Notes under the pieces: model-generated
Told to the model about the DNA's origin: nothing
The model's database searches: none
Seen by the model: only the letters and a program-made list of their open reading frames with translations
Shown here: piece after piece, positions 1 to 64,000 of the stretch
How positions within the stretch are numbered: position 1 is the stretch's first letter
Layout of the letters: each line of letters begins with the position of its first letter
Position numbers and translations under genes: made by a program
DNA from: Candidatus Thalassarchaeum betae
GTDB taxonomy: Archaea; Thermoplasmatota; Poseidoniia; Poseidoniales; Thalassarchaeaceae
Direction: 5' to 3'
Length of the DNA stretch: 64,000 bases
NCBI GenBank assembly: GCA_022447095.1
Contig: JAKUUP010000003.1
Coordinates: forward strand, 1-64,000

Positions 1-2264
1 TCGTGATGCGTGCCTCCGCAAGCTTGGGTATCGTAGTCACCGATTTTGATGATGCGAATCTGGCTGTGTTTGGGCGGGCCGCCCTGATATATATCGAAAC
101 CGAACGTCGCATCCGCGTCCGCTCTGTCCAAGACCAGTTTCTCGATTCGAGGATTCGCCCCCACAACTTCGTTCGCCCTGTCCTCGATGGTGTCTAGGAC
201 CTCCCTAGTTAGCCTCGAGTGGTGAGTGATGTCCAGCCTCGCGTAGCGAGCGCCCTTGTTGGAGCCAGCCTGCCAGATATGGGGGCCTAGGACCTCTCTG
301 GCAGAGCCGCCGACGATGTGGACTGCAGTATGGTGGTCCATCAGTTGCTTGCGGCGCTCCCAGTCAATCGTGCCACTGGCAGAGCCGCTACCTAAGGGGG
401 AGTCAGTGAGGTGCAGTATCACGCCATTCTCGACTCGAGTATCGACGACTTTGGTGACCGAGCCGTTCTGGGCTAGCGTGCCTTGATCGCCAAGCTGCCC
501 CCCTCCCTCGGGATAGAACAGAGTGCGGTCTAGTACCACTGCGTGTGTTGGCACTCCACGGACCTCTGAAGACAAGTTCAGAGACTCCACTGCATCGTCA
601 GAAAGTGAGGTGCAGTGTAGCACTTCGGCGGTGAATTCTGTGGCGCTTGTATCGCTGTAGTAGTCTAGTGAAGTCTCAGGTATAGTCGCGACTTCAATAG
701 CGCTTTTTCCGGACTTAGCCTTGGCTGCCGCCTTGGTCATCTCAGCATTGCGAGCGGCCATGTCGGCTGCGAAGCCCACTCGTACCGACAAGTTCTCCCA
801 ACCGAGTCCATGCGCTATCGAAGCCACCATGTCGGGATTTAGACCCCTCTCCTCAGCTAGGCGGAACAGCGTCTCGTCGGAGGCTTCGGTAGAATCCTTT
901 GGAATTGACTTGAGGGCTGTGCGTACCGCGGCCTCACCCTTCCTAAGCATCTCGTGGTACCGCATCTCCTCAAGTTCGAGAATTCTGAGAACTCCCTCGC
1001 GTGACTGCATGTAGGAACTCATATCTAGGTAGGCATCCATGTGATGCGCACCCAAATCGGCGAGGCTGACAGACGCGCCAAGGTCGTCCTTCATCCTGCA
1101 AGCGCGGCGGGCTAGCATCCGTGCAAGATAGCCGGCCTTAGTGTTGCTAGGCACCAGACCATCCCCTAGCATATTGCACAGAGCGTGCATATGATCAGGT
1201 ATGGCGTATATTGAAGACAGTGGCTCAGTCACTCGTTTCAACTCATCCACAGAGAGATCTATGCCGTTCTCGGAGAGTCGTTCGACCAACTTATCGTAGA
1301 GTGCCTCGACATCAGTACCGACATCGATGTTGAGAATCCCGGCAAGCCTCGAGAGTTCTCCGAGAAGAGTGTCCACATCGACCTCCATCCCGAGTGATGA
1401 GACCGTCGAGTCGAAGTCACTGAGTTGTTTCAGCCAATCCACTGATTCGGGGTAGATGGCTTCGTATATCGTAGAGGTACCGGCAGCGGCCCAGCAGAAC
1501 CTCTCGAGACCGTAGCCAGTGTCGATGATTTGCAGGTCCATCTCCTTGTATCGCAGGCCCTTGATTTCGACATCGCCGTCATCGTCCTCCTTGAGGTTCA
1601 TGAAGACAAGCGTGGCAAGTTCTAGCCCGCCGATGATGACCTCTAGGGCCGGGCCGGCGTTGCCGCCCCCGGACCATGGGTTCTCGACGTAGGTGAGTTC
1701 ATCGGGGCTGATTCCGAATGAATCGATGAGCATCTCGTCGCAATAGCGCACGCATTGGTCTATCCAGTAGACAACGTCGCCATCTCTGGGTCTATTGAAA
1801 GCGTGGTGAGCCATCATCTCAAATGTCGATAAGTGTCGACCAGAACGTCCCACTGCGGCCACATCAGTCAATCTGATGCATGGTTGGCTGATGGTCAGCG
1901 GGTTGGCCGGCGGCGGCACCTGCCCGCTGGTCACATGAGGTTGGAAGTCGGCGATGCTGGCGATGGTCAGGTGGATGTCATCGCGCCATCTGGCGATGAT
2001 AGGGTAAGGCTCGACTCGCATATGACCGCGCTTTTCGAAGAAATCTAGGAAGGCTTCCCTCATGGCATCCTTCAGAGCTTTTCCCCGCATAGGAAATCCT
2101 TCGATAGCAGGGTTGCCGATGAAGGTGTATGGATCCTCTGTCGAATCACCGCAAGTGGTGCGATTATTGTCCCTAGTCCAGAAGCGTGCGCCGGTCACTC
2201 GACATGTCTTGCAGATGTGTCCGGATTCTTCCCAGAAGGGGATGTAAATCTCACCGAAAGCCAC
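1..2264 (-). CDS. alaS: Alanyl-tRNA synthetase, archaeal type (3' end outside window)
   Basis: Charges tRNA-Ala with alanine in the cytoplasm and hydrolyses mischarged Ser/Gly-tRNA-Ala. I translated the complement directly. The N-terminal region has a zinc-like C-K-T-C...T-C-G-D segment and DPYTFIGNP, followed by class II core motifs STFEMMAHHAFN and ENPWSGGGNAGPALE. Near residue 585 comes FYPEGGGQLGD, which opens the second and editing domains; near residue 643 is HHTAVH (the HxxxH zinc/editing motif); the last visible residues are QACGGTHH, the CxxxH editing motif. About 754 codons are visible, so only the C-Ala domain (roughly 150 residues) lies beyond position 1. GTG at 2264-2262 is the chosen start because it places FGEIYIPFW at the N-terminus; no in-frame ATG was seen upstream. 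It diverges from rtcB with about 100 bp between. The gene is cut by the window edge and is not a pseudogene. Confidence 0.95.
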   Translation of the reverse strand, partial: MAFGEIYIPFWEESGHICKTCRVTGARFWTRDNNRTTCGDSTEDPYTFIGNPAIEGFPMRGKALKDAMREAFLDFFEKRGHMRVEPYPIIARWRDDIHLTIASIADFQPHVTSGQVPPPANPLTISQPCIRLTDVAAVGRSGRHLSTFEMMAHHAFNRPRDGDVVYWIDQCVRYCDEMLIDSFGISPDELTYVENPWSGGGNAGPALEVIIGGLELATLVFMNLKEDDDGDVEIKGLRYKEMDLQIIDTGYGLERFCWAAAGTSTIYEAIYPESVDWLKQLSDFDSTVSSLGMEVDVDTLLGELSRLAGILNIDVGTDVEALYDKLVERLSENGIDLSVDELKRVTEPLSSIYAIPDHMHALCNMLGDGLVPSNTKAGYLARMLARRACRMKDDLGASVSLADLGAHHMDAYLDMSSYMQSREGVLRILELEEMRYHEMLRKGEAAVRTALKSIPKDSTEASDETLFRLAEERGLNPDMVASIAHGLGWENLSVRVGFAADMAARNAEMTKAAAKAKSGKSAIEVATIPETSLDYYSDTSATEFTAEVLHCTSLSDDAVESLNLSSEVRGVPTHAVVLDRTLFYPEGGGQLGDQGTLAQNGSVTKVVDTRVENGVILHLTDSPLGSGSASGTIDWERRKQLMDHHTAVHIVGGSAREVLGPHIWQAGSNKGARYARLDITHHSRLTREVLDTIEDRANEVVGANPRIEKLVLDRADADATFGFDIYQGGPPKHSQIRIIKIGDYDTQACGGTHH

Positions 2265-2368
2265 GCTACCGCACCTTACCTGCGCTATGCCATCGGACAG
2301 GCAGTCTTGAAGGCAATTGTGCCGGAGGTGCCCGTTGTGTTGAAAGCGAAGGCGTAGCAGGGTTGTTC

Positions 2369-3841
2369 GTGGCGGCCGAGTGGAGGGAATTCCTAGAGAC
2401 GGCTGGTCCGGGGAGAGTGCGCATCAGGAAGCATGGCGGTATGCTGACTGACGCCATGCTGATTGCTGATGAGCAGCACATGGCTGAGCACTCGGACGAC
2501 CGTTCGCCGGGACAACTCGTCAACACCGCTGCCCTGCCTGGGATCGTAGGAGATGCGTGGGCAATGGCGGACTGGCACTTCGGATATGGTTTCCCGATCG
2601 GTGGAGTCGTAGCCACAGACACCGAGGCGGGCGAGCAGGGCGGGGCCATCTCACCAGGTGGAGTTGGTTTCGACATCAACTGTGGAGTCAGACTCTGTGC
2701 AACTGAGATGAGTTTTTCCGACATCGATCCAAAACTGCTCGCGATGAGTTTGTCGCGCTCGATTCCCTCCGGAGCCACCCGAAAGGGAGGGGTTCCATTA
2801 GGGAGCGGCGAGATGGAGTCAGTACTCTCAGAGGGTGCGGGTGCTGCCGTGGAGCTCGGCTGGGGAGAAGACCGTGACCTAGATGCCATCGAGTCGAACG
2901 GGCGCCTCGATAGTGTGGACCGTTTCGTGGGCGAACGTGCGATGAAGAGGGGATCCACTGCGCTGGGAACGCTCGGCTCGGGCAATCATTTCCTCGAACT
3001 CCAAGTAGTCGACCGCATCGTCGACGAATCGGCTGCGGCGGCCTATGGCCTGAGGCAGGGGCAGGTCACTGCGATGATTCACACCGGCTCGAGAGGGCTC
3101 GGCCACCAAGTGTGCACCGAACATGTCGCCGCTATAGAGTCGAAATACCACAAAGTCGGCGACGTTTGGCACTCACCCGAATGGGGGATCACTCTCGCAG
3201 ACCGACAACTCGCGGCCGCGCCGATACACAGTCCAGAGGGAGCTGCCTACCTCGATGCGATGCGCGCGGCGGGCAACTACGCATTCGCCAATCGCTCGGC
3301 GCTGACCCAGCGTCTGCGCAACGCTCTTCGCGAGCAGCACGGCAGGGACGGTGATCTGGAGTTGGTCTACGATGTCAGTCACAACATCGCCAAAATCGAG
3401 GACCACAGGGTACACGGGGTGAGTTGCAGGTGCTGTGTTCACCGCAAGGGAGCCACACGTTCCCTTGGTGGGGACCATCCTGAGTTAGCAGCCAGATTCT
3501 CTGGAGTCGGTCAGCCGGTTCTTGTTCCCGGGGACATGGGCACCGCCTCTTGGGTCCTAGCCGGTCCGACCAGTGGTGCTAACGATGCTTTCTCCTCGTC
3601 CTGCCACGGTGCAGGGCGCCGGCTTTCTCGCACGGCTGCTCGCAAGAGCATTGATTCGGTCTCGCTCAAGGAGACTCTCGAATCGAGAGGCATCCATGTC
3701 CATGTCAAAACCCCCAACGTGCTCTCTGAAGAGGCCCCGGACGCCTACAAGGACGTCGATGAGGTAATTCGTCTCACTGCGGAAGCTGGGCTGGCAAGGC
3801 CGGTAGCGCGTCTGAGGCCCGTAGCCGTAATCAAGGGCTAG
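2369..3841 (+). CDS. rtcB: RNA-splicing ligase RtcB
   Basis: GTP- and Mn-dependent RNA ligase that joins 2',3'-cyclic phosphate to 5'-OH ends; in archaea it seals tRNA exons after intron removal. With the GTG start at 2369 the protein is about 490 residues, normal for the family. Visible motifs: metal ligand Cys in DINCGVRLC (about residue 105), GSGNHFLELQ, HTGSRGLGHQ, YDVSHNIAK, HRKGATRSL, VPGDMGTASWVLAG, and the guanylylated His in SSCHGAGRR (about residue 413). The open frame continues upstream to 2186, but that part has no family similarity and would cross into the alaS promoter region, so a GTG (2369) or TTG (2363) start is preferred. It is convergent with the next gene; their stop codons share the palindrome CTAG at 3838-3841. 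Confidence 0.95.
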   Translation: MAAEWREFLETAGPGRVRIRKHGGMLTDAMLIADEQHMAEHSDDRSPGQLVNTAALPGIVGDAWAMADWHFGYGFPIGGVVATDTEAGEQGGAISPGGVGFDINCGVRLCATEMSFSDIDPKLLAMSLSRSIPSGATRKGGVPLGSGEMESVLSEGAGAAVELGWGEDRDLDAIESNGRLDSVDRFVGERAMKRGSTALGTLGSGNHFLELQVVDRIVDESAAAAYGLRQGQVTAMIHTGSRGLGHQVCTEHVAAIESKYHKVGDVWHSPEWGITLADRQLAAAPIHSPEGAAYLDAMRAAGNYAFANRSALTQRLRNALREQHGRDGDLELVYDVSHNIAKIEDHRVHGVSCRCCVHRKGATRSLGGDHPELAARFSGVGQPVLVPGDMGTASWVLAGPTSGANDAFSSSCHGAGRRLSRTAARKSIDSVSLKETLESRGIHVHVKTPNVLSEEAPDAYKDVDEVIRLTAEAGLARPVARLRPVAVIKG

Positions 3842-4362
3842 TCAGACTTGTCTCGATAGTAGATTTCGATGACATCGTTGTTCTGCATGGCATAATTGCC
3901 GTACTCGTCATTGATTTCGCCATTGACGTACATGACGATCTCGCTATCTTCGTCCACTATGTTGTTGAGTATCTGGTTCTCGTTGAAAGTCTGACCCCAT
4001 ATCTCGAAGAAGGCCCCCACCGGGGCCTCCATCGTCCGAGGGGTCTCGATGTGCAGTTTGCCAGTCTCGTCGTGGGTGTGGATGCCCCTCATCCCGTCAC
4101 AAGTGGCATCGTCGATGCCTGTGTCCGCTGCTATGGCGACCTCGGAGCCATCGAGAAATATACTGAGCGTGGCGTGATCGTGGGAGGAAATCTCACTGTG
4201 ACCGGCGAGGCAGACATCGACGATTTCCCAGTCTTCATCGATCAGTGAATCGGGAGAGAATATCATCACTGCGGCGAATGCCACGGTCATCACTGCGGCC
4301 CCGGTCATCAACCATGACTCCAGTTTCACACTGGGCGCATAGTGGTAGTCGTCTTGAACCAT
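3838..4362 (-). CDS. Small membrane-anchored protein of unknown function
   Basis: A 174-residue protein I do not recognise. A hydrophobic segment near residues 19-38 (AAVMTVAFAAVMIF) makes it either a signal-anchored or an exported protein with the bulk outside. The outer part is acidic, contains paired Cys (VDVCLAG and DATCDGM), a His-containing stretch (GMRGIHTHDETGK) and ends in a regular alternating stretch (VMYVNGEINDEYG, DVIEIYYRD) that looks like beta strands, possibly a ubiquitin-like beta-grasp ending. Its start at 4362 lies 18 bp from the preferred start of the divergent DNA glycosylase; its stop overlaps that of rtcB. Coding status is supported by the coherent membrane segment and by fitting exactly between neighbours. 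Confidence 0.75.
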   Translation of the reverse strand: MVQDDYHYAPSVKLESWLMTGAAVMTVAFAAVMIFSPDSLIDEDWEIVDVCLAGHSEISSHDHATLSIFLDGSEVAIAADTGIDDATCDGMRGIHTHDETGKLHIETPRTMEAPVGAFFEIWGQTFNENQILNNIVDEDSEIVMYVNGEINDEYGNYAMQNNDVIEIYYRDKSD

Positions 4363-4380
4363 GAGGCCTCAGATTCATGC

Positions 4381-5010
4381 ATGCCCGAGCCCGGAGCAGT
4401 CCCTGAGTACTGGGAGGAGGCAAAGGCCAGTCTAATTCGAGCGGATTCGATCCTAGCCGAGGTCATCGCATCACGCGAACAGCCCGTACTGACCTCGCGC
4501 GGGGACATGTTCCTCACACTGACGGGTTCGATTGTCAGTCAACAAATATCGACTAAAGCAGCCAAGTCAGTCTGGTCGAGAGTCGAGAGTCTGGTAGGTG
4601 AAGTCACTCCCAAATCCATCCTCTCGCACACGCACGAGGAGTTGCGAGGCTGCGGGCTGTCCGGGCGTAAGGCTGAGTACATCCACGGAATCGCCGAGGC
4701 GTGGACCAACGGCTACGGAGATATTCGCTGGGAGGATCTGAGCGATGAGGGGGCATCGGAGAGGTTGGTGGCCCTGAGGGGCGTGGGGACGTGGACCGCC
4801 GAGATGATACTGATCTTCGCACTGCTCAGGCCCGACGTCTTCCCAATCGGCGACATCGGTGTAGTTCGGGCCATGGAGAGGCTGTACAACGACGGAGAGA
4901 GCATGAGCACAGAGGAACTGGTTGGAAGAACTGAGCAGTGGAAGCCTTGGAGGACTGTTGCGACCTGGTACCTGTGGCGCAGTATAGACCCGGAGCCCGT
5001 GCAGTACTGA
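4381..5010 (+). CDS. DNA-3-methyladenine glycosylase II (AlkA-like, HhH-GPD)
   Basis: Base-excision repair enzyme that removes alkylated purines from DNA. The roughly 209-residue protein carries the helix-hairpin-helix LVALRGVGTWTAEMI followed by the catalytic Asp in FPIGDIGVVRAM, and the upstream GSIVSQQISTKAA segment typical of AlkA-type HhH-GPD proteins. No 4Fe-4S cysteine cluster is present at the C-terminus, which argues against an endonuclease III. The frame is open from ATG 4342, but that start would overlap the divergent gene starting at 4362; ATG 4381 (MPEPGAVPEYWEEA) avoids this and begins at the first family-like residues. The stop codon abuts the stop of the small convergent gene at 5011. 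Confidence 0.88.
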   Translation: MPEPGAVPEYWEEAKASLIRADSILAEVIASREQPVLTSRGDMFLTLTGSIVSQQISTKAAKSVWSRVESLVGEVTPKSILSHTHEELRGCGLSGRKAEYIHGIAEAWTNGYGDIRWEDLSDEGASERLVALRGVGTWTAEMILIFALLRPDVFPIGDIGVVRAMERLYNDGESMSTEELVGRTEQWKPWRTVATWYLWRSIDPEPVQY

Positions 5011-5193
5011 TCACATGCAGTATCCGCGCTTAGGCTGATCGGGAATTGAGGGGGCCGCTCCCGACTGGACGCCATCGGCCTCCTCCATGATGATCGTCAG
5101 CAGCGTGTTGATGAGCTCTTTGAGATCTTCGAGTTCGTCCCTGAGCGCTTCAACTTCACCGGCTCCGCTATCCTCAGGCATCGCGCATCCCAT
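5011..5193 (-). CDS. Small acidic coiled-coil protein, unknown
   Basis: A 60-residue protein starting MGCAMPED, with a heptad-like central helix (EVEALRDELEDLKELINTLL) and a short C-terminal tail ending RGYCM. It is likely a small oligomeric helix; I know no family for it. The reading frame is open upstream to 5490, but that upstream part is the antisense of the acidic tail of the neighbouring giant gene and is Lys/Arg-Thr repeat noise. A TATA-like box at 5238-5243 lies about 45 bp before the ATG at 5193, which fits a short leader and supports this start; ATG 5181 is an alternative. Stops of this gene and the glycosylase touch end to end. Confidence 0.6.
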   Translation of the reverse strand: MGCAMPEDSGAGEVEALRDELEDLKELINTLLTIIMEEADGVQSGAAPSIPDQPKRGYCM

Positions 5194-5237
5194 CTGAGAA
5201 ATCTCTTCCTCAAGTGTACTAACGCCGTTCTGTGGCC

Positions 5238-5243
5238 TATAAA
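5238..5243 (-). promoter_or_regulatory. TATA-like box for the small coiled-coil gene
   Basis: Reads TTTATA on the minus strand, 45 bp before the ATG at 5193. Transcription would be expected about 25 bp downstream, near 5213. Position and sequence are seen; function is inferred. Confidence 0.45.
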
Positions 5244-5302
5244 CACGAGAGGTAGAGGGAGTATGGAGGCGTTGGTTCCGCGAGGCCGCCCAAAGGGTCG
5301 GC

Positions 5303-8300
5303 TCACTCGACTTCTTCTTCCGCTGCTTCCTCTTCCTCTTCTCCTTCTTCTTCTCCTTCCTCGTCTTCAACATCCCACGAATCGTCCTCGTAGTAGTCCT
5401 CTTCATCATCGTAGTAGTAGTCCTCGGTCTCTCTGCCTCGTGCCATGAACATCCCAATGCCAAGCACAGCGAGCAACAAGACACCACCAATCATCAGCAT
5501 TTGGGACTCCTCACTGGCTTCGTCGGTCACGGGTGGAGGCTGGACATTGATTCCTGTGATAGGCTGGTAAGGGTTGTCGAAGTCGTCGTTCACGATCAAA
5601 TACAGGTTCGGCTGTCCGGGTTGCCACGACTCCCATTGGAATTCGACATATACGCTCGAACTCTCCGCAGGTAGTGACAGTATGATGGGGCCGTCCCTCG
5701 CAGTCGAAAGCGACTCGGTCCACTGGCCACCGTCTTTCAGTTCGTAGAGGCCAACTTGGAGTTCCCCCTCTCTCTTGCCCTGGTTCTCCCAGAACGTCTC
5801 TATGGTCAGGATTTCTCCCTGTATCGGTGTCTGAGTTGGGTTGATGACCGAGCGCGTGTACTGGCCAAGGAACTCCATGATCCTCAAGGTGACCTGTCTC
5901 GGAGCGACTGCGCTGGCTGATCCGATGATTTCGTTGCCGGACCTGTCGGTTGAAGTCACCCAGAACCAGATGTAATCCCCGCTTTCGATCGTCATGCTAT
6001 TCAGCGGGTTGAGGTCAAGGATTGCCTGATACACATCATTGGTGTCGCCGTCGGTTATCATCATGAGTTCTCCCGTGGTCTCAGTGCCGGCTACCGGTCC
6101 GTTGTCCCTGACATAGACCCAGGCGACCTGTAACGGGCCGTCGACCATGCCGATCTCGTCGACCATTGTCACGGTCACGGTCACGTCGTCAAGCATGTCG
6201 GAGTCGAGGATCGTCAGCGACGAGTCCGGGTACTCTGCAATGTTGAACAGGACTTGTGGCGACTTGCTGTCAACCACTACCGAGGCGTCGCTGTTCACAC
6301 CACTGGAGCCAAGTCCGGGTACATTCAGGACGGTTGTGGTCACCGCCATTTCCGGGTTAAGTGGCACTCTGGAGGGAAGTACCATCGAACCAGAGAAGGT
6401 GCCGTCAGCCTCGACATCGACCACGATGTCAATCTCCTGAGTCCCGTAAACTACCTCGATCTCGACCTGCAGGTCTTCCGGAATATGGCTGGCGATAACC
6501 TGAGAGCCTGCGTAGTAGATAGTGCCGTCCATCTGGAACTCGTCTCCCTGCCTCAGGTAGAGCATCTGTCCTACTGGCTCAATCAGAGGCGGTGTCAGGT
6601 CCAGCACCGATTCGGGTACGGCCATGTACCTGTTGTCCAGATCCCAAGTTAACTCGCCGATGTTATTCTGGTAAGCCACGGTGTTCAGGTCGTCCACGAT
6701 GCTGATGCTGGGCTTGCACCCCAACTGGCCTTCCTCCCAAGGATAGTCCCACGAGAGTTGGAACCCTAGACTGAGCTGGGTCACAGTATTCGAAACCTCG
6801 ACGGTCTGGGCGGCCAGCGGGGAGACCATGCTGTCGTCAGCGGACCACAGAGTCCCTCTCGAGGGGTCGTAGGTGAACTTTCCGAGGGTAGAAGGACCGT
6901 CGCCGCAGAGCATGATGGTGACGTTGTCGAGTGTGTGTATCCCGTTGGGCTCGTCAATCTGCAGGGAGAAGGTGTGTGGGACGCCAGCAAGCAGGTAACC
7001 GAGCTCGCGGTCGAGATCGAAGCCGGTAGGGATGATGCCCGTCGGCTCGTCGGTGGCGACCACCAAAGACGCCCATGCGTTTTCTGCACCCGGGCCTCCG
7101 CCGGTGCCTCCATCCTGATATGAGTACCCTGCCCAGTCTGTACCCTCGATGTACATGTGGACTATGCTGTTGAAGGGAAGGGATGAGACATCCAAGCCTG
7201 CGAATTGTACTTGCTGCTGGCCCGTCATGCCTGAAGTCAGGGGCTGCTGCTGAGACAGGTACTCGTCCTCGTCGGCTATGCCGTCCATGTTGACATCGTC
7301 GATGGTCTCGCGCCAGTAGCGCAGGGTGATGAGTTCGCCGCGGGCTTCCGCCTCGTCTATTGTGACGAATAGGGTGAGGGGATTCTGCGGCTCCCAGACT
7401 TTGCCATGGGCGGATTGCAGACCAATAGCGGTGTTGACCTCCATCGGTCCGGCGATTGGCGGATTGGAATCTACCCTGATGATGACCTCCGGTGCGACAC
7501 CGGTCACATCCTCGGCTCCGGTGGAAGATCCAGTGGGGCCGACAGTGAGCATCATCGGGGACAGAGACAGTTCTGAAAGCGAGGACGGAGGATCTACTAT
7601 CCCTGCGTATCCACCCCCATCTTCAGAGGCTAGAGCGAACAGGTTACCAGACAGGTCCAGCCCTACTGAGTAGTCGCCCGAGTCGGGCCGAGTGTCGACG
7701 GAGTCCTGGAAGCGTACCGTTCCAGTGATGTTCACCTGGCCTCCTGCCATGATTGGGAACGGGTAGAACGGCGAGTACTGGTTGGACAGCAGCCTGCCGG
7801 ACTCGTCCCGAATCTCGAACGAGTCGACCTGAAGGTCGTTCTCGACGGCCTTGGCACCAGACTGGCCGCTGAAGGATACTGCCGGCCACACGGTCTCCCC
7901 TGTGGAGTCGTATGCCTGAGCGACCCAGCGGATGCTATCGACGTCATCCCAACTCCAAGTGATCTCGAACATCCAGTGCACTGAGATGTCGGTCCAGCCG
8001 TCGTTGTGCACGACGTTATCGGTGTAGCTCGATGCCTCGTCCAGCATCGCCACGCTACTTCCCGAAGACTGGCTGAAGGCCGGGGGTGCATCCCAACCCA
8101 TCGTCGGGTCCTTTGTGGCTATGAACTCGAGTATTTCCCCGTCAGAGGCAGTCCCTCTCAGGCTGATTTTGACAATCTCGTCGTTGTCGTACAGGTGATG
8201 GTGCTTGGTCATGATTTCGACCAACTCCCGATTAGGGTACATCGTATTGGGTGTCTGGAAATCTCGGTTGGTCATGATGTAGTCGAAGTCCATTACGCCA

Positions 8301-11300
8301 TCGATGGCCACAGAGCCCATCTCCGCGTAGATGTTCACAGGTACCGAGACCTCTTCTGGTGGCGGATCGTCCTGAGTTTGCGAGTCATGATAGGATGCAA
8401 CATCCGGGCCAAGTCCGGAGGCGTTCTCGAAGATCATGTAGCCGATCCCCATCCTAGTCAGCGTCACCGTCTGGGCGCTGCTTGAATCGATGCTCAGGGA
8501 GACTTCCCTCCACTGCCTTCCGGTGTCGGAATCGGTATGGCTGCCCGGCAGCGAGTTGATTGCCAGTATCTGGGCATTGTCGAGGATATTGTAGAACGGA
8601 GATGCGCCGGCGCTTCCAGTCTGGGTCGCGCTTCCCACAGAGACCGAGACCGGCGACTCGAAGCCGTCTGAGTCGGGGGCTATCGAGATGATGCCGGCGT
8701 TCACCACTCCGGCTGCTGGAATCCTGAAGGACAGCGAGGCGGGATTGCTGCCATCGAGAGCGAGTGAGGCCGCAGTAATCTGGTACTGGGGTTCGCCTCC
8801 AATGTCAGAAAGCAGTGATTGCCATCCGTAGTGACCGTAGTTAGTGCCGAACGGGAAGCTCCACTCGTGAGTCTCGTCACCGAGCACGTCAATGTCGGGA
8901 TTGAGTGCGGGCTCGGCGAAGTTAGCCGTCAAGACCATGCGATCGATCCAGCCGTTCGTGGGCAGCGAGACGGAAACCCCGAATCCGGGCTGCGGGTAGG
9001 TGAAGGCGATGCCGCCCTGTGAGAGCGTTGCCAGAGTCCCGCCGCTAGGGCCGAGGAGATCGATCGCCATGCCGCTGGAGAAGTTTCCGGAGAGTGTGAT
9101 GCTGTTGATCGGTCTCGAGGAATGGATGTAGTCGGAAGAGATGGTTCCGGCCACACCGGTAGCGGTGAGCAGTCCGGATTCGTTCAGACCGACGCTGGGG
9201 CTGAATTCCCATCCGTTACCCTCGATCGAAGCCGCCGTGAGTAGTCTCTTGCCACCGATGTGGATCTTCGTGACCTTGGGGGTCTCCTCCACGTTGTCGG
9301 TGTCCATGTGCAGCTTCAGTCGCATCTGGGGCGTGCTCGTTGTGTCGACGCCTGCAAGGGAGATCGGGAATGACACATTCGAGTAGCCTGGAAGAGCATC
9401 GCCGGTGGAAGGGGATATCAGCGAGCCGCGTATCCAAGTGTCGCCGGGGATGGTGGCGTCTATGTCGATGAAGCCGAGGTTGAAGTCGTGGATGTCTGAG
9501 GCGCTGAAGACCGGGCTGAGCCAGTCGCCGCCCTCCCCGTAGTTAGCGATCATCACCCCGACATTGTCGAGGTACCAGCCAGCGTAGTTCCAGATCGAGT
9601 CACTACCGCCGTGGAACTTGAAGCGCACGGTGTCCCCGGCGTACTGCGCGAGGCTCGCCTCCTTGTGCTCGAACGCGGTTGTTGCAACGGAGTATGTTGA
9701 GCCCGAGCCAGTGCAGTGAACCGAGCCGAAGTAGTTGGAGCCCTGGGGGATTCCGGCGTAGGTGTACGCGATGCTGGGCGTGTCGTAGAAGTTGTTACCG
9801 GGGTCCCAGTAGTTCCAGGATCCTGAACCGACCTTGATGAATATCCCGCCCCCGTCCCAGTTGTTCTCGAAGCACGCCCAGTGGTCGAAGACTAGGGAGG
9901 AACTCGAATTGGCCGGGAGGGTGTACTCGGGCGATATCAGATCGGCATTGAGATTGCCGGCGTATATCCCACCGAGGTTGATAGCCATGGCATAGGGGAA
10001 GGACGGTTCGTTGTTGGTAGGTCCTGCGGCCGAGGCGATTTGTCCGTATGACCACTTTGCACCGGCTGCGCCATTAGGATTGTTCCTAGTCCAGCCGCCG
10101 CCCGGCATGCTGGTCGAGGGGTTGCTGGCGGACGAGTCCTCAAAGCCCTTGATGACATCTTGGTCGCCTTCCGCGAAAATGTAGTAGGCCCAGTCGTCTA
10201 CTCCGGTTTGGGTGTTGGAGGAAGGAGAGGGCCAGACCGCGCCGTAGTGGTACATCGTGGTGGACGTCTCAAGGTCGTCCTCGAAAACCACGTTGTCCGA
10301 GCCGTCGACGATACGAATGGCGTAGACTGTCAGGCCCTCAAGCTCATCGGCGGGGCTGCCTCCGTACTGAGGAATATATGCATCGGAGTCGACGATGAAC
10401 CTGATGTGGACGCTGTTCTGGTTCTGGAACGTGGTCGGGATGTCGAAGGAGACGGACCTGAGGCCATTGCTCTGGTCACCGCTCACCCCGTCATAGCCGT
10501 TGATGCCCGGGATGGCCCCGCTCCTGTCCTCGCAGTTCTGAGTGGTGCTGGAGCCGGTGGACGAGATGTCAGTCCATGAGTTGTTGTTCAGGGAGAGCTC
10601 TACGCAGGCGTTGTCCGAATACGAGCCGGCCAAGTCCCACTCCATGTCGACCTCGATGTTGAAGGTGCTGTTGGTCCCAGTCAGGTTGAGTGTCCTCTGC
10701 AGGGCCCCATACATGTTGTTGGAGTACGAGCAGGACGAGCCGGGTGTGTAGCAGCCGCCGTGCCAAGCGCTGTTCATGATGCCATCGTTGTGGAAGTGGA
10801 AGTTGTCCAAGAACCATCCCGGCCTCTCGTTGGCTGCATTGGGGTCCGTCCAGATGTGGAGCCTGAACTGAATCTTGCTGGCGTTGCCGATATCCGGTAC
10901 CGAAGACATCGAGACGTTGCTGTTGACCCAGCCGCTCTGAATAGGGGAGGCGAACACCGGGACTGCTCCGGAGGGAGCGCCCTCTGGAGATGGGGCGCTG
11001 GTCGACATGGTACTCGGGTAGCCGCCGTCCGGAGCGATGTAAGTCCAGTCGGTCCAGCCGTTTGTGTTGATCCTGTACTCAATCCATGCCCCATCACCGC
11101 CGCCGGCGGCGGTGCTGTCGAGATGGTACCAGTGGTCGAAAGTCAGGTAGTAGCCGGCGATGGTCTCTTCATCGGGGACATCGACCTGAGACATCAGGAA
11201 GTACCCCGAGGTTCCTGCTGGCACAGGTGAGCCGGGCAGAGTTCCTACGGAGACTATGCCTTCGCTGGCTGACGCAGGGACCACCCCGTGGGCCAGCGTC

Positions 11301-12070
11301 TGTCCGTCACCGTAGATTGTCCCATTCAGACCGGTGAATGTAGTCGCCTGCCAGAGTTTGAACTGATGGCAGAAATATGTCTGATTGGTGATTTCGTTGG
11401 AGTCCAGCATATTGTCGCCGTCGAGATTCAGACCTGCCTTCATCAGATTGCCGGCGTAGGGGCAATTCGAACCGGCGGGCACCGGGAGGAAATCGAGCAA
11501 GTAGTACACTGAGGTGCCATTCACCACTTCGTCGCAGAAGTACTCGGTCCACAGCACCTCATCACTGTCTAGGTTGCTGTCGAAGTCGTTGTCCCAGCCG
11601 CGCTCTAGAGTAGTGCCGTTACTGCCGTTGCAGGCTGACAGGCCGGTGGAGTCATAGGCATGGCTGTAGACATGCCTCCAGCCGGGGCTGTACTTGTAGT
11701 TGCTATGCAGATTAACGGTGATATCGCCATCGTCGAAGGTGCTAATGTTAGATCTAGTCCCGTCGTCCGTAAGTACGATTTTCTCATCCTCAGTTAGGTC
11801 GGTTCCGAAGAAGGTCCCGGACGAGAAGTCGGAGCCTTCCCACACAATCCCATTGTCGACGGAGGTCGCCATAGGAGAGTCGGTCACATGGAGCCATCCG
11901 TCGAGGACGGTGGCGTTTCCAGGTACCCTGAAACCTGTCAGCGTGACATCCTCTCCCATGGGGTTGACCGAGTTCGGTCCGACCCAGTTGGCATTCGCTG
12001 CTGCGGCAATCGGTGCTAGGAGCATCAGGAGCACAAGGCCTCCTGCTAGTCTCTTACGCTCGGCTGGCAT
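5303..12070 (-). CDS. Giant secreted/anchored surface protein with acidic C-terminal tail
   Basis: About 2,255 residues. ATG at 12070 is preferred over the in-frame TTG at 12094 because it gives a compact signal peptide (MPAERKRLAGGLVLLMLLAP then AANA). The extracellular part has Asp/Asn-rich EF-hand-like turns near residues 110-180 (NLDGDNMLDSNE), several repeats ending in GWYLDNV or GWFLDNF that resemble MAM/jellyroll modules, and many NxS/T sequons. Near the C-terminus is one membrane helix (MLMIGGVLLLAVLGIGMFM), followed by Arg-Gly-Arg and a strongly acidic Tyr/Asp/Glu tail of about 45 residues that would face the cytoplasm. This fits a surface adhesin or cell-envelope protein; no catalytic motif was recognised. 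A TATA-like element (about 12094-12101) and a perfect inverted repeat at 12110-12126 lie just upstream. Confidence 0.88.
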   Translation of the reverse strand: MPAERKRLAGGLVLLMLLAPIAAAANANWVGPNSVNPMGEDVTLTGFRVPGNATVLDGWLHVTDSPMATSVDNGIVWEGSDFSSGTFFGTDLTEDEKIVLTDDGTRSNISTFDDGDITVNLHSNYKYSPGWRHVYSHAYDSTGLSACNGSNGTTLERGWDNDFDSNLDSDEVLWTEYFCDEVVNGTSVYYLLDFLPVPAGSNCPYAGNLMKAGLNLDGDNMLDSNEITNQTYFCHQFKLWQATTFTGLNGTIYGDGQTLAHGVVPASASEGIVSVGTLPGSPVPAGTSGYFLMSQVDVPDEETIAGYYLTFDHWYHLDSTAAGGGDGAWIEYRINTNGWTDWTYIAPDGGYPSTMSTSAPSPEGAPSGAVPVFASPIQSGWVNSNVSMSSVPDIGNASKIQFRLHIWTDPNAANERPGWFLDNFHFHNDGIMNSAWHGGCYTPGSSCSYSNNMYGALQRTLNLTGTNSTFNIEVDMEWDLAGSYSDNACVELSLNNNSWTDISSTGSSTTQNCEDRSGAIPGINGYDGVSGDQSNGLRSVSFDIPTTFQNQNSVHIRFIVDSDAYIPQYGGSPADELEGLTVYAIRIVDGSDNVVFEDDLETSTTMYHYGAVWPSPSSNTQTGVDDWAYYIFAEGDQDVIKGFEDSSASNPSTSMPGGGWTRNNPNGAAGAKWSYGQIASAAGPTNNEPSFPYAMAINLGGIYAGNLNADLISPEYTLPANSSSSLVFDHWACFENNWDGGGIFIKVGSGSWNYWDPGNNFYDTPSIAYTYAGIPQGSNYFGSVHCTGSGSTYSVATTAFEHKEASLAQYAGDTVRFKFHGGSDSIWNYAGWYLDNVGVMIANYGEGGDWLSPVFSASDIHDFNLGFIDIDATIPGDTWIRGSLISPSTGDALPGYSNVSFPISLAGVDTTSTPQMRLKLHMDTDNVEETPKVTKIHIGGKRLLTAASIEGNGWEFSPSVGLNESGLLTATGVAGTISSDYIHSSRPINSITLSGNFSSGMAIDLLGPSGGTLATLSQGGIAFTYPQPGFGVSVSLPTNGWIDRMVLTANFAEPALNPDIDVLGDETHEWSFPFGTNYGHYGWQSLLSDIGGEPQYQITAASLALDGSNPASLSFRIPAAGVVNAGIISIAPDSDGFESPVSVSVGSATQTGSAGASPFYNILDNAQILAINSLPGSHTDSDTGRQWREVSLSIDSSSAQTVTLTRMGIGYMIFENASGLGPDVASYHDSQTQDDPPPEEVSVPVNIYAEMGSVAIDGVMDFDYIMTNRDFQTPNTMYPNRELVEIMTKHHHLYDNDEIVKISLRGTASDGEILEFIATKDPTMGWDAPPAFSQSSGSSVAMLDEASSYTDNVVHNDGWTDISVHWMFEITWSWDDVDSIRWVAQAYDSTGETVWPAVSFSGQSGAKAVENDLQVDSFEIRDESGRLLSNQYSPFYPFPIMAGGQVNITGTVRFQDSVDTRPDSGDYSVGLDLSGNLFALASEDGGGYAGIVDPPSSLSELSLSPMMLTVGPTGSSTGAEDVTGVAPEVIIRVDSNPPIAGPMEVNTAIGLQSAHGKVWEPQNPLTLFVTIDEAEARGELITLRYWRETIDDVNMDGIADEDEYLSQQQPLTSGMTGQQQVQFAGLDVSSLPFNSIVHMYIEGTDWAGYSYQDGGTGGGPGAENAWASLVVATDEPTGIIPTGFDLDRELGYLLAGVPHTFSLQIDEPNGIHTLDNVTIMLCGDGPSTLGKFTYDPSRGTLWSADDSMVSPLAAQTVEVSNTVTQLSLGFQLSWDYPWEEGQLGCKPSISIVDDLNTVAYQNNIGELTWDLDNRYMAVPESVLDLTPPLIEPVGQMLYLRQGDEFQMDGTIYYAGSQVIASHIPEDLQVEIEVVYGTQEIDIVVDVEADGTFSGSMVLPSRVPLNPEMAVTTTVLNVPGLGSSGVNSDASVVVDSKSPQVLFNIAEYPDSSLTILDSDMLDDVTVTVTMVDEIGMVDGPLQVAWVYVRDNGPVAGTETTGELMMITDGDTNDVYQAILDLNPLNSMTIESGDYIWFWVTSTDRSGNEIIGSASAVAPRQVTLRIMEFLGQYTRSVINPTQTPIQGEILTIETFWENQGKREGELQVGLYELKDGGQWTESLSTARDGPIILSLPAESSSVYVEFQWESWQPGQPNLYLIVNDDFDNPYQPITGINVQPPPVTDEASEESQMLMIGGVLLLAVLGIGMFMARGRETEDYYYDDEEDYYEDDSWDVEDEEGEEEGEEEEEAAEEEVE

Positions 12071-12109
12071 GCATGGCACGTCGCTACACAGCAATATGAA
12101 TGAATTGGT

Positions 12110-12126
12110 CCTGTTCTATGAACAGG
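12110..12126. promoter_or_regulatory. Perfect 7-3-7 inverted repeat upstream of giant surface gene
   Basis: CCTGTTC-TAT-GAACAGG, directly upstream of the TATA-like TTCATATT for the gene starting at 12070. Geometry (17 bp, centre about 21 bp from the TATA centre) suits a dimeric activator or repressor. The repeat is certain; the role is inferred. Confidence 0.45.
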
Positions 12127-12185
12127 CGGTTATGGGTTGGTTTTCTTTCAGATTTTCTGTCAATGTTGACTGGGGGGGAGTTAGA

Positions 12186-12260
12186 TGGAGCCACTGGGGG
12201 GAATTGAACCCCCGACCTTCGCCTTACCAAGGCGACGCTATACCCCTAAGCCACAGTGGC
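12186..12260 (-). tRNA. tRNA-Thr (anticodon GGT)
   Basis: Read on the minus strand: acceptor arms GCCACTG and CAGTGGC pair perfectly; anticodon stem TCGCC/GGCGA encloses TTGGTAA, giving anticodon GGT (codon ACC); the T arm is GGGGG-TTCAATT-CCCCC. Discriminator is T followed by an encoded CCA (12186-12188); U73 agrees with archaeal tRNA-Thr. No intron. It diverges from tRNA-Ser, with 108 bp between the two 5' ends. Confidence 0.96.
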
Positions 12261-12368
12261 AGTGGAGGGGGCATCAGTGGACTCGATTTAACCACTGCGG
12301 ATTTAGCAGTGAATAGGGGGTGCAGATGCAACAGACTCAAGTCGGGGATATCGCTCGTCGGCTCGCCT

Positions 12369-12454
12369 GCCGAGATCGCATAGCCTGGTATTGCGCAAGA
12401 CTGGAAATCTTGTGGGATTTTCCCTCGGGAGTTCAAATCTCCCTCTCGGCGCCA
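12369..12454 (+). tRNA. tRNA-Ser (anticodon GGA)
   Basis: Acceptor GCCGAGA pairs with TCTCGGC; anticodon stem AAGA/TCTT holds CTGGAAA, giving anticodon GGA (codon UCC). A long variable arm (class II tRNA) precedes the T arm GGGAG-TTCAAAT-CTCCC. Discriminator G and an encoded CCA (12452-12454) follow. No intron. Confidence 0.95.
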
Positions 12455-12493
12455 CCACCTGCTATCCACCGGCGGCGACGCTGAACACAGCGC

Positions 12494-13672
12494 GTGCCTT
12501 ATGCGGTGTCTCGATTTGCCACGACCGTGGAAGGAGAAGATAGTGGCTCCACCATCGGACTCCAAGCGGGTTCAGAGCCTCTGCGACTGACTGATGTCCA
12601 ACTGCCGTGGAGATTCGCTGAGCGCGACGAGAGGCTAGCCCTGCTCGATGTGTTCCTAGAAGACTTCGTATTCCATGCTGCGATGATTAGGAAGCAATGG
12701 GGGGTGGGTGAGTTCACCTGCCTTGGACTGGCTCTGGCGGGGATGGTACTAGGGGCGTGGGACCTCGGCATAGGAGAGTTGGCAGGCGGGGGTGACTACA
12801 ACCGCGTAGGCCTCAGTGGATTCAGGAACCTCTCTGATTTCTCGCTCATGCTATCTCTTCTCTCGATGATAGCATGGGCGGGTGTGCTGGTGACCATTTG
12901 GTCGAGGTACCCGATCATGCGCGAGAATCTGGTGTACCTCGGAATCGCCATGCTGGCAGTGCAGATGGGTTCCATCAGTGCACACTCTCAATCGCCGGAC
13001 TTCCCGAACGGCTCCGTGGCCAGAGACTGGGCCATGCTGGGAATCGCCAACATGGTGCTGTTCTTCCTGTCGATAGTGGTAGTCCACAGAGCGGTCATAG
13101 AGACTCGTGATATCCATGTCGAGGAACGTCACGCCCACCCTGACCCTAGGGTGGTCCAGAAAGCTTGGAGAGATCACAGTCTGAGAGCGTGGAGTCTCAG
13201 TCTTGGAATGTGGATGATCTTGGTGAACCTGATGGCTTGGTCAGGGGCGCACGCGATAGCCGACCGCCCTCCAATAGAGAGTTACAGCAATCTCGTAGTA
13301 GCGATGTTCGTGGTGACGGGTTTCCTCTCTGCCGGATTCCTGATGCATATCCTCTGGTATCCGCAGTTCATGCTCGGTGGAGCGGAAGATAGGATACAGT
13401 CAGTCAGAGCCAGAGAGGTTGCCGGAGAGGCGCCTGAGGCCATCCCTAAGGCTGAACAGGGAAAGTGTCCTATCTGCAGCAACAACACCCCTGCGATTCG
13501 TCATGCCACAGGGAGGATAGAAGTGACATGCACCTCCGAGTGTTCAGGGTTGGGGAAGCCCGGCACATCCTGCCCTGAGTGCGATTCCATTCTTCCTACG
13601 AGAATTGAGTGCCCCAGTTGCAGTTCAAACACAACAATAGTCAGTCACTTCAGTAGGTCAGAGGCATGGTGA
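12494..13672 (+). CDS. Polytopic membrane protein with C-terminal zinc ribbons
   Basis: Up to 392 residues, family unknown to me. Around five hydrophobic segments are visible (LGLALAGMVLGAWDLGIG, LMLSLLSMIAWAGVLVTIW, LVYLGIAMLAVQMGSI, LGIANMVLFFLSIVVVH, then SLGMWMILVNLMAW and LVVAMFVVTGFLSAGFLM). The cytoplasmic tail (from about residue 320) carries paired cysteines CPIC...CTSEC and CPEC...CPSC, consistent with one or two zinc ribbons. The start is uncertain: GTG at 12494 gives the longest form, but convincing sequence begins around LRLTDVQLPW. It follows tRNA-Ser by 39 bp. A sensor or regulatory membrane protein is possible, but nothing in the sequence fixes the role. Confidence 0.75.
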   Translation: MPYAVSRFATTVEGEDSGSTIGLQAGSEPLRLTDVQLPWRFAERDERLALLDVFLEDFVFHAAMIRKQWGVGEFTCLGLALAGMVLGAWDLGIGELAGGGDYNRVGLSGFRNLSDFSLMLSLLSMIAWAGVLVTIWSRYPIMRENLVYLGIAMLAVQMGSISAHSQSPDFPNGSVARDWAMLGIANMVLFFLSIVVVHRAVIETRDIHVEERHAHPDPRVVQKAWRDHSLRAWSLSLGMWMILVNLMAWSGAHAIADRPPIESYSNLVVAMFVVTGFLSAGFLMHILWYPQFMLGGAEDRIQSVRAREVAGEAPEAIPKAEQGKCPICSNNTPAIRHATGRIEVTCTSECSGLGKPGTSCPECDSILPTRIECPSCSSNTTIVSHFSRSEAW

Positions 13673-13752
13673 AGGTGACCGGTGACGGACTTGGCCGTGT
13701 GTGACGAGCATTGAAGGGTCGCGCGTCTCTGAAGTGTCATGAGGATGAGCGT

Positions 13753-15099
13753 ATGGCGGAACGCGGCTGGTGGCAATCCGGCGACGATATCGATGACGTG
13801 GCGGATGCATTCCAAACCGAGCAAAACGAGGGAACGTCCGTCCCGCGCTTCGACGGCACTGACGAGGAAGCTCAAAGCAAGGACGCATTGGGCGTGGTCA
13901 TCGGCATTTCCGCTGGCCTCATCGTGCTGCTCAGTGTTGCTATTGTGATGCTGTGGGTATGGTCCGGAATCGAGGGCGTAAATATCGGAGGCCCTCCCTC
14001 GGCGCTGTTGACCTGGGAAGAAGAGTATCGCGACCTGACGGGTTTCAACGCTGTGGAGGGTGACGGAGGCGGAGTGGTTCTGTGCATCGTGGATTCTGGC
14101 ATCGATATGGAGCATCCTGACCTCAAGCAACTTGAGTTGGCCGGGTGGTTGGATGCCATCGACGGCATCGAGCATCCATACGACAACGAAGGACACGGTA
14201 CCGCGATGGCCGGCATCGTCGTGGCTCGCGACGGGCTGCATGGCAATGCCCCCGGAGTGAGCCTGCTGGTCGCCAAGGCAATCGGTGAGGAAGGCACAGG
14301 GGACGATGAGCAGATTTCCGATGCCGTCGACTGGTGTGTTGAGCAGCAGGCCGACATCGTATCGCTGAGTTTGGGTGGCGACCAAGGGTTCGGCTCCGGC
14401 TTCTTCTCGACCGACGCGCTCGAGCAGTCTGTCGAGGATGCCATCGATGAGGGAGTGTACGTGGTTGCCGCGGCCGGTAACGACGGTGAGGACGATGATG
14501 GGGATGTGGAGTCACCCGGCTCGGTCGAGGATGTGATCTGCGTAGGCGGAATCACGAGATACGGAAACATCTGGGTCGGTAGTTCCGAGGGAGACAACAA
14601 CGGAAGAATCTGGCCAAACCCGATTCTACCGCGAGATGATCCAGACAAGAAACCGGAGTTGGTTGCGCCCGCGCACGAAGTGCCGGTTCTGATGGCGGGC
14701 GGGCTGGAAAGCGGGACATGGTGGGGCTGGTCTAGCGGCACCTCGGCAGCTACCGCCTGGGTCTCGGGGGCCCTGGCTGTCATCCTAGAGGCTCATCCCG
14801 AGATGCAGCGCGAAGGCACGTCCGGTGGTTCGGGAGCAGTGGCTCAGATGAAGGCCTTGGTAATGGAAAACTCACAGATGGAGGAGGGGCAGAGCGAGCA
14901 CGATGACCACTACGGATACGGACATCTCAGGGTCGATCTGCTGCTGCAGGCCCTAGGTAACTCAGGCGATGACTCATCTGATTTCCAAACCTCTAGCACT
15001 GATGCGAGTTACGAGCGGCCTCTAGCCGATGAGCTTCAAGTGGTCCGGCGGAGCACCGCTAGGGTGCCTCCGGCCAGTTCGACGAAGCCTAGGGAGTGA
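13753..15099 (+). CDS. Membrane-anchored subtilisin-like serine protease (S8)
   Basis: Extracytoplasmic peptidase. From ATG 13753 it is about 448 residues. The N-terminal 45 residues are acidic and cytoplasmic, then a single membrane helix (VVIGISAGLIVLLSVAIVML), so the catalytic domain faces out. The triad is complete: Asp in CIVDSGIDMEHPDL (about residue 114), His in GHGTAMAG (about 148), Ser in SGTSAATAWVSGA (about 331); the oxyanion Asn is in AAAGND. No pro-peptide of the I9 type is obvious. An alternative start at 13711 adds 14 residues. The last 64 bp overlap the convergent methyltransferase-like gene. It probably degrades protein for uptake or processes surface proteins. Confidence 0.92.
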   Translation: MAERGWWQSGDDIDDVADAFQTEQNEGTSVPRFDGTDEEAQSKDALGVVIGISAGLIVLLSVAIVMLWVWSGIEGVNIGGPPSALLTWEEEYRDLTGFNAVEGDGGGVVLCIVDSGIDMEHPDLKQLELAGWLDAIDGIEHPYDNEGHGTAMAGIVVARDGLHGNAPGVSLLVAKAIGEEGTGDDEQISDAVDWCVEQQADIVSLSLGGDQGFGSGFFSTDALEQSVEDAIDEGVYVVAAAGNDGEDDDGDVESPGSVEDVICVGGITRYGNIWVGSSEGDNNGRIWPNPILPRDDPDKKPELVAPAHEVPVLMAGGLESGTWWGWSSGTSAATAWVSGALAVILEAHPEMQREGTSGGSGAVAQMKALVMENSQMEEGQSEHDDHYGYGHLRVDLLLQALGNSGDDSSDFQTSSTDASYERPLADELQVVRRSTARVPPASSTKPRE

Positions 15100-15830
15100 G
15101 ACTCGCTCACCTGCTTCACGAAGTTTATCCAACTGTTGAACGACTCAACCTTTCTCTGAGCTGGTGTAGGCTCCGTGCCGGATTCGGCGACTCCGACATC
15201 CCCCGTTGGCACCTCGGGCTCCTGCACCAGCAGCACACCTCCAAGAGACAGCATGTCGAATGCTGCCGAGGCAGTGGAAGGTCGCTCGGACTCCGGTACG
15301 TCGATAATCACCAGATCCAGAGACCGGGGGAGCAGAGAGGAGGTATTGGGCACGGGAAGTGCAGTGGTGGCAGCCGACCACGAAGCGGCCTCAGCCGACA
15401 CCTCCTGCCATGGCTTTGCGATGATCTGTGTCCATGACTCAGCTCCGTGACGACGTACCAGACGATCGATGATGACACCGAACTTGCCGCCGGGCTCGAC
15501 TATCCTGAACGAATCCGGCCTCGGAGGCGGCTGCTCGGGCGGATTAGCAGGATCGCCGCACCATAGATCAAGCAGCCACGCGGCGAGATGCCCGATACCG
15601 CCACCGATCAGGAGGGCATTTCTCGCCGGGACTCTCGCTGCGATGTCCCTAATCCTAGCGCGCATCGAGCGAGGCAAGGGGCGGAGGTCCATGTGCAGCA
15701 TCTGCTCGCCGATACCGGCAGCGATCAGCGGCTCGGAGTCCCCTCGCTCGGAATCCTCAGCGAGTAGTCTATCGAACATCTCACGCTCCGACATCTGAGG
15801 TAGCCCTATGCCACCGCCATCAGCGCCCAT
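15036..15830 (-). CDS. SAM-dependent methyltransferase-like protein
   Basis: A 264-residue protein with a Rossmann-type motif I (ALLIGGGIGHLAAWLLD, about residues 92-108), an acidic-loop candidate (FRIVEPGGKFG), and a later strand LDLVIIDVPESERP followed by LSLGGVLLVQEPEV, an arrangement typical of class I methyltransferases such as O-methyltransferases. The substrate is not evident. M13 (15794) is an alternative start. The 3' end overlaps the subtilase gene by 64 bp; the final strand-like ELAGGTLAVLRR argues that this reading frame is real to its stop. It is divergent from the zinc-finger gene. Confidence 0.72.
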   Translation of the reverse strand: MGADGGGIGLPQMSEREMFDRLLAEDSERGDSEPLIAAGIGEQMLHMDLRPLPRSMRARIRDIAARVPARNALLIGGGIGHLAAWLLDLWCGDPANPPEQPPPRPDSFRIVEPGGKFGVIIDRLVRRHGAESWTQIIAKPWQEVSAEAASWSAATTALPVPNTSSLLPRSLDLVIIDVPESERPSTASAAFDMLSLGGVLLVQEPEVPTGDVGVAESGTEPTPAQRKVESFNSWINFVKQVSESHSLGFVELAGGTLAVLRRTT

Positions 15831-15870
15831 GGTCGCTCCTTTGAGATGCCTCTATTCAATCATCGCATGC

Positions 15871-16518
15871 GTGGATGGCTTCAAGAGAGAAGTGCATTCC
15901 CGAGCGCTCGTGCAACCCGATGACCAACACGACGTCGCTGATGTCGCGACATGTCCCAACTGCTTGGTTTCGACCGAGCACGAGGTACTACGCAGAACTC
16001 CCCGAGGTTCGGGAGAGGACCTACTGGCGAAGTGCATGGATTGCGGTGATGTCCGCAAAATCGAGTTGCGCCCGCCAAAGGCAGTGAGTATCACCGCCAC
16101 CCTCTCTGATGGTGGCTTGAGTGATTCTGATATCATCGAGGTCGATGAGGACGAGGTGATCTCAGTAGGCGACTTGTTTGAGCATGATGGGGCGCAGTGG
16201 GAAGTCACTCGAATCGATGGCGCGGCGTCGCAGCCCTTCGACAACCTGCCCGCGAGTGATATCAGGGCCCTCTGGGCCGTGCGCAAGGACAAGGTCGTCG
16301 TACGCCTGACAATGACCGATGGGGAGGACAGTGTTGCGTCGAGCATCGAGTGCGGGCCGGACAGGGTGTTCACCTGTGGAACGATACTTGAGATCGATGG
16401 ACGCAGGTGGAGGATCAGGGCCCTGCACACCGGTAAAGGCAGGACCCTCAGGGGAAGCAGGGAAGCATCGGAGATCAGAAGGATGTATCTCCACCTTCCA
16501 AATAAGCGCAGGTACTAG
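15871..16518 (+). CDS. HVO_0476-like zinc-finger protein
   Basis: An archaeal protein with an N-terminal zinc finger (CPNC, then CMDCGD about 30 residues later) followed by beta-rich domains rich in D/E, V and I (GDLFEHDGAQWEVTRID and GTILEIDGRRWRIRAL are two similar halves). This matches the layout of the HVO_0476 zinc-finger family, whose function is unknown and is presumed to involve nucleic acid or ribosome contact. The start is uncertain: the frame is open from 15808 and ATG 15829 exists, but both overlap the divergent gene starting at 15830; GTG 15871 is used here. It ends 8 bp before the convergent proline dehydrogenase stop. Confidence 0.75.
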   Translation: MDGFKREVHSRALVQPDDQHDVADVATCPNCLVSTEHEVLRRTPRGSGEDLLAKCMDCGDVRKIELRPPKAVSITATLSDGGLSDSDIIEVDEDEVISVGDLFEHDGAQWEVTRIDGAASQPFDNLPASDIRALWAVRKDKVVVRLTMTDGEDSVASSIECGPDRVFTCGTILEIDGRRWRIRALHTGKGRTLRGSREASEIRRMYLHLPNKRRY

Positions 16519-16526
16519 GAAGCCCC

Positions 16527-17504
16527 TCACCTGCGGTTGGACCAAGGCATCATCAGGGCCTTAGCCACGTGCGATGCGACCTCGGGATTCTCTCGCAGTC
16601 TACGCATGCTGTATTCGTACCACTTGGTACCGTAGGGCACATAGACGCGGGTTCGGTGCCCCGCGCTGGCCAGACGTCTGCGGACATCACCCCTGACGCC
16701 GAGTAAGAACTGGAACTCGTAACCCGGACCTTTGTCGGCGGAGCGAGGAACTTCACTCGAATGTCTCGGGTCCGCCTTCTCAGGGCCCATTCCCCGCGAC
16801 TCCAAAGCGCTGAGGGAGTGTTCGATGACGGGAGTATCGTGGGATGCAATAGCAGTGTATGCGCCGGAGTCGAGCATTTCATCGATGGCTTGGTTGGTAG
16901 CATCCACTATCTCCTTGTATCCAGAATGCGCGATGTCGCGAGGTTCGAGGTAGATTCCTTTGCAGATGCGGAAGTCGGTGGCGGCCCCAGTGGCTTTGCT
17001 AATCTCGGTGATGTCGGATGGTGTCCTGAACAGCCTTCCCTGAAGTACTACTCCTATGTTCGTCAGTCCCTTCTCGTGCATCGCCAGAGCCACGTCGATA
17101 GTCGCTTGGGTGACACGGTGGTCCTCCATATCCAGACGCACGAATATGTCGTCACTGGCGGCCCTCCTCAGGAGTCGCTCGATGTTATTGTGGGCCGCCG
17201 AATTGTCGATTAGAAGGCCGAATGCTGTAGGTTTAATGGAAATATTCGCATCTAGGCCACTTTCCACTATGGCATCGATTAGCCTGCCATACTCGTCGAT
17301 GAAGAACTGGGCTTCGTTCAATGTGGCGATCTCCTCGCCGAGGACATCCACTGTGAAGCAGGCGTTCTCGGAGCTCATCCTACTCATCAGAAGAATGGCA
17401 CTGTCGATGTCCGAGCCGGCGACGTAACGCTTGGCGACCCATCTGACGACGAAACGAGGGGTGAGCGGCATCATGGCCACAACGACTCGCCCGAACAGGC
17501 CCAT
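16527..17504 (-). CDS. Proline dehydrogenase
   Basis: FAD enzyme oxidising L-proline to pyrroline-5-carboxylate, the first step of proline catabolism, normally passing electrons to the quinone pool. The 325-residue monofunctional protein shows the TIM-barrel pattern with NISIKPTAFG, FVRLDMEDHR, GVVLQGRLFRT, RICKGIYLEP, IASHD, and the C-terminal signature YVPYGTKWYEYSMRRLRENP. It has no P5C dehydrogenase domain. With the glutamate dehydrogenase at 33505 and an amino-acid-type transporter in the same window, it supports growth on amino acids. Confidence 0.93.
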   Translation of the reverse strand: MGLFGRVVVAMMPLTPRFVVRWVAKRYVAGSDIDSAILLMSRMSSENACFTVDVLGEEIATLNEAQFFIDEYGRLIDAIVESGLDANISIKPTAFGLLIDNSAAHNNIERLLRRAASDDIFVRLDMEDHRVTQATIDVALAMHEKGLTNIGVVLQGRLFRTPSDITEISKATGAATDFRICKGIYLEPRDIAHSGYKEIVDATNQAIDEMLDSGAYTAIASHDTPVIEHSLSALESRGMGPEKADPRHSSEVPRSADKGPGYEFQFLLGVRGDVRRRLASAGHRTRVYVPYGTKWYEYSMRRLRENPEVASHVAKALMMPWSNRR

Positions 17505-17547
17505 CTGACAGCGGCAGGGTCCGGCAAGCCTTCACAATTGCTGATGA

Positions 17548-18483
17548 CTAGTTCAACTCTCGACCACGGCGTACTGGCACATCTAGTTCACCTAGAAACT
17601 CGAGTATCGCACTTCGTTGCCAGCCCTTGAAAGACTTCCTGTCAAGGTGCGCAAAAAGGTTGGCACCAGGGAAGGCGGCTCGGGTCGCTCGGACAGAGGC
17701 CTCGAGGGAGTGGCGCCAAGCGCCCGCGGGAGTAGAGTCTCCCTCTGGCAATTCGAAAGGCAGGGCGTAGTTCGCAAGGATGTGGCCTACCCACAGTTCA
17801 GACTCGGACAGAACTGCCTTGTGACGCGGTGCGTAGTGGCCGCCCCCGAGTCCGATCATCACATCGCCCCCGGCCTGCCACTCGACTGCTTGATGGCCAG
17901 ATAAGCCTAGATTGTGCGAGATTACCTGCGCCCAGACGTCAGCAGCTTCCGAGTCCCTCCACTGCTCGATTGTAGAGCCTATCTCGATGTATAGCGCCGG
18001 GCTCCCGAGGAGAGGCCCGTGGTGCGTGGCCTCCAGTGTGAGATCGTACTTCTCGTCAAGCCCGTGCGTGCGGGCTGTGGAGAGCATTGAGCGGAAGAGT
18101 GAGGCGAAACGAGGAGACGGTGGGACTACAGTTCCCTTGGTACCTCCTGCCTGTCCTGACTCGCCATGAGGAGTCTCTCCTGGTAGGCCAATCGCGTGCA
18201 GCGTCAATGCAGGTATCTCAGTGGCCGAGACATGGCGCGAAAGCACGAGTACCTCATCCACTGACTTGCCGGTCTGCTCCTCGTGGATGGCATCGATTCC
18301 GTCGGCTAGGATATGCAACTCGTCGATCAGCAGTAGATGTGCGGGTCGACCCGAGTGCATTCTGACTGTTCCATGCTCCATCTCGATTGCATCGCTCCAG
18401 CTTCCGAGTCGTAGCACGGCATCATGGAGATTGACAGATGCCACATCGCACCTCGATGCTAGCAGCAAGGTGACCATGTGCAT
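17548..18483 (-). CDS. dtdA: D-aminoacyl-tRNA deacylase, archaeal type (DTD2)
   Basis: Removes D-amino acids from mischarged tRNA. From ATG 18483 the protein is about 311 residues. Characteristic segments are THHGP (LEATHHGPLLG), the central LGLSGHQAVEW and GLGGGHYAPRHK, which carries conserved His, and the C-terminal FAHLDRKSFKGWQR. The frame is open to 18564, but the extra N-terminus (PHAPPPRRSCLK) overlaps the divergent neighbour; MHMVTLLLASRCD is a better beginning. Divergent from the gene at 18550 with about 66 bp between. Confidence 0.9.
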   Translation of the reverse strand: MHMVTLLLASRCDVASVNLHDAVLRLGSWSDAIEMEHGTVRMHSGRPAHLLLIDELHILADGIDAIHEEQTGKSVDEVLVLSRHVSATEIPALTLHAIGLPGETPHGESGQAGGTKGTVVPPSPRFASLFRSMLSTARTHGLDEKYDLTLEATHHGPLLGSPALYIEIGSTIEQWRDSEAADVWAQVISHNLGLSGHQAVEWQAGGDVMIGLGGGHYAPRHKAVLSESELWVGHILANYALPFELPEGDSTPAGAWRHSLEASVRATRAAFPGANLFAHLDRKSFKGWQRSAILEFLGELDVPVRRGRELN

Positions 18484-18549
18484 CCGAGGGGGGTTGTGCC
18501 TTAATCCTCTCAGCCACACCTTCAAGCATGAACGACGAGGGGGAGGAGC

Positions 18550-19473
18550 ATGAGGCGAGTGCATCTTGGTTTCCCGCCACTGAGAGTGGACAGAGGAGGC
18601 TCTTCCCTAGTTGTGGTAGGCACCTCGGGGGAACTTGTCAGGGTCGCCCCCGACTGTAGTCCGATGCATCCGGCTGTCAAGCCCTTCCCGGCCTCGATCA
18701 CAGGTGGTGCGATACTAGACGAGTTCTGGGTCGGCACGTGGGTCGAGCGTGAACTGCGGCAGGCTAGGATGGCCGCTCTACCTCTAGAGGGAGATTGGAG
18801 GGAAGGAGCAGGTAGGGAGTTCCTGAGGAGTTCGATTAACTCCGCAGGCGATGTAATGCCATCCTCATCGGTGTGGTCCAAGTTCCTAGATGCAGAACCT
18901 CTCGCTCTCTCCAGAGTCGGTGACGGCCTAGTATTCGCCACTCTGGGCAGGGGTGTTTACAGGATCGGTGTCGACGCGGAGGAGTTCTGGCGAGCGCCAT
19001 ATCCCGAATGGCCGAGGCTATCCAAGGTCGCATCCAGAGACGCCCTTGTCTCATCGAATGAGTCGGAAGAAGGGGTGGTGATGTGGTCCGAAGCCGGAGG
19101 GATGGTCATCCTCGACGGCGACGACGGCTCATCTCTGCTGAGTAGGGAGCTGGTGCTTCCAGACATACTGAACGATGTCAGGAGATCAGATGAAGGAGGG
19201 TGGTTGCTGATTCTGAGTGGCGGTGGAGTCGCCCTGCTGGAGAATCTGGAGTCCGAGCCGCGATTCGTTCGGACTCCCGGCCCGGTCTTGGATGCCGTGC
19301 ACGACGGCAGTCGTTGGAGATGGACTGGATGGCGCCATGACGGGGAGTTCCTTGATGGGGCACAGTCGCCTAGGTGCGCAGCAAGGGAAGAGGTTGGAGT
19401 CGCGCTGGTTGGCAATACGGTCCTGACGAACGACGGGACCTGGGATGATTACGGGTTGAATCACTCTGACTGA
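18550..19473 (+). CDS. Hypothetical protein, probable beta-propeller-like fold
   Basis: A 307-residue protein without a signal peptide or membrane segment. It has repeating strand patterns of the type GDGLVFATLGRGVYRIG, EEGVVMWSEAGGMVILDGDDG, GGWLLILSGGGVALLEN and GSRWRWTGWRHDGEFLD, each about 45 residues apart, suggesting a small propeller or WD-like scaffold. No catalytic motif is recognised. It diverges from dtdA, and its last 13 bp overlap the convergent rps27ae stop. The fold is inferred from the repeat spacing only. Confidence 0.7.
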   Translation: MRRVHLGFPPLRVDRGGSSLVVVGTSGELVRVAPDCSPMHPAVKPFPASITGGAILDEFWVGTWVERELRQARMAALPLEGDWREGAGREFLRSSINSAGDVMPSSSVWSKFLDAEPLALSRVGDGLVFATLGRGVYRIGVDAEEFWRAPYPEWPRLSKVASRDALVSSNESEEGVVMWSEAGGMVILDGDDGSSLLSRELVLPDILNDVRRSDEGGWLLILSGGGVALLENLESEPRFVRTPGPVLDAVHDGSRWRWTGWRHDGEFLDGAQSPRCAAREEVGVALVGNTVLTNDGTWDDYGLNHSD

Positions 19474-19637
19474 TTCCAGATGGTTTTTCCGCACTTGCCG
19501 CAGACCTTGCGGTCTTCGTGCACACCTAGAAAGACCCCTTCCTTGCAGTCGGGACAGAAATCGCCGCGTCGTACCAACTTGCCGTCCTCTACAGAGTACT
19601 TCGAGTGCTTGCCGTTGGGATTCGGTCCGTCGCCCAT
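19461..19637 (-). CDS. rps27ae: 30S ribosomal protein S27ae
   Basis: A 58-residue zinc-ribbon ribosomal protein of the small subunit. I translated it from the complement: MGDGPNPNGKHSKY, then CPDC and CGKC zinc pairs, ending KTIWNQSE. Its ATG (19637) overlaps the rps24e stop as TGATG, so the two are translationally coupled. The 3' end overlaps the convergent gene ending at 19473 by 13 bp. Gene order rpoE-spt4-rps24e-rps27ae is a classic archaeal cluster and confirms the call despite its small size. Confidence 0.92.
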   Translation of the reverse strand: MGDGPNPNGKHSKYSVEDGKLVRRGDFCPDCKEGVFLGVHEDRKVCGKCGKTIWNQSE

Positions 19638-20047
19638 CACTCATCACCGCCTTCTGATTGCTCTTCTGCTGCTGGCCCCTCAGCAGCCTCCTCGACCTGT
19701 TCTTCAACTGATTCTTCAGCGGGCTCTTCGACCGCTGGCTCGACTTTGGCTGGTTTGGCCTTGGGAGCCTTCTTCTCCCCACTGTGCCTTTGCTTGACGA
19801 AATCGTGCTCAAGAGCAGCCGACTCAGCGGTTCCGTAGACTAGAGCAAGGCCTGTGGTCTGGGGGCGGCCGAAACGAGTTTTGACCTCCTTGAGGAAAAC
19901 TAAGTTCTCCTTGGCTCCGGGCTCCGCCTTCGCGGCAGCTGCAACCATCTCCTTCAGGGACGGGGTCGGTGAGTTAGTGTGCTCCCACTGAAACCTAATC
20001 TCGACGCGGCCGAGAAGTGGGTTCTCCTTCCTATCGATGACTTCCAT
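19637..20047 (-). CDS. rps24e: 30S ribosomal protein S24e
   Basis: Small-subunit ribosomal protein. The first ~95 residues match S24e (MEVIDRKENPLLGR, TPSLKEMVAA, VKTRFGRPQTTGLALVYG). The last ~40 residues are an unusual low-complexity acidic tail (EEPAEESVEEQVEEAAEGP) beyond the usual archaeal S24e length, also seen on the surface-protein tails of this genome. Lies 12 bp after spt4 in the same operon. Confidence 0.94.
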   Translation of the reverse strand: MEVIDRKENPLLGRVEIRFQWEHTNSPTPSLKEMVAAAAKAEPGAKENLVFLKEVKTRFGRPQTTGLALVYGTAESAALEHDFVKQRHSGEKKAPKAKPAKVEPAVEEPAEESVEEQVEEAAEGPAAEEQSEGGDE

Positions 20048-20059
20048 TCGAATCCTTCC

Positions 20060-20278
20060 TTATCGGATATTGACCTTCAGGGCGTAGTTACCGGGCTGTG
20101 TGACGTTGAGTCTCTTGGCAACTTCTGAACGATTAGGGTGTAGAATTACTACAAAGCCCTGCCAGTCAGTGGTTACGGGGGCACTTGGGCAATGAGTACA
20201 CTGCGCTGGATCGTTCTTTTTCTCCGGCTCGGGCAGAATTCTGTTGCACTCGCCACAGGCGAAGGGTTGCTTGACCAT
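20060..20278 (-). CDS. spt4: Transcription elongation factor Spt4 (RNA polymerase subunit E'')
   Basis: A 72-residue zinc protein that pairs with Spt5 to keep the archaeal RNA polymerase clamp closed. Zinc ligands CGEC (residues 8-11) and CTHC are visible, followed by the C-terminal WQGFVVILHPNRSEVAKRL typical of Spt4. Start ATG at 20278 lies one base after the rpoE stop, so the genes are co-transcribed. Confidence 0.95.
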   Translation of the reverse strand: MVKQPFACGECNRILPEPEKKNDPAQCTHCPSAPVTTDWQGFVVILHPNRSEVAKRLNVTQPGNYALKVNIR

Positions 20279-20279
20279 T

Positions 20280-20834
20280 TCAGTCAGCCTCCTCTAACGA
20301 GTCGAAGGCACCGAGACCGTCCATCTTGCAGTTGAGGCCTATCTTGGAGGACCGAGGGTCGTTCTGGTTGATTGACTTCGAGACAATCCTCGAGCGGACA
20401 GGAGTCCCCTCTTCGAGGTACTTGCCACTCTGAGAACCCTCGATGCGCTTGTTTTGGATGCCGAGGCTGACTTGGACTGGCTCGTCAAGGATCTGAGACT
20501 TGTGGAGTAAAGCCTCGATAGGTCCAATCCTGACGAATGCTCCGTACTCCGATATCTCGGAAACGGCCCCATCGACGACCTCATTGTTTTCCATAGTGAA
20601 GATGAGTGCCTTGAATCGGACATTCTGGTATATCGCACCGTCGCCATGAATGATTCTGCCTCGATCCACGGCCTCGTGGTCGAACGTTAGCAGGGTGTAG
20701 TTCTCGTTCTCGTCAAAACGGCCCTCAAAAGCATCGTAGGCAAGCTCATCGATATGGTCCTCAAGTTTGCGTCCCGCTCGGATATATTCGGCGGGGATCC
20801 GTATGGTATCATCTCGGGTCACCAAACTGTACAT
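20280..20834 (-). CDS. rpoE: DNA-directed RNA polymerase subunit E' (Rpo7)
   Basis: Stalk subunit of archaeal RNA polymerase that binds nascent RNA. The 184-residue protein begins MYSLVTRDDTIRIPAEY and contains an S1-type OB domain (VVDGAVSEISEYGAFVRIGP) from about residue 80. The frame extends upstream to 20966 but that part (GREGNPLPPAGLGVGS) is not family sequence. First gene of the rpoE-spt4-rps24e-rps27ae operon; a TATA-like CTTATAC on the minus strand near 20956-20962 could drive it with a leader of about 100 nt. Confidence 0.93.
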   Translation of the reverse strand: MYSLVTRDDTIRIPAEYIRAGRKLEDHIDELAYDAFEGRFDENENYTLLTFDHEAVDRGRIIHGDGAIYQNVRFKALIFTMENNEVVDGAVSEISEYGAFVRIGPIEALLHKSQILDEPVQVSLGIQNKRIEGSQSGKYLEEGTPVRSRIVSKSINQNDPRSSKIGLNCKMDGLGAFDSLEEAD

Positions 20835-20993
20835 GGGTTTCTTCCTCCGCAACGAACCCACTCCGAGGCCGGCCGGAGGAAGGGGGTTTCCCTCCCGTCC
20901 CTCATCGGTCATGCCTCTGGAGGAGAGGTCCGTGCGCCCGGCGACCGACCCCCCCTGTATAAGCACAACGGATGCAAATGATGTTTCGGCTAC

Positions 20994-21038
20994 CCCTATA
21001 GGGCAGACAGACCATAGGTCTGTATGAGGGTATAGGGC
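20994..21038. promoter_or_regulatory. Palindromes in the divergent rpoE / surface-protein promoter region
   Basis: Contains the 10-bp palindrome CCCTATAGGG (20994-21003), a perfect inverted repeat ACAGACC-ATA-GGTCTGT (21007-21023), and two direct copies of TATAGGGC (20997-21004 and 21031-21038). The second copy is a plausible TATA-like element for the gene at 21078. The symmetry is seen directly; an operator role is inferred. Confidence 0.45.
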
Positions 21039-21077
21039 GAATGTTCAAGTGGATTCCGAAAGCCATCTCCTGTTCTG

Positions 21078-24000
21078 ATGGTAGCGAGCGCTTCGCATAG
21101 GAACCCCGCAAGGTTGCGTCAAGTTGCCCTCGGCGCAGCAATGATGCTGCTGATGTCACTGTCTCCGGTACTCGTCCAGTTCGATACACCTCTCAGGATG
21201 GAGTCGGGTGACGGAACCGGAGAGCCATGGGTCGACGGGGGTCAACCATGGCCGCAGTCAGGTAGGACTCCAGACAAGGTTGCGGACGTCCCGACGCACA
21301 GTCCTGACGGGGGTGCTGGCAACGGCACACCAAGTGATGCGCCAGAGTTGATGTCGGTTGTCGAGCCGTCAGTGAACTGGGTCTACGGCTCCTACTCGAC
21401 TGGCACAGATGCTCTAGCCACCCCGATTGCAGATCTGTCTGCATCTGTTTCCAAAGACGAGGATGCTTCAGAACGCTGTGGCGGCAGTTCGCTTTACAGC
21501 ATCCTTGTACAGACTGATTCAAATTCAGATCACACCTACTTAAGAATCGTCGAGGGCGAGGATGCCGACCTCGCATGGGAGATCGACTTGGGCTTGACAG
21601 AGTACGTGAAGGCGGCCCCGATGGTAGTCGATATCGATGACGACGGCATGCAAGAGGTTCTCGTCGCTTACGATGCCTCTGGAACCCTCTATCTCGATGC
21701 TTGGTCCCCTAGGCTTACCTGCTCGGTCACGGGCTGGTCCTCCGGGGGTCATGAGGGCGAGTTGCTATGGTCATGGAGCGACGATTCTCTGATGATTAGC
21801 AGCGATGTGGGGCCATACACATGGAGCGGTCTGGGTGGGCACAAACCAACAGCCCAGCCCCTTCTCGCTGACTTGGATTTGGATGGGGATGCTGAGGTCG
21901 TCATCGCAGCCATAGATGAGGTCTCTGAGGATCCCGTTGTAGTCGCACTGGGGCTATCCAATAGCGGGGCTACCGCGTTGTGGGACGCTACCTTGGACAA
22001 GGGCAGCCACCCTTCCGACCCAGCTTTCGCTCAGACCGACGAGACTACCGGATACGTTCTCCTGACAACTACCCAACACAACAACGGGGCGATGTGGGTA
22101 TGGAAACTGGATTCGACGAGCGGTGATTCCAGTTGGGACGGGCTTTCTCTGGCCAACTCCGATGGTGACACGGACGCGCCCCACGTCAGGTTGCCTGGGC
22201 CTGTGATAGCCAACCTAGACGACGACTCCGCCCCTGAGATGGTACTCACGATACCTACGGATATCGACGGTTACAACTCTGCCGATGGGGCGGAGTTCAT
22301 CGGAATGGAAATCGGGAACGGCGATGAGTTGTGGTCATTCGAGGCTTCAAACGGTTACGCCGACGCGCCTCCGGTGGTAATCGACACCGATGGCAACGGG
22401 GAGCATGACAGGGTCTGCTGGGTCACTTGGTCTCAGGAGACCACAGACAGACACGGCCATGCAGGCTGCCACGATGTAGGCGGCTCCAGTCCCGACCAAG
22501 CCTGGCAGAAGGCCCTTGAGCAGAGCAGTGGTCTGCCTAACGACGAGATTGCGGTCGCCCCGCCTACATGGATGGACATAGATGGCGACGGAAAGCAGGA
22601 GTTACTCGTCGCATACGGGCGCTCCCTGTGGGCCTTCGATGGCGATGACGGTTCATCATCCACAGTCTGGGGAGGAGCGCTTGAACTCAGCCACAGAACC
22701 TGGTCAGCCCCCGCCCTTGCCGATATCGACGGAGATGCCACTCTGGACATAGTTCTCGGAGACACTGTCATCTCGTTAGCGATGGCCGATGTCAGGCCAC
22801 TGCTTGACCAGCGGGGCATAGAATTCAGCCCCAGCGCGCCCGACCCGGGCGAGACGGTGACCGTGACCGCATTCTTCGAGAACTCGGGGACCGCGGACAC
22901 CGATGGCGAGACCAATGCACTGCTGTATGCCAACGGTGAGGAGATAGGGAGTTATGAGGCAGGGACAATGGAACCCTCCGACCCCACTGGCTCAGGAGTC
23001 TTCGAATCGTTCAGCATAGAGTGGAGTGGGCCCTTGGGCGAGCACACTTTCGAACTGGTCCTCGACCCCTATGGCAACATCACACAAACAAGGCATGACA
23101 ACGACGCCCAAACGACTACGCTATCTATCGTAGCCGCTTACAACGCCACCTTTGAGATTTCTACTGAACCTGTGAGAATAGACCCCGGGGGCAGCGCCCT
23201 TGCAACTCCAAATGTCCGTTCGACAGGAAGGTTAGCAGGAAGTTGGAGTCTTGCTGTCGACGACTCCGCTCTGCCGGAGGGCTGGACTTGGAGTGACGAG
23301 ACCAGCGGAGGCTTGAGCGGTGTCGGGATAGACGTCGATGGAGTATGGACTCCAAACCTCCGCATTCACGCCCCAACAGACGCCCTAGGATCCGATGCGG
23401 GTCACCTTGGCCTTACTCTGACTCTAGACGACGACCCGGACAACGTCAGCGTTTCCGCTACGCTGCCGATCGAGGCCAACAGGAGTCGCGGCCTCTCACT
23501 GCGCGGTCCGGACGGGACTGCGTCAAGCACGGGATACGGGCTGATCGGCACGGACGCCCATGCATGGATGCTGCTCCACAACCTCGGCAACGCCGCAGAG
23601 AACCAGATAACTATCTCGTGGGATAGCACTTCTTGGGGCTCCGACCTCAGACTTTACGATACTAATGGCGACGAGCAACCGGCACTGGCTCTGGGTCCGA
23701 ATGAGGTGATGATACTAACCGCGAGGTTGGCGGTGCCGGACGACGTGTTGCTCGGAGAATCGGTCTCCACTCCTCTCTCAATGTGCGTTGGTAATGGCGA
23801 GGAAGAGACGTGTCAGACAATATTCCTGACTTTCGAGGCCGCGGGTGTCGTTGCCGATGTGCACCAGCGGAGCGTGCCGGCACAGGGCCTCGAATGGGCT
23901 ATCTACGCTGATATGCCCATTGGAGTGACGCAACTGACTTGGTCGCTCGCAGACGCTGGTATGACTGTTCAAGGATGGTCCTGGAGCGCGACTGGCGACT

Positions 24001-26678
24001 TGTCGGTCGCCGGAGACACAATCATCATGACAGAACTGGTAGAATCTCAGGCCGTCGGGACTCTGGTCCTCGACCTGCCCGATGATGCTCCTCCAGCCTT
24101 CCACTCCTTCTCCGATGCCAGTGACCAATCATCGGACCATGTTCTGAGGCTCTCACTCGAAGTCTTGCAGATTCACAGGGCCTCACTGGTAGTTACCTCT
24201 CCGACCGAACAACCTCACTTGGTAGAGGTCAGTGAGGAGGCTCTGGTAATGGTCCGCCTCGAGAATCCTGGCAACGGGGACGACACTTATCACTTGACTT
24301 ACGGAATCCTCCTCGACGAGAACATTACTGAGGATCCGGGCGTGGAGGTTTCATTCTCCAATGACATGGTGTCCTTGAGCGCAGGCAGTCTGACCAACAT
24401 ACCTGTAGCCGTTACACTACCTGATACTACTCCTGCTCGTGCCCCCGTCAGTATCGAGATATACATGACCTCAATGGGGGACCAGTCGGTTAGTGACTCG
24501 GACGTCGTGATTCTAGAGGCTAGGCAGGATCACCGATGGAACATCACCGCGAGCGTCGGTGAATCTACTGCCGGCGGGCGCACCTTCGCCGTTGCTCCAG
24601 GAGGGATGCTCGAAGTGAGTGTTGATGCGCAAAACATCGGTAATCTGAACGACGACCTGACTCTGACAGTGAGTTATGAAGTCACCTTGACGGGCGTTGA
24701 CGGCTCACAAGGCTGGGACTCTCAGGGAGATGCGGCAGTCGACGTCGGAGTGAATCAGACTGCACTGATGACGGTCAACGCGACCGTACCTGCAGATGCA
24801 TGGAACGGCTCTACGATGCAAGTAACCGTCACCGCCGTTGCTCAAGATGAGGATGTAGGTTCGTTCACCTTCGGTATCGAGGTGACTCATGTGCCAGCTT
24901 GGTCGGCCTCGGCTGACCAGACCTACCTCGATATACACCCCAATGGCTCAAGCATAGAATTGACTGTGATTCAGCAAGGCAACTCCCCCACGATTCCATA
25001 TGCTACAGTGTGGGTGAGTGGCGAGAGCGGTTGGGATGTTTCCGTCCCCGGCGAGCTCCCCGTACTTTCCCCCGGTGAGACTGCTCCTATGATGCTCAAT
25101 ATCACCCCGCCAGATACAGCGCAACACGGCAGGTCGGTGGAACTACACGTCAAACTTAGAGAAGGTGATGGCAATGGAGAGACAGAGATTACTCTGCCTC
25201 TGCGTGTCGCCATCATCAACGACTTCAATCTGAGCGGACAGGGTCCTTGGTTCGTATCTGACGATGGTGGACATCCGCTCGCGGAACTTCAGAACCTCGG
25301 TAACGCCCCCACTACCATCACCCTGCAGGTCCTGAGCCTGCCCAACGGGTGGACCGTAGCCGGGCAAACCGAAGTCGTCCTCGGCGTCGATGAGATTAGA
25401 GGTGTTCCTCTAGAGGTGATTCCGGCTTCTGACTGGGACGGCAGCGTCCGGACCATACGCATCCTCGCCGAGGACGCTGTAGGGAACCAGCGTGAGGTCG
25501 CTCTAGACACTGAGCAGTCGCCGTACTCCTGGGCATCCTCTCCCGTGGTAGTGGTAATGATGGGTGACCATGCCTTGCTTCAGATTCACGGCACTACCTC
25601 TGCTTCCAGTGTCGTCGATTCCTCATCAGGACAGTTGCAATGGGACGATAGGGGCGGCTGGGCGTTGCCGGCGGTCGCCGGTGGCGATGGCTCCTTGAGC
25701 GTGGGTTCATCCAGCCTCGGCTACGTCGCCCATGTCGTCGAGCCGTCTCTCAGGTCTGCTGAGTGTAATATTCTCGGTAGTTTCGAAGAGGTGGTGGCAC
25801 ATTGTTCTATATTCAATGGGACGGAGGCATTCTCATACTCGATTCTCCTCATCGACGATCAGGGAGTGATGCTGGATTCCGCGTCCGGTCAGGTCTCTGC
25901 AGGCTCCTCTCATGGCCCAATCAACCTCAGCGCTGAGGGCTGGAGTCCGGAGCCGGGTAGCAGGACCCTGACTCTGAGACTGCTGGACGGGAGGGGTTTC
26001 CAGGTCGCTGTGGACGAGACGGACTTCCTAGTCAGAAGGAGTGATTGGAACATAGGCCTGGTGGAACTAGAGCTTGACGGAGAAGGTTCGAACCAGGAAG
26101 TCAAGGTCCTCACTCGAAGGACCAACCACCAACTACTGACTGATGCCGACTGCCATCTCGCGGTAGTCGCAGGAGAACATTCCTCAACTCATCTGGTAGA
26201 TTGGAGCAGCACATTGGCCCCCATCTTCAGAATTGATCGTCCCGATGTCGATGATGGCGTCGAGATCGTGGTGACCATCGGATGCGAGTTCCCATGGGAC
26301 CTAGATTCCGACTCAAGCGATAACGAGGCCAGACTGATTCTCTCGGGCGGATCTGTGGGGCCCTCGGGGTACGCCGACATGGGAATTGCGGTGACTGCAG
26401 CCCTGCTGGTGATTGGCGTATCTCTGGCTTTCGCATGGATGCTAAGGAGTCATCGAGAAGGCAAGGAACTCATGGAGATGGCCATGGCGGCTGCAGAAGA
26501 GAGAGCGGCCAAGAAGCGTATCGAACCGGAGTCTTCCGACGCCCCTGAGCCTTCCCAAATGGAACAGGATGAAGATGAAGAGGACGGAGAAGAGGAAGAT
26601 GGACCTGAACCCGAAATAGAGGATGAGCCTTTGGATGATTTCGAGACCAGACTCAAGCGGCTCATGCGAGAAGACTAG
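21078..26678 (+). CDS. Giant surface protein: FG-GAP propeller, CARDB/NEW3-like repeats, membrane anchor, acidic tail
   Basis: 1,866 residues. An N-terminal signal segment (VALGAAMMLLMSLSPVLVQF) is followed by at least six FG-GAP-like calcium loops about 50-70 residues apart (VVDIDDDGMQEVLVAYD, LLADLDLDGDAEVVIA, WMDIDGDGKQELLVAYG, ALADIDGDATLDIVLG), expected to fold as an integrin-like beta-propeller. From about residue 580 there is a CARDB-like module, then several Ig-like domains with the NPGNGDD / NIGNLND / NLGNAPT pattern. One membrane helix (IAVTAALLVIGVSLAFAWML) near residue 1775 is followed by a cytoplasmic helical segment (MAMAAAEERAAKKR) and a Glu/Asp tail. Probable cell-surface adhesion or scaffold protein; no enzyme motif. 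Ends 6 bp before the convergent sulfotransferase stop. Confidence 0.87.
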   Translation: MVASASHRNPARLRQVALGAAMMLLMSLSPVLVQFDTPLRMESGDGTGEPWVDGGQPWPQSGRTPDKVADVPTHSPDGGAGNGTPSDAPELMSVVEPSVNWVYGSYSTGTDALATPIADLSASVSKDEDASERCGGSSLYSILVQTDSNSDHTYLRIVEGEDADLAWEIDLGLTEYVKAAPMVVDIDDDGMQEVLVAYDASGTLYLDAWSPRLTCSVTGWSSGGHEGELLWSWSDDSLMISSDVGPYTWSGLGGHKPTAQPLLADLDLDGDAEVVIAAIDEVSEDPVVVALGLSNSGATALWDATLDKGSHPSDPAFAQTDETTGYVLLTTTQHNNGAMWVWKLDSTSGDSSWDGLSLANSDGDTDAPHVRLPGPVIANLDDDSAPEMVLTIPTDIDGYNSADGAEFIGMEIGNGDELWSFEASNGYADAPPVVIDTDGNGEHDRVCWVTWSQETTDRHGHAGCHDVGGSSPDQAWQKALEQSSGLPNDEIAVAPPTWMDIDGDGKQELLVAYGRSLWAFDGDDGSSSTVWGGALELSHRTWSAPALADIDGDATLDIVLGDTVISLAMADVRPLLDQRGIEFSPSAPDPGETVTVTAFFENSGTADTDGETNALLYANGEEIGSYEAGTMEPSDPTGSGVFESFSIEWSGPLGEHTFELVLDPYGNITQTRHDNDAQTTTLSIVAAYNATFEISTEPVRIDPGGSALATPNVRSTGRLAGSWSLAVDDSALPEGWTWSDETSGGLSGVGIDVDGVWTPNLRIHAPTDALGSDAGHLGLTLTLDDDPDNVSVSATLPIEANRSRGLSLRGPDGTASSTGYGLIGTDAHAWMLLHNLGNAAENQITISWDSTSWGSDLRLYDTNGDEQPALALGPNEVMILTARLAVPDDVLLGESVSTPLSMCVGNGEEETCQTIFLTFEAAGVVADVHQRSVPAQGLEWAIYADMPIGVTQLTWSLADAGMTVQGWSWSATGDLSVAGDTIIMTELVESQAVGTLVLDLPDDAPPAFHSFSDASDQSSDHVLRLSLEVLQIHRASLVVTSPTEQPHLVEVSEEALVMVRLENPGNGDDTYHLTYGILLDENITEDPGVEVSFSNDMVSLSAGSLTNIPVAVTLPDTTPARAPVSIEIYMTSMGDQSVSDSDVVILEARQDHRWNITASVGESTAGGRTFAVAPGGMLEVSVDAQNIGNLNDDLTLTVSYEVTLTGVDGSQGWDSQGDAAVDVGVNQTALMTVNATVPADAWNGSTMQVTVTAVAQDEDVGSFTFGIEVTHVPAWSASADQTYLDIHPNGSSIELTVIQQGNSPTIPYATVWVSGESGWDVSVPGELPVLSPGETAPMMLNITPPDTAQHGRSVELHVKLREGDGNGETEITLPLRVAIINDFNLSGQGPWFVSDDGGHPLAELQNLGNAPTTITLQVLSLPNGWTVAGQTEVVLGVDEIRGVPLEVIPASDWDGSVRTIRILAEDAVGNQREVALDTEQSPYSWASSPVVVVMMGDHALLQIHGTTSASSVVDSSSGQLQWDDRGGWALPAVAGGDGSLSVGSSSLGYVAHVVEPSLRSAECNILGSFEEVVAHCSIFNGTEAFSYSILLIDDQGVMLDSASGQVSAGSSHGPINLSAEGWSPEPGSRTLTLRLLDGRGFQVAVDETDFLVRRSDWNIGLVELELDGEGSNQEVKVLTRRTNHQLLTDADCHLAVVAGEHSSTHLVDWSSTLAPIFRIDRPDVDDGVEIVVTIGCEFPWDLDSDSSDNEARLILSGGSVGPSGYADMGIAVTAALLVIGVSLAFAWMLRSHREGKELMEMAMAAAEERAAKKRIEPESSDAPEPSQMEQDEDEEDGEEEDGPEPEIEDEPLDDFETRLKRLMRED

Positions 26679-26684
26679 TCCTCG

Positions 26685-27419
26685 CTATACCGCCAGTCTC
26701 AACTTGTGCATGCTCTCATACAGTGGCATAGCCAACTCGAGTATGTGCTCATGCTCGGGGGCCACCTCGTCAGAGCGAGGTCGGTACGGCGCAAAACCGG
26801 TCGAAGACCATACCGAATCGTACCAGTGCTCCCCCCATATTCCGTCGCACTCTCTCGGACCTGCTTCCCATGACAGCATACGCTCACTGAAGTCGATTTC
26901 CCACCGCTCGCAGAGGAGGCGTAGCATCTCTCTTGGATTCTCCAATATCTCCCTAGAGTCAATGATCGGAGGGGTGCTTCCCGAACTCTTAGAAACGTCC
27001 TGTATCAACTGCACCTGCTGAGGCAGTCCGGTAGACCACAGACTGACTTCGTCTGTTATCTTGGAAAGCGAGAGTAGGACCTCCTTCGGATTGCGTATCA
27101 AGAAGCAGTTAGACAGCGAACCGAGCCAGTCTGTGTCCATTCCCGGAAGTATATGGTGGCACATGTGCTTCTGATACCATATCGCCGCGCCGCCTGGAAT
27201 CTCACCCGTCAGGTAATCGACCACCTTGGCGGAATCGGACTCGTGATGCGCCATCACACTCTGTGAATCTGGGTGCTTGATTCCGGTCTGCTTCAGATAG
27301 TGGGCGTAAAGCGGCTCGTCTGTAGCGAAACAGTCCTGCCGGTTGTCGAACGAGTACATCATCGCAGTGGAAATGTTGCGTGGTCCCGACCACATCGCTA
27401 TTCTTACGCCGTCAGCCAC
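26685..27419 (-). CDS. Sulfotransferase family protein
   Basis: About 244 residues with the 5'-phosphosulfate loop WSGPRNISTAM near the N-terminus and a 3'-phosphate-binding candidate FLIRNPKEVLLSLSK, the layout of PAPS-dependent sulfotransferases. The acceptor is unknown. The frame is open from 27467, but a GTG at 27419, overlapping the upstream gene's TGA by 8 bases, places the P-loop about 10 residues in and suggests translational coupling. Third gene of the purC - aminotransferase - sulfotransferase operon. Confidence 0.8.
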   Translation of the reverse strand: MADGVRIAMWSGPRNISTAMMYSFDNRQDCFATDEPLYAHYLKQTGIKHPDSQSVMAHHESDSAKVVDYLTGEIPGGAAIWYQKHMCHHILPGMDTDWLGSLSNCFLIRNPKEVLLSLSKITDEVSLWSTGLPQQVQLIQDVSKSSGSTPPIIDSREILENPREMLRLLCERWEIDFSERMLSWEAGPRECDGIWGEHWYDSVWSSTGFAPYRPRSDEVAPEHEHILELAMPLYESMHKLRLAV

Positions 27420-28320
27420 GGCACTCACTCCTGAGTAGTTCGATGTAGAGGCTCTGCAGGCGCTCACACATCGGACCCCTCTGACCTTGACTCATCGGCT
27501 CGCCGTCGAACTCGACCACCGGGGTGAGTCCTGCGAAGGTCCCGGTGACGAAGGCCTCGTCGGCCGTGCTGATTTCATTAGTGGTGAAGTCCCTCTCGTA
27601 GGCCGGAATACCATTAGCGAGGCACAGATCGAGGACTTTGCGCCGTGTGATTCCGTCGAGGCAGTGTTCACCCGTTGAAGTCCAGACCTCGCCGTCCCTG
27701 ACGATGAAGAAGTGTGTGGAGTTACATGTGGCTACGTTTCCAGCTGGATCAAGCATCAGCCCCTCTTCACCGCCCTTGGCGGCTGCGTCGACACAGGCAG
27801 CGATGCAGTTGTGTTTGGACAGGCTGTTGATCCGAGGGTCCTGGACATTCTGCTCACCCCTCCTAACATCCACGGTGACCAGTCGTATTCCCTCAACGGC
27901 CCGTTGCTCGTTCGCGGTCTTGTATTCAGGCATTACCACCAAGGTCGGTGGGCTTGAAATCACCCATGGGGCCTGATAGGGGGTAGGCTTGAGCCCCCTA
28001 GTAACAACTAGTCGTACATGCACTCCGTCATGCATGCCGTTGGCCTCAATAACGCTGTTTACCTCATCGAGGATCTGCTCGCGTGTCCGTCCAATGTCCA
28101 TAGATATCGACTCCGCCCCTCTGAACAGTCTGTCCATGTGCTCATCAGCGAAGGCGATGGTTCCGTTATGCAGCCTGAAAGACTCCCATACTCCATCACC
28201 CAACAGGAAGCCTGCGTCGAACACAGAGACCTTGGCTTCCGGGCGTGGCAGCAGTTCACCGTTGACTGAGATGAGGACGCTCTCGTTTCGAGGGTCGCCC
28301 TCATACTCGTGAGTTCCCAT
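27412..28320 (-). CDS. Class IV PLP aminotransferase (branched-chain or D-amino acid type)
   Basis: A 302-residue fold-type IV transaminase. Family segments: VSVFDAGFLLGDGVWESFR (N-terminal), RLVVTRG, the PLP Lys in NSLSKHNCIAA, EGLMLDPAGNVATCNSTHFFIV, and the C-terminal ADEAFVTGTFAGLTPV with phosphate-binding Thr. Branched-chain aminotransferase (IlvE) is the likeliest role; D-amino-acid transaminase and aminodeoxychorismate lyase belong to the same family and cannot be excluded from sequence alone. Lies 8 bp after purC. Confidence 0.85.
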   Translation of the reverse strand: MGTHEYEGDPRNESVLISVNGELLPRPEAKVSVFDAGFLLGDGVWESFRLHNGTIAFADEHMDRLFRGAESISMDIGRTREQILDEVNSVIEANGMHDGVHVRLVVTRGLKPTPYQAPWVISSPPTLVVMPEYKTANEQRAVEGIRLVTVDVRRGEQNVQDPRINSLSKHNCIAACVDAAAKGGEEGLMLDPAGNVATCNSTHFFIVRDGEVWTSTGEHCLDGITRRKVLDLCLANGIPAYERDFTTNEISTADEAFVTGTFAGLTPVVEFDGEPMSQGQRGPMCERLQSLYIELLRSECRG

Positions 28321-28328
28321 CCTTCACC

Positions 28329-29240
28329 TCAGAATTCAATTCCCGTGAGGCGTTCGAACATCGATGAGTAGAGTTCTGCGGTCTTGTCTATCATGCTCTG
28401 TGGTAATGCGGGTATGGGGGGCTCGGCGGAGCCCTCGGATCTAGCGTCGTAGAGCGCCTTGTGATGTCCAATGTCAATGTAGTGCTCACGTACGAACTCC
28501 TTCGACAGCGAGACTATCTGGCCGTTTGCGTAGGTCTCGTCGTCCCACCAACGGTCTTCGTCCAGAGTGCCAAACGAATCCACTAGAACGGGCTCTCTTC
28601 CTGGCCCCAAAGCGAACTCCTTCTTGCCATCGACGTGGATGAGTCCGCGCTTTCCTGCCTCACGCTCGATTATGGCGTCAATCTTGAGTACGGCTTCGAG
28701 GATGGAGTCGAGTTCTGCTTCGGTCAGATTGGATATCTCAAGAGCCTCTTCCCTTTCTAAAAGTCTGTCGAACGACTCGAACTTAGTAGAGACCTCTAGG
28801 TAGGGTTCTGGAAGTTTGCAGCCCTCCTCAATCTGAGTCCCGGATTCGAAGCCGAACTCCTCTACCCCGACTTCTCCCTTGGCGTAACGCTGCCATCCCG
28901 ATCCTGCTAGATGATGGCGGCAAATCACCTCGAGGGGAACGAAGACATTTTCCATGTCCCTTGGGATTGCTCCCGGCTCCTTGATGACCTCGAAGCGTTT
29001 GGCCAGACAGCGGTCCGGCGCGTTCATCTCTAGCATGTGCGTGTCACATATGCCCTCAGCCTCCACCAAGTCGAACCAGTGGCATGTAGTTCGGTTCAGG
29101 CTCTCTCCCTTGCGTGGGATGAGGGAAGGGATGATTTGGTCGTAAACGGATATCTGGTCAGTGTACCGGAATTCGAGTACTTCAGGGTCCTCGGTACTCC
29201 ATACTTGCTTGACCTTGCCTTGGTAGAGCAACTCTCCCAT
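28329..29240 (-). CDS. purC: Phosphoribosylaminoimidazole-succinocarboxamide synthase (SAICAR synthetase)
   Basis: ATP-dependent step of purine biosynthesis that joins CAIR and aspartate. The 303-residue protein begins LLYQGKVKQVWST and has IPSLIPRKGESLNRTTCHWF, the signature VVPLEVICRHHLAGSG-like stretch (FVPLEVICRHHLAGSG), and GLIHVDGKKEFALGP followed by LVDSFGTLDEDRWW with the catalytic Asp/Glu pair. Length and motifs fit the longer, eukaryote-like form. First of a three-gene operon. Confidence 0.95.
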   Translation of the reverse strand: MGELLYQGKVKQVWSTEDPEVLEFRYTDQISVYDQIIPSLIPRKGESLNRTTCHWFDLVEAEGICDTHMLEMNAPDRCLAKRFEVIKEPGAIPRDMENVFVPLEVICRHHLAGSGWQRYAKGEVGVEEFGFESGTQIEEGCKLPEPYLEVSTKFESFDRLLEREEALEISNLTEAELDSILEAVLKIDAIIEREAGKRGLIHVDGKKEFALGPGREPVLVDSFGTLDEDRWWDDETYANGQIVSLSKEFVREHYIDIGHHKALYDARSEGSAEPPIPALPQSMIDKTAELYSSMFERLTGIEF

Positions 29241-29293
29241 ACCTCCGTTAAGGCGATTACGCCGATGAACATTCCTCAGTAAGGGGTTCCGAG

Positions 29294-30280
29294 TCAGTTC
29301 CGTCTGACCACTTGGTAGATGATGAAAAGTGAAAGTAATGCTATTGCTATCCAGCGCCGGTCGAATTCATTCGCTGCATCTTCATCGTGAGACACGAATA
29401 GTTCCTGAGCAGTATCCAGAGGAGGGGAATTGTCCGAAGCCATCAACACGATTCCTTCTATGTGGTAGGGGGCGCCACCCCTCATGCCCTTGGAAACCGC
29501 CTTTGCGTTTGTCATAGAGGCCATTACGAAGTCGCAGGTGTCGGCCCTTCTGAGATCCTCAACAGCCTCGAATTCGCCACCGCTGTTCCAAGTCCTGAAT
29601 TCAATCCCTCGGTCCACTGAATAGTGGCTCTCCATCCGACTTACGACCATTCTGGAAATCTCGACCTCGTATCCCTCCATCTCAGCACTCTCGTCCAGTT
29701 TCGACATCGGCGAGCCCTGATCATACATACAGGCCACCATTTCCTTTTCGCCCTCTATTATACGATGGAGGGTGCCGCCCTCAGTAGGGGTTGGCCAATC
29801 GCCCATTACACTGGAGAAATCGGAACCCTTCAGTTCGGTCTCCCCGTGGAACCATGCCATGTATGCTTGCTGGCCGGTGCTTGATGAGAATACCTCCTCT
29901 AGAGCGGCGGAGATAGCATCGAGGAGTTCGGTGTTCCCCCTATCGTCCTGAGTATCGGTACGCACCACCGGAACATACGATTCGGTCTCCTCAATCATCT
30001 CGATGATGTAGAGGCCGGGCATATTGTCAGTGTTAGCCGGATCGGCAGCGATGAGGTGAGAAGTCAGCATGAAATCTTCTTCTCCAGACATCAAGGCACG
30101 CATGGCGAGCTGATGGTCCTCGTAGCCGTTTTCGATTATGTGCCCGTAAGAGCCGATTAGATGCGATACAGGTGTCTCCTGAGAGGAAGCGACGTTGTAC
30201 TGTACCCCTCCTAATGCTACTATGGGAGTTGCCGACAGAACCAATGCACTGAGGAAGAGTGCGAACTTCGCGCTCCTCAT
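29294..30280 (-). CDS. Membrane-anchored solute-binding-like protein, lobes in permuted order
   Basis: 328 residues with a signal peptide (FALFLSALVLSATPIVALGG) and a C-terminal membrane anchor (IAIALLSLFIIYQVV). Residues ~170-290 resemble the first lobe of family 3 (polar amino acid) binding proteins: GTLHRIIEGEKEMVACMYDQ, EGYEVEISRMVVSRM, ADTCDFVMASMTNAKAVSKGM. Residues ~30-155 resemble the second lobe that normally comes after it: LAMRALMSGEEDFMLTSHLI, SYVPVVRTD, ELLDAISAALEEVF, AYMAWF. So the usual lobe order appears reversed. It is divergent from the permease gene at 30341 and is presumably the receptor of that ABC transporter, held at the membrane by its own helix. Fold assignment is by eye; the transporter context supports it. 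Confidence 0.72.
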   Translation of the reverse strand: MRSAKFALFLSALVLSATPIVALGGVQYNVASSQETPVSHLIGSYGHIIENGYEDHQLAMRALMSGEEDFMLTSHLIAADPANTDNMPGLYIIEMIEETESYVPVVRTDTQDDRGNTELLDAISAALEEVFSSSTGQQAYMAWFHGETELKGSDFSSVMGDWPTPTEGGTLHRIIEGEKEMVACMYDQGSPMSKLDESAEMEGYEVEISRMVVSRMESHYSVDRGIEFRTWNSGGEFEAVEDLRRADTCDFVMASMTNAKAVSKGMRGGAPYHIEGIVLMASDNSPPLDTAQELFVSHDEDAANEFDRRWIAIALLSLFIIYQVVRRN

Positions 30281-30329
30281 GCACGCGAAGGCCCGAGGGG
30301 CCGACTTAGCATTGGCGGTCCGCCGAGAC

Positions 30330-30334
30330 TATAT
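30330..30334 (-). promoter_or_regulatory. TATA-like box in the divergent transporter promoter
   Basis: TATAT, about 50 bp before the binding-protein ATG (30280), in the 60-bp gap between the divergent transporter genes. It is only 10 bp from the permease ATG at 30341, so if it also serves that gene, the permease would start further inside, for example at TTG 30368. Confidence 0.4.
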
Positions 30335-30340
30335 CCGAAG

Positions 30341-32659
30341 ATGCACGTCAGAAGCCGGGGGTTCGCGTTGTCAGAGGCTGTCTCAAGAGTGCTCAACCCT
30401 CTGGGGAAGAAGAGTAATCGTCTAGTCGCAATCCTATCGTTTGTGATCCTCATCACTCTGATTACTCCTACCCAAGCGGTCGATTACAACAGCGGTTGGG
30501 ATGTCGCCGACAGTGGTACTGAAGTGGACCTCTTCACGGCGGCCTACGATGGTGAATCGGTCTTTGCTTTCGGTGCTGGAGGGGTGATTCTCCAAAGCGC
30601 CGACAAGGGCGCCACATGGGTGCAACTGGATTCACCTGCTACGACCAGCCTGCATGCGTCAGACTCTGTCGAAGGCGCAATCGCGGTAGTCGGAGAGGGA
30701 GGAGCGGCTTTCCTGCGTGCTGCTGGCAGCGATACATGGCTGGACATCTCCCTGAACCCGCCCGTCGACTTCAGGGGAATGGCGATGACCAGCGCTACTT
30801 CACTGGTCGCCGTAGGCCCTGAAGGGGGCGTCTGGCAATACTCTAGCGATGCTTGGATGCAAAGGGATTCCGGAGTAGTCACAGATCTCAACGATGTGTC
30901 CTTCCTCGATTCCACCCTAGGGATGATAGTGGGAGACAGCGGCACCATCCTTGCTACCAATGACGGAGGCGAAAGTTGGGAGTACAGGGAGGCCCCGGAA
31001 GGGTTGGTTGCGGACATAGTAGCACTCGATTATTACAGTAACATCAGGGTATATGCGGTAACGGACGAGGGGAACATCCTAAAATCGGTTGGAACGACTA
31101 CTGGCACCGCGGCCGGTTATGTCTGGGAACTAGTCGAGATTGAATCGGCGGGCAGAGCCACCAGCCTAGGATTAGAGTTGAGTTCCATTGACGTATCATC
31201 TGTGAACAAGTTACTCGTCTCAGGCCCCTCAAGCTACGTTGCTCTGTCGCTAGATGGAGGCAACATCATCACCTCTCAGATGAACCCACTACCTAGCGTC
31301 AAGGACTTCAATCACGTCTTGTTCCTCAATCTGTTCGATGCAGTAATTGTAGGTGCTGATGGAGTTATATTATTTTCAGAAAATGCCGGAGAGGACGAGG
31401 CGATTGGATTTCAGGTAATCGATTACGGCGACTTCGGGCAGTTCGTCGACTACTCAAAGGGAATGCTGATTGATGGGCTATTCGCGACTATCAGAATTGT
31501 TCTATTCGGAATCTTCCTTGGTTTCTTCCTCGGTGTCATACTCTCGATGATGAAGACCGCCCCCACTACCCTGAAGGATGTTGCACAACTCGATAGATAC
31601 TCTATAATCAGAATAATTCTAATCCCATTATGTATCATTGAGGCTGCCATTCCTTTCATTCGATTAAATGAGAAATCGTGGTCTGCAACAAGAGCAGTAG
31701 GGAGGTTGCGTACTCTGTCCGCCACTTCTACGAGACCGCTCAACACCCTAGCCCTGAGGGCACTGGGATTGGGGATGCTATACTACGGGATTTCGCTGAT
31801 TTTCGCTTTAGCTCCGATAGTTTGGGCCCTAAATCTGGACGGTTTGGAATACATCTACGCGCCTATAGGCCTCATATCTCCGGATGGTATCAATGGAGAG
31901 TTATATTTCGAGAACTTTTTCCAAGCCCTACTTGGTATTGCGTTGATCCTGTTGGGCCTACTGTTCCTGACCTCGAGGAAATTCTTCCTCAAGAGAGAGG
32001 TGCGCCTGCCGTTCCGCGACATCACGCTAAAGTGGAATTTCTGGGGAGTGAGGCCGTTGAACGCTGTCGCAACCGTATACACCGACCTCTTTCGCAATAC
32101 TCCACTGATTGTTCAGTTCATGTTCATACACTTCGGGGTGCAGTTTGGCAAGTTGTTGGGAGATCCGGCTGCGGCAATCCTTGAGGGTGAAACGAATTCC
32201 TTCCTAGTATACATCAGAGACACGATTCTATCAGACAGGGCATGTGTTAGCGCCATCTTCGCTCTTGGCCTGAATTCAGGAGCATATCAGTGCGAGACGA
32301 TACGTGGTGCTATCGCAGCGATTCCCTCTGGCCAGATGGAGGCGGGCAGGAGCATTGGACTGAATTATATGCAGACGATGGGGCTGGTCATCATGCCTCA
32401 GGCAATCAGAATTTGCATACCTCCTATGGGTAATGAAATGGTCAACCTCGTGCTCAACTCATCACTCGCAATGGTCATCGGCTATGCTGAACTAACTAGA
32501 AAGGGACGGCTAATCAACGCCGTTACCTTCCAACTCTTCTGGGGTTATGGCATGGTACTGGTATCTTACTTCGTTGTAACTTGGACGCTGGCTCTGCTCT
32601 TGAGGCATCTCGAGAACAAGTCGAGGATACCTGGACTTGGAATTTCAGGGGGTGCATGA
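30341..32659 (+). CDS. ABC amino-acid-type permease fused to an extracytoplasmic YCF48/BNR-like propeller
   Basis: 772 residues. A signal/anchor helix (AILSFVILITLIT, ~28-46) leads into ~300 residues of propeller repeats with Asp-box-type turns (SADKGATWVQL, ATNDGGESWEY, GMIVGDSGTIL). Membrane helix DGLFATIRIVLFGIFLGFFL (~378-400) matches the first helix of HisM/GlnP-type permeases. The rest of that domain resumes only at YTDLFRNTPLIVQFMFI (~580) and includes the ATPase-coupling EAA-type loop AAIPSGQMEAGRSIGLN (~660-680). Between them about 170 residues carry three further hydrophobic segments, where normal family members have ~20-30 residues. A polar amino acid or similar solute is the expected substrate. 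The ATPase gene follows with no gap. ATG 30341 or TTG 30368 may be the start. Confidence 0.88.
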   Translation: MHVRSRGFALSEAVSRVLNPLGKKSNRLVAILSFVILITLITPTQAVDYNSGWDVADSGTEVDLFTAAYDGESVFAFGAGGVILQSADKGATWVQLDSPATTSLHASDSVEGAIAVVGEGGAAFLRAAGSDTWLDISLNPPVDFRGMAMTSATSLVAVGPEGGVWQYSSDAWMQRDSGVVTDLNDVSFLDSTLGMIVGDSGTILATNDGGESWEYREAPEGLVADIVALDYYSNIRVYAVTDEGNILKSVGTTTGTAAGYVWELVEIESAGRATSLGLELSSIDVSSVNKLLVSGPSSYVALSLDGGNIITSQMNPLPSVKDFNHVLFLNLFDAVIVGADGVILFSENAGEDEAIGFQVIDYGDFGQFVDYSKGMLIDGLFATIRIVLFGIFLGFFLGVILSMMKTAPTTLKDVAQLDRYSIIRIILIPLCIIEAAIPFIRLNEKSWSATRAVGRLRTLSATSTRPLNTLALRALGLGMLYYGISLIFALAPIVWALNLDGLEYIYAPIGLISPDGINGELYFENFFQALLGIALILLGLLFLTSRKFFLKREVRLPFRDITLKWNFWGVRPLNAVATVYTDLFRNTPLIVQFMFIHFGVQFGKLLGDPAAAILEGETNSFLVYIRDTILSDRACVSAIFALGLNSGAYQCETIRGAIAAIPSGQMEAGRSIGLNYMQTMGLVIMPQAIRICIPPMGNEMVNLVLNSSLAMVIGYAELTRKGRLINAVTFQLFWGYGMVLVSYFVVTWTLALLLRHLENKSRIPGLGISGGA

Positions 32660-33496
32660 ATGCCGGGGAATGTGTTGAGTGTCACTGACATGCACAAGAT
32701 CTACCCCGGAGGGGTCCATGCCGTCCGAGGCATCTCGTTCGAGGTAAACGAAGGGGAATCTGTAGCAATCATAGGGTCCTCAGGAAGCGGTAAGTCGACT
32801 GTTCTGCGATGCATCAACCGACTAATCGAACCCACCGAAGGAGTCGTGCGTCTGCGCGGCGAACACATCAACACCCCCGGGGCCGATATCAACGATGTCA
32901 GATCGAGAATTGGGATGGTTTTCCAGTCATTCGAATTGTTTGCACACCTGAAGGTCATCGACAACGTGACACTAGGTCTGAGACATGTCAGAAAGATGAG
33001 CAAGAACGAGGCCAAAGAGATAGCGATGTCCGCTCTTGAGCGTGTTGACCTTCTTGATCGAGTTGATGCGTACCCCGGAAATCTCTCTGGTGGACAGAAG
33101 CAAAGGGTAGCCATCGCCCGGGCTCTCGCGATGCGTCCCGAGGTTATGTTGTTCGACGAACCGACCAGCGCCTTGGACCCCGAACTGATAGGCTCGGTCC
33201 TAGCTACCATTAGAGGACTGGCTGACGAGGGCATGACGATGGTGATCGTAACTCACGAAATCAGTTTCGCAAGGGACGTTGCTGACCGCATCATCTACCT
33301 AGACGAGGGGGTTGTGGCCGAGGAGGGGCCCTCATCAATCATAGAGGAACCCCGGACTGAACGGCTCAAGAGGTTCCTGTCCTCGATACACGAAGATGAG
33401 GTCCCAGAGCAAATCCACGAAGAATTGGTGGATGAGGATACTGATTATGGATACGTTCCTGATGGTAGAGGAGAACGGCCACGTGGAGGCCGCTGA
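32660..33496 (+). CDS. ABC transporter ATP-binding protein, polar amino acid type (GlnQ/HisP-like)
   Basis: Energises the permease encoded directly upstream; its start codon follows the permease stop with no gap. Complete nucleotide-binding domain: Walker A GSSGSGKST (about residue 40), Q-loop MVFQSFELFAHL, signature LSGGQKQRVAIARAL, Walker B VMLFDEPTSALDPE, H-loop VTHE. The FQ-F-LF-HL pattern is typical of the GlnQ/HisP subfamily. The last ~35 residues are an acidic extension (EDEVPEQIHEELVDEDTDYG) beyond the core. Confidence 0.95.
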   Translation: MPGNVLSVTDMHKIYPGGVHAVRGISFEVNEGESVAIIGSSGSGKSTVLRCINRLIEPTEGVVRLRGEHINTPGADINDVRSRIGMVFQSFELFAHLKVIDNVTLGLRHVRKMSKNEAKEIAMSALERVDLLDRVDAYPGNLSGGQKQRVAIARALAMRPEVMLFDEPTSALDPELIGSVLATIRGLADEGMTMVIVTHEISFARDVADRIIYLDEGVVAEEGPSSIIEEPRTERLKRFLSSIHEDEVPEQIHEELVDEDTDYGYVPDGRGERPRGGR

Positions 33497-33504
33497 GAAA
33501 TTCC

Positions 33505-36304
<2,800 letters not shown>

Positions 36305-36416
36305 GCCCGACCCTGCGGGGCTTCGATATGCTGCCCCCCCTTGAAACGCACTATCGGCTGGATATCAGACGGAGACGAATTACAGTACATTGGACAGCAT
36401 AGTCACACTCGTTGCA

Positions 36417-36438
36417 TTTCAATTGTCTTTCAATTGCA
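36417..36438. promoter_or_regulatory. Tandem 11-bp repeats upstream of the RHH regulator
   Basis: TTTCAATTG occurs at 36417-36425 and again at 36428-36436, exactly 11 bp apart, each containing the palindrome CAATTG. One helical turn spacing puts both on the same DNA face. Located 70-90 bp before the regulator start at 36506, next to a TATA-like GCAATACATT. A likely operator, perhaps for autoregulation. Confidence 0.5.
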
Positions 36439-36505
36439 ATACATTCAAGTGCCCCTGCCTCTCTGCGAGGCTCAGGAGGAACCCGAAGTGGCCGGCATCA
36501 GTCCC

Positions 36506-36856
36506 ATGGTCTCACTCAGAATCCCCGAGGATCACCTGCTGGAGATTGACCTGCGGGTAGGTCTCGACGGACTGCGAAACCGCTCCGATGTAATTCGCGA
36601 AGCGGTGCGCAGGTACCTTTCCTCTCCCTTGCCTACAGTTGGAGAGAGAATCGAGGTCGACTTGGGGCCGGACCTGACTGTGCGCATGAGAGAGTTCTGC
36701 AAGTTGCACGGCGAGTCTGCTGACGCGGTTATGCGCCAAGCGGCTAGGGAGCACATCCGCAAGACGACCGTGGAAGATGCGACTGTAGACAGATTCCTCA
36801 CAATGCGCATGGACGAGCTCCGCGCGCATTTCGACGACGATTCGAATGCTCTATGA
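36506..36856 (+). CDS. Ribbon-helix-helix transcription regulator
   Basis: 116 residues from ATG 36506. N-terminal MVSLRIPEDHLLEIDLRVGL, then NRSDVIREAVRRYL, is the strand-helix-helix pattern of CopG/Arc/NikR-type DNA-binding domains, where strand residues contact the major groove of DNA as a dimer. A second, similar segment follows (VDLGPDLTVRMREFCKLHG then SADAVMRQAAREHIRK), suggesting two RHH units in one chain. No NikR-type metal domain is seen. GTG 36488 is an alternative start. The longer frame back to 36278 crosses the promoter region and was rejected. Tandem repeats lie upstream. Confidence 0.8.
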   Translation: MVSLRIPEDHLLEIDLRVGLDGLRNRSDVIREAVRRYLSSPLPTVGERIEVDLGPDLTVRMREFCKLHGESADAVMRQAAREHIRKTTVEDATVDRFLTMRMDELRAHFDDDSNAL

Positions 36857-37130
36857 GGTGAGAGATTGAGCGATGATGGGATGCACAAAAACGCGGGGGG
36901 GCGTCACCGGCGCCCCCTCGCCCAACCTGTAATCTGCGGCCTCAGGGGACTGCGGGAACGAGCCAAGTTGTCGGACGCAGTGGGCTACAAGGCGAGTGAG
37001 GTCCCGCGCGGGTCCCACGGAGTAACACGCGATACCGATCGCGAGCGTCTACTTTGACACTCATACACACACCGTCCCGCACATCTCGTGCGGGACACCC
37101 CCATCTGCGCAGTCTGAACTTTGATGCAGG
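36857..37130 (+). other. Structured intergenic segment: candidate ncRNA or long leader
   Basis: 274 bp with no convincing ORF. It holds an 11-bp hairpin (arms 36893-36903 and 36911-36921, one G-T pair), CTCGCC at 36917-36922 complementary to GGCGAG at 36991-36996 (which would compete with that hairpin), the palindrome CCCGCGCGGG (37003-37012), ACTGCG/CGCAGT pairing, and a perfect 9-bp hairpin GTCCCGCAC-ATCTC-GTGCGGGAC (37074-37096). GTCCCGC occurs at both 37001 and 37074, so the strand GCGGGAC could pair with either. The density of competing helices suggests a folded RNA leading into the gene at 37131. I found no RNase P, SRP or 5S consensus. Confidence 0.45.
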
Positions 37131-40061
37131 ATGCTGTTATCCGGTACCATGGACGGAGGCATCTCGGACTGGAGTCGATTCGAGCGACTCACTCCGTTCA
37201 GGGTACGTGACGTGCTGTTGGTAGCGAGCCACTTCGATCAGTACCTGCTCGAGGAATCGGGGTACCTCGCCGAGATAATGCAACAGGAGTATTCCGAATT
37301 GAATCTCTCCCAGGCCCCACGCATCATCCACAGCCCGGAGGCTCGGGACGCGCTCCGGCTTCTGCGCGTGCGGGACTTCGACCTCGTCATCACGATGGCG
37401 AGGGTCGGAGAGATGGATGTCAAGGCGTTCGGCAGCGAGGCCAAGAGAATCAGGAAGGGGATTCCGGTAGTCATGCTGAGCCACTACACCCGTGAGTTGG
37501 CAACCCTAAGTGCAGGGGATGGCATAGACCGCATCTTCGTCTGGACAGGAGATAGCGGCATCCTGCTGTCGATATGCAAACTGATTGAGGATGAGCGCAA
37601 TGTGGAGAACGATGTCCGTGACGGTGATGTTCAGGTCATTCTGCTCGTCGAGGACAGCAGGAGGTTCTACTCGGCCTACTTGCCACTACTGTACAAGGAA
37701 CTGGTGCATCAGACCACACGGCTGATGGGAGAGGGCGGAAACCTGCACGAGAAGCTGCTGAGGCTGCGGGCGAGGGCGAAGATTCTCCTAGCCTCAGACA
37801 TGAATACCGCGAAGTCGATCATCGATCGCTACCATAACAACATCATCGGCATCTTCACCGATGGCAAGTTCCCAAACCAAGGAGGGGAGAGAGACACAGC
37901 CGGACTGGAGTTGGTCCGGTACGCCCAAGAGGGTCATCGCTACTTACCCATCCTGTTCCAATCGAAGAATCTCGAACTCAAGGAAGAGGCCGAGACTCTC
38001 GGGGTCCGCTTCGTGCACAAGGAGGACTCGCAGCTCTACCACAGGATCGAGGAGTTCATGGTCGACGAGATGAACTTCGGAGACTTCGTATTCCGGCAGC
38101 CCGACGGGACCGAGGTCGCCAGAGCATCTAATCTCGAGGAGTTGATTCACGGCCTTGAGAATGCGCCTATCGATTCAATCGAGTTCCATGCGTCAAAGAA
38201 CCAGTTCTCACACTGGCTCAGAACTCGGACAGAATTCTCCCTAGCCGCGGGAATGAGGCCGATGACGGTGGAGGACTTCGACACCAGTGAGGGAGTCAGG
38301 AAGTACCTCGCTGACTCGGTACGAGAGCACATAGTGCAGATTCACAGGCGCACCATCAGAGACCATGATGCACGAGTCGGAGATGCTGGTTTCCAGAGAA
38401 TCGGTAGGGGGAGCCTAGGGGGAAAGGGACGCGGGCTTGCATTCTTCTTCACCCGGATGCCCGATCTCGGCCTCGGAATGGCCTTCCCTGATGTCGAATT
38501 TGTCGTACCGAGAACAGTCGTCATAGCGACAGGAGTCTTCGAGGAGTTCATCGAGGGCAACGAACTCGGCAGGTTCGTCCACGAGGACCACAGTGATCCA
38601 GAAGTCGATTCGGCGTTCCTAGCCGGCGAGTTCTCGCCAGAACTGAGAGAAAAGATGTCGGCCCTTCTAGAGAACACCAAGTGGCCGCTGGCGGTTCGCT
38701 CGTCGAGCCTTCTTGAAGACTCGAGTTACCAGCCTTTCGCAGGAGTCTACGCCACCCACATGCTGGCCAACGACCACCCTGAGTTAGAAGTCAGGTTGAG
38801 GCGGCTGCTCGAAGCTATCAAACTGGTCTACGCCTCAACGTATCATCACGGCGCCAAGGCGTACGTGACGGGCACTCCGAGCACGATAGAGGACGAGCGG
38901 ATGGCCGTAGTCGTCCAAGAGCTAGTCGGCGATGAGGTGAATGGGCGATTCTACCCTCTCATCTCCGGTGCTGCGAGGAGTCGTAACCACTACCCTGTGG
39001 AGCCTCTATTGGCAGAGGATGGGATTGCTGCAATATGCATTGGCCTTGGCAGGCAGGTCGCAACGGGTGGCAAGTGCCTGAGATACAGCCCGGGCCAACC
39101 GAAGAGGATTTACCAATTCTACAGTAATCAGGCCACACTCGACACCTCCCAGCGTAACTTCTTCGCCATCCCGATGAATCAAGAGGATGGGTCCGTGCAC
39201 CCATCCGAGGAGGACAACCTGCTGAATCTGCGTCTGTCTGCAGCTGAGGAGGATGGGAGCCTCGCTCTGGTCGGCTCGACGTACGTCGTCTCCGACGACC
39301 GCATGGTCGATTCGATTATGGTCGATGGCGGCCCTAGAGTCGTCACCTTCGCCCCGGTGCTCAAGCATAGGCGATTCCCCCTTTCCGAGATTCTGCATCA
39401 TGTCCTGACCACCTGTCAGAACTACATCGGCTCACCGGTGGAAATCGAGTTCGCCCTATCTATCAACCAGGATTCGGGGAGTCGGAAGTTCGCAATACTC
39501 CAACTCAGGCCGATGATGGAGGAATCTGTCGACATCGACATCGATCTCGGGGAAGTCGACCGGGACAAGGCCATGTGCATCTGCAGCCAGTCGCTCGGCA
39601 ACGGCGTGATAGAGGGAATCAGGGACATCGTATATGTCCACCCCGGGCGACTCGACAGGATGCATACCGTGGGCCTCACCGACGAGATCGAGGCCATCGA
39701 TGCGGGTCTGAGGGCGAAGAAGCGGCCATATGTGCTGATAGGCCCAGGGAGATGGGGTTCAGCCGACCCATCGCTTGGAATCCCCGTGCAATGGGACCAG
39801 ATAATGGGCTCCAAGACTATCGTCGAGGTTCCCATGTCCGACATCCACGTCGAGCCCTCGCAGGGCACCCACTTCTTCCAGAATATCGTCACCTTCAACA
39901 TCGGCTACCTCACTATCGGCGCGGACGACTTCGTGGACTGGGATTGGCTCGACTCGCAGGAGGCTCCAACCGAGTCAGGGGCCCTGCGTCATGTCCGTCT
40001 CTCAGAGCCTCTCAGGGTAATTCTGGACAGCCGGGATTCCGAGGCCATCATCACCAGATGA
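37131..40061 (+). CDS. Double-receiver / PPDK-type ATP-grasp protein (PEP synthase-like, no phosphohistidine domain)
   Basis: 976 residues (ATG 37149 is an alternative start). Two response-regulator-like domains come first: ~22-150 (RDVLLVASHFDQYLLEE...FDLVITMARVGEMD, where the usual phospho-Asp position is not Asp) and ~165-320 (VQVILLVEDSRRFYSAYLP...GIFTDGKFPNQGG, Asp retained). From ~425 a pyruvate phosphate dikinase N-terminal ATP-grasp domain follows: GSLGGKGRGLAF, AVRSSSLLEDSS, PFAGVYATH, VVQELVGDEVNGRFYPLI and EIEFALSINQ...ILQLRPM. It ends with a domain marked GPGRWGSADPSLGIPV and EPSQGTHFFQNIV. The swivelling phospho-His and PEP/pyruvate barrel domains of PEP synthase are absent, so it cannot make PEP by the known mechanism. 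Its stop overlaps the helicase start as ATGA. Confidence 0.85.
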   Translation: MLLSGTMDGGISDWSRFERLTPFRVRDVLLVASHFDQYLLEESGYLAEIMQQEYSELNLSQAPRIIHSPEARDALRLLRVRDFDLVITMARVGEMDVKAFGSEAKRIRKGIPVVMLSHYTRELATLSAGDGIDRIFVWTGDSGILLSICKLIEDERNVENDVRDGDVQVILLVEDSRRFYSAYLPLLYKELVHQTTRLMGEGGNLHEKLLRLRARAKILLASDMNTAKSIIDRYHNNIIGIFTDGKFPNQGGERDTAGLELVRYAQEGHRYLPILFQSKNLELKEEAETLGVRFVHKEDSQLYHRIEEFMVDEMNFGDFVFRQPDGTEVARASNLEELIHGLENAPIDSIEFHASKNQFSHWLRTRTEFSLAAGMRPMTVEDFDTSEGVRKYLADSVREHIVQIHRRTIRDHDARVGDAGFQRIGRGSLGGKGRGLAFFFTRMPDLGLGMAFPDVEFVVPRTVVIATGVFEEFIEGNELGRFVHEDHSDPEVDSAFLAGEFSPELREKMSALLENTKWPLAVRSSSLLEDSSYQPFAGVYATHMLANDHPELEVRLRRLLEAIKLVYASTYHHGAKAYVTGTPSTIEDERMAVVVQELVGDEVNGRFYPLISGAARSRNHYPVEPLLAEDGIAAICIGLGRQVATGGKCLRYSPGQPKRIYQFYSNQATLDTSQRNFFAIPMNQEDGSVHPSEEDNLLNLRLSAAEEDGSLALVGSTYVVSDDRMVDSIMVDGGPRVVTFAPVLKHRRFPLSEILHHVLTTCQNYIGSPVEIEFALSINQDSGSRKFAILQLRPMMEESVDIDIDLGEVDRDKAMCICSQSLGNGVIEGIRDIVYVHPGRLDRMHTVGLTDEIEAIDAGLRAKKRPYVLIGPGRWGSADPSLGIPVQWDQIMGSKTIVEVPMSDIHVEPSQGTHFFQNIVTFNIGYLTIGADDFVDWDWLDSQEAPTESGALRHVRLSEPLRVILDSRDSEAIITR

Positions 40062-42106
40062 GGGCCAATCTTCTTGGTCGGTCTATCGTCAGGTCAGTTT
40101 CCATGACGGCGGAACAGGAGGTTGTTCCGAGTTCATTCTTCGCTCATGAATCAATGAGGACGTCTCAACAGGAGATGATTGCTGATGGGATTGAAGCGCT
40201 CTCAGAGAGAGGTTCTCTCCTAGCTGCGGCACCGACTGGTATTGGCAAGACGGCCGCTGCTCTAGCCTCTGCACTTGAGGTTGCGAATAGAGTTCACGAT
40301 TTCTCATATAGGCCGAAGATCCTATTCATGACTGGCAGGCAATCACAACACAAAATCGTCGTCGAAACTGTACGTCAAATAAATTCCAATCTTCCTAGGG
40401 AGACTCCAAGAGTTAAACTCGTAGACATCATTGGCAGAGAAGGGATGTGCGAAAGTGTAGACAAGTCAACAGGTAAGTGCTCCTGCGAAGAGGACATCGT
40501 CGAGGAATCAAGAAAAGATCGCAGGTCGGACTTACGTGATAAGATACTGGAGGAGCCGAGACATGTCGGATGGAGTGTCAATTTTAGTAGGCAAAGGAAG
40601 ATTTGCGCGTGGGCCACCGCTAGATCTGCAGTGAAATATGCAGACATTGTTGTCTGTGACTACAATCATGTCTTCATTGAGGGGATAAGGGAGAGTTCTC
40701 TTCCAGCTATGGGGGTGGATTTAGAGAGCTCTATCCTCATAGTTGATGAGGCACACAACCTTCCAGATAGAATTAGGAAGGGGCTGGAGAGGAGGATTAC
40801 CTACAAGGTGTTCGGAAGGGCGCTTTCGGATGTCCAAGAGTATGGGGGGAACCTCAAGAAAACGGCAAAACAGCTCGATATAGACGATGTTCACGGCCTG
40901 AGTGATGCGATAATTCTGGAGAAGCAAATCAAGGCGCTAAGCGACGATGTCAGTTTGAGAAGTTGGTTCGACGGCAAGCGGACTGAGATTGAGTCCTCCA
41001 ATAAGGATGATCTAAGGATAGAAACGGGAGAGTTCCTCGACATCGTAGCGGGAGCACTCCAAGGTATTGGAGAGGATGGCGACCTTGAAGGAGAGGCTCT
41101 AATCAGGAGAATGAACAGTACTCTCCTTAGTGTCAAGATTGAGGAGGACGAATCCTTAGAAGATGAGGAAAATGACTGCATCAGGCTGGCCGAAATGCTC
41201 CAGATATGCATTGGATACAGAAACAGTCCAGCACTGGCTCTGGTTTTCGACAGAATAGGCGACGAGAACCGCATAACAAGTCACCTACTGGATCCTGGAG
41301 TGATAGGTGGACCAATATTCGAGAAGTCCGCTGGTTCCATACTCATGTCAGGGACTCTATTTCCTCCTGATATGTATTCAGACATCTTGGGGATACCTAA
41401 TGGAAATACGACCTGCGAGGAGTACGAATCTGGATTCCCTCCGGAAAACAGACCGGTTCTAATTGCTAGCGACGTGACGAGCAAGTACACTGAGAGGGAG
41501 GCTAGCTATGGTTCAATCAGGAGCCACATTCAATCAGTTCTGGAGAAGACACATGGAAACGTGGCGGTCTTCGCACCGAGTTATGCCATGTTAGACCGGA
41601 TTCGTGAAGGCATCTACACCTTCGGTAAAGTGGACAAGGTAGAAGGTAGACGCATGTCGAAAAATGAGGTTGAGAGGGTCATCGCAAGTTTGTACGAGAT
41701 GAGGGCGATGGGCAAGGAAACAGTTCTCTTCGGCGTTCTGAGAGGGAAGTTGTCAGAGGGTATTGACTACTCTGATAACATCCTCAATGCAGTAGTTTGT
41801 GTGGGGCTGCCATTTCCACCTCCAAGTGCTAGACAGGATGCCTTGCTGGAGTACTACACTAGGCGTTTCGGCAGTAGGTCCAAGGCATGGAAGTACGCGA
41901 ACCTGCAACCAGCCGTAAACAGCGTACTGCAAGCCTTAGGAAGACCGATTCGGAACGCCGAGGACAAGGCTATTGTGGTGCTTCTGGAGAAGAGATTACT
42001 CGAGAATAGAGTTGGTGATTGCATGCCCAAGTCAATGCATACTCATCAGACCACCAGCCCATCAAGGACCTCCAAATGGGTTGAGCGCTTCTTTGAGATG
42101 TCATAG
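40058..42106 (+). CDS. XPD/Rad3-type Fe-S DNA helicase
   Basis: 5'-3' superfamily 2 helicase of DNA repair, about 682 residues. Walker A AAAPTGIGKTAAAL (~residue 60), Fe-S-type cysteines (GMCES, GKCSCEED, KICAW) between motifs I and II, DEAH box ILIVDEAHNLPDR, motif V region GVLRGKLSEGIDYSD and motif VI QALGRPIRNAED. ATG 40058 overlaps the upstream TGA (ATGA); ATG 40103 (MTAEQEVVPSS) is an alternative. Codon choice is visibly richer in A/T-ending and AGA/AGG codons than in the neighbours. The long in-frame extension back to 39575 is a shadow of the preceding gene. Confidence 0.9.
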   Translation: MRANLLGRSIVRSVSMTAEQEVVPSSFFAHESMRTSQQEMIADGIEALSERGSLLAAAPTGIGKTAAALASALEVANRVHDFSYRPKILFMTGRQSQHKIVVETVRQINSNLPRETPRVKLVDIIGREGMCESVDKSTGKCSCEEDIVEESRKDRRSDLRDKILEEPRHVGWSVNFSRQRKICAWATARSAVKYADIVVCDYNHVFIEGIRESSLPAMGVDLESSILIVDEAHNLPDRIRKGLERRITYKVFGRALSDVQEYGGNLKKTAKQLDIDDVHGLSDAIILEKQIKALSDDVSLRSWFDGKRTEIESSNKDDLRIETGEFLDIVAGALQGIGEDGDLEGEALIRRMNSTLLSVKIEEDESLEDEENDCIRLAEMLQICIGYRNSPALALVFDRIGDENRITSHLLDPGVIGGPIFEKSAGSILMSGTLFPPDMYSDILGIPNGNTTCEEYESGFPPENRPVLIASDVTSKYTEREASYGSIRSHIQSVLEKTHGNVAVFAPSYAMLDRIREGIYTFGKVDKVEGRRMSKNEVERVIASLYEMRAMGKETVLFGVLRGKLSEGIDYSDNILNAVVCVGLPFPPPSARQDALLEYYTRRFGSRSKAWKYANLQPAVNSVLQALGRPIRNAEDKAIVVLLEKRLLENRVGDCMPKSMHTHQTTSPSRTSKWVERFFEMS

Positions 42107-42149
42107 ACAATGGGTTCATCCGAGTGCATCCTCTCGTGGAACCGTCAGC

Positions 42150-42620
42150 ATGGAGTGGTCGAGAGTCGAAATTGATATGCTCGGTGCTGGTGCGCCAGCA
42201 TCGCCGTCTCTCGGAGTGACGATGCCAGGGCTGGATGCCACGGCCGAGGAGATGCACGGATTATTCTTAGAAGATCTGTCGCATCTCGACGATGTTCGTG
42301 TAGGTCACGACAGGGTCTTCTCTGATGTGGCGACCCCGGTGGAGATGTCCAAGTCGCTGGCTAGAGAGATTCAGCCTCTTGAAGAACTCCTCAAGGAGTT
42401 CGGCGGAAGCCGTTCGGATCACAGGATCTTCATACCCCTCCCATCTGCTCTACCCGATGGTCTGATCGTCGAGAAACTCGCCAGTGATGAGGTCGATATA
42501 ATCCGGCTGATCGCGCCGGAGAAGTTTGGCGGTGTGTTGAGGAAGTTCGAGATGCCCGAAGGACGCAGGCTAACGGGGGCCTCTTGGGAAGAGGGTGTTC
42601 TGAGCCTGACGATGGGCTGA
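42150..42620 (+). CDS. Hsp20/CS-like small protein
   Basis: 156 residues from ATG 42150. The C-terminal half (IIRLIAPEKFGGVLRKFEMP, then GRRLTGASWEEGVLSLTM) follows the alpha-crystallin pattern, where a RxFxxP strand is followed by a short turn and the xxGVLxVxx strand. The N-terminal half is not typical of small heat-shock proteins and contains MLGAGAPASPSLGV and an acidic helix. A chaperone or partner-binding role is a guess. It lies 43 bp after the helicase gene on the same strand and ends two bases before the convergent giant gene. Confidence 0.65.
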   Translation: MEWSRVEIDMLGAGAPASPSLGVTMPGLDATAEEMHGLFLEDLSHLDDVRVGHDRVFSDVATPVEMSKSLAREIQPLEELLKEFGGSRSDHRIFIPLPSALPDGLIVEKLASDEVDIIRLIAPEKFGGVLRKFEMPEGRRLTGASWEEGVLSLTMG

Positions 42621-42621
42621 A

Positions 42622-45600
42622 TCAGGCTTCGGTGAGGAACGAATCCCGTTCTGGGATGTCTTGCAGTTCGTCTATCTCCTGCAGAACCGTGGACAGCGCC
42701 ATCTGCGCGTTCTGGCGATGCGGCTCACCGAGCACGTGGCTGGAGTACCTAGCCTCCTCGAAAATCCGGTCTAAGGCGACGAGAGCCTGCTCGCTGATTG
42801 GCAGGGCGTTGCGAATCGCCAACTCAAACTCACGCACCGTCTCGAAGTCCCGGCGCAGGAATCCCCTGCGCATGAGAATCCGGCACAGGCTCTCGTAGCA
42901 GTTGAAGATAGCCTCGCGGACCTCGTCGCCTGCTGCCAGTAGTTCAGCAGTGTAATTGAACACCCCTGCGAGCTCGTCAATAGCCGCCTGCTTTCGACGG
43001 CGGAAGAGCACGAGGGACCCGGCTAGCAGACCGAGGACAATGAGGGCCACGAGTGCGTACAATGCCGGTCGGAAGGACTGCGGGTCCTGCTGCTCATACT
43101 CGATGTCGAGGCCACCGTGGAAGTTGGCCAGCCATGTCTTGTTTATCGGGTCGACGAAATCCGAGTTGGTGCTGAAGCATACTCGCAGTTCGCCCCAGAA
43201 GCTGTCGTTGTGGAACGAAGGCAGACCGATGACCGATTCGAACTGGTAGGTGAACTCGCCACCCTGGTCTGTCAGTCCGACCCTGCTGAAGTGGGTAGAG
43301 GAGTCTCTGTTGTCGCAGGTGCTGTTGACCAAGTAGGCAGACAGGGGGAAGTCCGGCACGGGTTGCCCGGTGTCCAGCGCTGAGACATTGACCGATCCTT
43401 CGAGCAGTCTCTGACCCTCTGCTAGGAACAGCGAGTCGGGCTCGAAGACGAAGACGACTGAGATCAGAATCATGACTTCGACTTCGATGGAGTCGCCATT
43501 CAGGTATCTCGAGCCGTCTGGCTCGACCTTTATCGTGAGTGTCAACGGTCCAGGGGGCATGACTTGGATGGCATTGGTGATGAGGCCGAAGTGTTCGGTG
43601 CCGTCATCCTGCCACGGGTTGCCTATCAGGGGCAGCAGGCTGTCGCCCCAGTACAGTGCTATCGTCATGTTGTGCATGACGTTGCCCTCGCCGCCTATCT
43701 CCAGGATGCGTCCCTGAAGTTTGATTGGGGAATCAGGATCCCCGCGGATGATTGCCAAGTTATTCGAGAACACTTCGATGTCGATGTCCGCTCTCGTGTA
43801 TACGGTCATATTGTACTGCACCGGGAGGTAGAATGTCTCGCCGGAGAATGAGAATGCCACATTGTGGGGGCCGCGGGCAATCGCGTAGCCAACGTCGTGT
43901 GAGTAACTGAAGGTGCCGTCAATCGAAGTGGTCAGACTACCTACGATCTGCCCATCGAGCCTGAAGACGAGTTCCCTGCCCTCCATACCGGGGTGCCCCG
44001 AGGAGTCGGCGTCGAAGAGGCGCCCGGTGAAGTTCCATGTTCCCCCTCGGGTTATGACAGTCGAATCCACCTGCAAGGTCATCCCGGTGTGATAAGCGAC
44101 CGTCAGCACAGTCTCAGTTGAGTCGAGGCGGTGATAGCCCTGTTCAGGGGCCATGATGATCATAGTGTGGTTGCCCACTTCAAGGAAGTCAGAGACTACC
44201 CAGGCATAGCTCCACCCTCCGTTCTCGTCGGTGCTGGTTATGCCCACCAACACGCCATCGACGAAGATCTGCAGGGAGTGGTTGGACAACCACCCCTCCG
44301 GCAGGTTGTCCTTGACCGTTCCTTGCAGGGTGAGCAAGTCTCCGACAGCGATAGTGGGGGGCTTGACCACAGATACCTCGACTGGGCCGTAGACAGTGAA
44401 GATGGTCGAGGAGTTGGAACCCAGTATGAATTCCTCACCTTGGAAAGATATCAGCACCACACGAGGGCCGAGCTCCATATCAGGAGGAACGGGGATGTAG
44501 AGGCTGAAGGTCCCATTCTCATCAACCGTCAAGCCAGTCAGGAACTGCCCGTTCATAGAGACGTCGAGGTCCCTGTAAGGTAGCACCCTGCCTGAGCCGT
44601 CGGTCAACATGCCCTCGATAAGCAGCAGTTCGTTACGGTCGATATCACCCGGTGGGGTAGTCAGCACGACCTGTGAGGTCTGGGTTGCATTGAATTGCGT
44701 AGTATGGGATGATGGCAAGTAGTACTCTGGATTAAGGGAATCACCCTGGCCCATCGGATCAACCCAGGTAAAACCGCCGAGGAAGTTCACGGTGACTGTA
44801 TGCATTCCGTAATCCACGTCCAGAGGCAAGTCGTAGGTGATTGACCACTCTCCTGTGCTGGCGTTGGACTGCGTGGAATACGTCGGTCCGACGGTGACGC
44901 CGTCGATTGCCAGATGGATGATTCCACCGGCGGCATTGCCTCCGTGAAGCAGTAACTGGCCGTGCTCGTCTAGCAGCGTGCCGCTGAAAGTGATACTCTC
45001 CCCGGCTATCGCGGATCCTGTGATTGAAGTGATGTTCAACTCTGTCGGTGCCAGAATGATGACACGTGTCCACGACTCGTCGCCGAGCAGGCCCGTGGTG
45101 CCGTTGATTCCAGCGAACTGTGCCGTGATTGTCATCGGTCCAGGTGCCCTCATGACGTCGACCGACAGGACGGTGTTCATCGAGCCGTTGACATCGGTGG
45201 TCCCGCGCCACTCAAACAAGCCGTCCACATACATATCGACTGGGACTGAATCCACAGGCTGCCCTGCATTGTCGATCAGCGAGATGTTGACGCTGATGAC
45301 GTCGCCACGAATGGTCCTGCTGTCGGGGTCGAGGTCCGAGGGATCTAAGATGGACAGTAGTGAGTACCCCCGGCTGTCGAAGGTGCCGTTTCCGGTGCTC
45401 GAGCCGTAGTAGTTGACATTGGGAGTGTAGGTGGCCATCAGGTCGTGCGTCCCTCGCGGGAATGAGAGGTCGAGGTGGATCACGGCGCTCCAAGAGCCGT
45501 TCGGGGAAACCGCTCCCCCAGTCATGGTGAATGTGTTGCTCTGGCCATCAATGTTGAATGTCAGCGCTGGTGAAAGGGTGTTACCGTCGCGGTCAGTGAT

Positions 45601-48600
45601 GCCACTGCCGTTGCTGGACGTCAGCATGCCGCTGACTGTGAAGAACTCGCCGGCAGCAGGGTTGTCAGTTATCGGGTCGAGAGTGAGGTTGGTCGGCGAT
45701 CTGATGGTGATGGTGGTGATGATAGTCGCCGTCGAGTGCAGGGTGCTGGAGCCGTTGAACATGAGTGTGATGGCTATCAGACCCAGAGGGTGGGAGTGGG
45801 GTATTTCGAAACTGAAGTTGGTCATCCCAGCGCCATTGGTCTGCACCGGAGTCAGCCAAGTGTCGTGGAACTTCGCTGTCACAGTCGCATCGTCAATCTG
45901 CCTGTCGTTGTCACTCGACTCGACCAGTCGGGCGCCGAAGTTGACGGAAGAGCCCCTATCAGCGACAGTGTTGATGACTGGGTTCCTATCGATGAATTGG
46001 GTCACGCCGCGGACTAGGATCGAGGCGTTGCCCGTGCCGGTCAGGTAGAATGGTGAGCTGCCGTTGATGACGCTGACTACGACGGTCTTAGTCCCACTAG
46101 TCACTCCGTCTCCCATGGGATCGGTCGGCACCAAGATAGTGAAAGACCCGTTGCTTGAAGTTGTCTGACTCAATACCAGAGTCTCACTGGCATCATTCAG
46201 GAAGAAGACTTCTACTGCCATGGGTCCGTTGACAGTTCTGTTGCTGTCCGCGCCGTCGATGACCCGGCCGCTAATGGAGAATGCCTGCCCAGCGGTCACC
46301 TCTGTGGGAATGCTGTCGATCTCGACAAAACTCGAGACCTGCACTGTGAGGTTCACCAAGCTATCGTTGCCGAGCCACCGTCCGGCGTTCTCAACAGTCA
46401 GGTTGTCCGATAAGTCGTCTGGTGCGTGTACTCGCACGGAGTAGTACCCAGGCGGGGTCGATGCAGGAATCATCGAGTTGAATCTAACGAGGCCGTCGGA
46501 ACCCGTGGTCTGGTTCTGTAAAATCTGCTGGAGTGGCCCACCCCAATCGAAGTAAAGGTCTGCGAGAACGCCTTGCAGCAGGCCGTCGTCTTCGACATCA
46601 GTAATCGTCGCATTGAGCGTCATAGTGGAGCCAGCGGCGACTATCAGCGAGCCGGGGGCGGCCACGACCACGAACTCGGTCTGGATGCCCGCCCTGACGT
46701 ATTCGGCTTCTTGCTCCTTGAAGAAATAGCCACCTTGGGGAGGGAAGCCCGAGAAATCCAGTTTCACCCTTAGATCGTAGACGCCCGCTCCTACGCCGCT
46801 GGGCATTACGAAACTCATGTTGTACCCTCCGGTGGACTGGTTGATCCAGCCAGATGCTAGGCGGTAGATCACAGGTGAAGCCGGTGAGCCATCAGGAGCA
46901 GGGGGGAGGTTTGAGGGGACTTCCAGTTGGACCAACACGGAGGAGTTGTTCCCAAGAATCGGTATCTCGTGGAAGATGTCGTTCGCTGATCCTGCTACCC
47001 AGTTGGTAGCCCCTCTCGGAGTCCATTCTAAGCCGATTTCGACAGTTGCGTTGGCCCTTCCTCGAATCCTGATCTCATCTACTGCTGTGGCCGGATAGAA
47101 CCACGTCGAGCCGGAGAAATTCAGCACCCAGCTGTAGTCACCTGCGAACATCTGCCACGGTGGCGTCCAAGTGACCTCCAGCCTCGGATTGTCGGGATCT
47201 GTGACATTCCAAGTCTCGGGGCCGTTTGTTGTGTTCCAAGACTCACTGCCGTTGAACTCGAGGACATATGTGCCCCGGAATTGTGCTAGGGAGGTATATG
47301 TGTGATCCGTCAGAATCACCTCGACGTTGTTCAAATTGCCTCTCATCGCTGGTCCCAGAGTGTAGTTGAAGTTGATGAAACTCCTTATTCCGTACTGGTC
47401 TGTGAAGGTGGACTGATCGTTGGCATACAGGCCCTCCGAATCGAACTCGACTTTCACTTGTACCTCCCCTGCCGGTATGGGTACGTCGGAGGCGGCGAAC
47501 AGCCAACTGACGGCGAACTCCCCGGGAGTCGTGGTCCAATTGCTGTCATTGAGGTACCACGTAGCGAGGGTAGTGTACGGGCCATTCGTGGTTGCACGGC
47601 GCATCTTTAGAAACAGCGTGCCATTCAGAGACTCAGTGTTCGGCCCCCGACTCAGAACAGTCCCGTTGAGATAAACTGGCTCGTCGATGTCCAAAATGGA
47701 GTTGTTCGCGTCCGTTCCTTCCAGTGTGACCGTGAGATTGGGTGCAGGGGTGATGTTGAACATGAATCCAAATGTGGCTGGCCTGACATGGTACGAGGGT
47801 GTGCTGGCGTTGTTCAGGTCCTCTTCGTGCCATCCGAAGAAGTTCAGTGAGGCGTTGATCAGACCGAGCGGTTCGCTCTCGTTAATCGCCAAGGAGAACT
47901 CGTAGTAGCCACCAGCCCCGATTTCAGCGATCAGGCTCACTGGGCCATCAGTGGCGGTAGTGTAGTTCAGTATGACCTGCATGCTGTCCAAAGCAGAAGG
48001 GTCGGTGTACGGGGCGCTAGCCCAGTACATGTCGCCCGTCACCAGCGTTTCCACGCCCGCGCCCAAGGGAGGCTCATCGGTCGGAGGAGGTTCCCTCAAA
48101 GATAGATTGACGTCATCTGAAACGTTCAGGCGCCACTCGAATGAGATTCCTTGAGAGCCGACATATGCCCTCTCAAGCACGTGAAGCACAAGGGCCCCGA
48201 AACCGGGATCTATGACGATGTCCGGAGTTCCATTGAGTTGGAAGCTGCCGTTCTGATCGGTCGTCCCGTTGGCTACCAGATGGTGGCTGACAGCCGCACT
48301 TCCCGGTACATTGGCGGTTTGGTTAGACCTGACTAGATAGAGGTTGAGCGTGATGTTTTCTGCAGCACTGTGGTTTTCGACGAATCGCAACGAGCCGTTC
48401 AGCCATATCGAGCCAGAGGAGTGGTCCCTCTCGACCCAAGTAGGACCCCATTCCTGGTTCACCACCTCTATCGAAGCCATCTCGGGGCAGGCCTCAAACG
48501 GAACCCAGCCCATGTCCAACCCGCCTTGGTTCGCATTGGTCTCAAGGTGGACCTCGACCCATCTGGTGAAGTCCTTGCCGTAGACCTCAAAGGAATCCCC

Positions 48601-51594
48601 GGTCCAGGTCCCGCCAGCGAACCCTGTGACTTTCCTAGTAGACAGCCCGGCGAGCCTCAGCATGACTGCGAACACCGTGGTGAACTCATCGCAGCTTCCC
48701 TCCTGCGTGCTGTTGAGAATCCAATGGGCGATGTCACTATCCGAATCTAAACCGTCCATACGCCCCGAACCATCGTGATTCAGTAGGAATTCGGTGGTGT
48801 TGTTCCCGTTGATCAAGTAGTCTTGAATCGCCAATACCTTGTCCCAAGCGGAAAACGCACCTGACTCGTTGACCACTGTCTGAGTGACCGATGCGACGTA
48901 TGAGCTGTCCCTGTCCAGGAAGAAAGAGGGGAGGTCGTAGGCGTAGCTACTGCCCGAGAAGGCAGTGGTGTTCTCGGTGATTTCAGGTCCGAAGAAGACT
49001 TCAGGAGCGGTCACATAAAGCGTATCCACGGTGGACTCGTCAATCAGGATATCACGTGTGAAGTTGGAAAAGTTAAGCCCGGCCCAACCGTCCAGCCAAC
49101 TGGTGAAGTTGACTGCGTTGTAAGGCGCTATCAACTCATCTCCAGGCCCCATGATGCCGTCCGACTTGTAGCCGATCGTCCACCCGAGGACTTCGGACCC
49201 ATTCCAGAAGAACGAGTTTGGGACTCCCTGTAGAGTCGACCATTCCGGGAACATCTCAGTGTAGCCTACCAAGGTGGTGTTGACACCCCAAGAGACTCCG
49301 GTGTAACTGTCATAGGTATGCCATCTCCAGTAGTGTCTCTGAGTTGGGTCGACGCCGGACGAAGTGTTCTGTGCAACGAAGTAAAGCGCGTTGTCGTCTA
49401 TGTCGTCGTTAGGGTCCCAAGGGTTGCCATCTGCATCCACGCATCCCCAGTCCCAGTACTCGGGGGCGCACTCCTGGCCATCAGGGACTCCTCCTCCATC
49501 GGTGTCAGGGTCTCTCCAGTCAGTGCCAATCTGCTGCTCGATAGTGTCGGGTATGCCATCACCGTCAGTGTCCAATGGATTGAGGTCGTCTGCAGAGTTG
49601 TTCTGGGGATTGGTGCCGTCGACATACTCTTGGCCGTCGCCCACACCACCGTTGTCGGTGTCGGTGACATTCCACAACGTGTAGTAAGTGTCCAGAGTCC
49701 CATTGCCACCCATACCGAAGTTCAGGGGGCATCCGATAGTGCTCTCGAAGTAATTGTTCAGCCCGTCGCCGTCACTGTCCAGATTATTGTCGCAGGGGAG
49801 GCTTGGATTTGTGTCATTCAGTATCTCATTCAGGTCGTCGACGCCATCTCCGTCGGTATCGGACATATTAGGCAGTGAGAGGTACCCCCACGTCCCTAGG
49901 AACTCCTCCCAGTCAGCTAGGCCGTCGCCGTCAGTATCGACGTAGTCATCGTCGCAGTGAGGTTCGTTGAGCGCCCCAACAGTAGCGTTCCAGCACCACG
50001 AGAAATTGAGGAATACCACGGTCGAGGCATTATTCGGCTTGGCGACGTCGACATCTCGAAGAGTGTCGAACTGCATAGACCCGAACATGAAGGGAGTCCG
50101 ACTACCGTTCGTAGAGACGTAGTATGCCATCGGTGCACCATGCTGCCTCCAGTCTGTTGGATTGGGATTCAATCCTGTAGTTGAGTTGAGTGTGAGTTCC
50201 GAGTTCGTGGCGTCCCACGAGAGGATCTGCTTCTCGATCTCGACAGTCGACAGGCAGGGGTCGGTGGCGTGGGAGAGATCGAGCTCATCCCCGTCATTTA
50301 CCCCACCTCCGTCGGTGTCTGAGACGTTCCACAGGGTGCACGTCATGTTCTCCTCCCAGTTGTCTATGCCATCATCGTCGATGTCGCCCGAGTCCTCTAC
50401 CCTGGTCGGATCGGTCTCCCCAGGATCGACGATGCCGTTTCCATTGACATCTTCCTCGCCGTCATCGAACTGGTCGCCGTCGGTGTTGTTGTTCCTCGGG
50501 TCGGTGGCAAGCGGTGGGTCGCCATAGGCACCGTTGACCTCGACACCGTCAGGAATTCCGTCCCCATCGGTGTCGGCGGCGGTCGGGTCCGTGAGCAGGA
50601 TGAAGGCCTCATAGGAGTCGTTCAGATTGTCCCCATCGGTGTCGTTGTTGTTAGGATCGGTCTGGGTGATGCCGTCAACCTCTGCAGTGAATATCACACA
50701 GCCGCCGGGACCGAGTCCGAGAATCGGATTGCAGGGCGATTCGGTGGCTGTCATGTTAAATGGGCCCGGTCTGAAGTACTGAGTAGGGGGGTTGGTCGAG
50801 CCGTTCCGGGTGCCCCATGCCGGGTTGACGTACTCCCAGAGGTTACCTAAGCCGTCGCCGTCGGGGTCGCCGTTTGGTCCGTCAACGTTGGTGGTTGAAG
50901 GCGGGTCGAGTCCGTTAGCGACCTCCCAAGCGTCTGGCATCCCGTCGCCGTCAGTGTCCCAGCCATCTGGATCCTCGTCAATGGCGCCATCACCATCGTC
51001 GTCGTCGCTGGAGCAGTCGGCATCACCGTCACCGTCACCGTCGAAGGAGTCAACGAGCCCGTCCTTGTCATTGTCCATCTGGTCGTTGCAGATATTTCCC
51101 ATCGGATCCTCGTCAGCGCCATCTGAACCAGACCCCTGGATGATCTGCATGGCGCTCTCCTCGTCCCAGTTCCTCGTAGGCACGGTGCCGTTCCACCAGA
51201 CGCCGTTGTCCAGCACAGAGGGAGTCGAAGGGGAGTCCCAGCCTGCTGGAATGGCATACTGGTACTCGTTGAGATTGGTGAATGCGTCCCCGTCGGGATC
51301 ACCAGTGGAGCCGTTGTCCCCGGAGGCCGAAAGGGGGTTCAGGCCGTACTGCCACTCCCATCCGTCGGGCAGGCCGTCGTTGTCGGAGTCCCAGTCCTGC
51401 GGCTGGGTGTTGATGTAGAACTCAAGACCGTAAGTCAGGCCATCGCCGTCAGCGTCGGTGGAGGCCATAGCCTCCCACACGCCATACTCGAAGGCAGCGT
51501 AGGAAGACAACAGGAGCATGGTGCTGAAGAGGAGTGCGGAACGACGCTTGCGAGACAGAGTCTGGTGTTCATCGACAGCAGAAACAGCGTGCAT
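42622..51594 (-). CDS. Giant surface protein: TSP3-type repeats, transglutaminase-like domain, Ig-like repeats, DUF4129-like tail
   Basis: 2,990 residues, ATG 51594. Signal/anchor segment LLFSTMLLLSSYAAFEYG. Residues ~45-720 are dense in thrombospondin type 3 calcium repeats (DTDGDGIPDTIEQ, DSDNDGLPDGWE). A transglutaminase-like core lies at ~960-1030 (GSCDEFTTVFAVMLRLAG with the nucleophile Cys, then VTGFAGGTW, FTRWVEVHLE, WVPFEACPE); the usual catalytic His of HAW is Thr (FTRW). Residues ~1100-2800 are many Ig-like/carboxypeptidase-regulatory-like modules (DENGTFSLYIPVP, DSSGHPGMEGRELVF). A membrane helix (ALYALVALIVLGLLAGSLVLF, ~2850) precedes a cytoplasmic DUF4129-like helical domain (FNYTAELLAAGDEVREAI). 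DUF4129 is commonly coupled to transglutaminase domains. Likely a cell-surface structural or adhesive protein. Confidence 0.9.
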   Translation of the reverse strand: MHAVSAVDEHQTLSRKRRSALLFSTMLLLSSYAAFEYGVWEAMASTDADGDGLTYGLEFYINTQPQDWDSDNDGLPDGWEWQYGLNPLSASGDNGSTGDPDGDAFTNLNEYQYAIPAGWDSPSTPSVLDNGVWWNGTVPTRNWDEESAMQIIQGSGSDGADEDPMGNICNDQMDNDKDGLVDSFDGDGDGDADCSSDDDDGDGAIDEDPDGWDTDGDGMPDAWEVANGLDPPSTTNVDGPNGDPDGDGLGNLWEYVNPAWGTRNGSTNPPTQYFRPGPFNMTATESPCNPILGLGPGGCVIFTAEVDGITQTDPNNNDTDGDNLNDSYEAFILLTDPTAADTDGDGIPDGVEVNGAYGDPPLATDPRNNNTDGDQFDDGEEDVNGNGIVDPGETDPTRVEDSGDIDDDGIDNWEENMTCTLWNVSDTDGGGVNDGDELDLSHATDPCLSTVEIEKQILSWDATNSELTLNSTTGLNPNPTDWRQHGAPMAYYVSTNGSRTPFMFGSMQFDTLRDVDVAKPNNASTVVFLNFSWCWNATVGALNEPHCDDDYVDTDGDGLADWEEFLGTWGYLSLPNMSDTDGDGVDDLNEILNDTNPSLPCDNNLDSDGDGLNNYFESTIGCPLNFGMGGNGTLDTYYTLWNVTDTDNGGVGDGQEYVDGTNPQNNSADDLNPLDTDGDGIPDTIEQQIGTDWRDPDTDGGGVPDGQECAPEYWDWGCVDADGNPWDPNDDIDDNALYFVAQNTSSGVDPTQRHYWRWHTYDSYTGVSWGVNTTLVGYTEMFPEWSTLQGVPNSFFWNGSEVLGWTIGYKSDGIMGPGDELIAPYNAVNFTSWLDGWAGLNFSNFTRDILIDESTVDTLYVTAPEVFFGPEITENTTAFSGSSYAYDLPSFFLDRDSSYVASVTQTVVNESGAFSAWDKVLAIQDYLINGNNTTEFLLNHDGSGRMDGLDSDSDIAHWILNSTQEGSCDEFTTVFAVMLRLAGLSTRKVTGFAGGTWTGDSFEVYGKDFTRWVEVHLETNANQGGLDMGWVPFEACPEMASIEVVNQEWGPTWVERDHSSGSIWLNGSLRFVENHSAAENITLNLYLVRSNQTANVPGSAAVSHHLVANGTTDQNGSFQLNGTPDIVIDPGFGALVLHVLERAYVGSQGISFEWRLNVSDDVNLSLREPPPTDEPPLGAGVETLVTGDMYWASAPYTDPSALDSMQVILNYTTATDGPVSLIAEIGAGGYYEFSLAINESEPLGLINASLNFFGWHEEDLNNASTPSYHVRPATFGFMFNITPAPNLTVTLEGTDANNSILDIDEPVYLNGTVLSRGPNTESLNGTLFLKMRRATTNGPYTTLATWYLNDSNWTTTPGEFAVSWLFAASDVPIPAGEVQVKVEFDSEGLYANDQSTFTDQYGIRSFINFNYTLGPAMRGNLNNVEVILTDHTYTSLAQFRGTYVLEFNGSESWNTTNGPETWNVTDPDNPRLEVTWTPPWQMFAGDYSWVLNFSGSTWFYPATAVDEIRIRGRANATVEIGLEWTPRGATNWVAGSANDIFHEIPILGNNSSVLVQLEVPSNLPPAPDGSPASPVIYRLASGWINQSTGGYNMSFVMPSGVGAGVYDLRVKLDFSGFPPQGGYFFKEQEAEYVRAGIQTEFVVVAAPGSLIVAAGSTMTLNATITDVEDDGLLQGVLADLYFDWGGPLQQILQNQTTGSDGLVRFNSMIPASTPPGYYSVRVHAPDDLSDNLTVENAGRWLGNDSLVNLTVQVSSFVEIDSIPTEVTAGQAFSISGRVIDGADSNRTVNGPMAVEVFFLNDASETLVLSQTTSSNGSFTILVPTDPMGDGVTSGTKTVVVSVINGSSPFYLTGTGNASILVRGVTQFIDRNPVINTVADRGSSVNFGARLVESSDNDRQIDDATVTAKFHDTWLTPVQTNGAGMTNFSFEIPHSHPLGLIAITLMFNGSSTLHSTATIITTITIRSPTNLTLDPITDNPAAGEFFTVSGMLTSSNGSGITDRDGNTLSPALTFNIDGQSNTFTMTGGAVSPNGSWSAVIHLDLSFPRGTHDLMATYTPNVNYYGSSTGNGTFDSRGYSLLSILDPSDLDPDSRTIRGDVISVNISLIDNAGQPVDSVPVDMYVDGLFEWRGTTDVNGSMNTVLSVDVMRAPGPMTITAQFAGINGTTGLLGDESWTRVIILAPTELNITSITGSAIAGESITFSGTLLDEHGQLLLHGGNAAGGIIHLAIDGVTVGPTYSTQSNASTGEWSITYDLPLDVDYGMHTVTVNFLGGFTWVDPMGQGDSLNPEYYLPSSHTTQFNATQTSQVVLTTPPGDIDRNELLLIEGMLTDGSGRVLPYRDLDVSMNGQFLTGLTVDENGTFSLYIPVPPDMELGPRVVLISFQGEEFILGSNSSTIFTVYGPVEVSVVKPPTIAVGDLLTLQGTVKDNLPEGWLSNHSLQIFVDGVLVGITSTDENGGWSYAWVVSDFLEVGNHTMIIMAPEQGYHRLDSTETVLTVAYHTGMTLQVDSTVITRGGTWNFTGRLFDADSSGHPGMEGRELVFRLDGQIVGSLTTSIDGTFSYSHDVGYAIARGPHNVAFSFSGETFYLPVQYNMTVYTRADIDIEVFSNNLAIIRGDPDSPIKLQGRILEIGGEGNVMHNMTIALYWGDSLLPLIGNPWQDDGTEHFGLITNAIQVMPPGPLTLTIKVEPDGSRYLNGDSIEVEVMILISVVFVFEPDSLFLAEGQRLLEGSVNVSALDTGQPVPDFPLSAYLVNSTCDNRDSSTHFSRVGLTDQGGEFTYQFESVIGLPSFHNDSFWGELRVCFSTNSDFVDPINKTWLANFHGGLDIEYEQQDPQSFRPALYALVALIVLGLLAGSLVLFRRRKQAAIDELAGVFNYTAELLAAGDEVREAIFNCYESLCRILMRRGFLRRDFETVREFELAIRNALPISEQALVALDRIFEEARYSSHVLGEPHRQNAQMALSTVLQEIDELQDIPERDSFLTEA

Positions 51595-51609
51595 TCGGAC
51601 ACCTACTGA

Positions 51610-51640
51610 CTGCCTACGGCAGAAGTACGGGTCTTAAGAC
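51610..51640. promoter_or_regulatory. Inverted repeats upstream of the 2,990-residue gene
   Basis: CTGCC-TAC-GGCAG (51610-51622) and the 10-bp palindrome GTCTTAAGAC (51631-51640), whose centre CTTAAG is a TATA-like candidate ~40 bp before the ATG at 51594. The first repeat would overlap the expected transcription start. Confidence 0.35.
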
Positions 51641-51676
51641 GAATGGAGCGCCGTTCGGACGCCGATTCGCCTGACC

Positions 51677-54613
51677 TCAGACGAGTTCAATCTCATCGTC
51701 TTCGTAATCGTCCGACTCTTCTTCCTCGACTGCGGTCACAGGGGCTGGTAGGTCCGACCCCCCATCGTCGTCTCCGCCTTCTTCTTCATCGTCGTCCAGT
51801 GCCTCGAGAAGGGCCAAGTGGGCAGTCCAGCGGCGACGGTTCATCCTGCTCTGTACCCCAGCGACGAGGAGCAGTATGCTGACCAAGCCGATTACCAAGG
51901 TCGAGAGGCGTGGATGGGTAATTTCGTTAATCAGGATTTCTAACAGCGATGAAATCCCCACTGTCATCGTGATCGTCGTCGTAGCGGTGTACTCGTCGGG
52001 CCAACTCTGTTCCGTGTCGAAAGGGGTGGCGGTGACGACAACCGGAACCTGCTCGCCGTTGTTAGCGGATTCTGGAATGGTTACATCAAGGGTGAAGGTA
52101 GCCTCCTCAAAGGCCTCAAGCTCGATCAGTGGCGAGCCGGAAGGGCCTTCGACATCGATGCTCCAACCGGATTGCTCGACTTCGGCATCGAGCAGCACGG
52201 TCAGAGGCCCGTTGCCGTTGTTCTTGACCTTGAGTTGTATCGAGTAGGACTCGCCGGGCAGCAACTGCCTGTTCGGCGAGACCTGTACAATCTCAAGATT
52301 TGGCTCGTCGGCTTCGATCTCAAATACCATTGGCAGGTCGAAGTACCTCGCGTCATCGTCGGTGGTGTCCTCTATGATACGGAGGTAGACAGTATGATTG
52401 CCGGCTATGACCTGACTAGTCAGAGTCACTGTGACGAAGACCTCAGTAAAGTCTCCGGGTCCGAGGGACACTCTAGGGACTGCGTCGCCGTCCTCGTCGA
52501 GGATCAGGAACTGCCACTGCCCGTATGCCGGGTCCCGATCGGTGTTCTCTTCGAGCGAGGCGGGGTTCTGTATCCTCCACCATGTGGCGGACTCGCCGCC
52601 GGACATGCTGTTGGTTATCCTGACTCTCATGTCGACAACAGCATTGCCCGAGCCAGGCGAGCACAGCGACACCTGCATATGGCCGAGGGGGGAGCCGTCG
52701 CAGTCGTGAGAGACTTCGGCGTGTATCCCGTAAGTCCTCTGAATGGTGAAGATGACGTTCGTTCTGAGCGATGAGTTGCCGTCGCTAATCACCTCAACCT
52801 CAATCTCCCCTATATCGGGGTCATCTCGGTCGGAGGACGGTTTGATATTGAACAACAGGACCTGAGTAGAATGTCGCTCGAGGAGAGCGGTATGGAAGGT
52901 ACCGTCGCCCTCGTCCTCAAGTATCCTCTCTCCTGTGTCGTTGTCATAAATCTGGATGATCGACTTGGCCCTGCGAAGGACATCGATCCTGAATGTGTCA
53001 GCATCGAAGCCGGTGTTGAATATCTCCAGCAGGAAGGGGGTGAACTCGTCATGCTCGACGTATCTTGGCGCGCTCTGATCGAAGTCGTCAGGTCGAGTTG
53101 AGTTCGCCATCTGGACGTCGTGGTCCTCGTTCCACACCGAAACCTCGGGGGGTTGGTAGACGTCTATCTTCTTCAAGTCAATCTGCAAGATTTTCTGGTC
53201 CACCACTTGCAGGACACTCTCTACCTCAGCCTCAGCGACCGCCCTGATTTCGATGTTTTCGGGGGTGGCGGTCAGATCATCGGGAGCTTGCAGAAGAAGC
53301 GTCGGCATGACGATGGTGCCGCCTGCGTTAAGTGTATAGCCGCCCGGCGAGTCGAACTCAAGCAGCCAAGAGCTGCCTAGATTGGTCAGAACTTCCAATT
53401 CCACCTCCATCGATTTGGTCGAGTCTCCCGTGTGCATAAGTTGCAGTTCTATTGTAGTGGCCTGACCAGGAGCGATATACTCAGTGAGCCGGTTCAGGCG
53501 ATGGGTAATTGAGACGCCCCACTGGTGCATCTCGACCGGGTCATGGTCAATCAGGAAGGCGTTACCCTGGATGTCGGTAATCTCCAATTCGACGGAGTAC
53601 TCGCCGGCAGGAAGACCGCTTGGGTAGGTCCAGATGTACTCGCCGAATATGCCCTGGCTGGTATCCTCGATGTCCTCGTCGTCCTCGTTGATGATGTGGT
53701 CAATCCTGTAGACTCCAGCAGGATCCCTCATAATCAATCGGGTCGACTCGATGTCGAAGCGACCGAAGGCGCTCTTGACATCGAAAGTGAACTGCATGGC
53801 GCGCTCGGAGAGTAAGTCGTTCGGGTACCAGTCGAGTTCAGGGCCCTCGGCTAGTTCGGCGCCCTCTCGCTGTAGAACGACGAGGCTGCTGGAGATCGCA
53901 TTGGCCTCGACCTCGAGTTGGGAGAATCTGTTATTCTCGTCGTCGATCTCGTTCCAAGCGACCTCGGCCTCGCAACTGGAACCGCCCGGGAACGAGCCAC
54001 CGTCGCAGCCGGACATCTCGGCACTGACGGTGATTTCGATCCTCTCGTCCTTGGTAACCGTGAACGACTGGTCCTGACCCATGTCTATGTCGAACTCCTC
54101 GTGGTCGAAGCTGCAACTGTTGGTAAAACTCGTAGTGCAGGCTTCAGTATCCCAAGACGATGTGCCGACTTGGGAGCCGCCGGCCTTGAGGGTGATAGTC
54201 CAGTCTACTGTCGAGCCGCTGGGCCCCGTGGCTCTTAGAAACAGGTCCAGCGGGAGATAGTATGAACTGGAGCCGCTGCCGTGCTGTGGCCTTCCGTGAG
54301 CCACGAGCGAGGAGAGCATATCTCCGGAACGGAACTCGACTTCGTTATCGAGAGCACTGGCACTGTCTTGGCCGCCGGACTCGGGCACCTTCGTCGTGAT
54401 GTAGCCGTCGCCTCCGGCGGACGAGTTCTGCGAGGATAAGTACAGGGTGTACATCTTCAGTTCGGCGTCGTCGTCAACCGACATTGACTCGGAATAACGC
54501 AGTTCCGGGCCCGGGGCCATAGAGAGGTAGATGGGGGCCGTAATCACCAGAGCAAGGGCAATAGCCAGTCTGGCGCGCCCAACTCCTACATTCGATGTGC
54601 TACTCGCCTGCAC
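51677..54613 (-). CDS. Large membrane-anchored surface protein with Ig-like (NEW3-type) repeats and acidic tail
   Basis: 978 residues starting at GTG 54613 with a signal segment (LAIALALVITAPIYLSMA). The outer part has Cys pairs (DTEACTTSFTNSCSFDHE, MSGCDGGSFPGGSSCEAE), then repeated ~100-residue beta domains with the VKNNGNGPLTVLLD / IFNTGFDADTFRIDV / LMHTGDSTKSMEVEL pattern seen in NEW3/CARDB-type modules. A single helix (LSTLVIGLVSILLLVAGV) near residue 915 leads to a basic stop-transfer (RMNRRRW) and a tail rich in Asp/Glu (DDDEEEGGDDDGG...EEEESDDYEDDEIELV). It shares its plan with the proteins at 5303 and 21078. TATA-like TTTAA near 54638-54642. Confidence 0.85.
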   Translation of the reverse strand: MQASSTSNVGVGRARLAIALALVITAPIYLSMAPGPELRYSESMSVDDDAELKMYTLYLSSQNSSAGGDGYITTKVPESGGQDSASALDNEVEFRSGDMLSSLVAHGRPQHGSGSSSYYLPLDLFLRATGPSGSTVDWTITLKAGGSQVGTSSWDTEACTTSFTNSCSFDHEEFDIDMGQDQSFTVTKDERIEITVSAEMSGCDGGSFPGGSSCEAEVAWNEIDDENNRFSQLEVEANAISSSLVVLQREGAELAEGPELDWYPNDLLSERAMQFTFDVKSAFGRFDIESTRLIMRDPAGVYRIDHIINEDDEDIEDTSQGIFGEYIWTYPSGLPAGEYSVELEITDIQGNAFLIDHDPVEMHQWGVSITHRLNRLTEYIAPGQATTIELQLMHTGDSTKSMEVELEVLTNLGSSWLLEFDSPGGYTLNAGGTIVMPTLLLQAPDDLTATPENIEIRAVAEAEVESVLQVVDQKILQIDLKKIDVYQPPEVSVWNEDHDVQMANSTRPDDFDQSAPRYVEHDEFTPFLLEIFNTGFDADTFRIDVLRRAKSIIQIYDNDTGERILEDEGDGTFHTALLERHSTQVLLFNIKPSSDRDDPDIGEIEVEVISDGNSSLRTNVIFTIQRTYGIHAEVSHDCDGSPLGHMQVSLCSPGSGNAVVDMRVRITNSMSGGESATWWRIQNPASLEENTDRDPAYGQWQFLILDEDGDAVPRVSLGPGDFTEVFVTVTLTSQVIAGNHTVYLRIIEDTTDDDARYFDLPMVFEIEADEPNLEIVQVSPNRQLLPGESYSIQLKVKNNGNGPLTVLLDAEVEQSGWSIDVEGPSGSPLIELEAFEEATFTLDVTIPESANNGEQVPVVVTATPFDTEQSWPDEYTATTTITMTVGISSLLEILINEITHPRLSTLVIGLVSILLLVAGVQSRMNRRRWTAHLALLEALDDDEEEGGDDDGGSDLPAPVTAVEEEESDDYEDDEIELV

Positions 54614-54646
54614 GCTATTTCGGTCGTCAGAGTGGCGTTAAAGCGT

Positions 54647-54665
54647 TCGTACCTTTAGGGTACGA
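54647..54665. promoter_or_regulatory. 7-5-7 inverted repeat upstream of surface gene
   Basis: TCGTACC-TTTAG-GGTACGA, immediately upstream of the TATA-like TTTAA (54638-54642) of the gene starting at 54613. The placement relative to TATA matches the repeat at 12110-12126. Confidence 0.4.
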
Positions 54666-54731
54666 GATACGTCAATTGTCGGGGGCCTATCGTGCGCTCG
54701 GTTCAAGTGAGGATGGCCCCGCTGGAGGGGC

Positions 54732-54813
54732 GCAGGGGTTCCCGAGTGGTCAAAGGGGCCGGACTTAAGCTCCGGTGCTTAGTGCTTCGCAGGTTCAAAT
54801 CCTGCCCCCTGCA
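54732..54813 (+). tRNA. tRNA-Leu (anticodon TAA)
   Basis: Acceptor GCAGGGG pairs with CCCCTGC; anticodon stem CCGGA/TCCGG encloses CTTAAGC, giving TAA (codon UUA). Long variable arm (class II) and T arm with TTCAAAT. Discriminator A. CCA is not encoded (CTC follows), unlike the two other tRNAs here. It ends 2 bp from the convergent folB stop. Confidence 0.95.
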
Positions 54814-54815
54814 CT

Positions 54816-55220
54816 CTATTTCAACCGGGTCATGGAGCATCCCAGTCTGCCGCCGTCCTCAAGGGCGTCCAACTTGGCGATACAAACAGAAGCCGCGACG
54901 GTTTCTGCGGGAGCGAGGACCTCGTCGAGCAGCCTAGTCGCGAGGGTCTCGAGCAAGGCGGGTCGTTCCATCTCTAGGGTCCTGTGCAGAGCGGCTAGCA
55001 GGTACTCGTAGTCCAAGACCTGGTCAATCAAATCCTCCGGGGGCTTCTCAGCGCCCTCGATCATCACGTGGATATCGAAACTTACTCGCTGTGGCGAGCC
55101 CACCTCATGAGAGTGAATACCGACATCGACCTCACGGACGACGCCTTCTAGGAACAGAGACGAGACCCCTCTGCCACTGGATTCAAGCAGTTTTAGGAGT
55201 GCTTTGCTGTGGCTGTCCAT
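54816..55220 (-). CDS. folB: Dihydroneopterin aldolase-like protein (FolB family)
   Basis: About 134 residues from ATG 55220 (MDSHSKALLKL). Family pattern: LFLEGVVREVDVGIHSHEVGSPQRVSFDIHVMIE near the N-terminus, LDYEYLLAALHRTLE in the middle, and LLETLATRLLDEVLAP with the conserved Glu. The enzyme converts dihydroneopterin to 6-hydroxymethyl-dihydropterin (or epimerises it) in pterin/folate synthesis. It sits directly after the FolM-like reductase with ~4 bp between, so the pair is a pterin unit. Start at 55247 would overlap that gene and was rejected. Confidence 0.88.
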   Translation of the reverse strand: MDSHSKALLKLLESSGRGVSSLFLEGVVREVDVGIHSHEVGSPQRVSFDIHVMIEGAEKPPEDLIDQVLDYEYLLAALHRTLEMERPALLETLATRLLDEVLAPAETVAASVCIAKLDALEDGGRLGCSMTRLK

Positions 55221-55224
55221 GAAC

Positions 55225-55986
55225 TCACTCCGTCTCGAACAGTACATCCCTTACGCGGGAGAGGAACCTCTCCCCTGAGTCTACGAACAGCACTTGGCCA
55301 GTGACTGCTTTGGCGCCCAATAAGTAGGATACGGCCTCGGCGACATCTTCGGGGGAAGGGCCGTAGCCGAGAGGGGATTCTGACTGGGCGCGAGAGAATC
55401 CGGCCTCAGTCTGTTCTTCGCTCGACAGGGTGTGACCGGGTGCCACGGCATTGACCCTGATGCGGGGTGCGAGTCCTCTGGCGAGTGCATCGGTGAGCCC
55501 CAGTAGAGCATAACGAGAGGCCGTATAAGAGAGGTGATCTGGATTAGGTTCGGCTATCTTCTGGTCCAGTACATTAACCACGCAAGCCCTGCCATTGTCG
55601 TCAATATGCTGTTTGAGAGAACGAATCAGCAACATCGGAGACTTGGCGTTGACGTCCATGTGAGCGTCCCAGCCCTCAGAGTCGATGCTGTCGATGTCGT
55701 CGTGAGCGAACAAGGATGCGTTGTTGACGAGGCCATACAGAGGACCCAAACTGCTGGCCTGAGAGACCAGCGATGCTGCAGCCTCGGCGTCAGAGAGGTC
55801 GGCTTGAACGGCAACGGCGCTGCCACCTCCCGAGTGAATCTGTCTGACGACCTCTGCAGCATCATCCTCAGAACTGCGGTAGTGTACGGCGATCGAGTAA
55901 CCTTCAGCCGCCAAACGCAGTGAGATTGCCCTCCCTATACGCCTAGCTCCACCAGTCACCAGCACAGCGCCCCGGTCCATGAGCAT
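55225..55986 (-). CDS. Short-chain dehydrogenase, pteridine reductase-like (FolM/PTR1 type)
   Basis: About 253 residues from ATG 55986. NADPH-binding VTGGARRIGRAISLRLA with VHYRSS (a PTR1/FolM-type N-terminus that prefers NADPH), LVNNASLFAHDD, and the C-terminal VNAVAPGHTL. The usual YxxxK catalytic pair reads Y-T-A-S-R (LSYTASRYALLG), with Arg in place of Lys. Adjacent folB suggests reduction of dihydropterins such as dihydromonapterin or dihydrofolate. The frame runs upstream to 56109, but that part would overlap lipA. Confidence 0.87.
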   Translation of the reverse strand: MLMDRGAVLVTGGARRIGRAISLRLAAEGYSIAVHYRSSEDDAAEVVRQIHSGGGSAVAVQADLSDAEAAASLVSQASSLGPLYGLVNNASLFAHDDIDSIDSEGWDAHMDVNAKSPMLLIRSLKQHIDDNGRACVVNVLDQKIAEPNPDHLSYTASRYALLGLTDALARGLAPRIRVNAVAPGHTLSSEEQTEAGFSRAQSESPLGYGPSPEDVAEAVSYLLGAKAVTGQVLFVDSGERFLSRVRDVLFETE

Positions 55987-56034
55987 CCGAGGGACACTCC
56001 CAATATTACCCGTTGTATCTACAGAAGCATGCTG

Positions 56035-56058
56035 ATTCTCCGTAGGAGAATGGTTAAC
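56035..56058. promoter_or_regulatory. 7-3-7 inverted repeat and TATA-like box in the folM/lipA divergent promoter
   Basis: ATTCTCC-GTA-GGAGAAT (56035-56051) is followed directly by GGTTAAC (56052-56058), ~26 bp before the lipA ATG at 56084. The layout fits a site bound by a dimer just upstream of the lipA TATA element. Seen directly; regulation is inferred. Confidence 0.45.
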
Positions 56059-56083
56059 GGCGAGCGTTTGTCCGATACACTCG

Positions 56084-57091
56084 ATGGCAACGCGCCTCCC
56101 TACCGTCAATGCCGAAGCCGCTCTCGGCGGCGGTTGCGGCGGTGTGCCCAGAGGTACGGCCCGAGAGCGCCGCAGAGCAGTGCGGAAGCGCCTGCCGGGA
56201 TGGTTCAGGACCTCCTTGCCTATTGGCGCCGCCCAGATTCGCTACAACGAGACTAGGTCCAACGTCCACGAGCACGGTTTGCACACAGTCTGTGAGGAGG
56301 CTAGGTGCCCGAACGTACACGACTGCTGGGGCAGAGGCACAGCGACATTCATGGTCGCCGGCGAGGTCTGCACCCGCGGCTGCAGGTTCTGCGCTGTTGG
56401 CACCGTCAAGACCCCTCCTCCAATAGATGCTGACGAGCCGACCGAACTGGCCGAGGCTGTCGAGAGGATGGGGCTGAGTCACGCTGTGATCACAGTGGTC
56501 AACCGTGATGACCTGCCCGACGGCGGTGCCAGTCACTATCGTGACTGTATCGTCGCCGTCAACCAACGCAGCCCCGAAGTCGGACTGGAGTTGTTGTGCT
56601 CTGACCTAGACGGTGATCTAGAGGCGTTGGCCATGCTGTTAGATGGTCTGCCGCTACGGGTCTTCGCGCACAACGTCGAGTGTGTTCCGCGCCTCGATGC
56701 ACTGGTCCGAGACCCGAGGGCTTCGTTCAAGCAGTCTCTGAGGATCCTCAGTGAAGCGAGGCGACTACGCCCCGACATACGTATCAAATCCAGTATCATG
56801 GTAGGACTCGGAGAGAGTGATGATGAAGTCACCGAGGCCATAGGAATGCTGTATGAGGCTGGAGTGGAGATGGTTACCCTAGGGCAATACCTACAGCCCG
56901 GAGACCGTCATCTACCCGTTGAGAGGTTTCCCGAGCCACGGCAGTTCGCAGAGTGGGATCGGGAAGCCCGCGAAATGGGATTCAAGGCGGTGGCGAGCGG
57001 ACCGCTCGTCCGCTCCAGTTACAGAGCAGGGCTGCTCTGGGAGGAGGCCGAGGGTGGCGAGCCGGTGCTGACGGGAGGTCAAACATCATGA
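56084..57091 (+). CDS. lipA: Lipoyl synthase
   Basis: Radical SAM enzyme inserting two sulfurs into octanoyl chains on lipoyl domains. 335 residues: auxiliary cluster motif CEEARCPNVHDCW (~residues 71-83), radical SAM motif CTRGCRFC (~97-104), VVNRDDLPDGGASHY, HNVECVPRLD, KSSIMVGLGESDDE, and the C-terminal RSSYRAG with the conserved Ser that ligates the auxiliary cluster. A basic N-terminal extension (~40 residues) precedes LPGWFRTSLP. First gene of the 2-oxoacid dehydrogenase operon, 22 bp before E1alpha. Confidence 0.95.
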   Translation: MATRLPTVNAEAALGGGCGGVPRGTARERRRAVRKRLPGWFRTSLPIGAAQIRYNETRSNVHEHGLHTVCEEARCPNVHDCWGRGTATFMVAGEVCTRGCRFCAVGTVKTPPPIDADEPTELAEAVERMGLSHAVITVVNRDDLPDGGASHYRDCIVAVNQRSPEVGLELLCSDLDGDLEALAMLLDGLPLRVFAHNVECVPRLDALVRDPRASFKQSLRILSEARRLRPDIRIKSSIMVGLGESDDEVTEAIGMLYEAGVEMVTLGQYLQPGDRHLPVERFPEPRQFAEWDREAREMGFKAVASGPLVRSSYRAGLLWEEAEGGEPVLTGGQTS

Positions 57092-57113
57092 GTGGAGAAG
57101 AGGCGTTGTAGGT

Positions 57114-58349
57114 ATGGCGAGGAAGAAGAAAGACAAGACGCTTCACGTGCCAACCGCTCCGTTCAGACCGGGTGAAGAGGCTTCCTTCGAACCATGGCCT
57201 TGGAAGCCCGGTGACCTAAAGCGACCAGATCCGAAGAAGTGCAGTGCGGACGATACCTTAGCGCATGCACATGGGCTCGTCAGGGTGCTTGGCGACGACC
57301 ACAAGGCGTCGGGAGACTGGAATCCGAAACTCAGTGCTGACGAGTTGCGTCAAGGACTGGAGCACATGGTCCGACTCAGGATATTCGATGATCGCATGAT
57401 GAAGATGCAGCGCACTGGAAAACTCTCGTTCTACATGCGCTCGTTCGGCGAGGAGTGCATCGCTATAGCACAGACGATGGCACTTGAGACACAGGATTGG
57501 ATCTTTCCCTCCTACAGGCAGCCGGGTGCCCAGTTCGTACGCGGGCGGGACATGGTTAGCATGATATGTCACTGCATCGGTAACGTCGAAGACAACATCA
57601 AGGGTCGGCAGATGCCGGTTCACTACTCCTACAAGGAAGGTCGTTTCATCTCCATCTCAAGCCCGGTCGGGACTCAGTTCAGCCAAGCTGTAGGAGTAGC
57701 TATGGCATCGCAGTACAAGGGGCTTGACGAGGTCACCATCACTTGGATCGGAGACGGCGCCAGTGCTGAGGGAGACTATCACTACGCCCTGAATTTTGCC
57801 AGCATCTACAAGGCCCCTGTAATCCTAAACCTAGTCAACAACCAATGGGCGATCTCCACGCATGTGAATTTCGCAACCGGAGGTGATGAATTCGGTTCCC
57901 GTGGCCTGCCCTACGGACTGGCCTCGATCAGAGTCGATGGAAACGACTTTCTCGCCCTCTATGCAGTCACAAAGTGGGCGCGTGAGCGCGCCGCGGCGGG
58001 CAAGGGAGCAACTCACATAGAGGTGCTGACATATCGTGCCGGCGCGCACAGCAGCAGCGATGATCCGAGTCGCTATCGGCCAGTTAACGAACACACCAAG
58101 TGGCCAGGCGGCGACCCTATTGACAGACTCAGAGACCATCTGATCAAGATTGGTGAGTGGAGTGAGGAACAACAGTCCGATATCGAGGAGCGCATCGACG
58201 GCGAAGTAATTAGTGCATACAAAGAAGCCGTCAAGTTCGGAGATCTGGCGAGCGGCCCATATCCCGAGACTGAAACCATCTTCACAGAAGTCTACGAAGA
58301 AGTTCCTTGGCACCTCAAGGAGCAGTATGATGAGGCCAGAGAGGATTGA
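57114..58349 (+). CDS. 2-oxoacid dehydrogenase E1 component, alpha subunit
   Basis: Thiamine-diphosphate-dependent decarboxylase subunit. 411 residues; TPP-binding motif GDGASAEGDYHYALNFA ending NNQWAIST (~residue 212 onward), with QPGAQFVRG and AGAHSSSDDPSRYRP (the phosphorylation-loop region in animal homologues). Overall pattern is closest to branched-chain 2-oxoacid dehydrogenase E1alpha, but pyruvate is also possible. Partner of the beta subunit encoded right after it. Confidence 0.93.
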   Translation: MARKKKDKTLHVPTAPFRPGEEASFEPWPWKPGDLKRPDPKKCSADDTLAHAHGLVRVLGDDHKASGDWNPKLSADELRQGLEHMVRLRIFDDRMMKMQRTGKLSFYMRSFGEECIAIAQTMALETQDWIFPSYRQPGAQFVRGRDMVSMICHCIGNVEDNIKGRQMPVHYSYKEGRFISISSPVGTQFSQAVGVAMASQYKGLDEVTITWIGDGASAEGDYHYALNFASIYKAPVILNLVNNQWAISTHVNFATGGDEFGSRGLPYGLASIRVDGNDFLALYAVTKWARERAAAGKGATHIEVLTYRAGAHSSSDDPSRYRPVNEHTKWPGGDPIDRLRDHLIKIGEWSEEQQSDIEERIDGEVISAYKEAVKFGDLASGPYPETETIFTEVYEEVPWHLKEQYDEARED

Positions 58350-58351
58350 AT

Positions 58352-59362
58352 ATGCCGAACATGAACATGATCCAGTCCCTCAACAGCGCTCTGGACATCA
58401 TGCTCGAGCGCGATGAGGATGTCATCGTCTTCGGCGAGGATGTCGGCTACTTCGGCGGCGTCTTCAGGACCACTGACGGTCTGCAGGAGAGGCACGGCGC
58501 GCATCGCGTGTTCGACTCTCCGCTCTCGGAAGGCGGCATCATGGCGGCGGCTTTTGGAATGGGGATTAACGGGCTGAGACCAGTCGTTGAGATCCAGTTC
58601 GCCGACTACATCTTCCCGGGCTACGACCAGATCGTCAATGAGTTAGCTAAGATCAGGCATCGCTCGGGCGGCCAGTACTGGGCTCCTGTCACTGTGCGCA
58701 CGCCGGCCGGAGGAGGTATCAGGGGCGGGCACCATCACTCACAGTCACCAGAGTCTCAATTCACCCACACACCTGGCCTTAAAGTGGCGTACTGCTCGAC
58801 CCCTTTCAACGCCAAGGGACTCCTCATAAGCGCCATCGAGTGCAACGACCCTGTCATCTTCTTCGAGCCCAAGAGATGTTACCGCGGCCCGTTCTACGGT
58901 GACCCTCACAACGTCCTCAATTGGGAGGGTCATCCGGAGGCCGAGGTCCCTCAATCACACTACACCGTTCCTCTGGGCGAGGCTCGGCTGGCGATGGAGG
59001 GCGACGAGTGCACCGTGATTTCGTGGGGGGCCATGGTTCACGTCAGCGAGCAGGCGATTCGGGACAGTGGAGTGTCCTGCGACCTCATCGACCTGCAGAC
59101 ACTGGTGCCGTGGGATCGGGATGCAGTCGTCAACTCAATCGAGAAGACCGGTAGATGCGTAATTGTTCATGAAGCGCCTAAGACCAGTGGGTTCGGTGCC
59201 GAGATGGCCGCATCGGTGCAAGAGCGTTGCTTCTACCACTTAGAGAGCCCCATCCAGAGGGTCACAGGGTGGGATACCCCGTTCCCACATACCACTGAAT
59301 GGGATTACATGCCGGGACCTGCTCGCATAACCGCAGCGATACGTAGGACGCAGGAGGACTGA
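58352..59362 (+). CDS. 2-oxoacid dehydrogenase E1 component, beta subunit
   Basis: 336 residues from ATG 58352 (MPNMNMIQSLNSALDIML); an in-frame TTG at 58346 is less likely. Family motifs: VFGEDVGYFGGVFR, SPLSEGGIMAAAFGMG, QFADYIFPGYDQI, TPAGGGIRGGHHHSQSPE and C-terminal transketolase segment DLQTLVPWDRDAVV. With E1alpha forms the alpha2beta2 decarboxylase. Separated from E2 by 2 bp. Confidence 0.94.
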   Translation: MPNMNMIQSLNSALDIMLERDEDVIVFGEDVGYFGGVFRTTDGLQERHGAHRVFDSPLSEGGIMAAAFGMGINGLRPVVEIQFADYIFPGYDQIVNELAKIRHRSGGQYWAPVTVRTPAGGGIRGGHHHSQSPESQFTHTPGLKVAYCSTPFNAKGLLISAIECNDPVIFFEPKRCYRGPFYGDPHNVLNWEGHPEAEVPQSHYTVPLGEARLAMEGDECTVISWGAMVHVSEQAIRDSGVSCDLIDLQTLVPWDRDAVVNSIEKTGRCVIVHEAPKTSGFGAEMAASVQERCFYHLESPIQRVTGWDTPFPHTTEWDYMPGPARITAAIRRTQED

Positions 59363-59364
59363 GA

Positions 59365-60615
59365 ATGGGGACGCATGTGTTCAAACTGCCAGACATCGGT
59401 GAGGGCGTCGTCGAGGGAGAAGTAGTCCAATGGCACGTCAGCGTGGGTGACGTCGTAAAGGAAGATGATCCGATAGTCGATGTCATGACTGACAAAGCGG
59501 CGGTTACCATCCCCTCTCCAGTTGGCGGTGTAGTCAGTTCTCTGAGCGGCGAGGTCGGTGACATGGTTGCAGTCGGCTCCGCTCTAGTGGAGTTCGACTC
59601 CGATGACACGCCCCCTGCCGCCGAGCCCGTAGAGGTGACTGAACCCGAGGTCGAGGTCGTCCCGGAACCCGAACCGGAGCCTGAGGCAGAGCCTGCATCC
59701 GAACCAGAACCAGAACCCGCTCCAGCTCCCACAGCGCCTTCCGGCAGGGCGCTGGCGAGCCCGGCCCTACGACGGCGTGCCCGAGAGGCCGGCATCGACA
59801 TAGCCCAAATCAGCGGCTCTGGACCATCAGGAAGGATTCGTAACGCCGATCTCGACGCGTTTATCGCCGCGGATGGCCCGGTGACCGGAACGGAACCTAC
59901 TGCTCAATCCGCCGAACGCACGGACATCACCGAGGTCAAGGTTGTCGGGCTGCGGAGAAAGATAGCCGAGCAGATGACCACTAGCAAAACGAGGATCGCG
60001 CACTTCTCCTACTTCGAGGAGGCTGATGTCACCGAACTTGAGGCACTGAGGCAGACCCTCAACGCATCGCGCGACGTTACCCAACCAAAGCTGACCTACC
60101 TACCATTCATCATGCTCGCATTATCTAGGATAATGCCAGATCACCCGGAGTGCAACGCCATTTACGATGATCAAGTCGGAGTGGTGATGCGACACGGAGC
60201 AGTCCACATCGGAATAGCCACGCAGACTGAGCGCGGCCTGTACGTACCCGTGGTCAAGCATGTCGAAGCGATGAATGCCTGGCAGGCGGCTGAAGAGATG
60301 CAGAGAGTCGCCGGCGCTGCTCGTGACGGCACGGCGAGCCTTGACGACCTGACTGGTTCTACCTTCACCATCACCAGCCTTGGCCGCGATGGGGGGCTAG
60401 GAGCCACTCCAATCATCAACCATCCCGAGGTAGCGATCCTCGGTGTCCACAAGGCGCGCGATATGCCGGTCGTTAGAGACGGCCAGATAGTCGTCCGCAG
60501 GATCATGAACCTCTCAAGTTCGTTCGACCATCGAGTCGTGGACGGTGCCGATGGTGCAGCACTGATACAGCACCTGAAGAGGATGCTCGAGAACCCTGCG
60601 CTCATCTTCATGTGA
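59365..60615 (+). CDS. Dihydrolipoamide acyltransferase (E2)
   Basis: Core of the complex, 416 residues. Lipoyl domain ~1-78 with lipoylated Lys in VMTDKAAVTIPSP (~residue 43); a Pro/Glu-rich linker (~90-125); E3/E1-binding domain ASPALRRRAREAGIDIAQI (~130-165); catalytic domain with KVVGLRRKIAEQMTTSK, ITSLGRDGGLGATPI and the active-site FDHRVVDGADGA (~residues 387-397). A single lipoyl domain is present. Substrate of LipA and LipB encoded in the same operon. Confidence 0.95.
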   Translation: MGTHVFKLPDIGEGVVEGEVVQWHVSVGDVVKEDDPIVDVMTDKAAVTIPSPVGGVVSSLSGEVGDMVAVGSALVEFDSDDTPPAAEPVEVTEPEVEVVPEPEPEPEAEPASEPEPEPAPAPTAPSGRALASPALRRRAREAGIDIAQISGSGPSGRIRNADLDAFIAADGPVTGTEPTAQSAERTDITEVKVVGLRRKIAEQMTTSKTRIAHFSYFEEADVTELEALRQTLNASRDVTQPKLTYLPFIMLALSRIMPDHPECNAIYDDQVGVVMRHGAVHIGIATQTERGLYVPVVKHVEAMNAWQAAEEMQRVAGAARDGTASLDDLTGSTFTITSLGRDGGLGATPIINHPEVAILGVHKARDMPVVRDGQIVVRRIMNLSSSFDHRVVDGADGAALIQHLKRMLENPALIFM

Positions 60616-60623
60616 GGTGAAAG

Positions 60624-62060
60624 ATGGTTGAGTCCAGGAAATGTCAGGTCCTAGTAATCGGCGCGGGTCCAGGCGGCTATGTCGCCGCAATCAGGGCCAG
60701 CCAACTAGGTCTGGACACCGTGATAGTCGAGGCCGACAGAGCAGGGGGTACCTGTCTGATTCGCGGTTGTATCCCCAGTAAGGCCCTCATCCACGCAGCA
60801 GAGCGTTTCGAGGCCTTGCAGCAGCATTCTTCAGACGGAGGGCATATGGGTCTCTCGATCAGTAGTAGGCCCGAAGTCGACATGGCAGCGATGGTGTCGT
60901 GGAAGGATGCGATTGTCGAGCGTCTGAACTTGGGGGTGAAGGGACTTCTGAAGGGCGCGGGTGCCGAGCTCATCAAGGGCTGGGCCACTTTCAAGGACCC
61001 TAGGCACTGCACAGTAGATACCGCCGATGGTCCTGTGAAGATTGAAGCAGAGAATGTCATCATCGCCACGGGCTCTAGTCACATCGATCTTCCCTTCATG
61101 CCATGCGACGAGGAGTTCATCCTCTCTTCGACCGGCGCTCTCGACCTCGACAAATTGCCCAAGAGCGCAGCGATTGTCGGAGGCGGGTACATTGGACTCG
61201 AACTCGGATGCGCTCTTGCCAAACTCGGCACCGATGTGACTGTGGTCGAGGGCCTGGACAGTATTCTCGCCATCGTGGACAAGGAGATTCGTAAGCCGTT
61301 AGAGATCTGGCTCAAGAAGCACAAGGTAACGATTCACACCAATGCGCTCGCGCGGGGCACGGAGATCAAGGGCAAGGGCGCTGCGCGCAAAGTCCAACTC
61401 AACTTCGAGAAGAACAATGAGGAACACTCTGTCAAGGTCGACAAGGTTCTGGTGACCGTCGGACGCAAGCCCAATACCAAGGGATGGGGATTAGAGAACA
61501 TGGGAGTTCGCATGGACGCTTCGGGACGCTTCATCCGCATCGACCGGCAGTGTCGGACCTCAGTCCCTAGCGTCTATGCCATCGGTGATGTCGCTGGCGA
61601 GCCCATGCTCGCCCACAAAGCCAGTGCGCAAGGGGAGATGGTGGCCGAGATCATCGCGGGACACCCACGCGAATTCGACAAGGTAGCAATACCTGCCATC
61701 ATCTTCACGGAGCCCGAGATCGTCTCAGTGGGGCTCACACCTGACGAGGCGAAGAAGCGGGGCGAGCAAGTCATAGTTGGTAAGTTCCCACTCGCCGCCA
61801 GCGGCCGAGCACTGAGTATCGAGGCTGAGAAGACTGGTGGTTTCATCCGAGTGACGGCTCGTGAATCGGACCACGTCATACTCGGAATACAAGCCGTCGG
61901 CAGCCATGTTGCCGAACTGCATGGGGAGTTCATACTCGCATTGGAGATGGGTGCACTGCTTGAAGACGTAGCGGGTACCGTGCACGCGCATCCGACGATG
62001 ACTGAGGCGTTCCACGAGAGCGTGCTGAAGACGCTCGGTCACGCGATACATACCACTTGA
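60624..62060 (+). CDS. lpdA: Dihydrolipoamide dehydrogenase (E3)
   Basis: FAD flavoprotein that reoxidises the lipoyl arm with NAD. 478 residues: GAGPGGYVAAIRASQLG, redox disulfide GGTCLIRGCIPSKAL (~residues 42-56), GGGYIGLELGCALAKLG for NAD, AIGDVAGEPMLAHKA, and the dimer-interface catalytic HAHPTMTEAFHE near the C-terminus. Eight bases after E2. Confidence 0.95.
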   Translation: MVESRKCQVLVIGAGPGGYVAAIRASQLGLDTVIVEADRAGGTCLIRGCIPSKALIHAAERFEALQQHSSDGGHMGLSISSRPEVDMAAMVSWKDAIVERLNLGVKGLLKGAGAELIKGWATFKDPRHCTVDTADGPVKIEAENVIIATGSSHIDLPFMPCDEEFILSSTGALDLDKLPKSAAIVGGGYIGLELGCALAKLGTDVTVVEGLDSILAIVDKEIRKPLEIWLKKHKVTIHTNALARGTEIKGKGAARKVQLNFEKNNEEHSVKVDKVLVTVGRKPNTKGWGLENMGVRMDASGRFIRIDRQCRTSVPSVYAIGDVAGEPMLAHKASAQGEMVAEIIAGHPREFDKVAIPAIIFTEPEIVSVGLTPDEAKKRGEQVIVGKFPLAASGRALSIEAEKTGGFIRVTARESDHVILGIQAVGSHVAELHGEFILALEMGALLEDVAGTVHAHPTMTEAFHESVLKTLGHAIHTT

Positions 62061-62069
62061 GGCGAGCGA

Positions 62070-62744
62070 ATGGATCAGATCAGAATTCTCCGAGCAGGTG
62101 TCGTCGAGCATCACGTGATGGCTGAGGTGATGAAGGAGATGCAGCAGCATAGGATCGCCGACGAGATTTCCGATACTCTGATCCTGGTCGAGCACCCTGA
62201 AGTCGTCACCGTGGGACCCAAGGCGATACGCGAAGGCGTCGTGGTCGATGGTTATCCTACTGTGCGCACCGACCGTGGAGGTGGCATCACTTGGCACGGC
62301 CCCGGGCAACTGGTCGCTTACCCAATAGTGAAGTGGCGGTTGGAGGAGCAGAGCATCCGAACCATCATCGGTAGACTGGAGGACTGGGCCATCAAGGCGT
62401 TCGCAGACTGTGGCATCGGGGCCTACAAGGATCCCTCCATGCAAGGCACTTGGGTTGACGGGCACAAGATCTGCTCGATCGGACTCTCGTTCCTGCACTG
62501 GGTCAGCCGCCATGGCATGTCGATCAACATCCAGACACCGGGCACCCGGGTAGAGGACCTAGAGGGCTGCGGCATGAGAGCGGGCGTCCACACCAGCCTC
62601 GCCCAACTGGGATACACTCACGACCTCGAAGGCAGAGCCATCGACATGGCCCGCATCGAAGAAGCTCTGCTCGTGAACTGCGAGGAAATTCTCGGCAGAG
62701 CGCCCATGCAACCTGAGCCATGGACTGCCGAGGTAGTCGCATGA
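62070..62744 (+). CDS. lipB: Octanoyltransferase
   Basis: Transfers octanoyl from acyl-carrier protein to the lipoyl Lys. 224 residues with RGGGITWHGPGQLVAYPIV (~69-87), the catalytic Lys in GHKICSIGLSFLHWVSRHG (~130-148) and the acyl-enzyme Cys in EGCGMRAGVHTSL (~168). Sits between E3 and the aminotransferase; its TGA overlaps the next ATG (ATGA). Archaea lack a classical fatty acid synthase, so the octanoyl source is an open question. Confidence 0.93.
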   Translation: MDQIRILRAGVVEHHVMAEVMKEMQQHRIADEISDTLILVEHPEVVTVGPKAIREGVVVDGYPTVRTDRGGGITWHGPGQLVAYPIVKWRLEEQSIRTIIGRLEDWAIKAFADCGIGAYKDPSMQGTWVDGHKICSIGLSFLHWVSRHGMSINIQTPGTRVEDLEGCGMRAGVHTSLAQLGYTHDLEGRAIDMARIEEALLVNCEEILGRAPMQPEPWTAEVVA

Positions 62745-63934
62745 GCGTGTTCCCTCGCAGGAGCGAACTCGCACACCACTGGTCACTCGATCCCAACACC
62801 GTCTTCCTCAATCACGGCTCTTTCGGAGCTTGCCCGAAGGCTGTCCTCGAGAAACAGGAGAGGTTGAGGGCACAGATAGAATCGGACCCAGTTAGATTCT
62901 ACGAAATAGAGGGTGATGAGATGTGGGCAGAATCACTGGAAGTTCTCTCCAAGTTCCTAAACGCAGACCCGGCGGGTATGGCCTTCGTCCCGAACGCAAC
63001 AGCAGGCGTGAACACCGTCCTTCGCTCACTCGCCCTCTCTCCGGGTGACGAGATACTGGTTCCCGACCACTCATATCAGGCGTGCTGGAACGCGGTAGAC
63101 TTCGTTACTGAGAGGATCGGAGGCAAGACGGTAGTTGTTCCCATACCGTTCCCTGTCGAAAGTGAGGAAGAGGTTGTAGAGGTAATTCTGAGCCATGTTA
63201 CCGAGCGAACCCGACTCGCGCTCATCGACACCATAACCAGTCCGACTGGACTTAGGATGCCTTTCGAGCGCCTTGTCGGAGAGTTGCAATCGAGGGGGGT
63301 CGACGTACTGCTGGATGCAGCCCACGGCCCGGGAATCGTGCAACTGGATATCGGCCAACTGCAACCCGCATACTGCGCTGGAAACCTGCACAAGTGGTTG
63401 TGCACCCCAAAGGGTTCGGCGTTTCTACATGTGAGAGATGATCGAAGAGAAGGAATCAGACCTCTTTCGATAAGCCACGGTGCCTCGATTCCGGGAACTG
63501 TGAATGAGAGGTTCAGAACGGAATTTGACTGGCCTGGGACTCAAGACACCACCCCTTGGCTTTGCATCCCGAAGGCAATCGAGTATATCGGCGGCCTCGT
63601 CGGCGGCGGCTGGCCTAGGATCATCGATCGCAACCGGAGCCTCGCACTGGCCGCTAGGAATATCTTAGCCGAGGCACTCGGCACCCCCCTCCCATGCCCC
63701 GACACCATGGTATCCGCACTTGGCACGGTGCTGATGCCGGAGGGTGGGCCGGTTGCGACGTCGGTGTTCGACGGAGACCCACTCCACACCTCCCTGCTGG
63801 ATGATTACCGCATTCAAGTCCCTGTGTTCAACTGGAGTCATCACAACAGGAGGTACTTGCGAGTCTCCTCTTACCTCTACAACCACATAGACGAGTACCG
63901 GTACCTAGCAGAGTCTCTCGAGGAAGGCGGATGA
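62741..63934 (+). CDS. Class V PLP aminotransferase (isopenicillin-N-epimerase-like)
   Basis: 397 residues from ATG 62741. Family segments: FLNHGSFGACPKAVLEKQ, FVPNATAGVNTVLRSL, DHSYQACWNAV, VDVLLDAAHGPGIV with the PLP Asp, PLP Lys in NLHKWLCTPKGSAFLHV, and EFDWPGTQDTTPWLC. This matches proteins related to isopenicillin N epimerase rather than NifS/SufS desulfurases; the catalytic Cys loop of desulfurases is not seen. Its substrate is unknown. Being translationally coupled to lipB suggests a role near lipoate or 2-oxoacid metabolism, but this is only context. Confidence 0.85.
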   Translation: MSVFPRRSELAHHWSLDPNTVFLNHGSFGACPKAVLEKQERLRAQIESDPVRFYEIEGDEMWAESLEVLSKFLNADPAGMAFVPNATAGVNTVLRSLALSPGDEILVPDHSYQACWNAVDFVTERIGGKTVVVPIPFPVESEEEVVEVILSHVTERTRLALIDTITSPTGLRMPFERLVGELQSRGVDVLLDAAHGPGIVQLDIGQLQPAYCAGNLHKWLCTPKGSAFLHVRDDRREGIRPLSISHGASIPGTVNERFRTEFDWPGTQDTTPWLCIPKAIEYIGGLVGGGWPRIIDRNRSLALAARNILAEALGTPLPCPDTMVSALGTVLMPEGGPVATSVFDGDPLHTSLLDDYRIQVPVFNWSHHNRRYLRVSSYLYNHIDEYRYLAESLEEGG

Positions 63935-63976
63935 GCTAGGGAAACCATTCAAGGACGAGATGGGCTATCGATTACC

Positions 63977-64000
63977 ATGCCTGAGGCCGTCGTAGCGATA
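63977..64000 (+). CDS. Possible start of the next gene (8 codons visible)
   Basis: ATG at 63977 opens a frame MPEAVVAI to the window edge, 42 bp after the aminotransferase stop. Too little to identify. Confidence 0.3.

Follow-up and report, generated by a model that had tools for sequence, protein, structure and literature searches.

The gene P0001, located in a 64,000-nucleotide stretch of DNA analysed in full (the window), very probably encodes the extracytoplasmic binding protein of the adjacent ABC importer, and its product is a circularly permuted descendant of a polar-amino-acid solute-binding protein (SBP) of family 3, type II. The host is a Marine Group IIb (MGIIb) archaeon of the Ca. 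Thalassarchaeaceae, and its closest named relative is Candidatus Thalassarchaeum betae, with 75% identity across the full length of P0001. The open reading frame singled out in a preliminary description of the window was found in place, with every quoted peptide in the quoted order. The chain runs from a putative signal peptide through lobe 2 and the C-terminal helices of lobe 1 into a linker of ~24 aa, followed by the remainder of lobe 1 and a predicted membrane anchor (table 1). The N terminus is signal-like in its hydrophobicity, E35-T36-P37 occupies the position of the GTT loop of relatives, and the lobe-1 segment has two conserved cysteines, Cys184 and Cys249, as well as Val262 in place of the arginine that binds the alpha-carboxylate.

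Table 1. Window coordinates of P0001, its constituent segments and the neighboring transporter genes.
Feature	Coordinates	Strand	Remarks
P0001, whole permuted binding-protein gene	29294..30280	(-)	328 aa
P0001 residues 1-25, putative N-terminal signal peptide	30206..30280	(-)	hydrophobic maximum 2.24 at residue 7; ends approximate
P0001 residues 26-112, lobe-2 segment	29945..30205	(-)	from GTT-loop strand through return strand
P0001 residues 113-146, C-terminal helices (packed against lobe 1 in canonical proteins)	29843..29944	(-)	GNTELLDAISAALEEVF...WFHG
P0001 residues 147-169, junction linker, old C terminus to old N terminus	29774..29842	(-)	ETELKGSDFSSVMGDWPTPTEGG
P0001 residues 170-295, lobe-1 segment beta1-alpha1-beta2-alpha2-beta3...	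29396..29773	(-)	
P0001 residues 310-325, predicted C-terminal transmembrane helix (membrane anchor)	29306..29353	(-)	followed by RRN
Divergent partner, permease with N-terminal YCF48/BNR beta-propeller	30341..32659	(+)	772 aa; Pfam PSII_BNR E 4e-12
GlnQ-like ABC ATPase	32660..33496	(+)	ABC_tran E 2e-37

Both halves of P0001 are homologous to SBP_bac_3, and they occur in swapped order. The Pfam model matches the protein with 35.9 bits (curated cut-off 26.4, E 7e-9), its positions 89-131 falling in the N-terminal half and 4-98 in the C-terminal half, and it was the sole match of a Pfam scan that returned no sugar-binding family. The lobe 1-lobe 2-lobe 1 chain of SBP_bac_3 is thus swapped in P0001 and all of its orthologues, bearing out the earlier reading of a lobe-2-like segment ahead of a lobe-1-like one. 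Searched separately against SBP_bac_3, the check proposed in the preliminary description, the N-terminal half scored weakly (E 0.044) and the C-terminal half more strongly (E 1e-5); from the P0001 sequence by itself, the family 3 homology of the N-terminal half is only suggestive. The homology was settled by a profile of 15 P0001 orthologues searched against solved amino-acid-binding proteins, where it matched AncQR (4zv1) at a whole-sequence E of 8.6e-16, followed by ArtJ, GlnH and other members. Profile residues 32-144 align to AncQR chain positions 126-231 (i-E 7.7e-8) and residues 194-292 to positions 25-115 (i-E 1.3e-4). The structures predicted for P0001 were of very low confidence, both alone (pLDDT 37) and with eight orthologues (pLDDT 36), and a Foldseek search of the PDB with the pLDDT 36 model returned no hit with an E-value below 0.8. 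We infer a two-lobed type II Venus fly-trap (clam-shell) fold from the homology of the sequence.

P0001 has orthologues in ten genomes of the source genus (the source genome included) and in two other genera of the Ca. Thalassarchaeaceae; the permuted order is kept in 15 orthologues across the three genera, and a profile scan recovered C-then-N order in nearly every reasonably complete member sampled. A profile search of 390 genomes of the phylum added a single group, from a sister order within the same class that is probably Marine Group III (MGIII); it consists of five permuted proteins that are near-complete and a sixth that is partial (MGIII-like hereafter). The recurrence of the permuted order and of the joining linker in related archaea indicates that the rearrangement is real and old, and not a sequencing accident. 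Chance or a chimeric assembly was ruled out as an explanation, since the arrangement is shared by 15 sequences of independent genomic origin and recurs in a second taxonomic order. Relatives were absent from the viral contigs searched, and none of the plasmid records searched contained 80% of the permuted query at a single locus, the plasmid matches listed being half-length family 3 matches.

Wherever the contig is long enough, in the P0001 family and in the sister order alike, the SBP gene is divergent from a propeller-bearing permease gene, after which comes a GlnQ-like ATPase gene. The window's permease has a HisM/GlnP-type BPD_transp_1 domain (E 1e-13) and matches the NCBIfam GlnP-type permease (E 3e-34). 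On the basis of this arrangement we call P0001 the binding protein of that importer, and a role in transport together with it may be presumed. The MGIII-like propeller permeases (loci L101, L103, L104 and L105) are shorter than that of the window, at 606-619 versus 772 aa, and the extra sequence of the latter lies between the first transmembrane helix of the permease domain and the FRNTP motif. Our literature search found no paper combining 'Ycf48' with 'ABC transporter permease'. The window also encodes three very large surface-type proteins of 2263, 1866 and 2990 aa (5303-12094 (-), 21078-26678 (+) and 42622-51594 (-)), with DUF7151, FG-GAP/CARDB and Transglut_core/Ig-like domains.

The position of the break and of the join was located with a canonical profile of 261 HMM positions, built from canonical-order proteins of the same phylum. 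Doubling the permuted sequences mostly left two matches unmerged because the signal peptide and anchor stand between them, and we therefore trimmed both, moved the cut point along the chain and scored each rotation against the profile; canonical-order controls gained no score on sequence doubling, and reversed sequences gave no score. Scores rose on rotation from 18.0 to 38.0 bits for P0001, from 23 to 48 for L012, from 66 to 139 for the MGIII-like protein L103, and from 97 to 133 for a representative of a second permuted family fused to LivK-type domains (see below). In every scanned protein the best cut fell at the W-F-G end or inside the linker after it, and for P0001 it was the start of the junction linker. 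Once rotated, the permuted chains gave one collinear match of about HMM 33-257, which shows that the linker connects the old termini and that the new termini are at the lobe 1/lobe 2 crossover. The break falls in the loop just ahead of the lobe-2 GTT strand, with the join placed after the normal W-F-G end; in MGIII-like proteins the two pieces abut, the match of the N-terminal half beginning at HMM 135-144 and that of the C-terminal half reaching 144-146. With a score that approximately doubles on rotation at one point, the analysis confirms in substance the earlier proposal of circularly permuted lobes: P0001 is a permuted GlnH/HisJ-type protein. Since the N-terminal half also includes the C-terminal helices of lobe 1, the chain has undergone a genuine circular permutation, as opposed to a simple exchange of its lobes.

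The same order could be produced by fusing a lobe-2 fragment and a lobe-1 fragment of two different binding proteins, and the identities of P0001 to other groups, at 16-25%, are too low for tracing each of its halves. We consider such a fusion highly improbable, given the one-piece alignment of the rotated chain and the agreement between halves in the relatives: in MGIII-like and LivK-fused proteins both halves rank relatives alike, the half-wise identities between these two groups being 46% and 41% and those to canonical proteins 29% and 28%. The presence of one linker in families with different ends also fits a tandem copy of a single protein.

The LivK-fused family is represented in the source genome by a lipoprotein (G000:C16, locus L001) whose N-terminal domain matches SBP_bac_3 profile positions 35-131 and then 2-39, and it is found also at L018, L147 and L148. 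LivK-type (Peripla_BP_6) domains follow the permuted SBP_bac_3 domain, two of them in the longer copies. In this family the break separates alpha1 from beta2 of lobe 1, whereas that of P0001 is at the lobe crossover. Its junction, VVLTDDRTADTATAYPTPTEGSTL, resembles both the MGIII-like junction, VVLTDDTDANTADAYPANATG, and the WPTPTEGGTL end of the P0001 linker; a linker of the form VVLTDD..A.TA.YPTPTEGG/S is recognisably common to the MGIII-like and LivK-fused proteins, and the P0001 family keeps the YPTPTEGG part. One canonical-order copy (G032:C19) begins with YPEPSEGSSL and finishes with EPYLINDWTPDQ, and hence has one half of the linker at each end. This copy (L079, 3-2678 (-)) is part of an 892-aa multi-domain surface protein in which the canonical-order SBP_bac_3 domain is accompanied by four LDL-receptor class A-like stretches.

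A LivK-fused family with the same linker and different ends, together with linker halves at the ends of G032, suggests a tandem duplication whose products were then truncated in different ways. By the likely route the domain would have been duplicated in tandem, after which the N-terminal part of the first copy and the C-terminal part of the second were lost. The old C terminus (lobe-1 C-terminal helices and W-F-G) would thereby have been joined through the linker to the old N terminus at lobe-1 beta1, and new ends opened at the lobe crossover, immediately ahead of the GTT-loop strand. No such tandem-duplicated intermediate was present among the sample of ORFs fetched. Large ORFs with several tandem SBP_bac_3 domains in canonical order occur elsewhere in the phylum (G262:C4, G276:C1, G300:C17 and G362:C3).

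For phylogenetic comparison the permuted chains were rotated before alignment; L064, whose rotation had been made at a wrong WP motif, and L128, a canonical row with a branch length of 3.48 that appears to be in the wrong reading frame, were both left out of the residue comparisons and tree tests. The canonical proteins of Thermoplasmatota are set apart from the others by a branch with support of 99/98, and the MGIII-like, LivK-fused and G032 proteins group together (97/92). The P0001 clade has a long stem branch of 1.4-1.5 changes per site, and the AU test rejected neither its placement with the MGIII-like proteins (p 0.215) nor that with the LivK-fused proteins and G032 (p 0.213). A single origin of the permutation is therefore neither established nor rejected, and it is the simplest reading. 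Two permutations could instead have occurred independently in Poseidoniia, at the lobe crossover in the P0001 family and MGIII-like proteins and after lobe-1 alpha1 in the LivK-fused family, with joins that are alike by convergence. The differing new termini and the place of the canonical-order G032 inside the 97/92 clade are in keeping with this, but the linker is recognisably the same across these groups, in the P0001 family by its YPTPTEGG part, and placing G032 outside the clade is not rejected (p 0.22), leaving independent permutation rather improbable in our judgment. A pair of cysteines in beta1 and beta3 is found in all 13 members compared of the P0001 clade, in all six LivK-fused proteins and also in G032, and is absent from the MGIII-like and canonical proteins compared, which favors common MGII ancestry. 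In P0001 these are Cys184 and Cys249, on adjacent lobe-1 strands, and may form a disulfide.

The residues that contact the ligand differ between the permuted groups. We take the Arg of MTxTxxR to hold the alpha-carboxylate in GlnH and HisJ, and the GTT loop and the lobe-2 Asp to be ligand residues as well. The Arg, GTT and Asp are kept in all five MGIII-like proteins, and the ligand residues likewise in the LivK-fused (6/6) and canonical (23/23) proteins. None of the 13 aligned members of the P0001 clade has the carboxylate Arg, V, I or M being present instead; the lobe-2 Asp is kept in two and lost in 11, and neither the beta1 Asp nor the YPPF aromatics have been retained. These losses make the ligand of the clade uncertain and binding of the usual kind doubtful, suggesting that the ligand of P0001 has changed or been lost, while an amino acid is the probable ligand of the sister-order protein. 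We infer from these residues that a standard alpha-amino acid has ceased to be the ligand in MGIIb and is still the ligand in the sister order.

The same losses, with the long stem branch of the clade, could mean that the permuted protein there no longer captures a solute and has become a degenerate or regulatory membrane partner contacting the permease or the propeller. Many positions are nevertheless invariant across the three genera, including Cys184/Cys249 and W143-F144, the gene remains beside an intact transporter, and loss of such residues has accompanied a change of ligand in other SBPs; we regard a degenerate partner as unlikely. As a binding protein P0001 would be secreted and held by the transmembrane helix at its new C terminus, near the hinge, and as a Venus fly-trap that is still two-lobed it would deliver its ligand to the propeller-bearing permease. 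The C-terminal anchoring helix suggested by the preliminary description agrees with a hydrophobic helix followed by basic residues in all P0001 orthologues, from which a membrane-anchored topology may be deduced.

P0001 shares with the SBP_bac_3 proteins (PF00497; GlnH, HisJ, ArtJ and AncQR 4zv1) the homology of its halves, predicted secretion and an adjoining GlnP/HisM-type permease and GlnQ-type ATPase, and its sister-order relatives also share their ligand residues. It differs in the permuted order and the C-terminal membrane anchor, and members of its clade have no carboxylate Arg and in most cases no lobe-2 Asp. A solved circularly permuted binding protein is TpMglB-2 (Tp0684) of Treponema, a glucose-binding lipoprotein classed as 'Type Ic / Cluster Bc', whose authors suggested both a subclass of permuted proteins and a connection with membrane tethering (PMC4990184). 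Like P0001 it is a naturally permuted, two-lobed and membrane-tethered binding protein of an ABC importer, but it belongs to a Type I sugar-binding family without family-level homology to P0001, is anchored as a lipoprotein, and has three strands of one lobe moved with a resulting fourth hinge crossing. Glycine betaine-binding proteins have been related by permutation to each other, to molybdate-binding proteins and to CysB through structure comparison (PMC2395249). That case too concerns circular permutation within type II binding-protein folds, at less than 24% identity and with another ligand class, whereas the P0001 case lies within one sequence family with a recognisable linker. The earlier claim that no binding protein of this order had been described holds for family 3, for which the open-access literature yielded no permuted protein, and fails for other families in view of these two reports (PMC4990184; PMC2395249).

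High transcription of amino-acid receptors (AapJ-type and LivK) has been reported for the Ca. Thalassarchaeaceae, abundant marine archaea, and the passages of that report consulted make no mention of a permuted domain in them (PMC9723583). These are amino-acid receptors of the same archaea as P0001; the AapJ-type proteins, unlike P0001, gave canonical-order matches, and the LivK frame holds the second permuted family 3 domain. One reading frame contains both the permuted domain and the Peripla_BP_6 matches in the source genome and in most of the same-family genomes examined, so the livK described as highly transcribed is probably the permuted fusion gene.

For the wider account, we see about an even chance that a tandem duplication underlies the permutation of family 3 SBPs in Poseidoniia and gave rise to two descendants that differ in their termini and share a junction, one of them anchored at its hinge end and working with a beta-propeller permease, the permuted domain occurring also in a LivK-type receptor. 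Natural circular permutation usually comes to light only when the structures of remotely related proteins are compared. In the present case, permuted proteins, a canonical near relative, a linker visible in sequence and differing termini in two families would make the duplication-truncation route directly testable. The case also illustrates how annotation by a single best domain hit conceals rearrangement. A binding protein anchored C-terminally near its hinge and serving a permease with an extracellular propeller would be an unusual importer design.

Follow-up and report, generated by a model that had tools for sequence, protein, structure and literature searches.

A YCF48-type beta-propeller fused to a GlnP-type ABC permease in Candidatus Thalassarchaeaceae and other archaea, with circularly permuted binding proteins beside it

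The window analysed here, a 64,000-nucleotide stretch of a Candidatus Thalassarchaeum betae contig (JAKUUP010000003.1), encodes a beta-propeller of the YCF48 type in one chain with the permease of an ABC importer. A survey of archaeal genomes for the same fusion, as had been proposed in a preliminary description of this DNA, found it in Thalassarchaeaceae, in Marine Group III (MGIII) and in four metagenome-assembled genomes (MAGs) of the class Heimdallarchaeia. At every comparable locus the propeller coincides with circular permutation of an SBP_bac_3-type binding protein.

The propeller-permease gene

The fusion gene (30341-32659, + strand) reads in the window as a single frame of 772 codons with no internal stop, and its 772 aa product runs from a signal anchor through a seven-bladed YCF48-type beta-propeller to a GlnP/TcyL-type ABC permease. 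Orthologues align from a TTG at 30368 and not from the ATG at 30341, so that the TTG is possibly the true start. A TATA-like ACTATATCC lies upstream of this TTG at ~30327-30335, and in the stretch 30281-30367 the divergent annotated starts are 60 bp apart. The N-terminal signal anchor (30416-30481, + strand, residues ~26-47) has a hydropathy of 2.13 at residues 29-47, and the AlphaFold2 model places a helix at 24-40.

The propeller (30479-31408, + strand, residues ~47-356) matches the Pfam family PSII_BNR/YCF48 (PF14870) at E 3.6e-12, scoring 46.6 bits (cut-off 27), and the NCBIfam Ycf48 model at 6.6e-12; the similarity asserted in the preliminary description is thus clear in domain searches. 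Compared with solved YCF48 sequences, the best match is 5ojp (E 1.5e-10). The AlphaFold2 model has a pLDDT of mostly 84-94 over residues 47-356, lower near 250-285, and in our reading of its strand list the fold has seven blades, the last of which is closed by the first strand. Foldseek returns YCF48 (2xbg) as the top match of this model at E 7e-15, and VIA-align gives a Z of ~30 over 280 residues against seven-bladed propellers. Taken together, the sequence, the model and the fold matches identify the fused N-terminal domain as a propeller and not as a substrate-binding domain. In the 21 genomes tested PF14870 matches only the fused gene, wherever any match occurs. These archaea are not known to have a photosystem.

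The first permease helix region (31442-31570, + strand, residues 368-410) was placed by an alignment of relatives, in which FVDYSKxMLxDGLxATxKIVxFGIxLGFxLG is conserved, and it aligns with the N-terminal helix of a compact permease. It is followed by an insert of hydrophobic helices (31571-32044, + strand, residues 411-568) that varies in length and is found only in fusions of the window's lineage (MGIIb), those of MGIII and Heimdall genomes being without it. The core BPD_transp_1 membrane domain (32045-32638, + strand, residues 569-766) matches PF00528 at E 1e-13 over residues 571-759. NCBIfam TcyL/GlnP models match the permease at 1e-34 to 1e-36, below their equivalog cut-offs, while TIGR01726 is above its cut-off and the permease belongs to the HEQRo/GlnP BPD_transp_1 group. 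AlphaFold2 predicts the membrane domain poorly (block pLDDT ~31-76). The PF14870 and PF00528 matches bear out the central claim of the preliminary description, namely that a signal-anchored, extracytoplasmic YCF48-type propeller precedes the first helix of a GlnP/HisM-class permease in one chain. A GlnQ-like ABC ATPase (32660-33496, + strand) starts directly after the fusion stop; the GlnQ model matches it at 1.8e-83, below the equivalog cut-off, and this gene adjoins the fusion in all 20 MGIIb relatives.

Permeases of this class had been described as normally consisting of the membrane domain only. This has to be amended, since GlnPQ permeases carry N-terminal extracytoplasmic binding domains (PMC8025302), but the kind of domain found here is new. 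Shared by the two systems are a permease of the GlnP type, an extracytoplasmic domain that lies N-terminal to the first transport helix, an ATPase of the GlnQ type and a receptor of the SBP_bac_3 class. Unlike in GlnPQ, the fused domain here is a YCF48 beta-propeller, and the receptor is separate, membrane-anchored and permuted. With the photosystem II assembly factors YCF48/HCF136 (PF14870; 2xbg, 5oj5) the propeller shares its seven blades and Asp-box-like repeats; unlike them it is part of an archaeal transporter chain, and only the fused form occurs in the archaeal genomes tested.

Distribution of the fusion

A match to the fusion at 1e-50 or better is present in 86 of 148 Ca. Thalassarchaeaceae (MGIIb) genomes, covering 6 of 11 genera, and genomes of the other family of the same order gave no fusion match. 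The fused frame is whole in 19 of 20 MGIIb relatives, where it measures 682-863 aa, and the twentieth is cut by a contig end. A phylum-wide search showed that MGIII genomes carry the fusion in frames of 613-620 aa, with the three-gene module of fusion, ATPase and binding protein located at L170 and L211-213. The matches listed in a contig scan also include Heimdallarchaeota RS678, CSMAG_823 and archaeon Dive100_bin10.34, and there may be further distant fusions beyond these. A class-level search placed these three genomes in one class and added a fourth fusion genome (G514). All four carry the module known from MGIII, except that in G514 the contig is short and no ATPase could be read on it. 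Only these four of the 227 genomes searched in their phylum have the fusion; the others have a bare permease or no match.

The CSMAG_823 fusion (L173:2695-4424) contains a TGA between propeller and permease, and this copy could be a pseudogene, a split gene or an assembly error. That interruption is the one point we can name on the side of an assembly artefact or a chance joining of two genes, for which we otherwise found nothing in favour. The frame is intact in 19 MGIIb relatives, in MGIII and in three separately assembled Heimdall MAGs, which leaves this explanation with negligible probability, and the recurrence rules out both an artefact and a frameshift in the window.

Propellers of the different lineages are homologous, with ~25-34% identity and E values of 3e-11 to 3e-50. 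Conservation between lineages falls mostly on structural Gly and Trp; in the cross-lineage alignment no shared docking patch is visible and no conserved pocket could be shown. In a maximum-likelihood tree built from membrane-domain sequences, permeases with the propeller lie on one side of a branch, requiring a single label change; this branch is weakly supported (77/35, 74% of bootstraps). Within the tree RS678 clusters with MGIII and MGIIb at 98/97 and the other three Heimdall-class sequences cluster at 100/99; the nearest permeases outside the fused set are unfused ones of Asgard archaea. A single origin of the fusion, followed by transfer, is likely.

Circular permutation of the binding proteins

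The gene at 29294-30280 (- strand), transcribed divergently from the fusion, encodes a 328 aa protein with an SBP_bac_3-type match (7.3e-9), circular permutation and degenerate ligand motifs. The C-lobe half comes first in the chain (29825-30199, - strand, residues ~28-152), and its residues 35-144 align to AncQR 129-231 and to HMM 167-259. The N-lobe half comes last (29411-29770, - strand, residues ~171-290), with residues 191-285 aligned to AncQR 22-106 and HMM 34-107, and has the canonical Arg replaced (MTNAKAV). A C-terminal membrane anchor (RRWIAIALLSLFIIYQVVRRN; 29300-29356, - strand, residues ~309-327) is conserved in the alignment and lies in a helix (299-327) of a low-confidence model, though it is below the hydropathy threshold. 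The AlphaFold2 model of the whole product has a mean pLDDT of 49.7; its Foldseek matches have low TM-scores and are mostly LysR-type regulators, and we dropped the model as evidence of permutation.

An Arg of the N-lobe and an Asp of the C-lobe hold the alpha-amino-acid ligands of SBP_bac_3 receptors. Motif positions in the family of the window's protein (P0002) were set by comparison with the MGIIb lipoprotein described below and with the MGIII and Heimdall proteins. By this comparison the Arg of the MTKTxER motif is absent from all ten aligned family members and the Asp of the GD motif from nine of ten. The preliminary description had regarded the product of 29294-30280 as the binding protein and as a possible partner of the fusion. 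It is of the SBP_bac_3 type but not an ordinary receptor, being permuted and having lost the usual ligand residues, and in 9 of 20 MGIIb relatives the fusion has no such gene beside it.

We scored permutation by the order in which the two halves match an HMM built from 29 bacterial binding proteins. At all readable fused loci the adjacent SBP_bac_3-type proteins are permuted, with the C-lobe half first and with two breakpoints. The halves of the MGIII proteins have i-Evalues of ~1e-14 to 1e-17; in L213, for example, HMM 143-256 (i-E 3.7e-15) precedes HMM 18-139 (6.9e-17). The Heimdall proteins of L172, L173 and L237 have their halves in the same swapped order. One breakpoint, near HMM 130-140, is found in MGIII and three Heimdall MAGs, and the other, near HMM 224, in RS678. 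Unlike its Heimdall-class and MGIII relatives, the RS678 binding protein (L171:1458-2450) has just its final helix transferred to the start of the chain. When sequences were rotated the halves did not merge into one HMM match, as a signal peptide and an anchor come between them; the evidence for permutation is therefore the order of the halves and not a gain in score. The adjacent permuted proteins of MGIII and Heimdallarchaeia keep both the MTKTxxR and the GD motif.

At unfused loci the order is normal in each of the 16 cases that have a binding protein (eight Asgard, five other Thermoplasmatota and three MGIIb Aap loci). A C-terminal anchor is present in all six unfused Asgard normal-order proteins that were checked, which means that tethering by itself is not accompanied by permutation. 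Permutation has been connected with tethering in a published proposal on TpMglB-2, the glucose-binding protein of Treponema pallidum, which is naturally circularly permuted, membrane-tethered and of type Ic / cluster Bc (PMC4990184). Natural permutation of a membrane-tethered ABC substrate-binding protein is common to TpMglB-2 and the proteins described here. TpMglB-2 is however a type I/cluster B sugar binder with no propeller reported, whereas we find an SBP_bac_3 fold, three breakpoints and an adjoining propeller-fused permease; because the unfused Asgard relatives are tethered and not permuted, tethering alone is insufficient as a cause here.

In the permuted MGIII and benthic Heimdall proteins the anchor follows a YYSSKQGIL-type strand and in RS678 an FGIGVRE strand, which we take to be the two hinge strands, lying side by side. 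We infer that in the permuted protein the chain passes from the fold into its anchor at the hinge between the lobes. A tandem binding protein that could represent an intermediate of permutation was not found in the loci examined, where the only candidates were normal-order paralogues in large cysteine-repeat proteins. Two such loci, L215:3-2678 (- strand) and L216:2535-6140 (+ strand), encode large secreted proteins in which SBP_bac_3 domains of normal order are embedded; these proteins also repeat the motif FVCDNGEEIPASWxNDGExDCxDGSDE, which is similar to the class A repeats of the LDL receptor.

A third breakpoint, near HMM 80, occurs in an MGIIb lipoprotein of ~1050 aa that is unlinked to the fusion. 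In this protein a permuted SBP_bac_3 domain, which keeps both ligand motifs (MTKTxER-type and GD), is followed by two LivK-like domains that we assigned by reading the sequence. The copy in the window's own genome is cut by a contig end (L114:6545-8620, G000:C16), and a full copy is found at L121:5886-9041. The lipoprotein adjoins a LivH-LivM fused frame of ~1250-1300 aa, which rules out that it serves the propeller permease exclusively. The fusion and the permuted lipoprotein domain occur together in 71 genomes, the fusion only in 15, the domain only in 7 and neither in 55 (Fisher p ~1e-18, a value inflated by shared ancestry and also affected by the incompleteness of genomes). The permuted domain of the lipoprotein would be the likelier receptor in the window's lineage.

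A proposed importer and its alternatives

The reading that we favour, and to which we give about an even chance, is that of an importer of polar amino acids whose propeller takes the place of the GlnPQ binding domains and acts as a docking platform for a hinge-tethered, permuted binding protein. As the module has a single permease gene, the permease would probably form a homodimer, and on its outer side the propeller would occupy the position of the binding domains fused to GlnP. The membrane-anchored, circularly permuted SBP_bac_3 protein would bind an amino acid and, with its anchor leaving at the inter-lobe hinge instead of at the end of the N-lobe, dock on the propeller-topped permease, and the GlnQ-like ATPase would drive import. 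In the window's lineage, whose adjacent permuted protein lost its ligand residues, delivery has probably passed to the SBP_bac_3 domain of the unlinked lipoprotein. Docking of the receptor on the propeller would be the simplest explanation for the coincidence of propeller and permutation. Among the functions that the preliminary description had suggested for the propeller, docking of the binding protein would thus be the likeliest, and a substrate funnel or docking to the cell surface is more speculative. A bolder version, in which a propeller collar and a repeatedly rearranged, hinge-hung receptor co-evolved into a distinct mechanism, the module having moved between Heimdallarchaeia and planktonic Thermoplasmatota, is in our view possible though doubtful.

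Just as tentative is the idea that the permutation is unrelated to the propeller and hitch-hikes with it in one ancestral operon. The fusion and the permutation may each have arisen once and on the same branch of the tree (77/35), a single origin of each that would put their association beyond statistical test; but the second breakpoint in RS678 and the third in the MGIIb lipoprotein imply that rearrangement recurred in carriers of the fusion, with a permuted outcome every time. It is somewhat less likely that the propeller serves assembly, stability or attachment to the surface (S-layer or glycoprotein), with no role in substrate transfer. YCF48 is itself an assembly factor whose type of propeller mediates protein contacts (PMC8038367), and conservation limited to structural residues across lineages would agree with such a role, yet it leaves unexplained why permutation is found beside fused and not beside unfused permeases, and the module encodes no surface partner.

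We consider it improbable that the propeller is the receptor itself and passes a captured ligand on to the permease, for instance a peptide, much as YCF48 binds the D1 tail, with the adjacent binding protein on its way to being lost. The propeller does occupy the place of the receptor in GlnPQ, there is a crystal structure of YCF48 with a D1 peptide (5oj5), and in MGIIb the propeller stays where the adjacent protein is without ligand residues or, in 9 of 20 relatives, gone. This is opposed by the ligand motifs retained in the adjacent proteins of MGIII and Heimdallarchaeia, by the permuted domain kept elsewhere in most fusion-bearing MGIIb genomes, and by an alignment in which no conserved pocket could be shown.

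The same archaea also have Aap-like general amino-acid importers (L243-L245), which have two permeases of unusual length (525-629 aa) and a normal-order receptor of 388-412 aa. Long permeases with inserts and an SBP_bac_3 receptor are common to both systems. Unlike the propeller system, the Aap-like importers have two separate permease genes, a receptor in normal order and no propeller, and they are distant in the tree. In the open-access literature we found no description of an ABC permease joined to a propeller, and the words "propeller" and "permease" are both absent from the main text of a survey of archaeal fusions (PMC11237513). YCF48, GlnPQ and natural permutation of binding proteins are each known; their combination was nowhere found in that literature.

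ABC importers of the GlnPQ class are textbook examples whose set of components is regarded as settled; the version in these abundant ocean archaea adds a propeller and a rearranged receptor. It raises the testable question of whether the position of a tether, together with the domains on the channel, can determine how the chain of a binding protein is arranged. In this archaeal family, receptors of the aapJ and livK types are reported to belong to the most highly transcribed genes (PMC9723583), so the propeller importer may matter for the turnover of carbon in the ocean.
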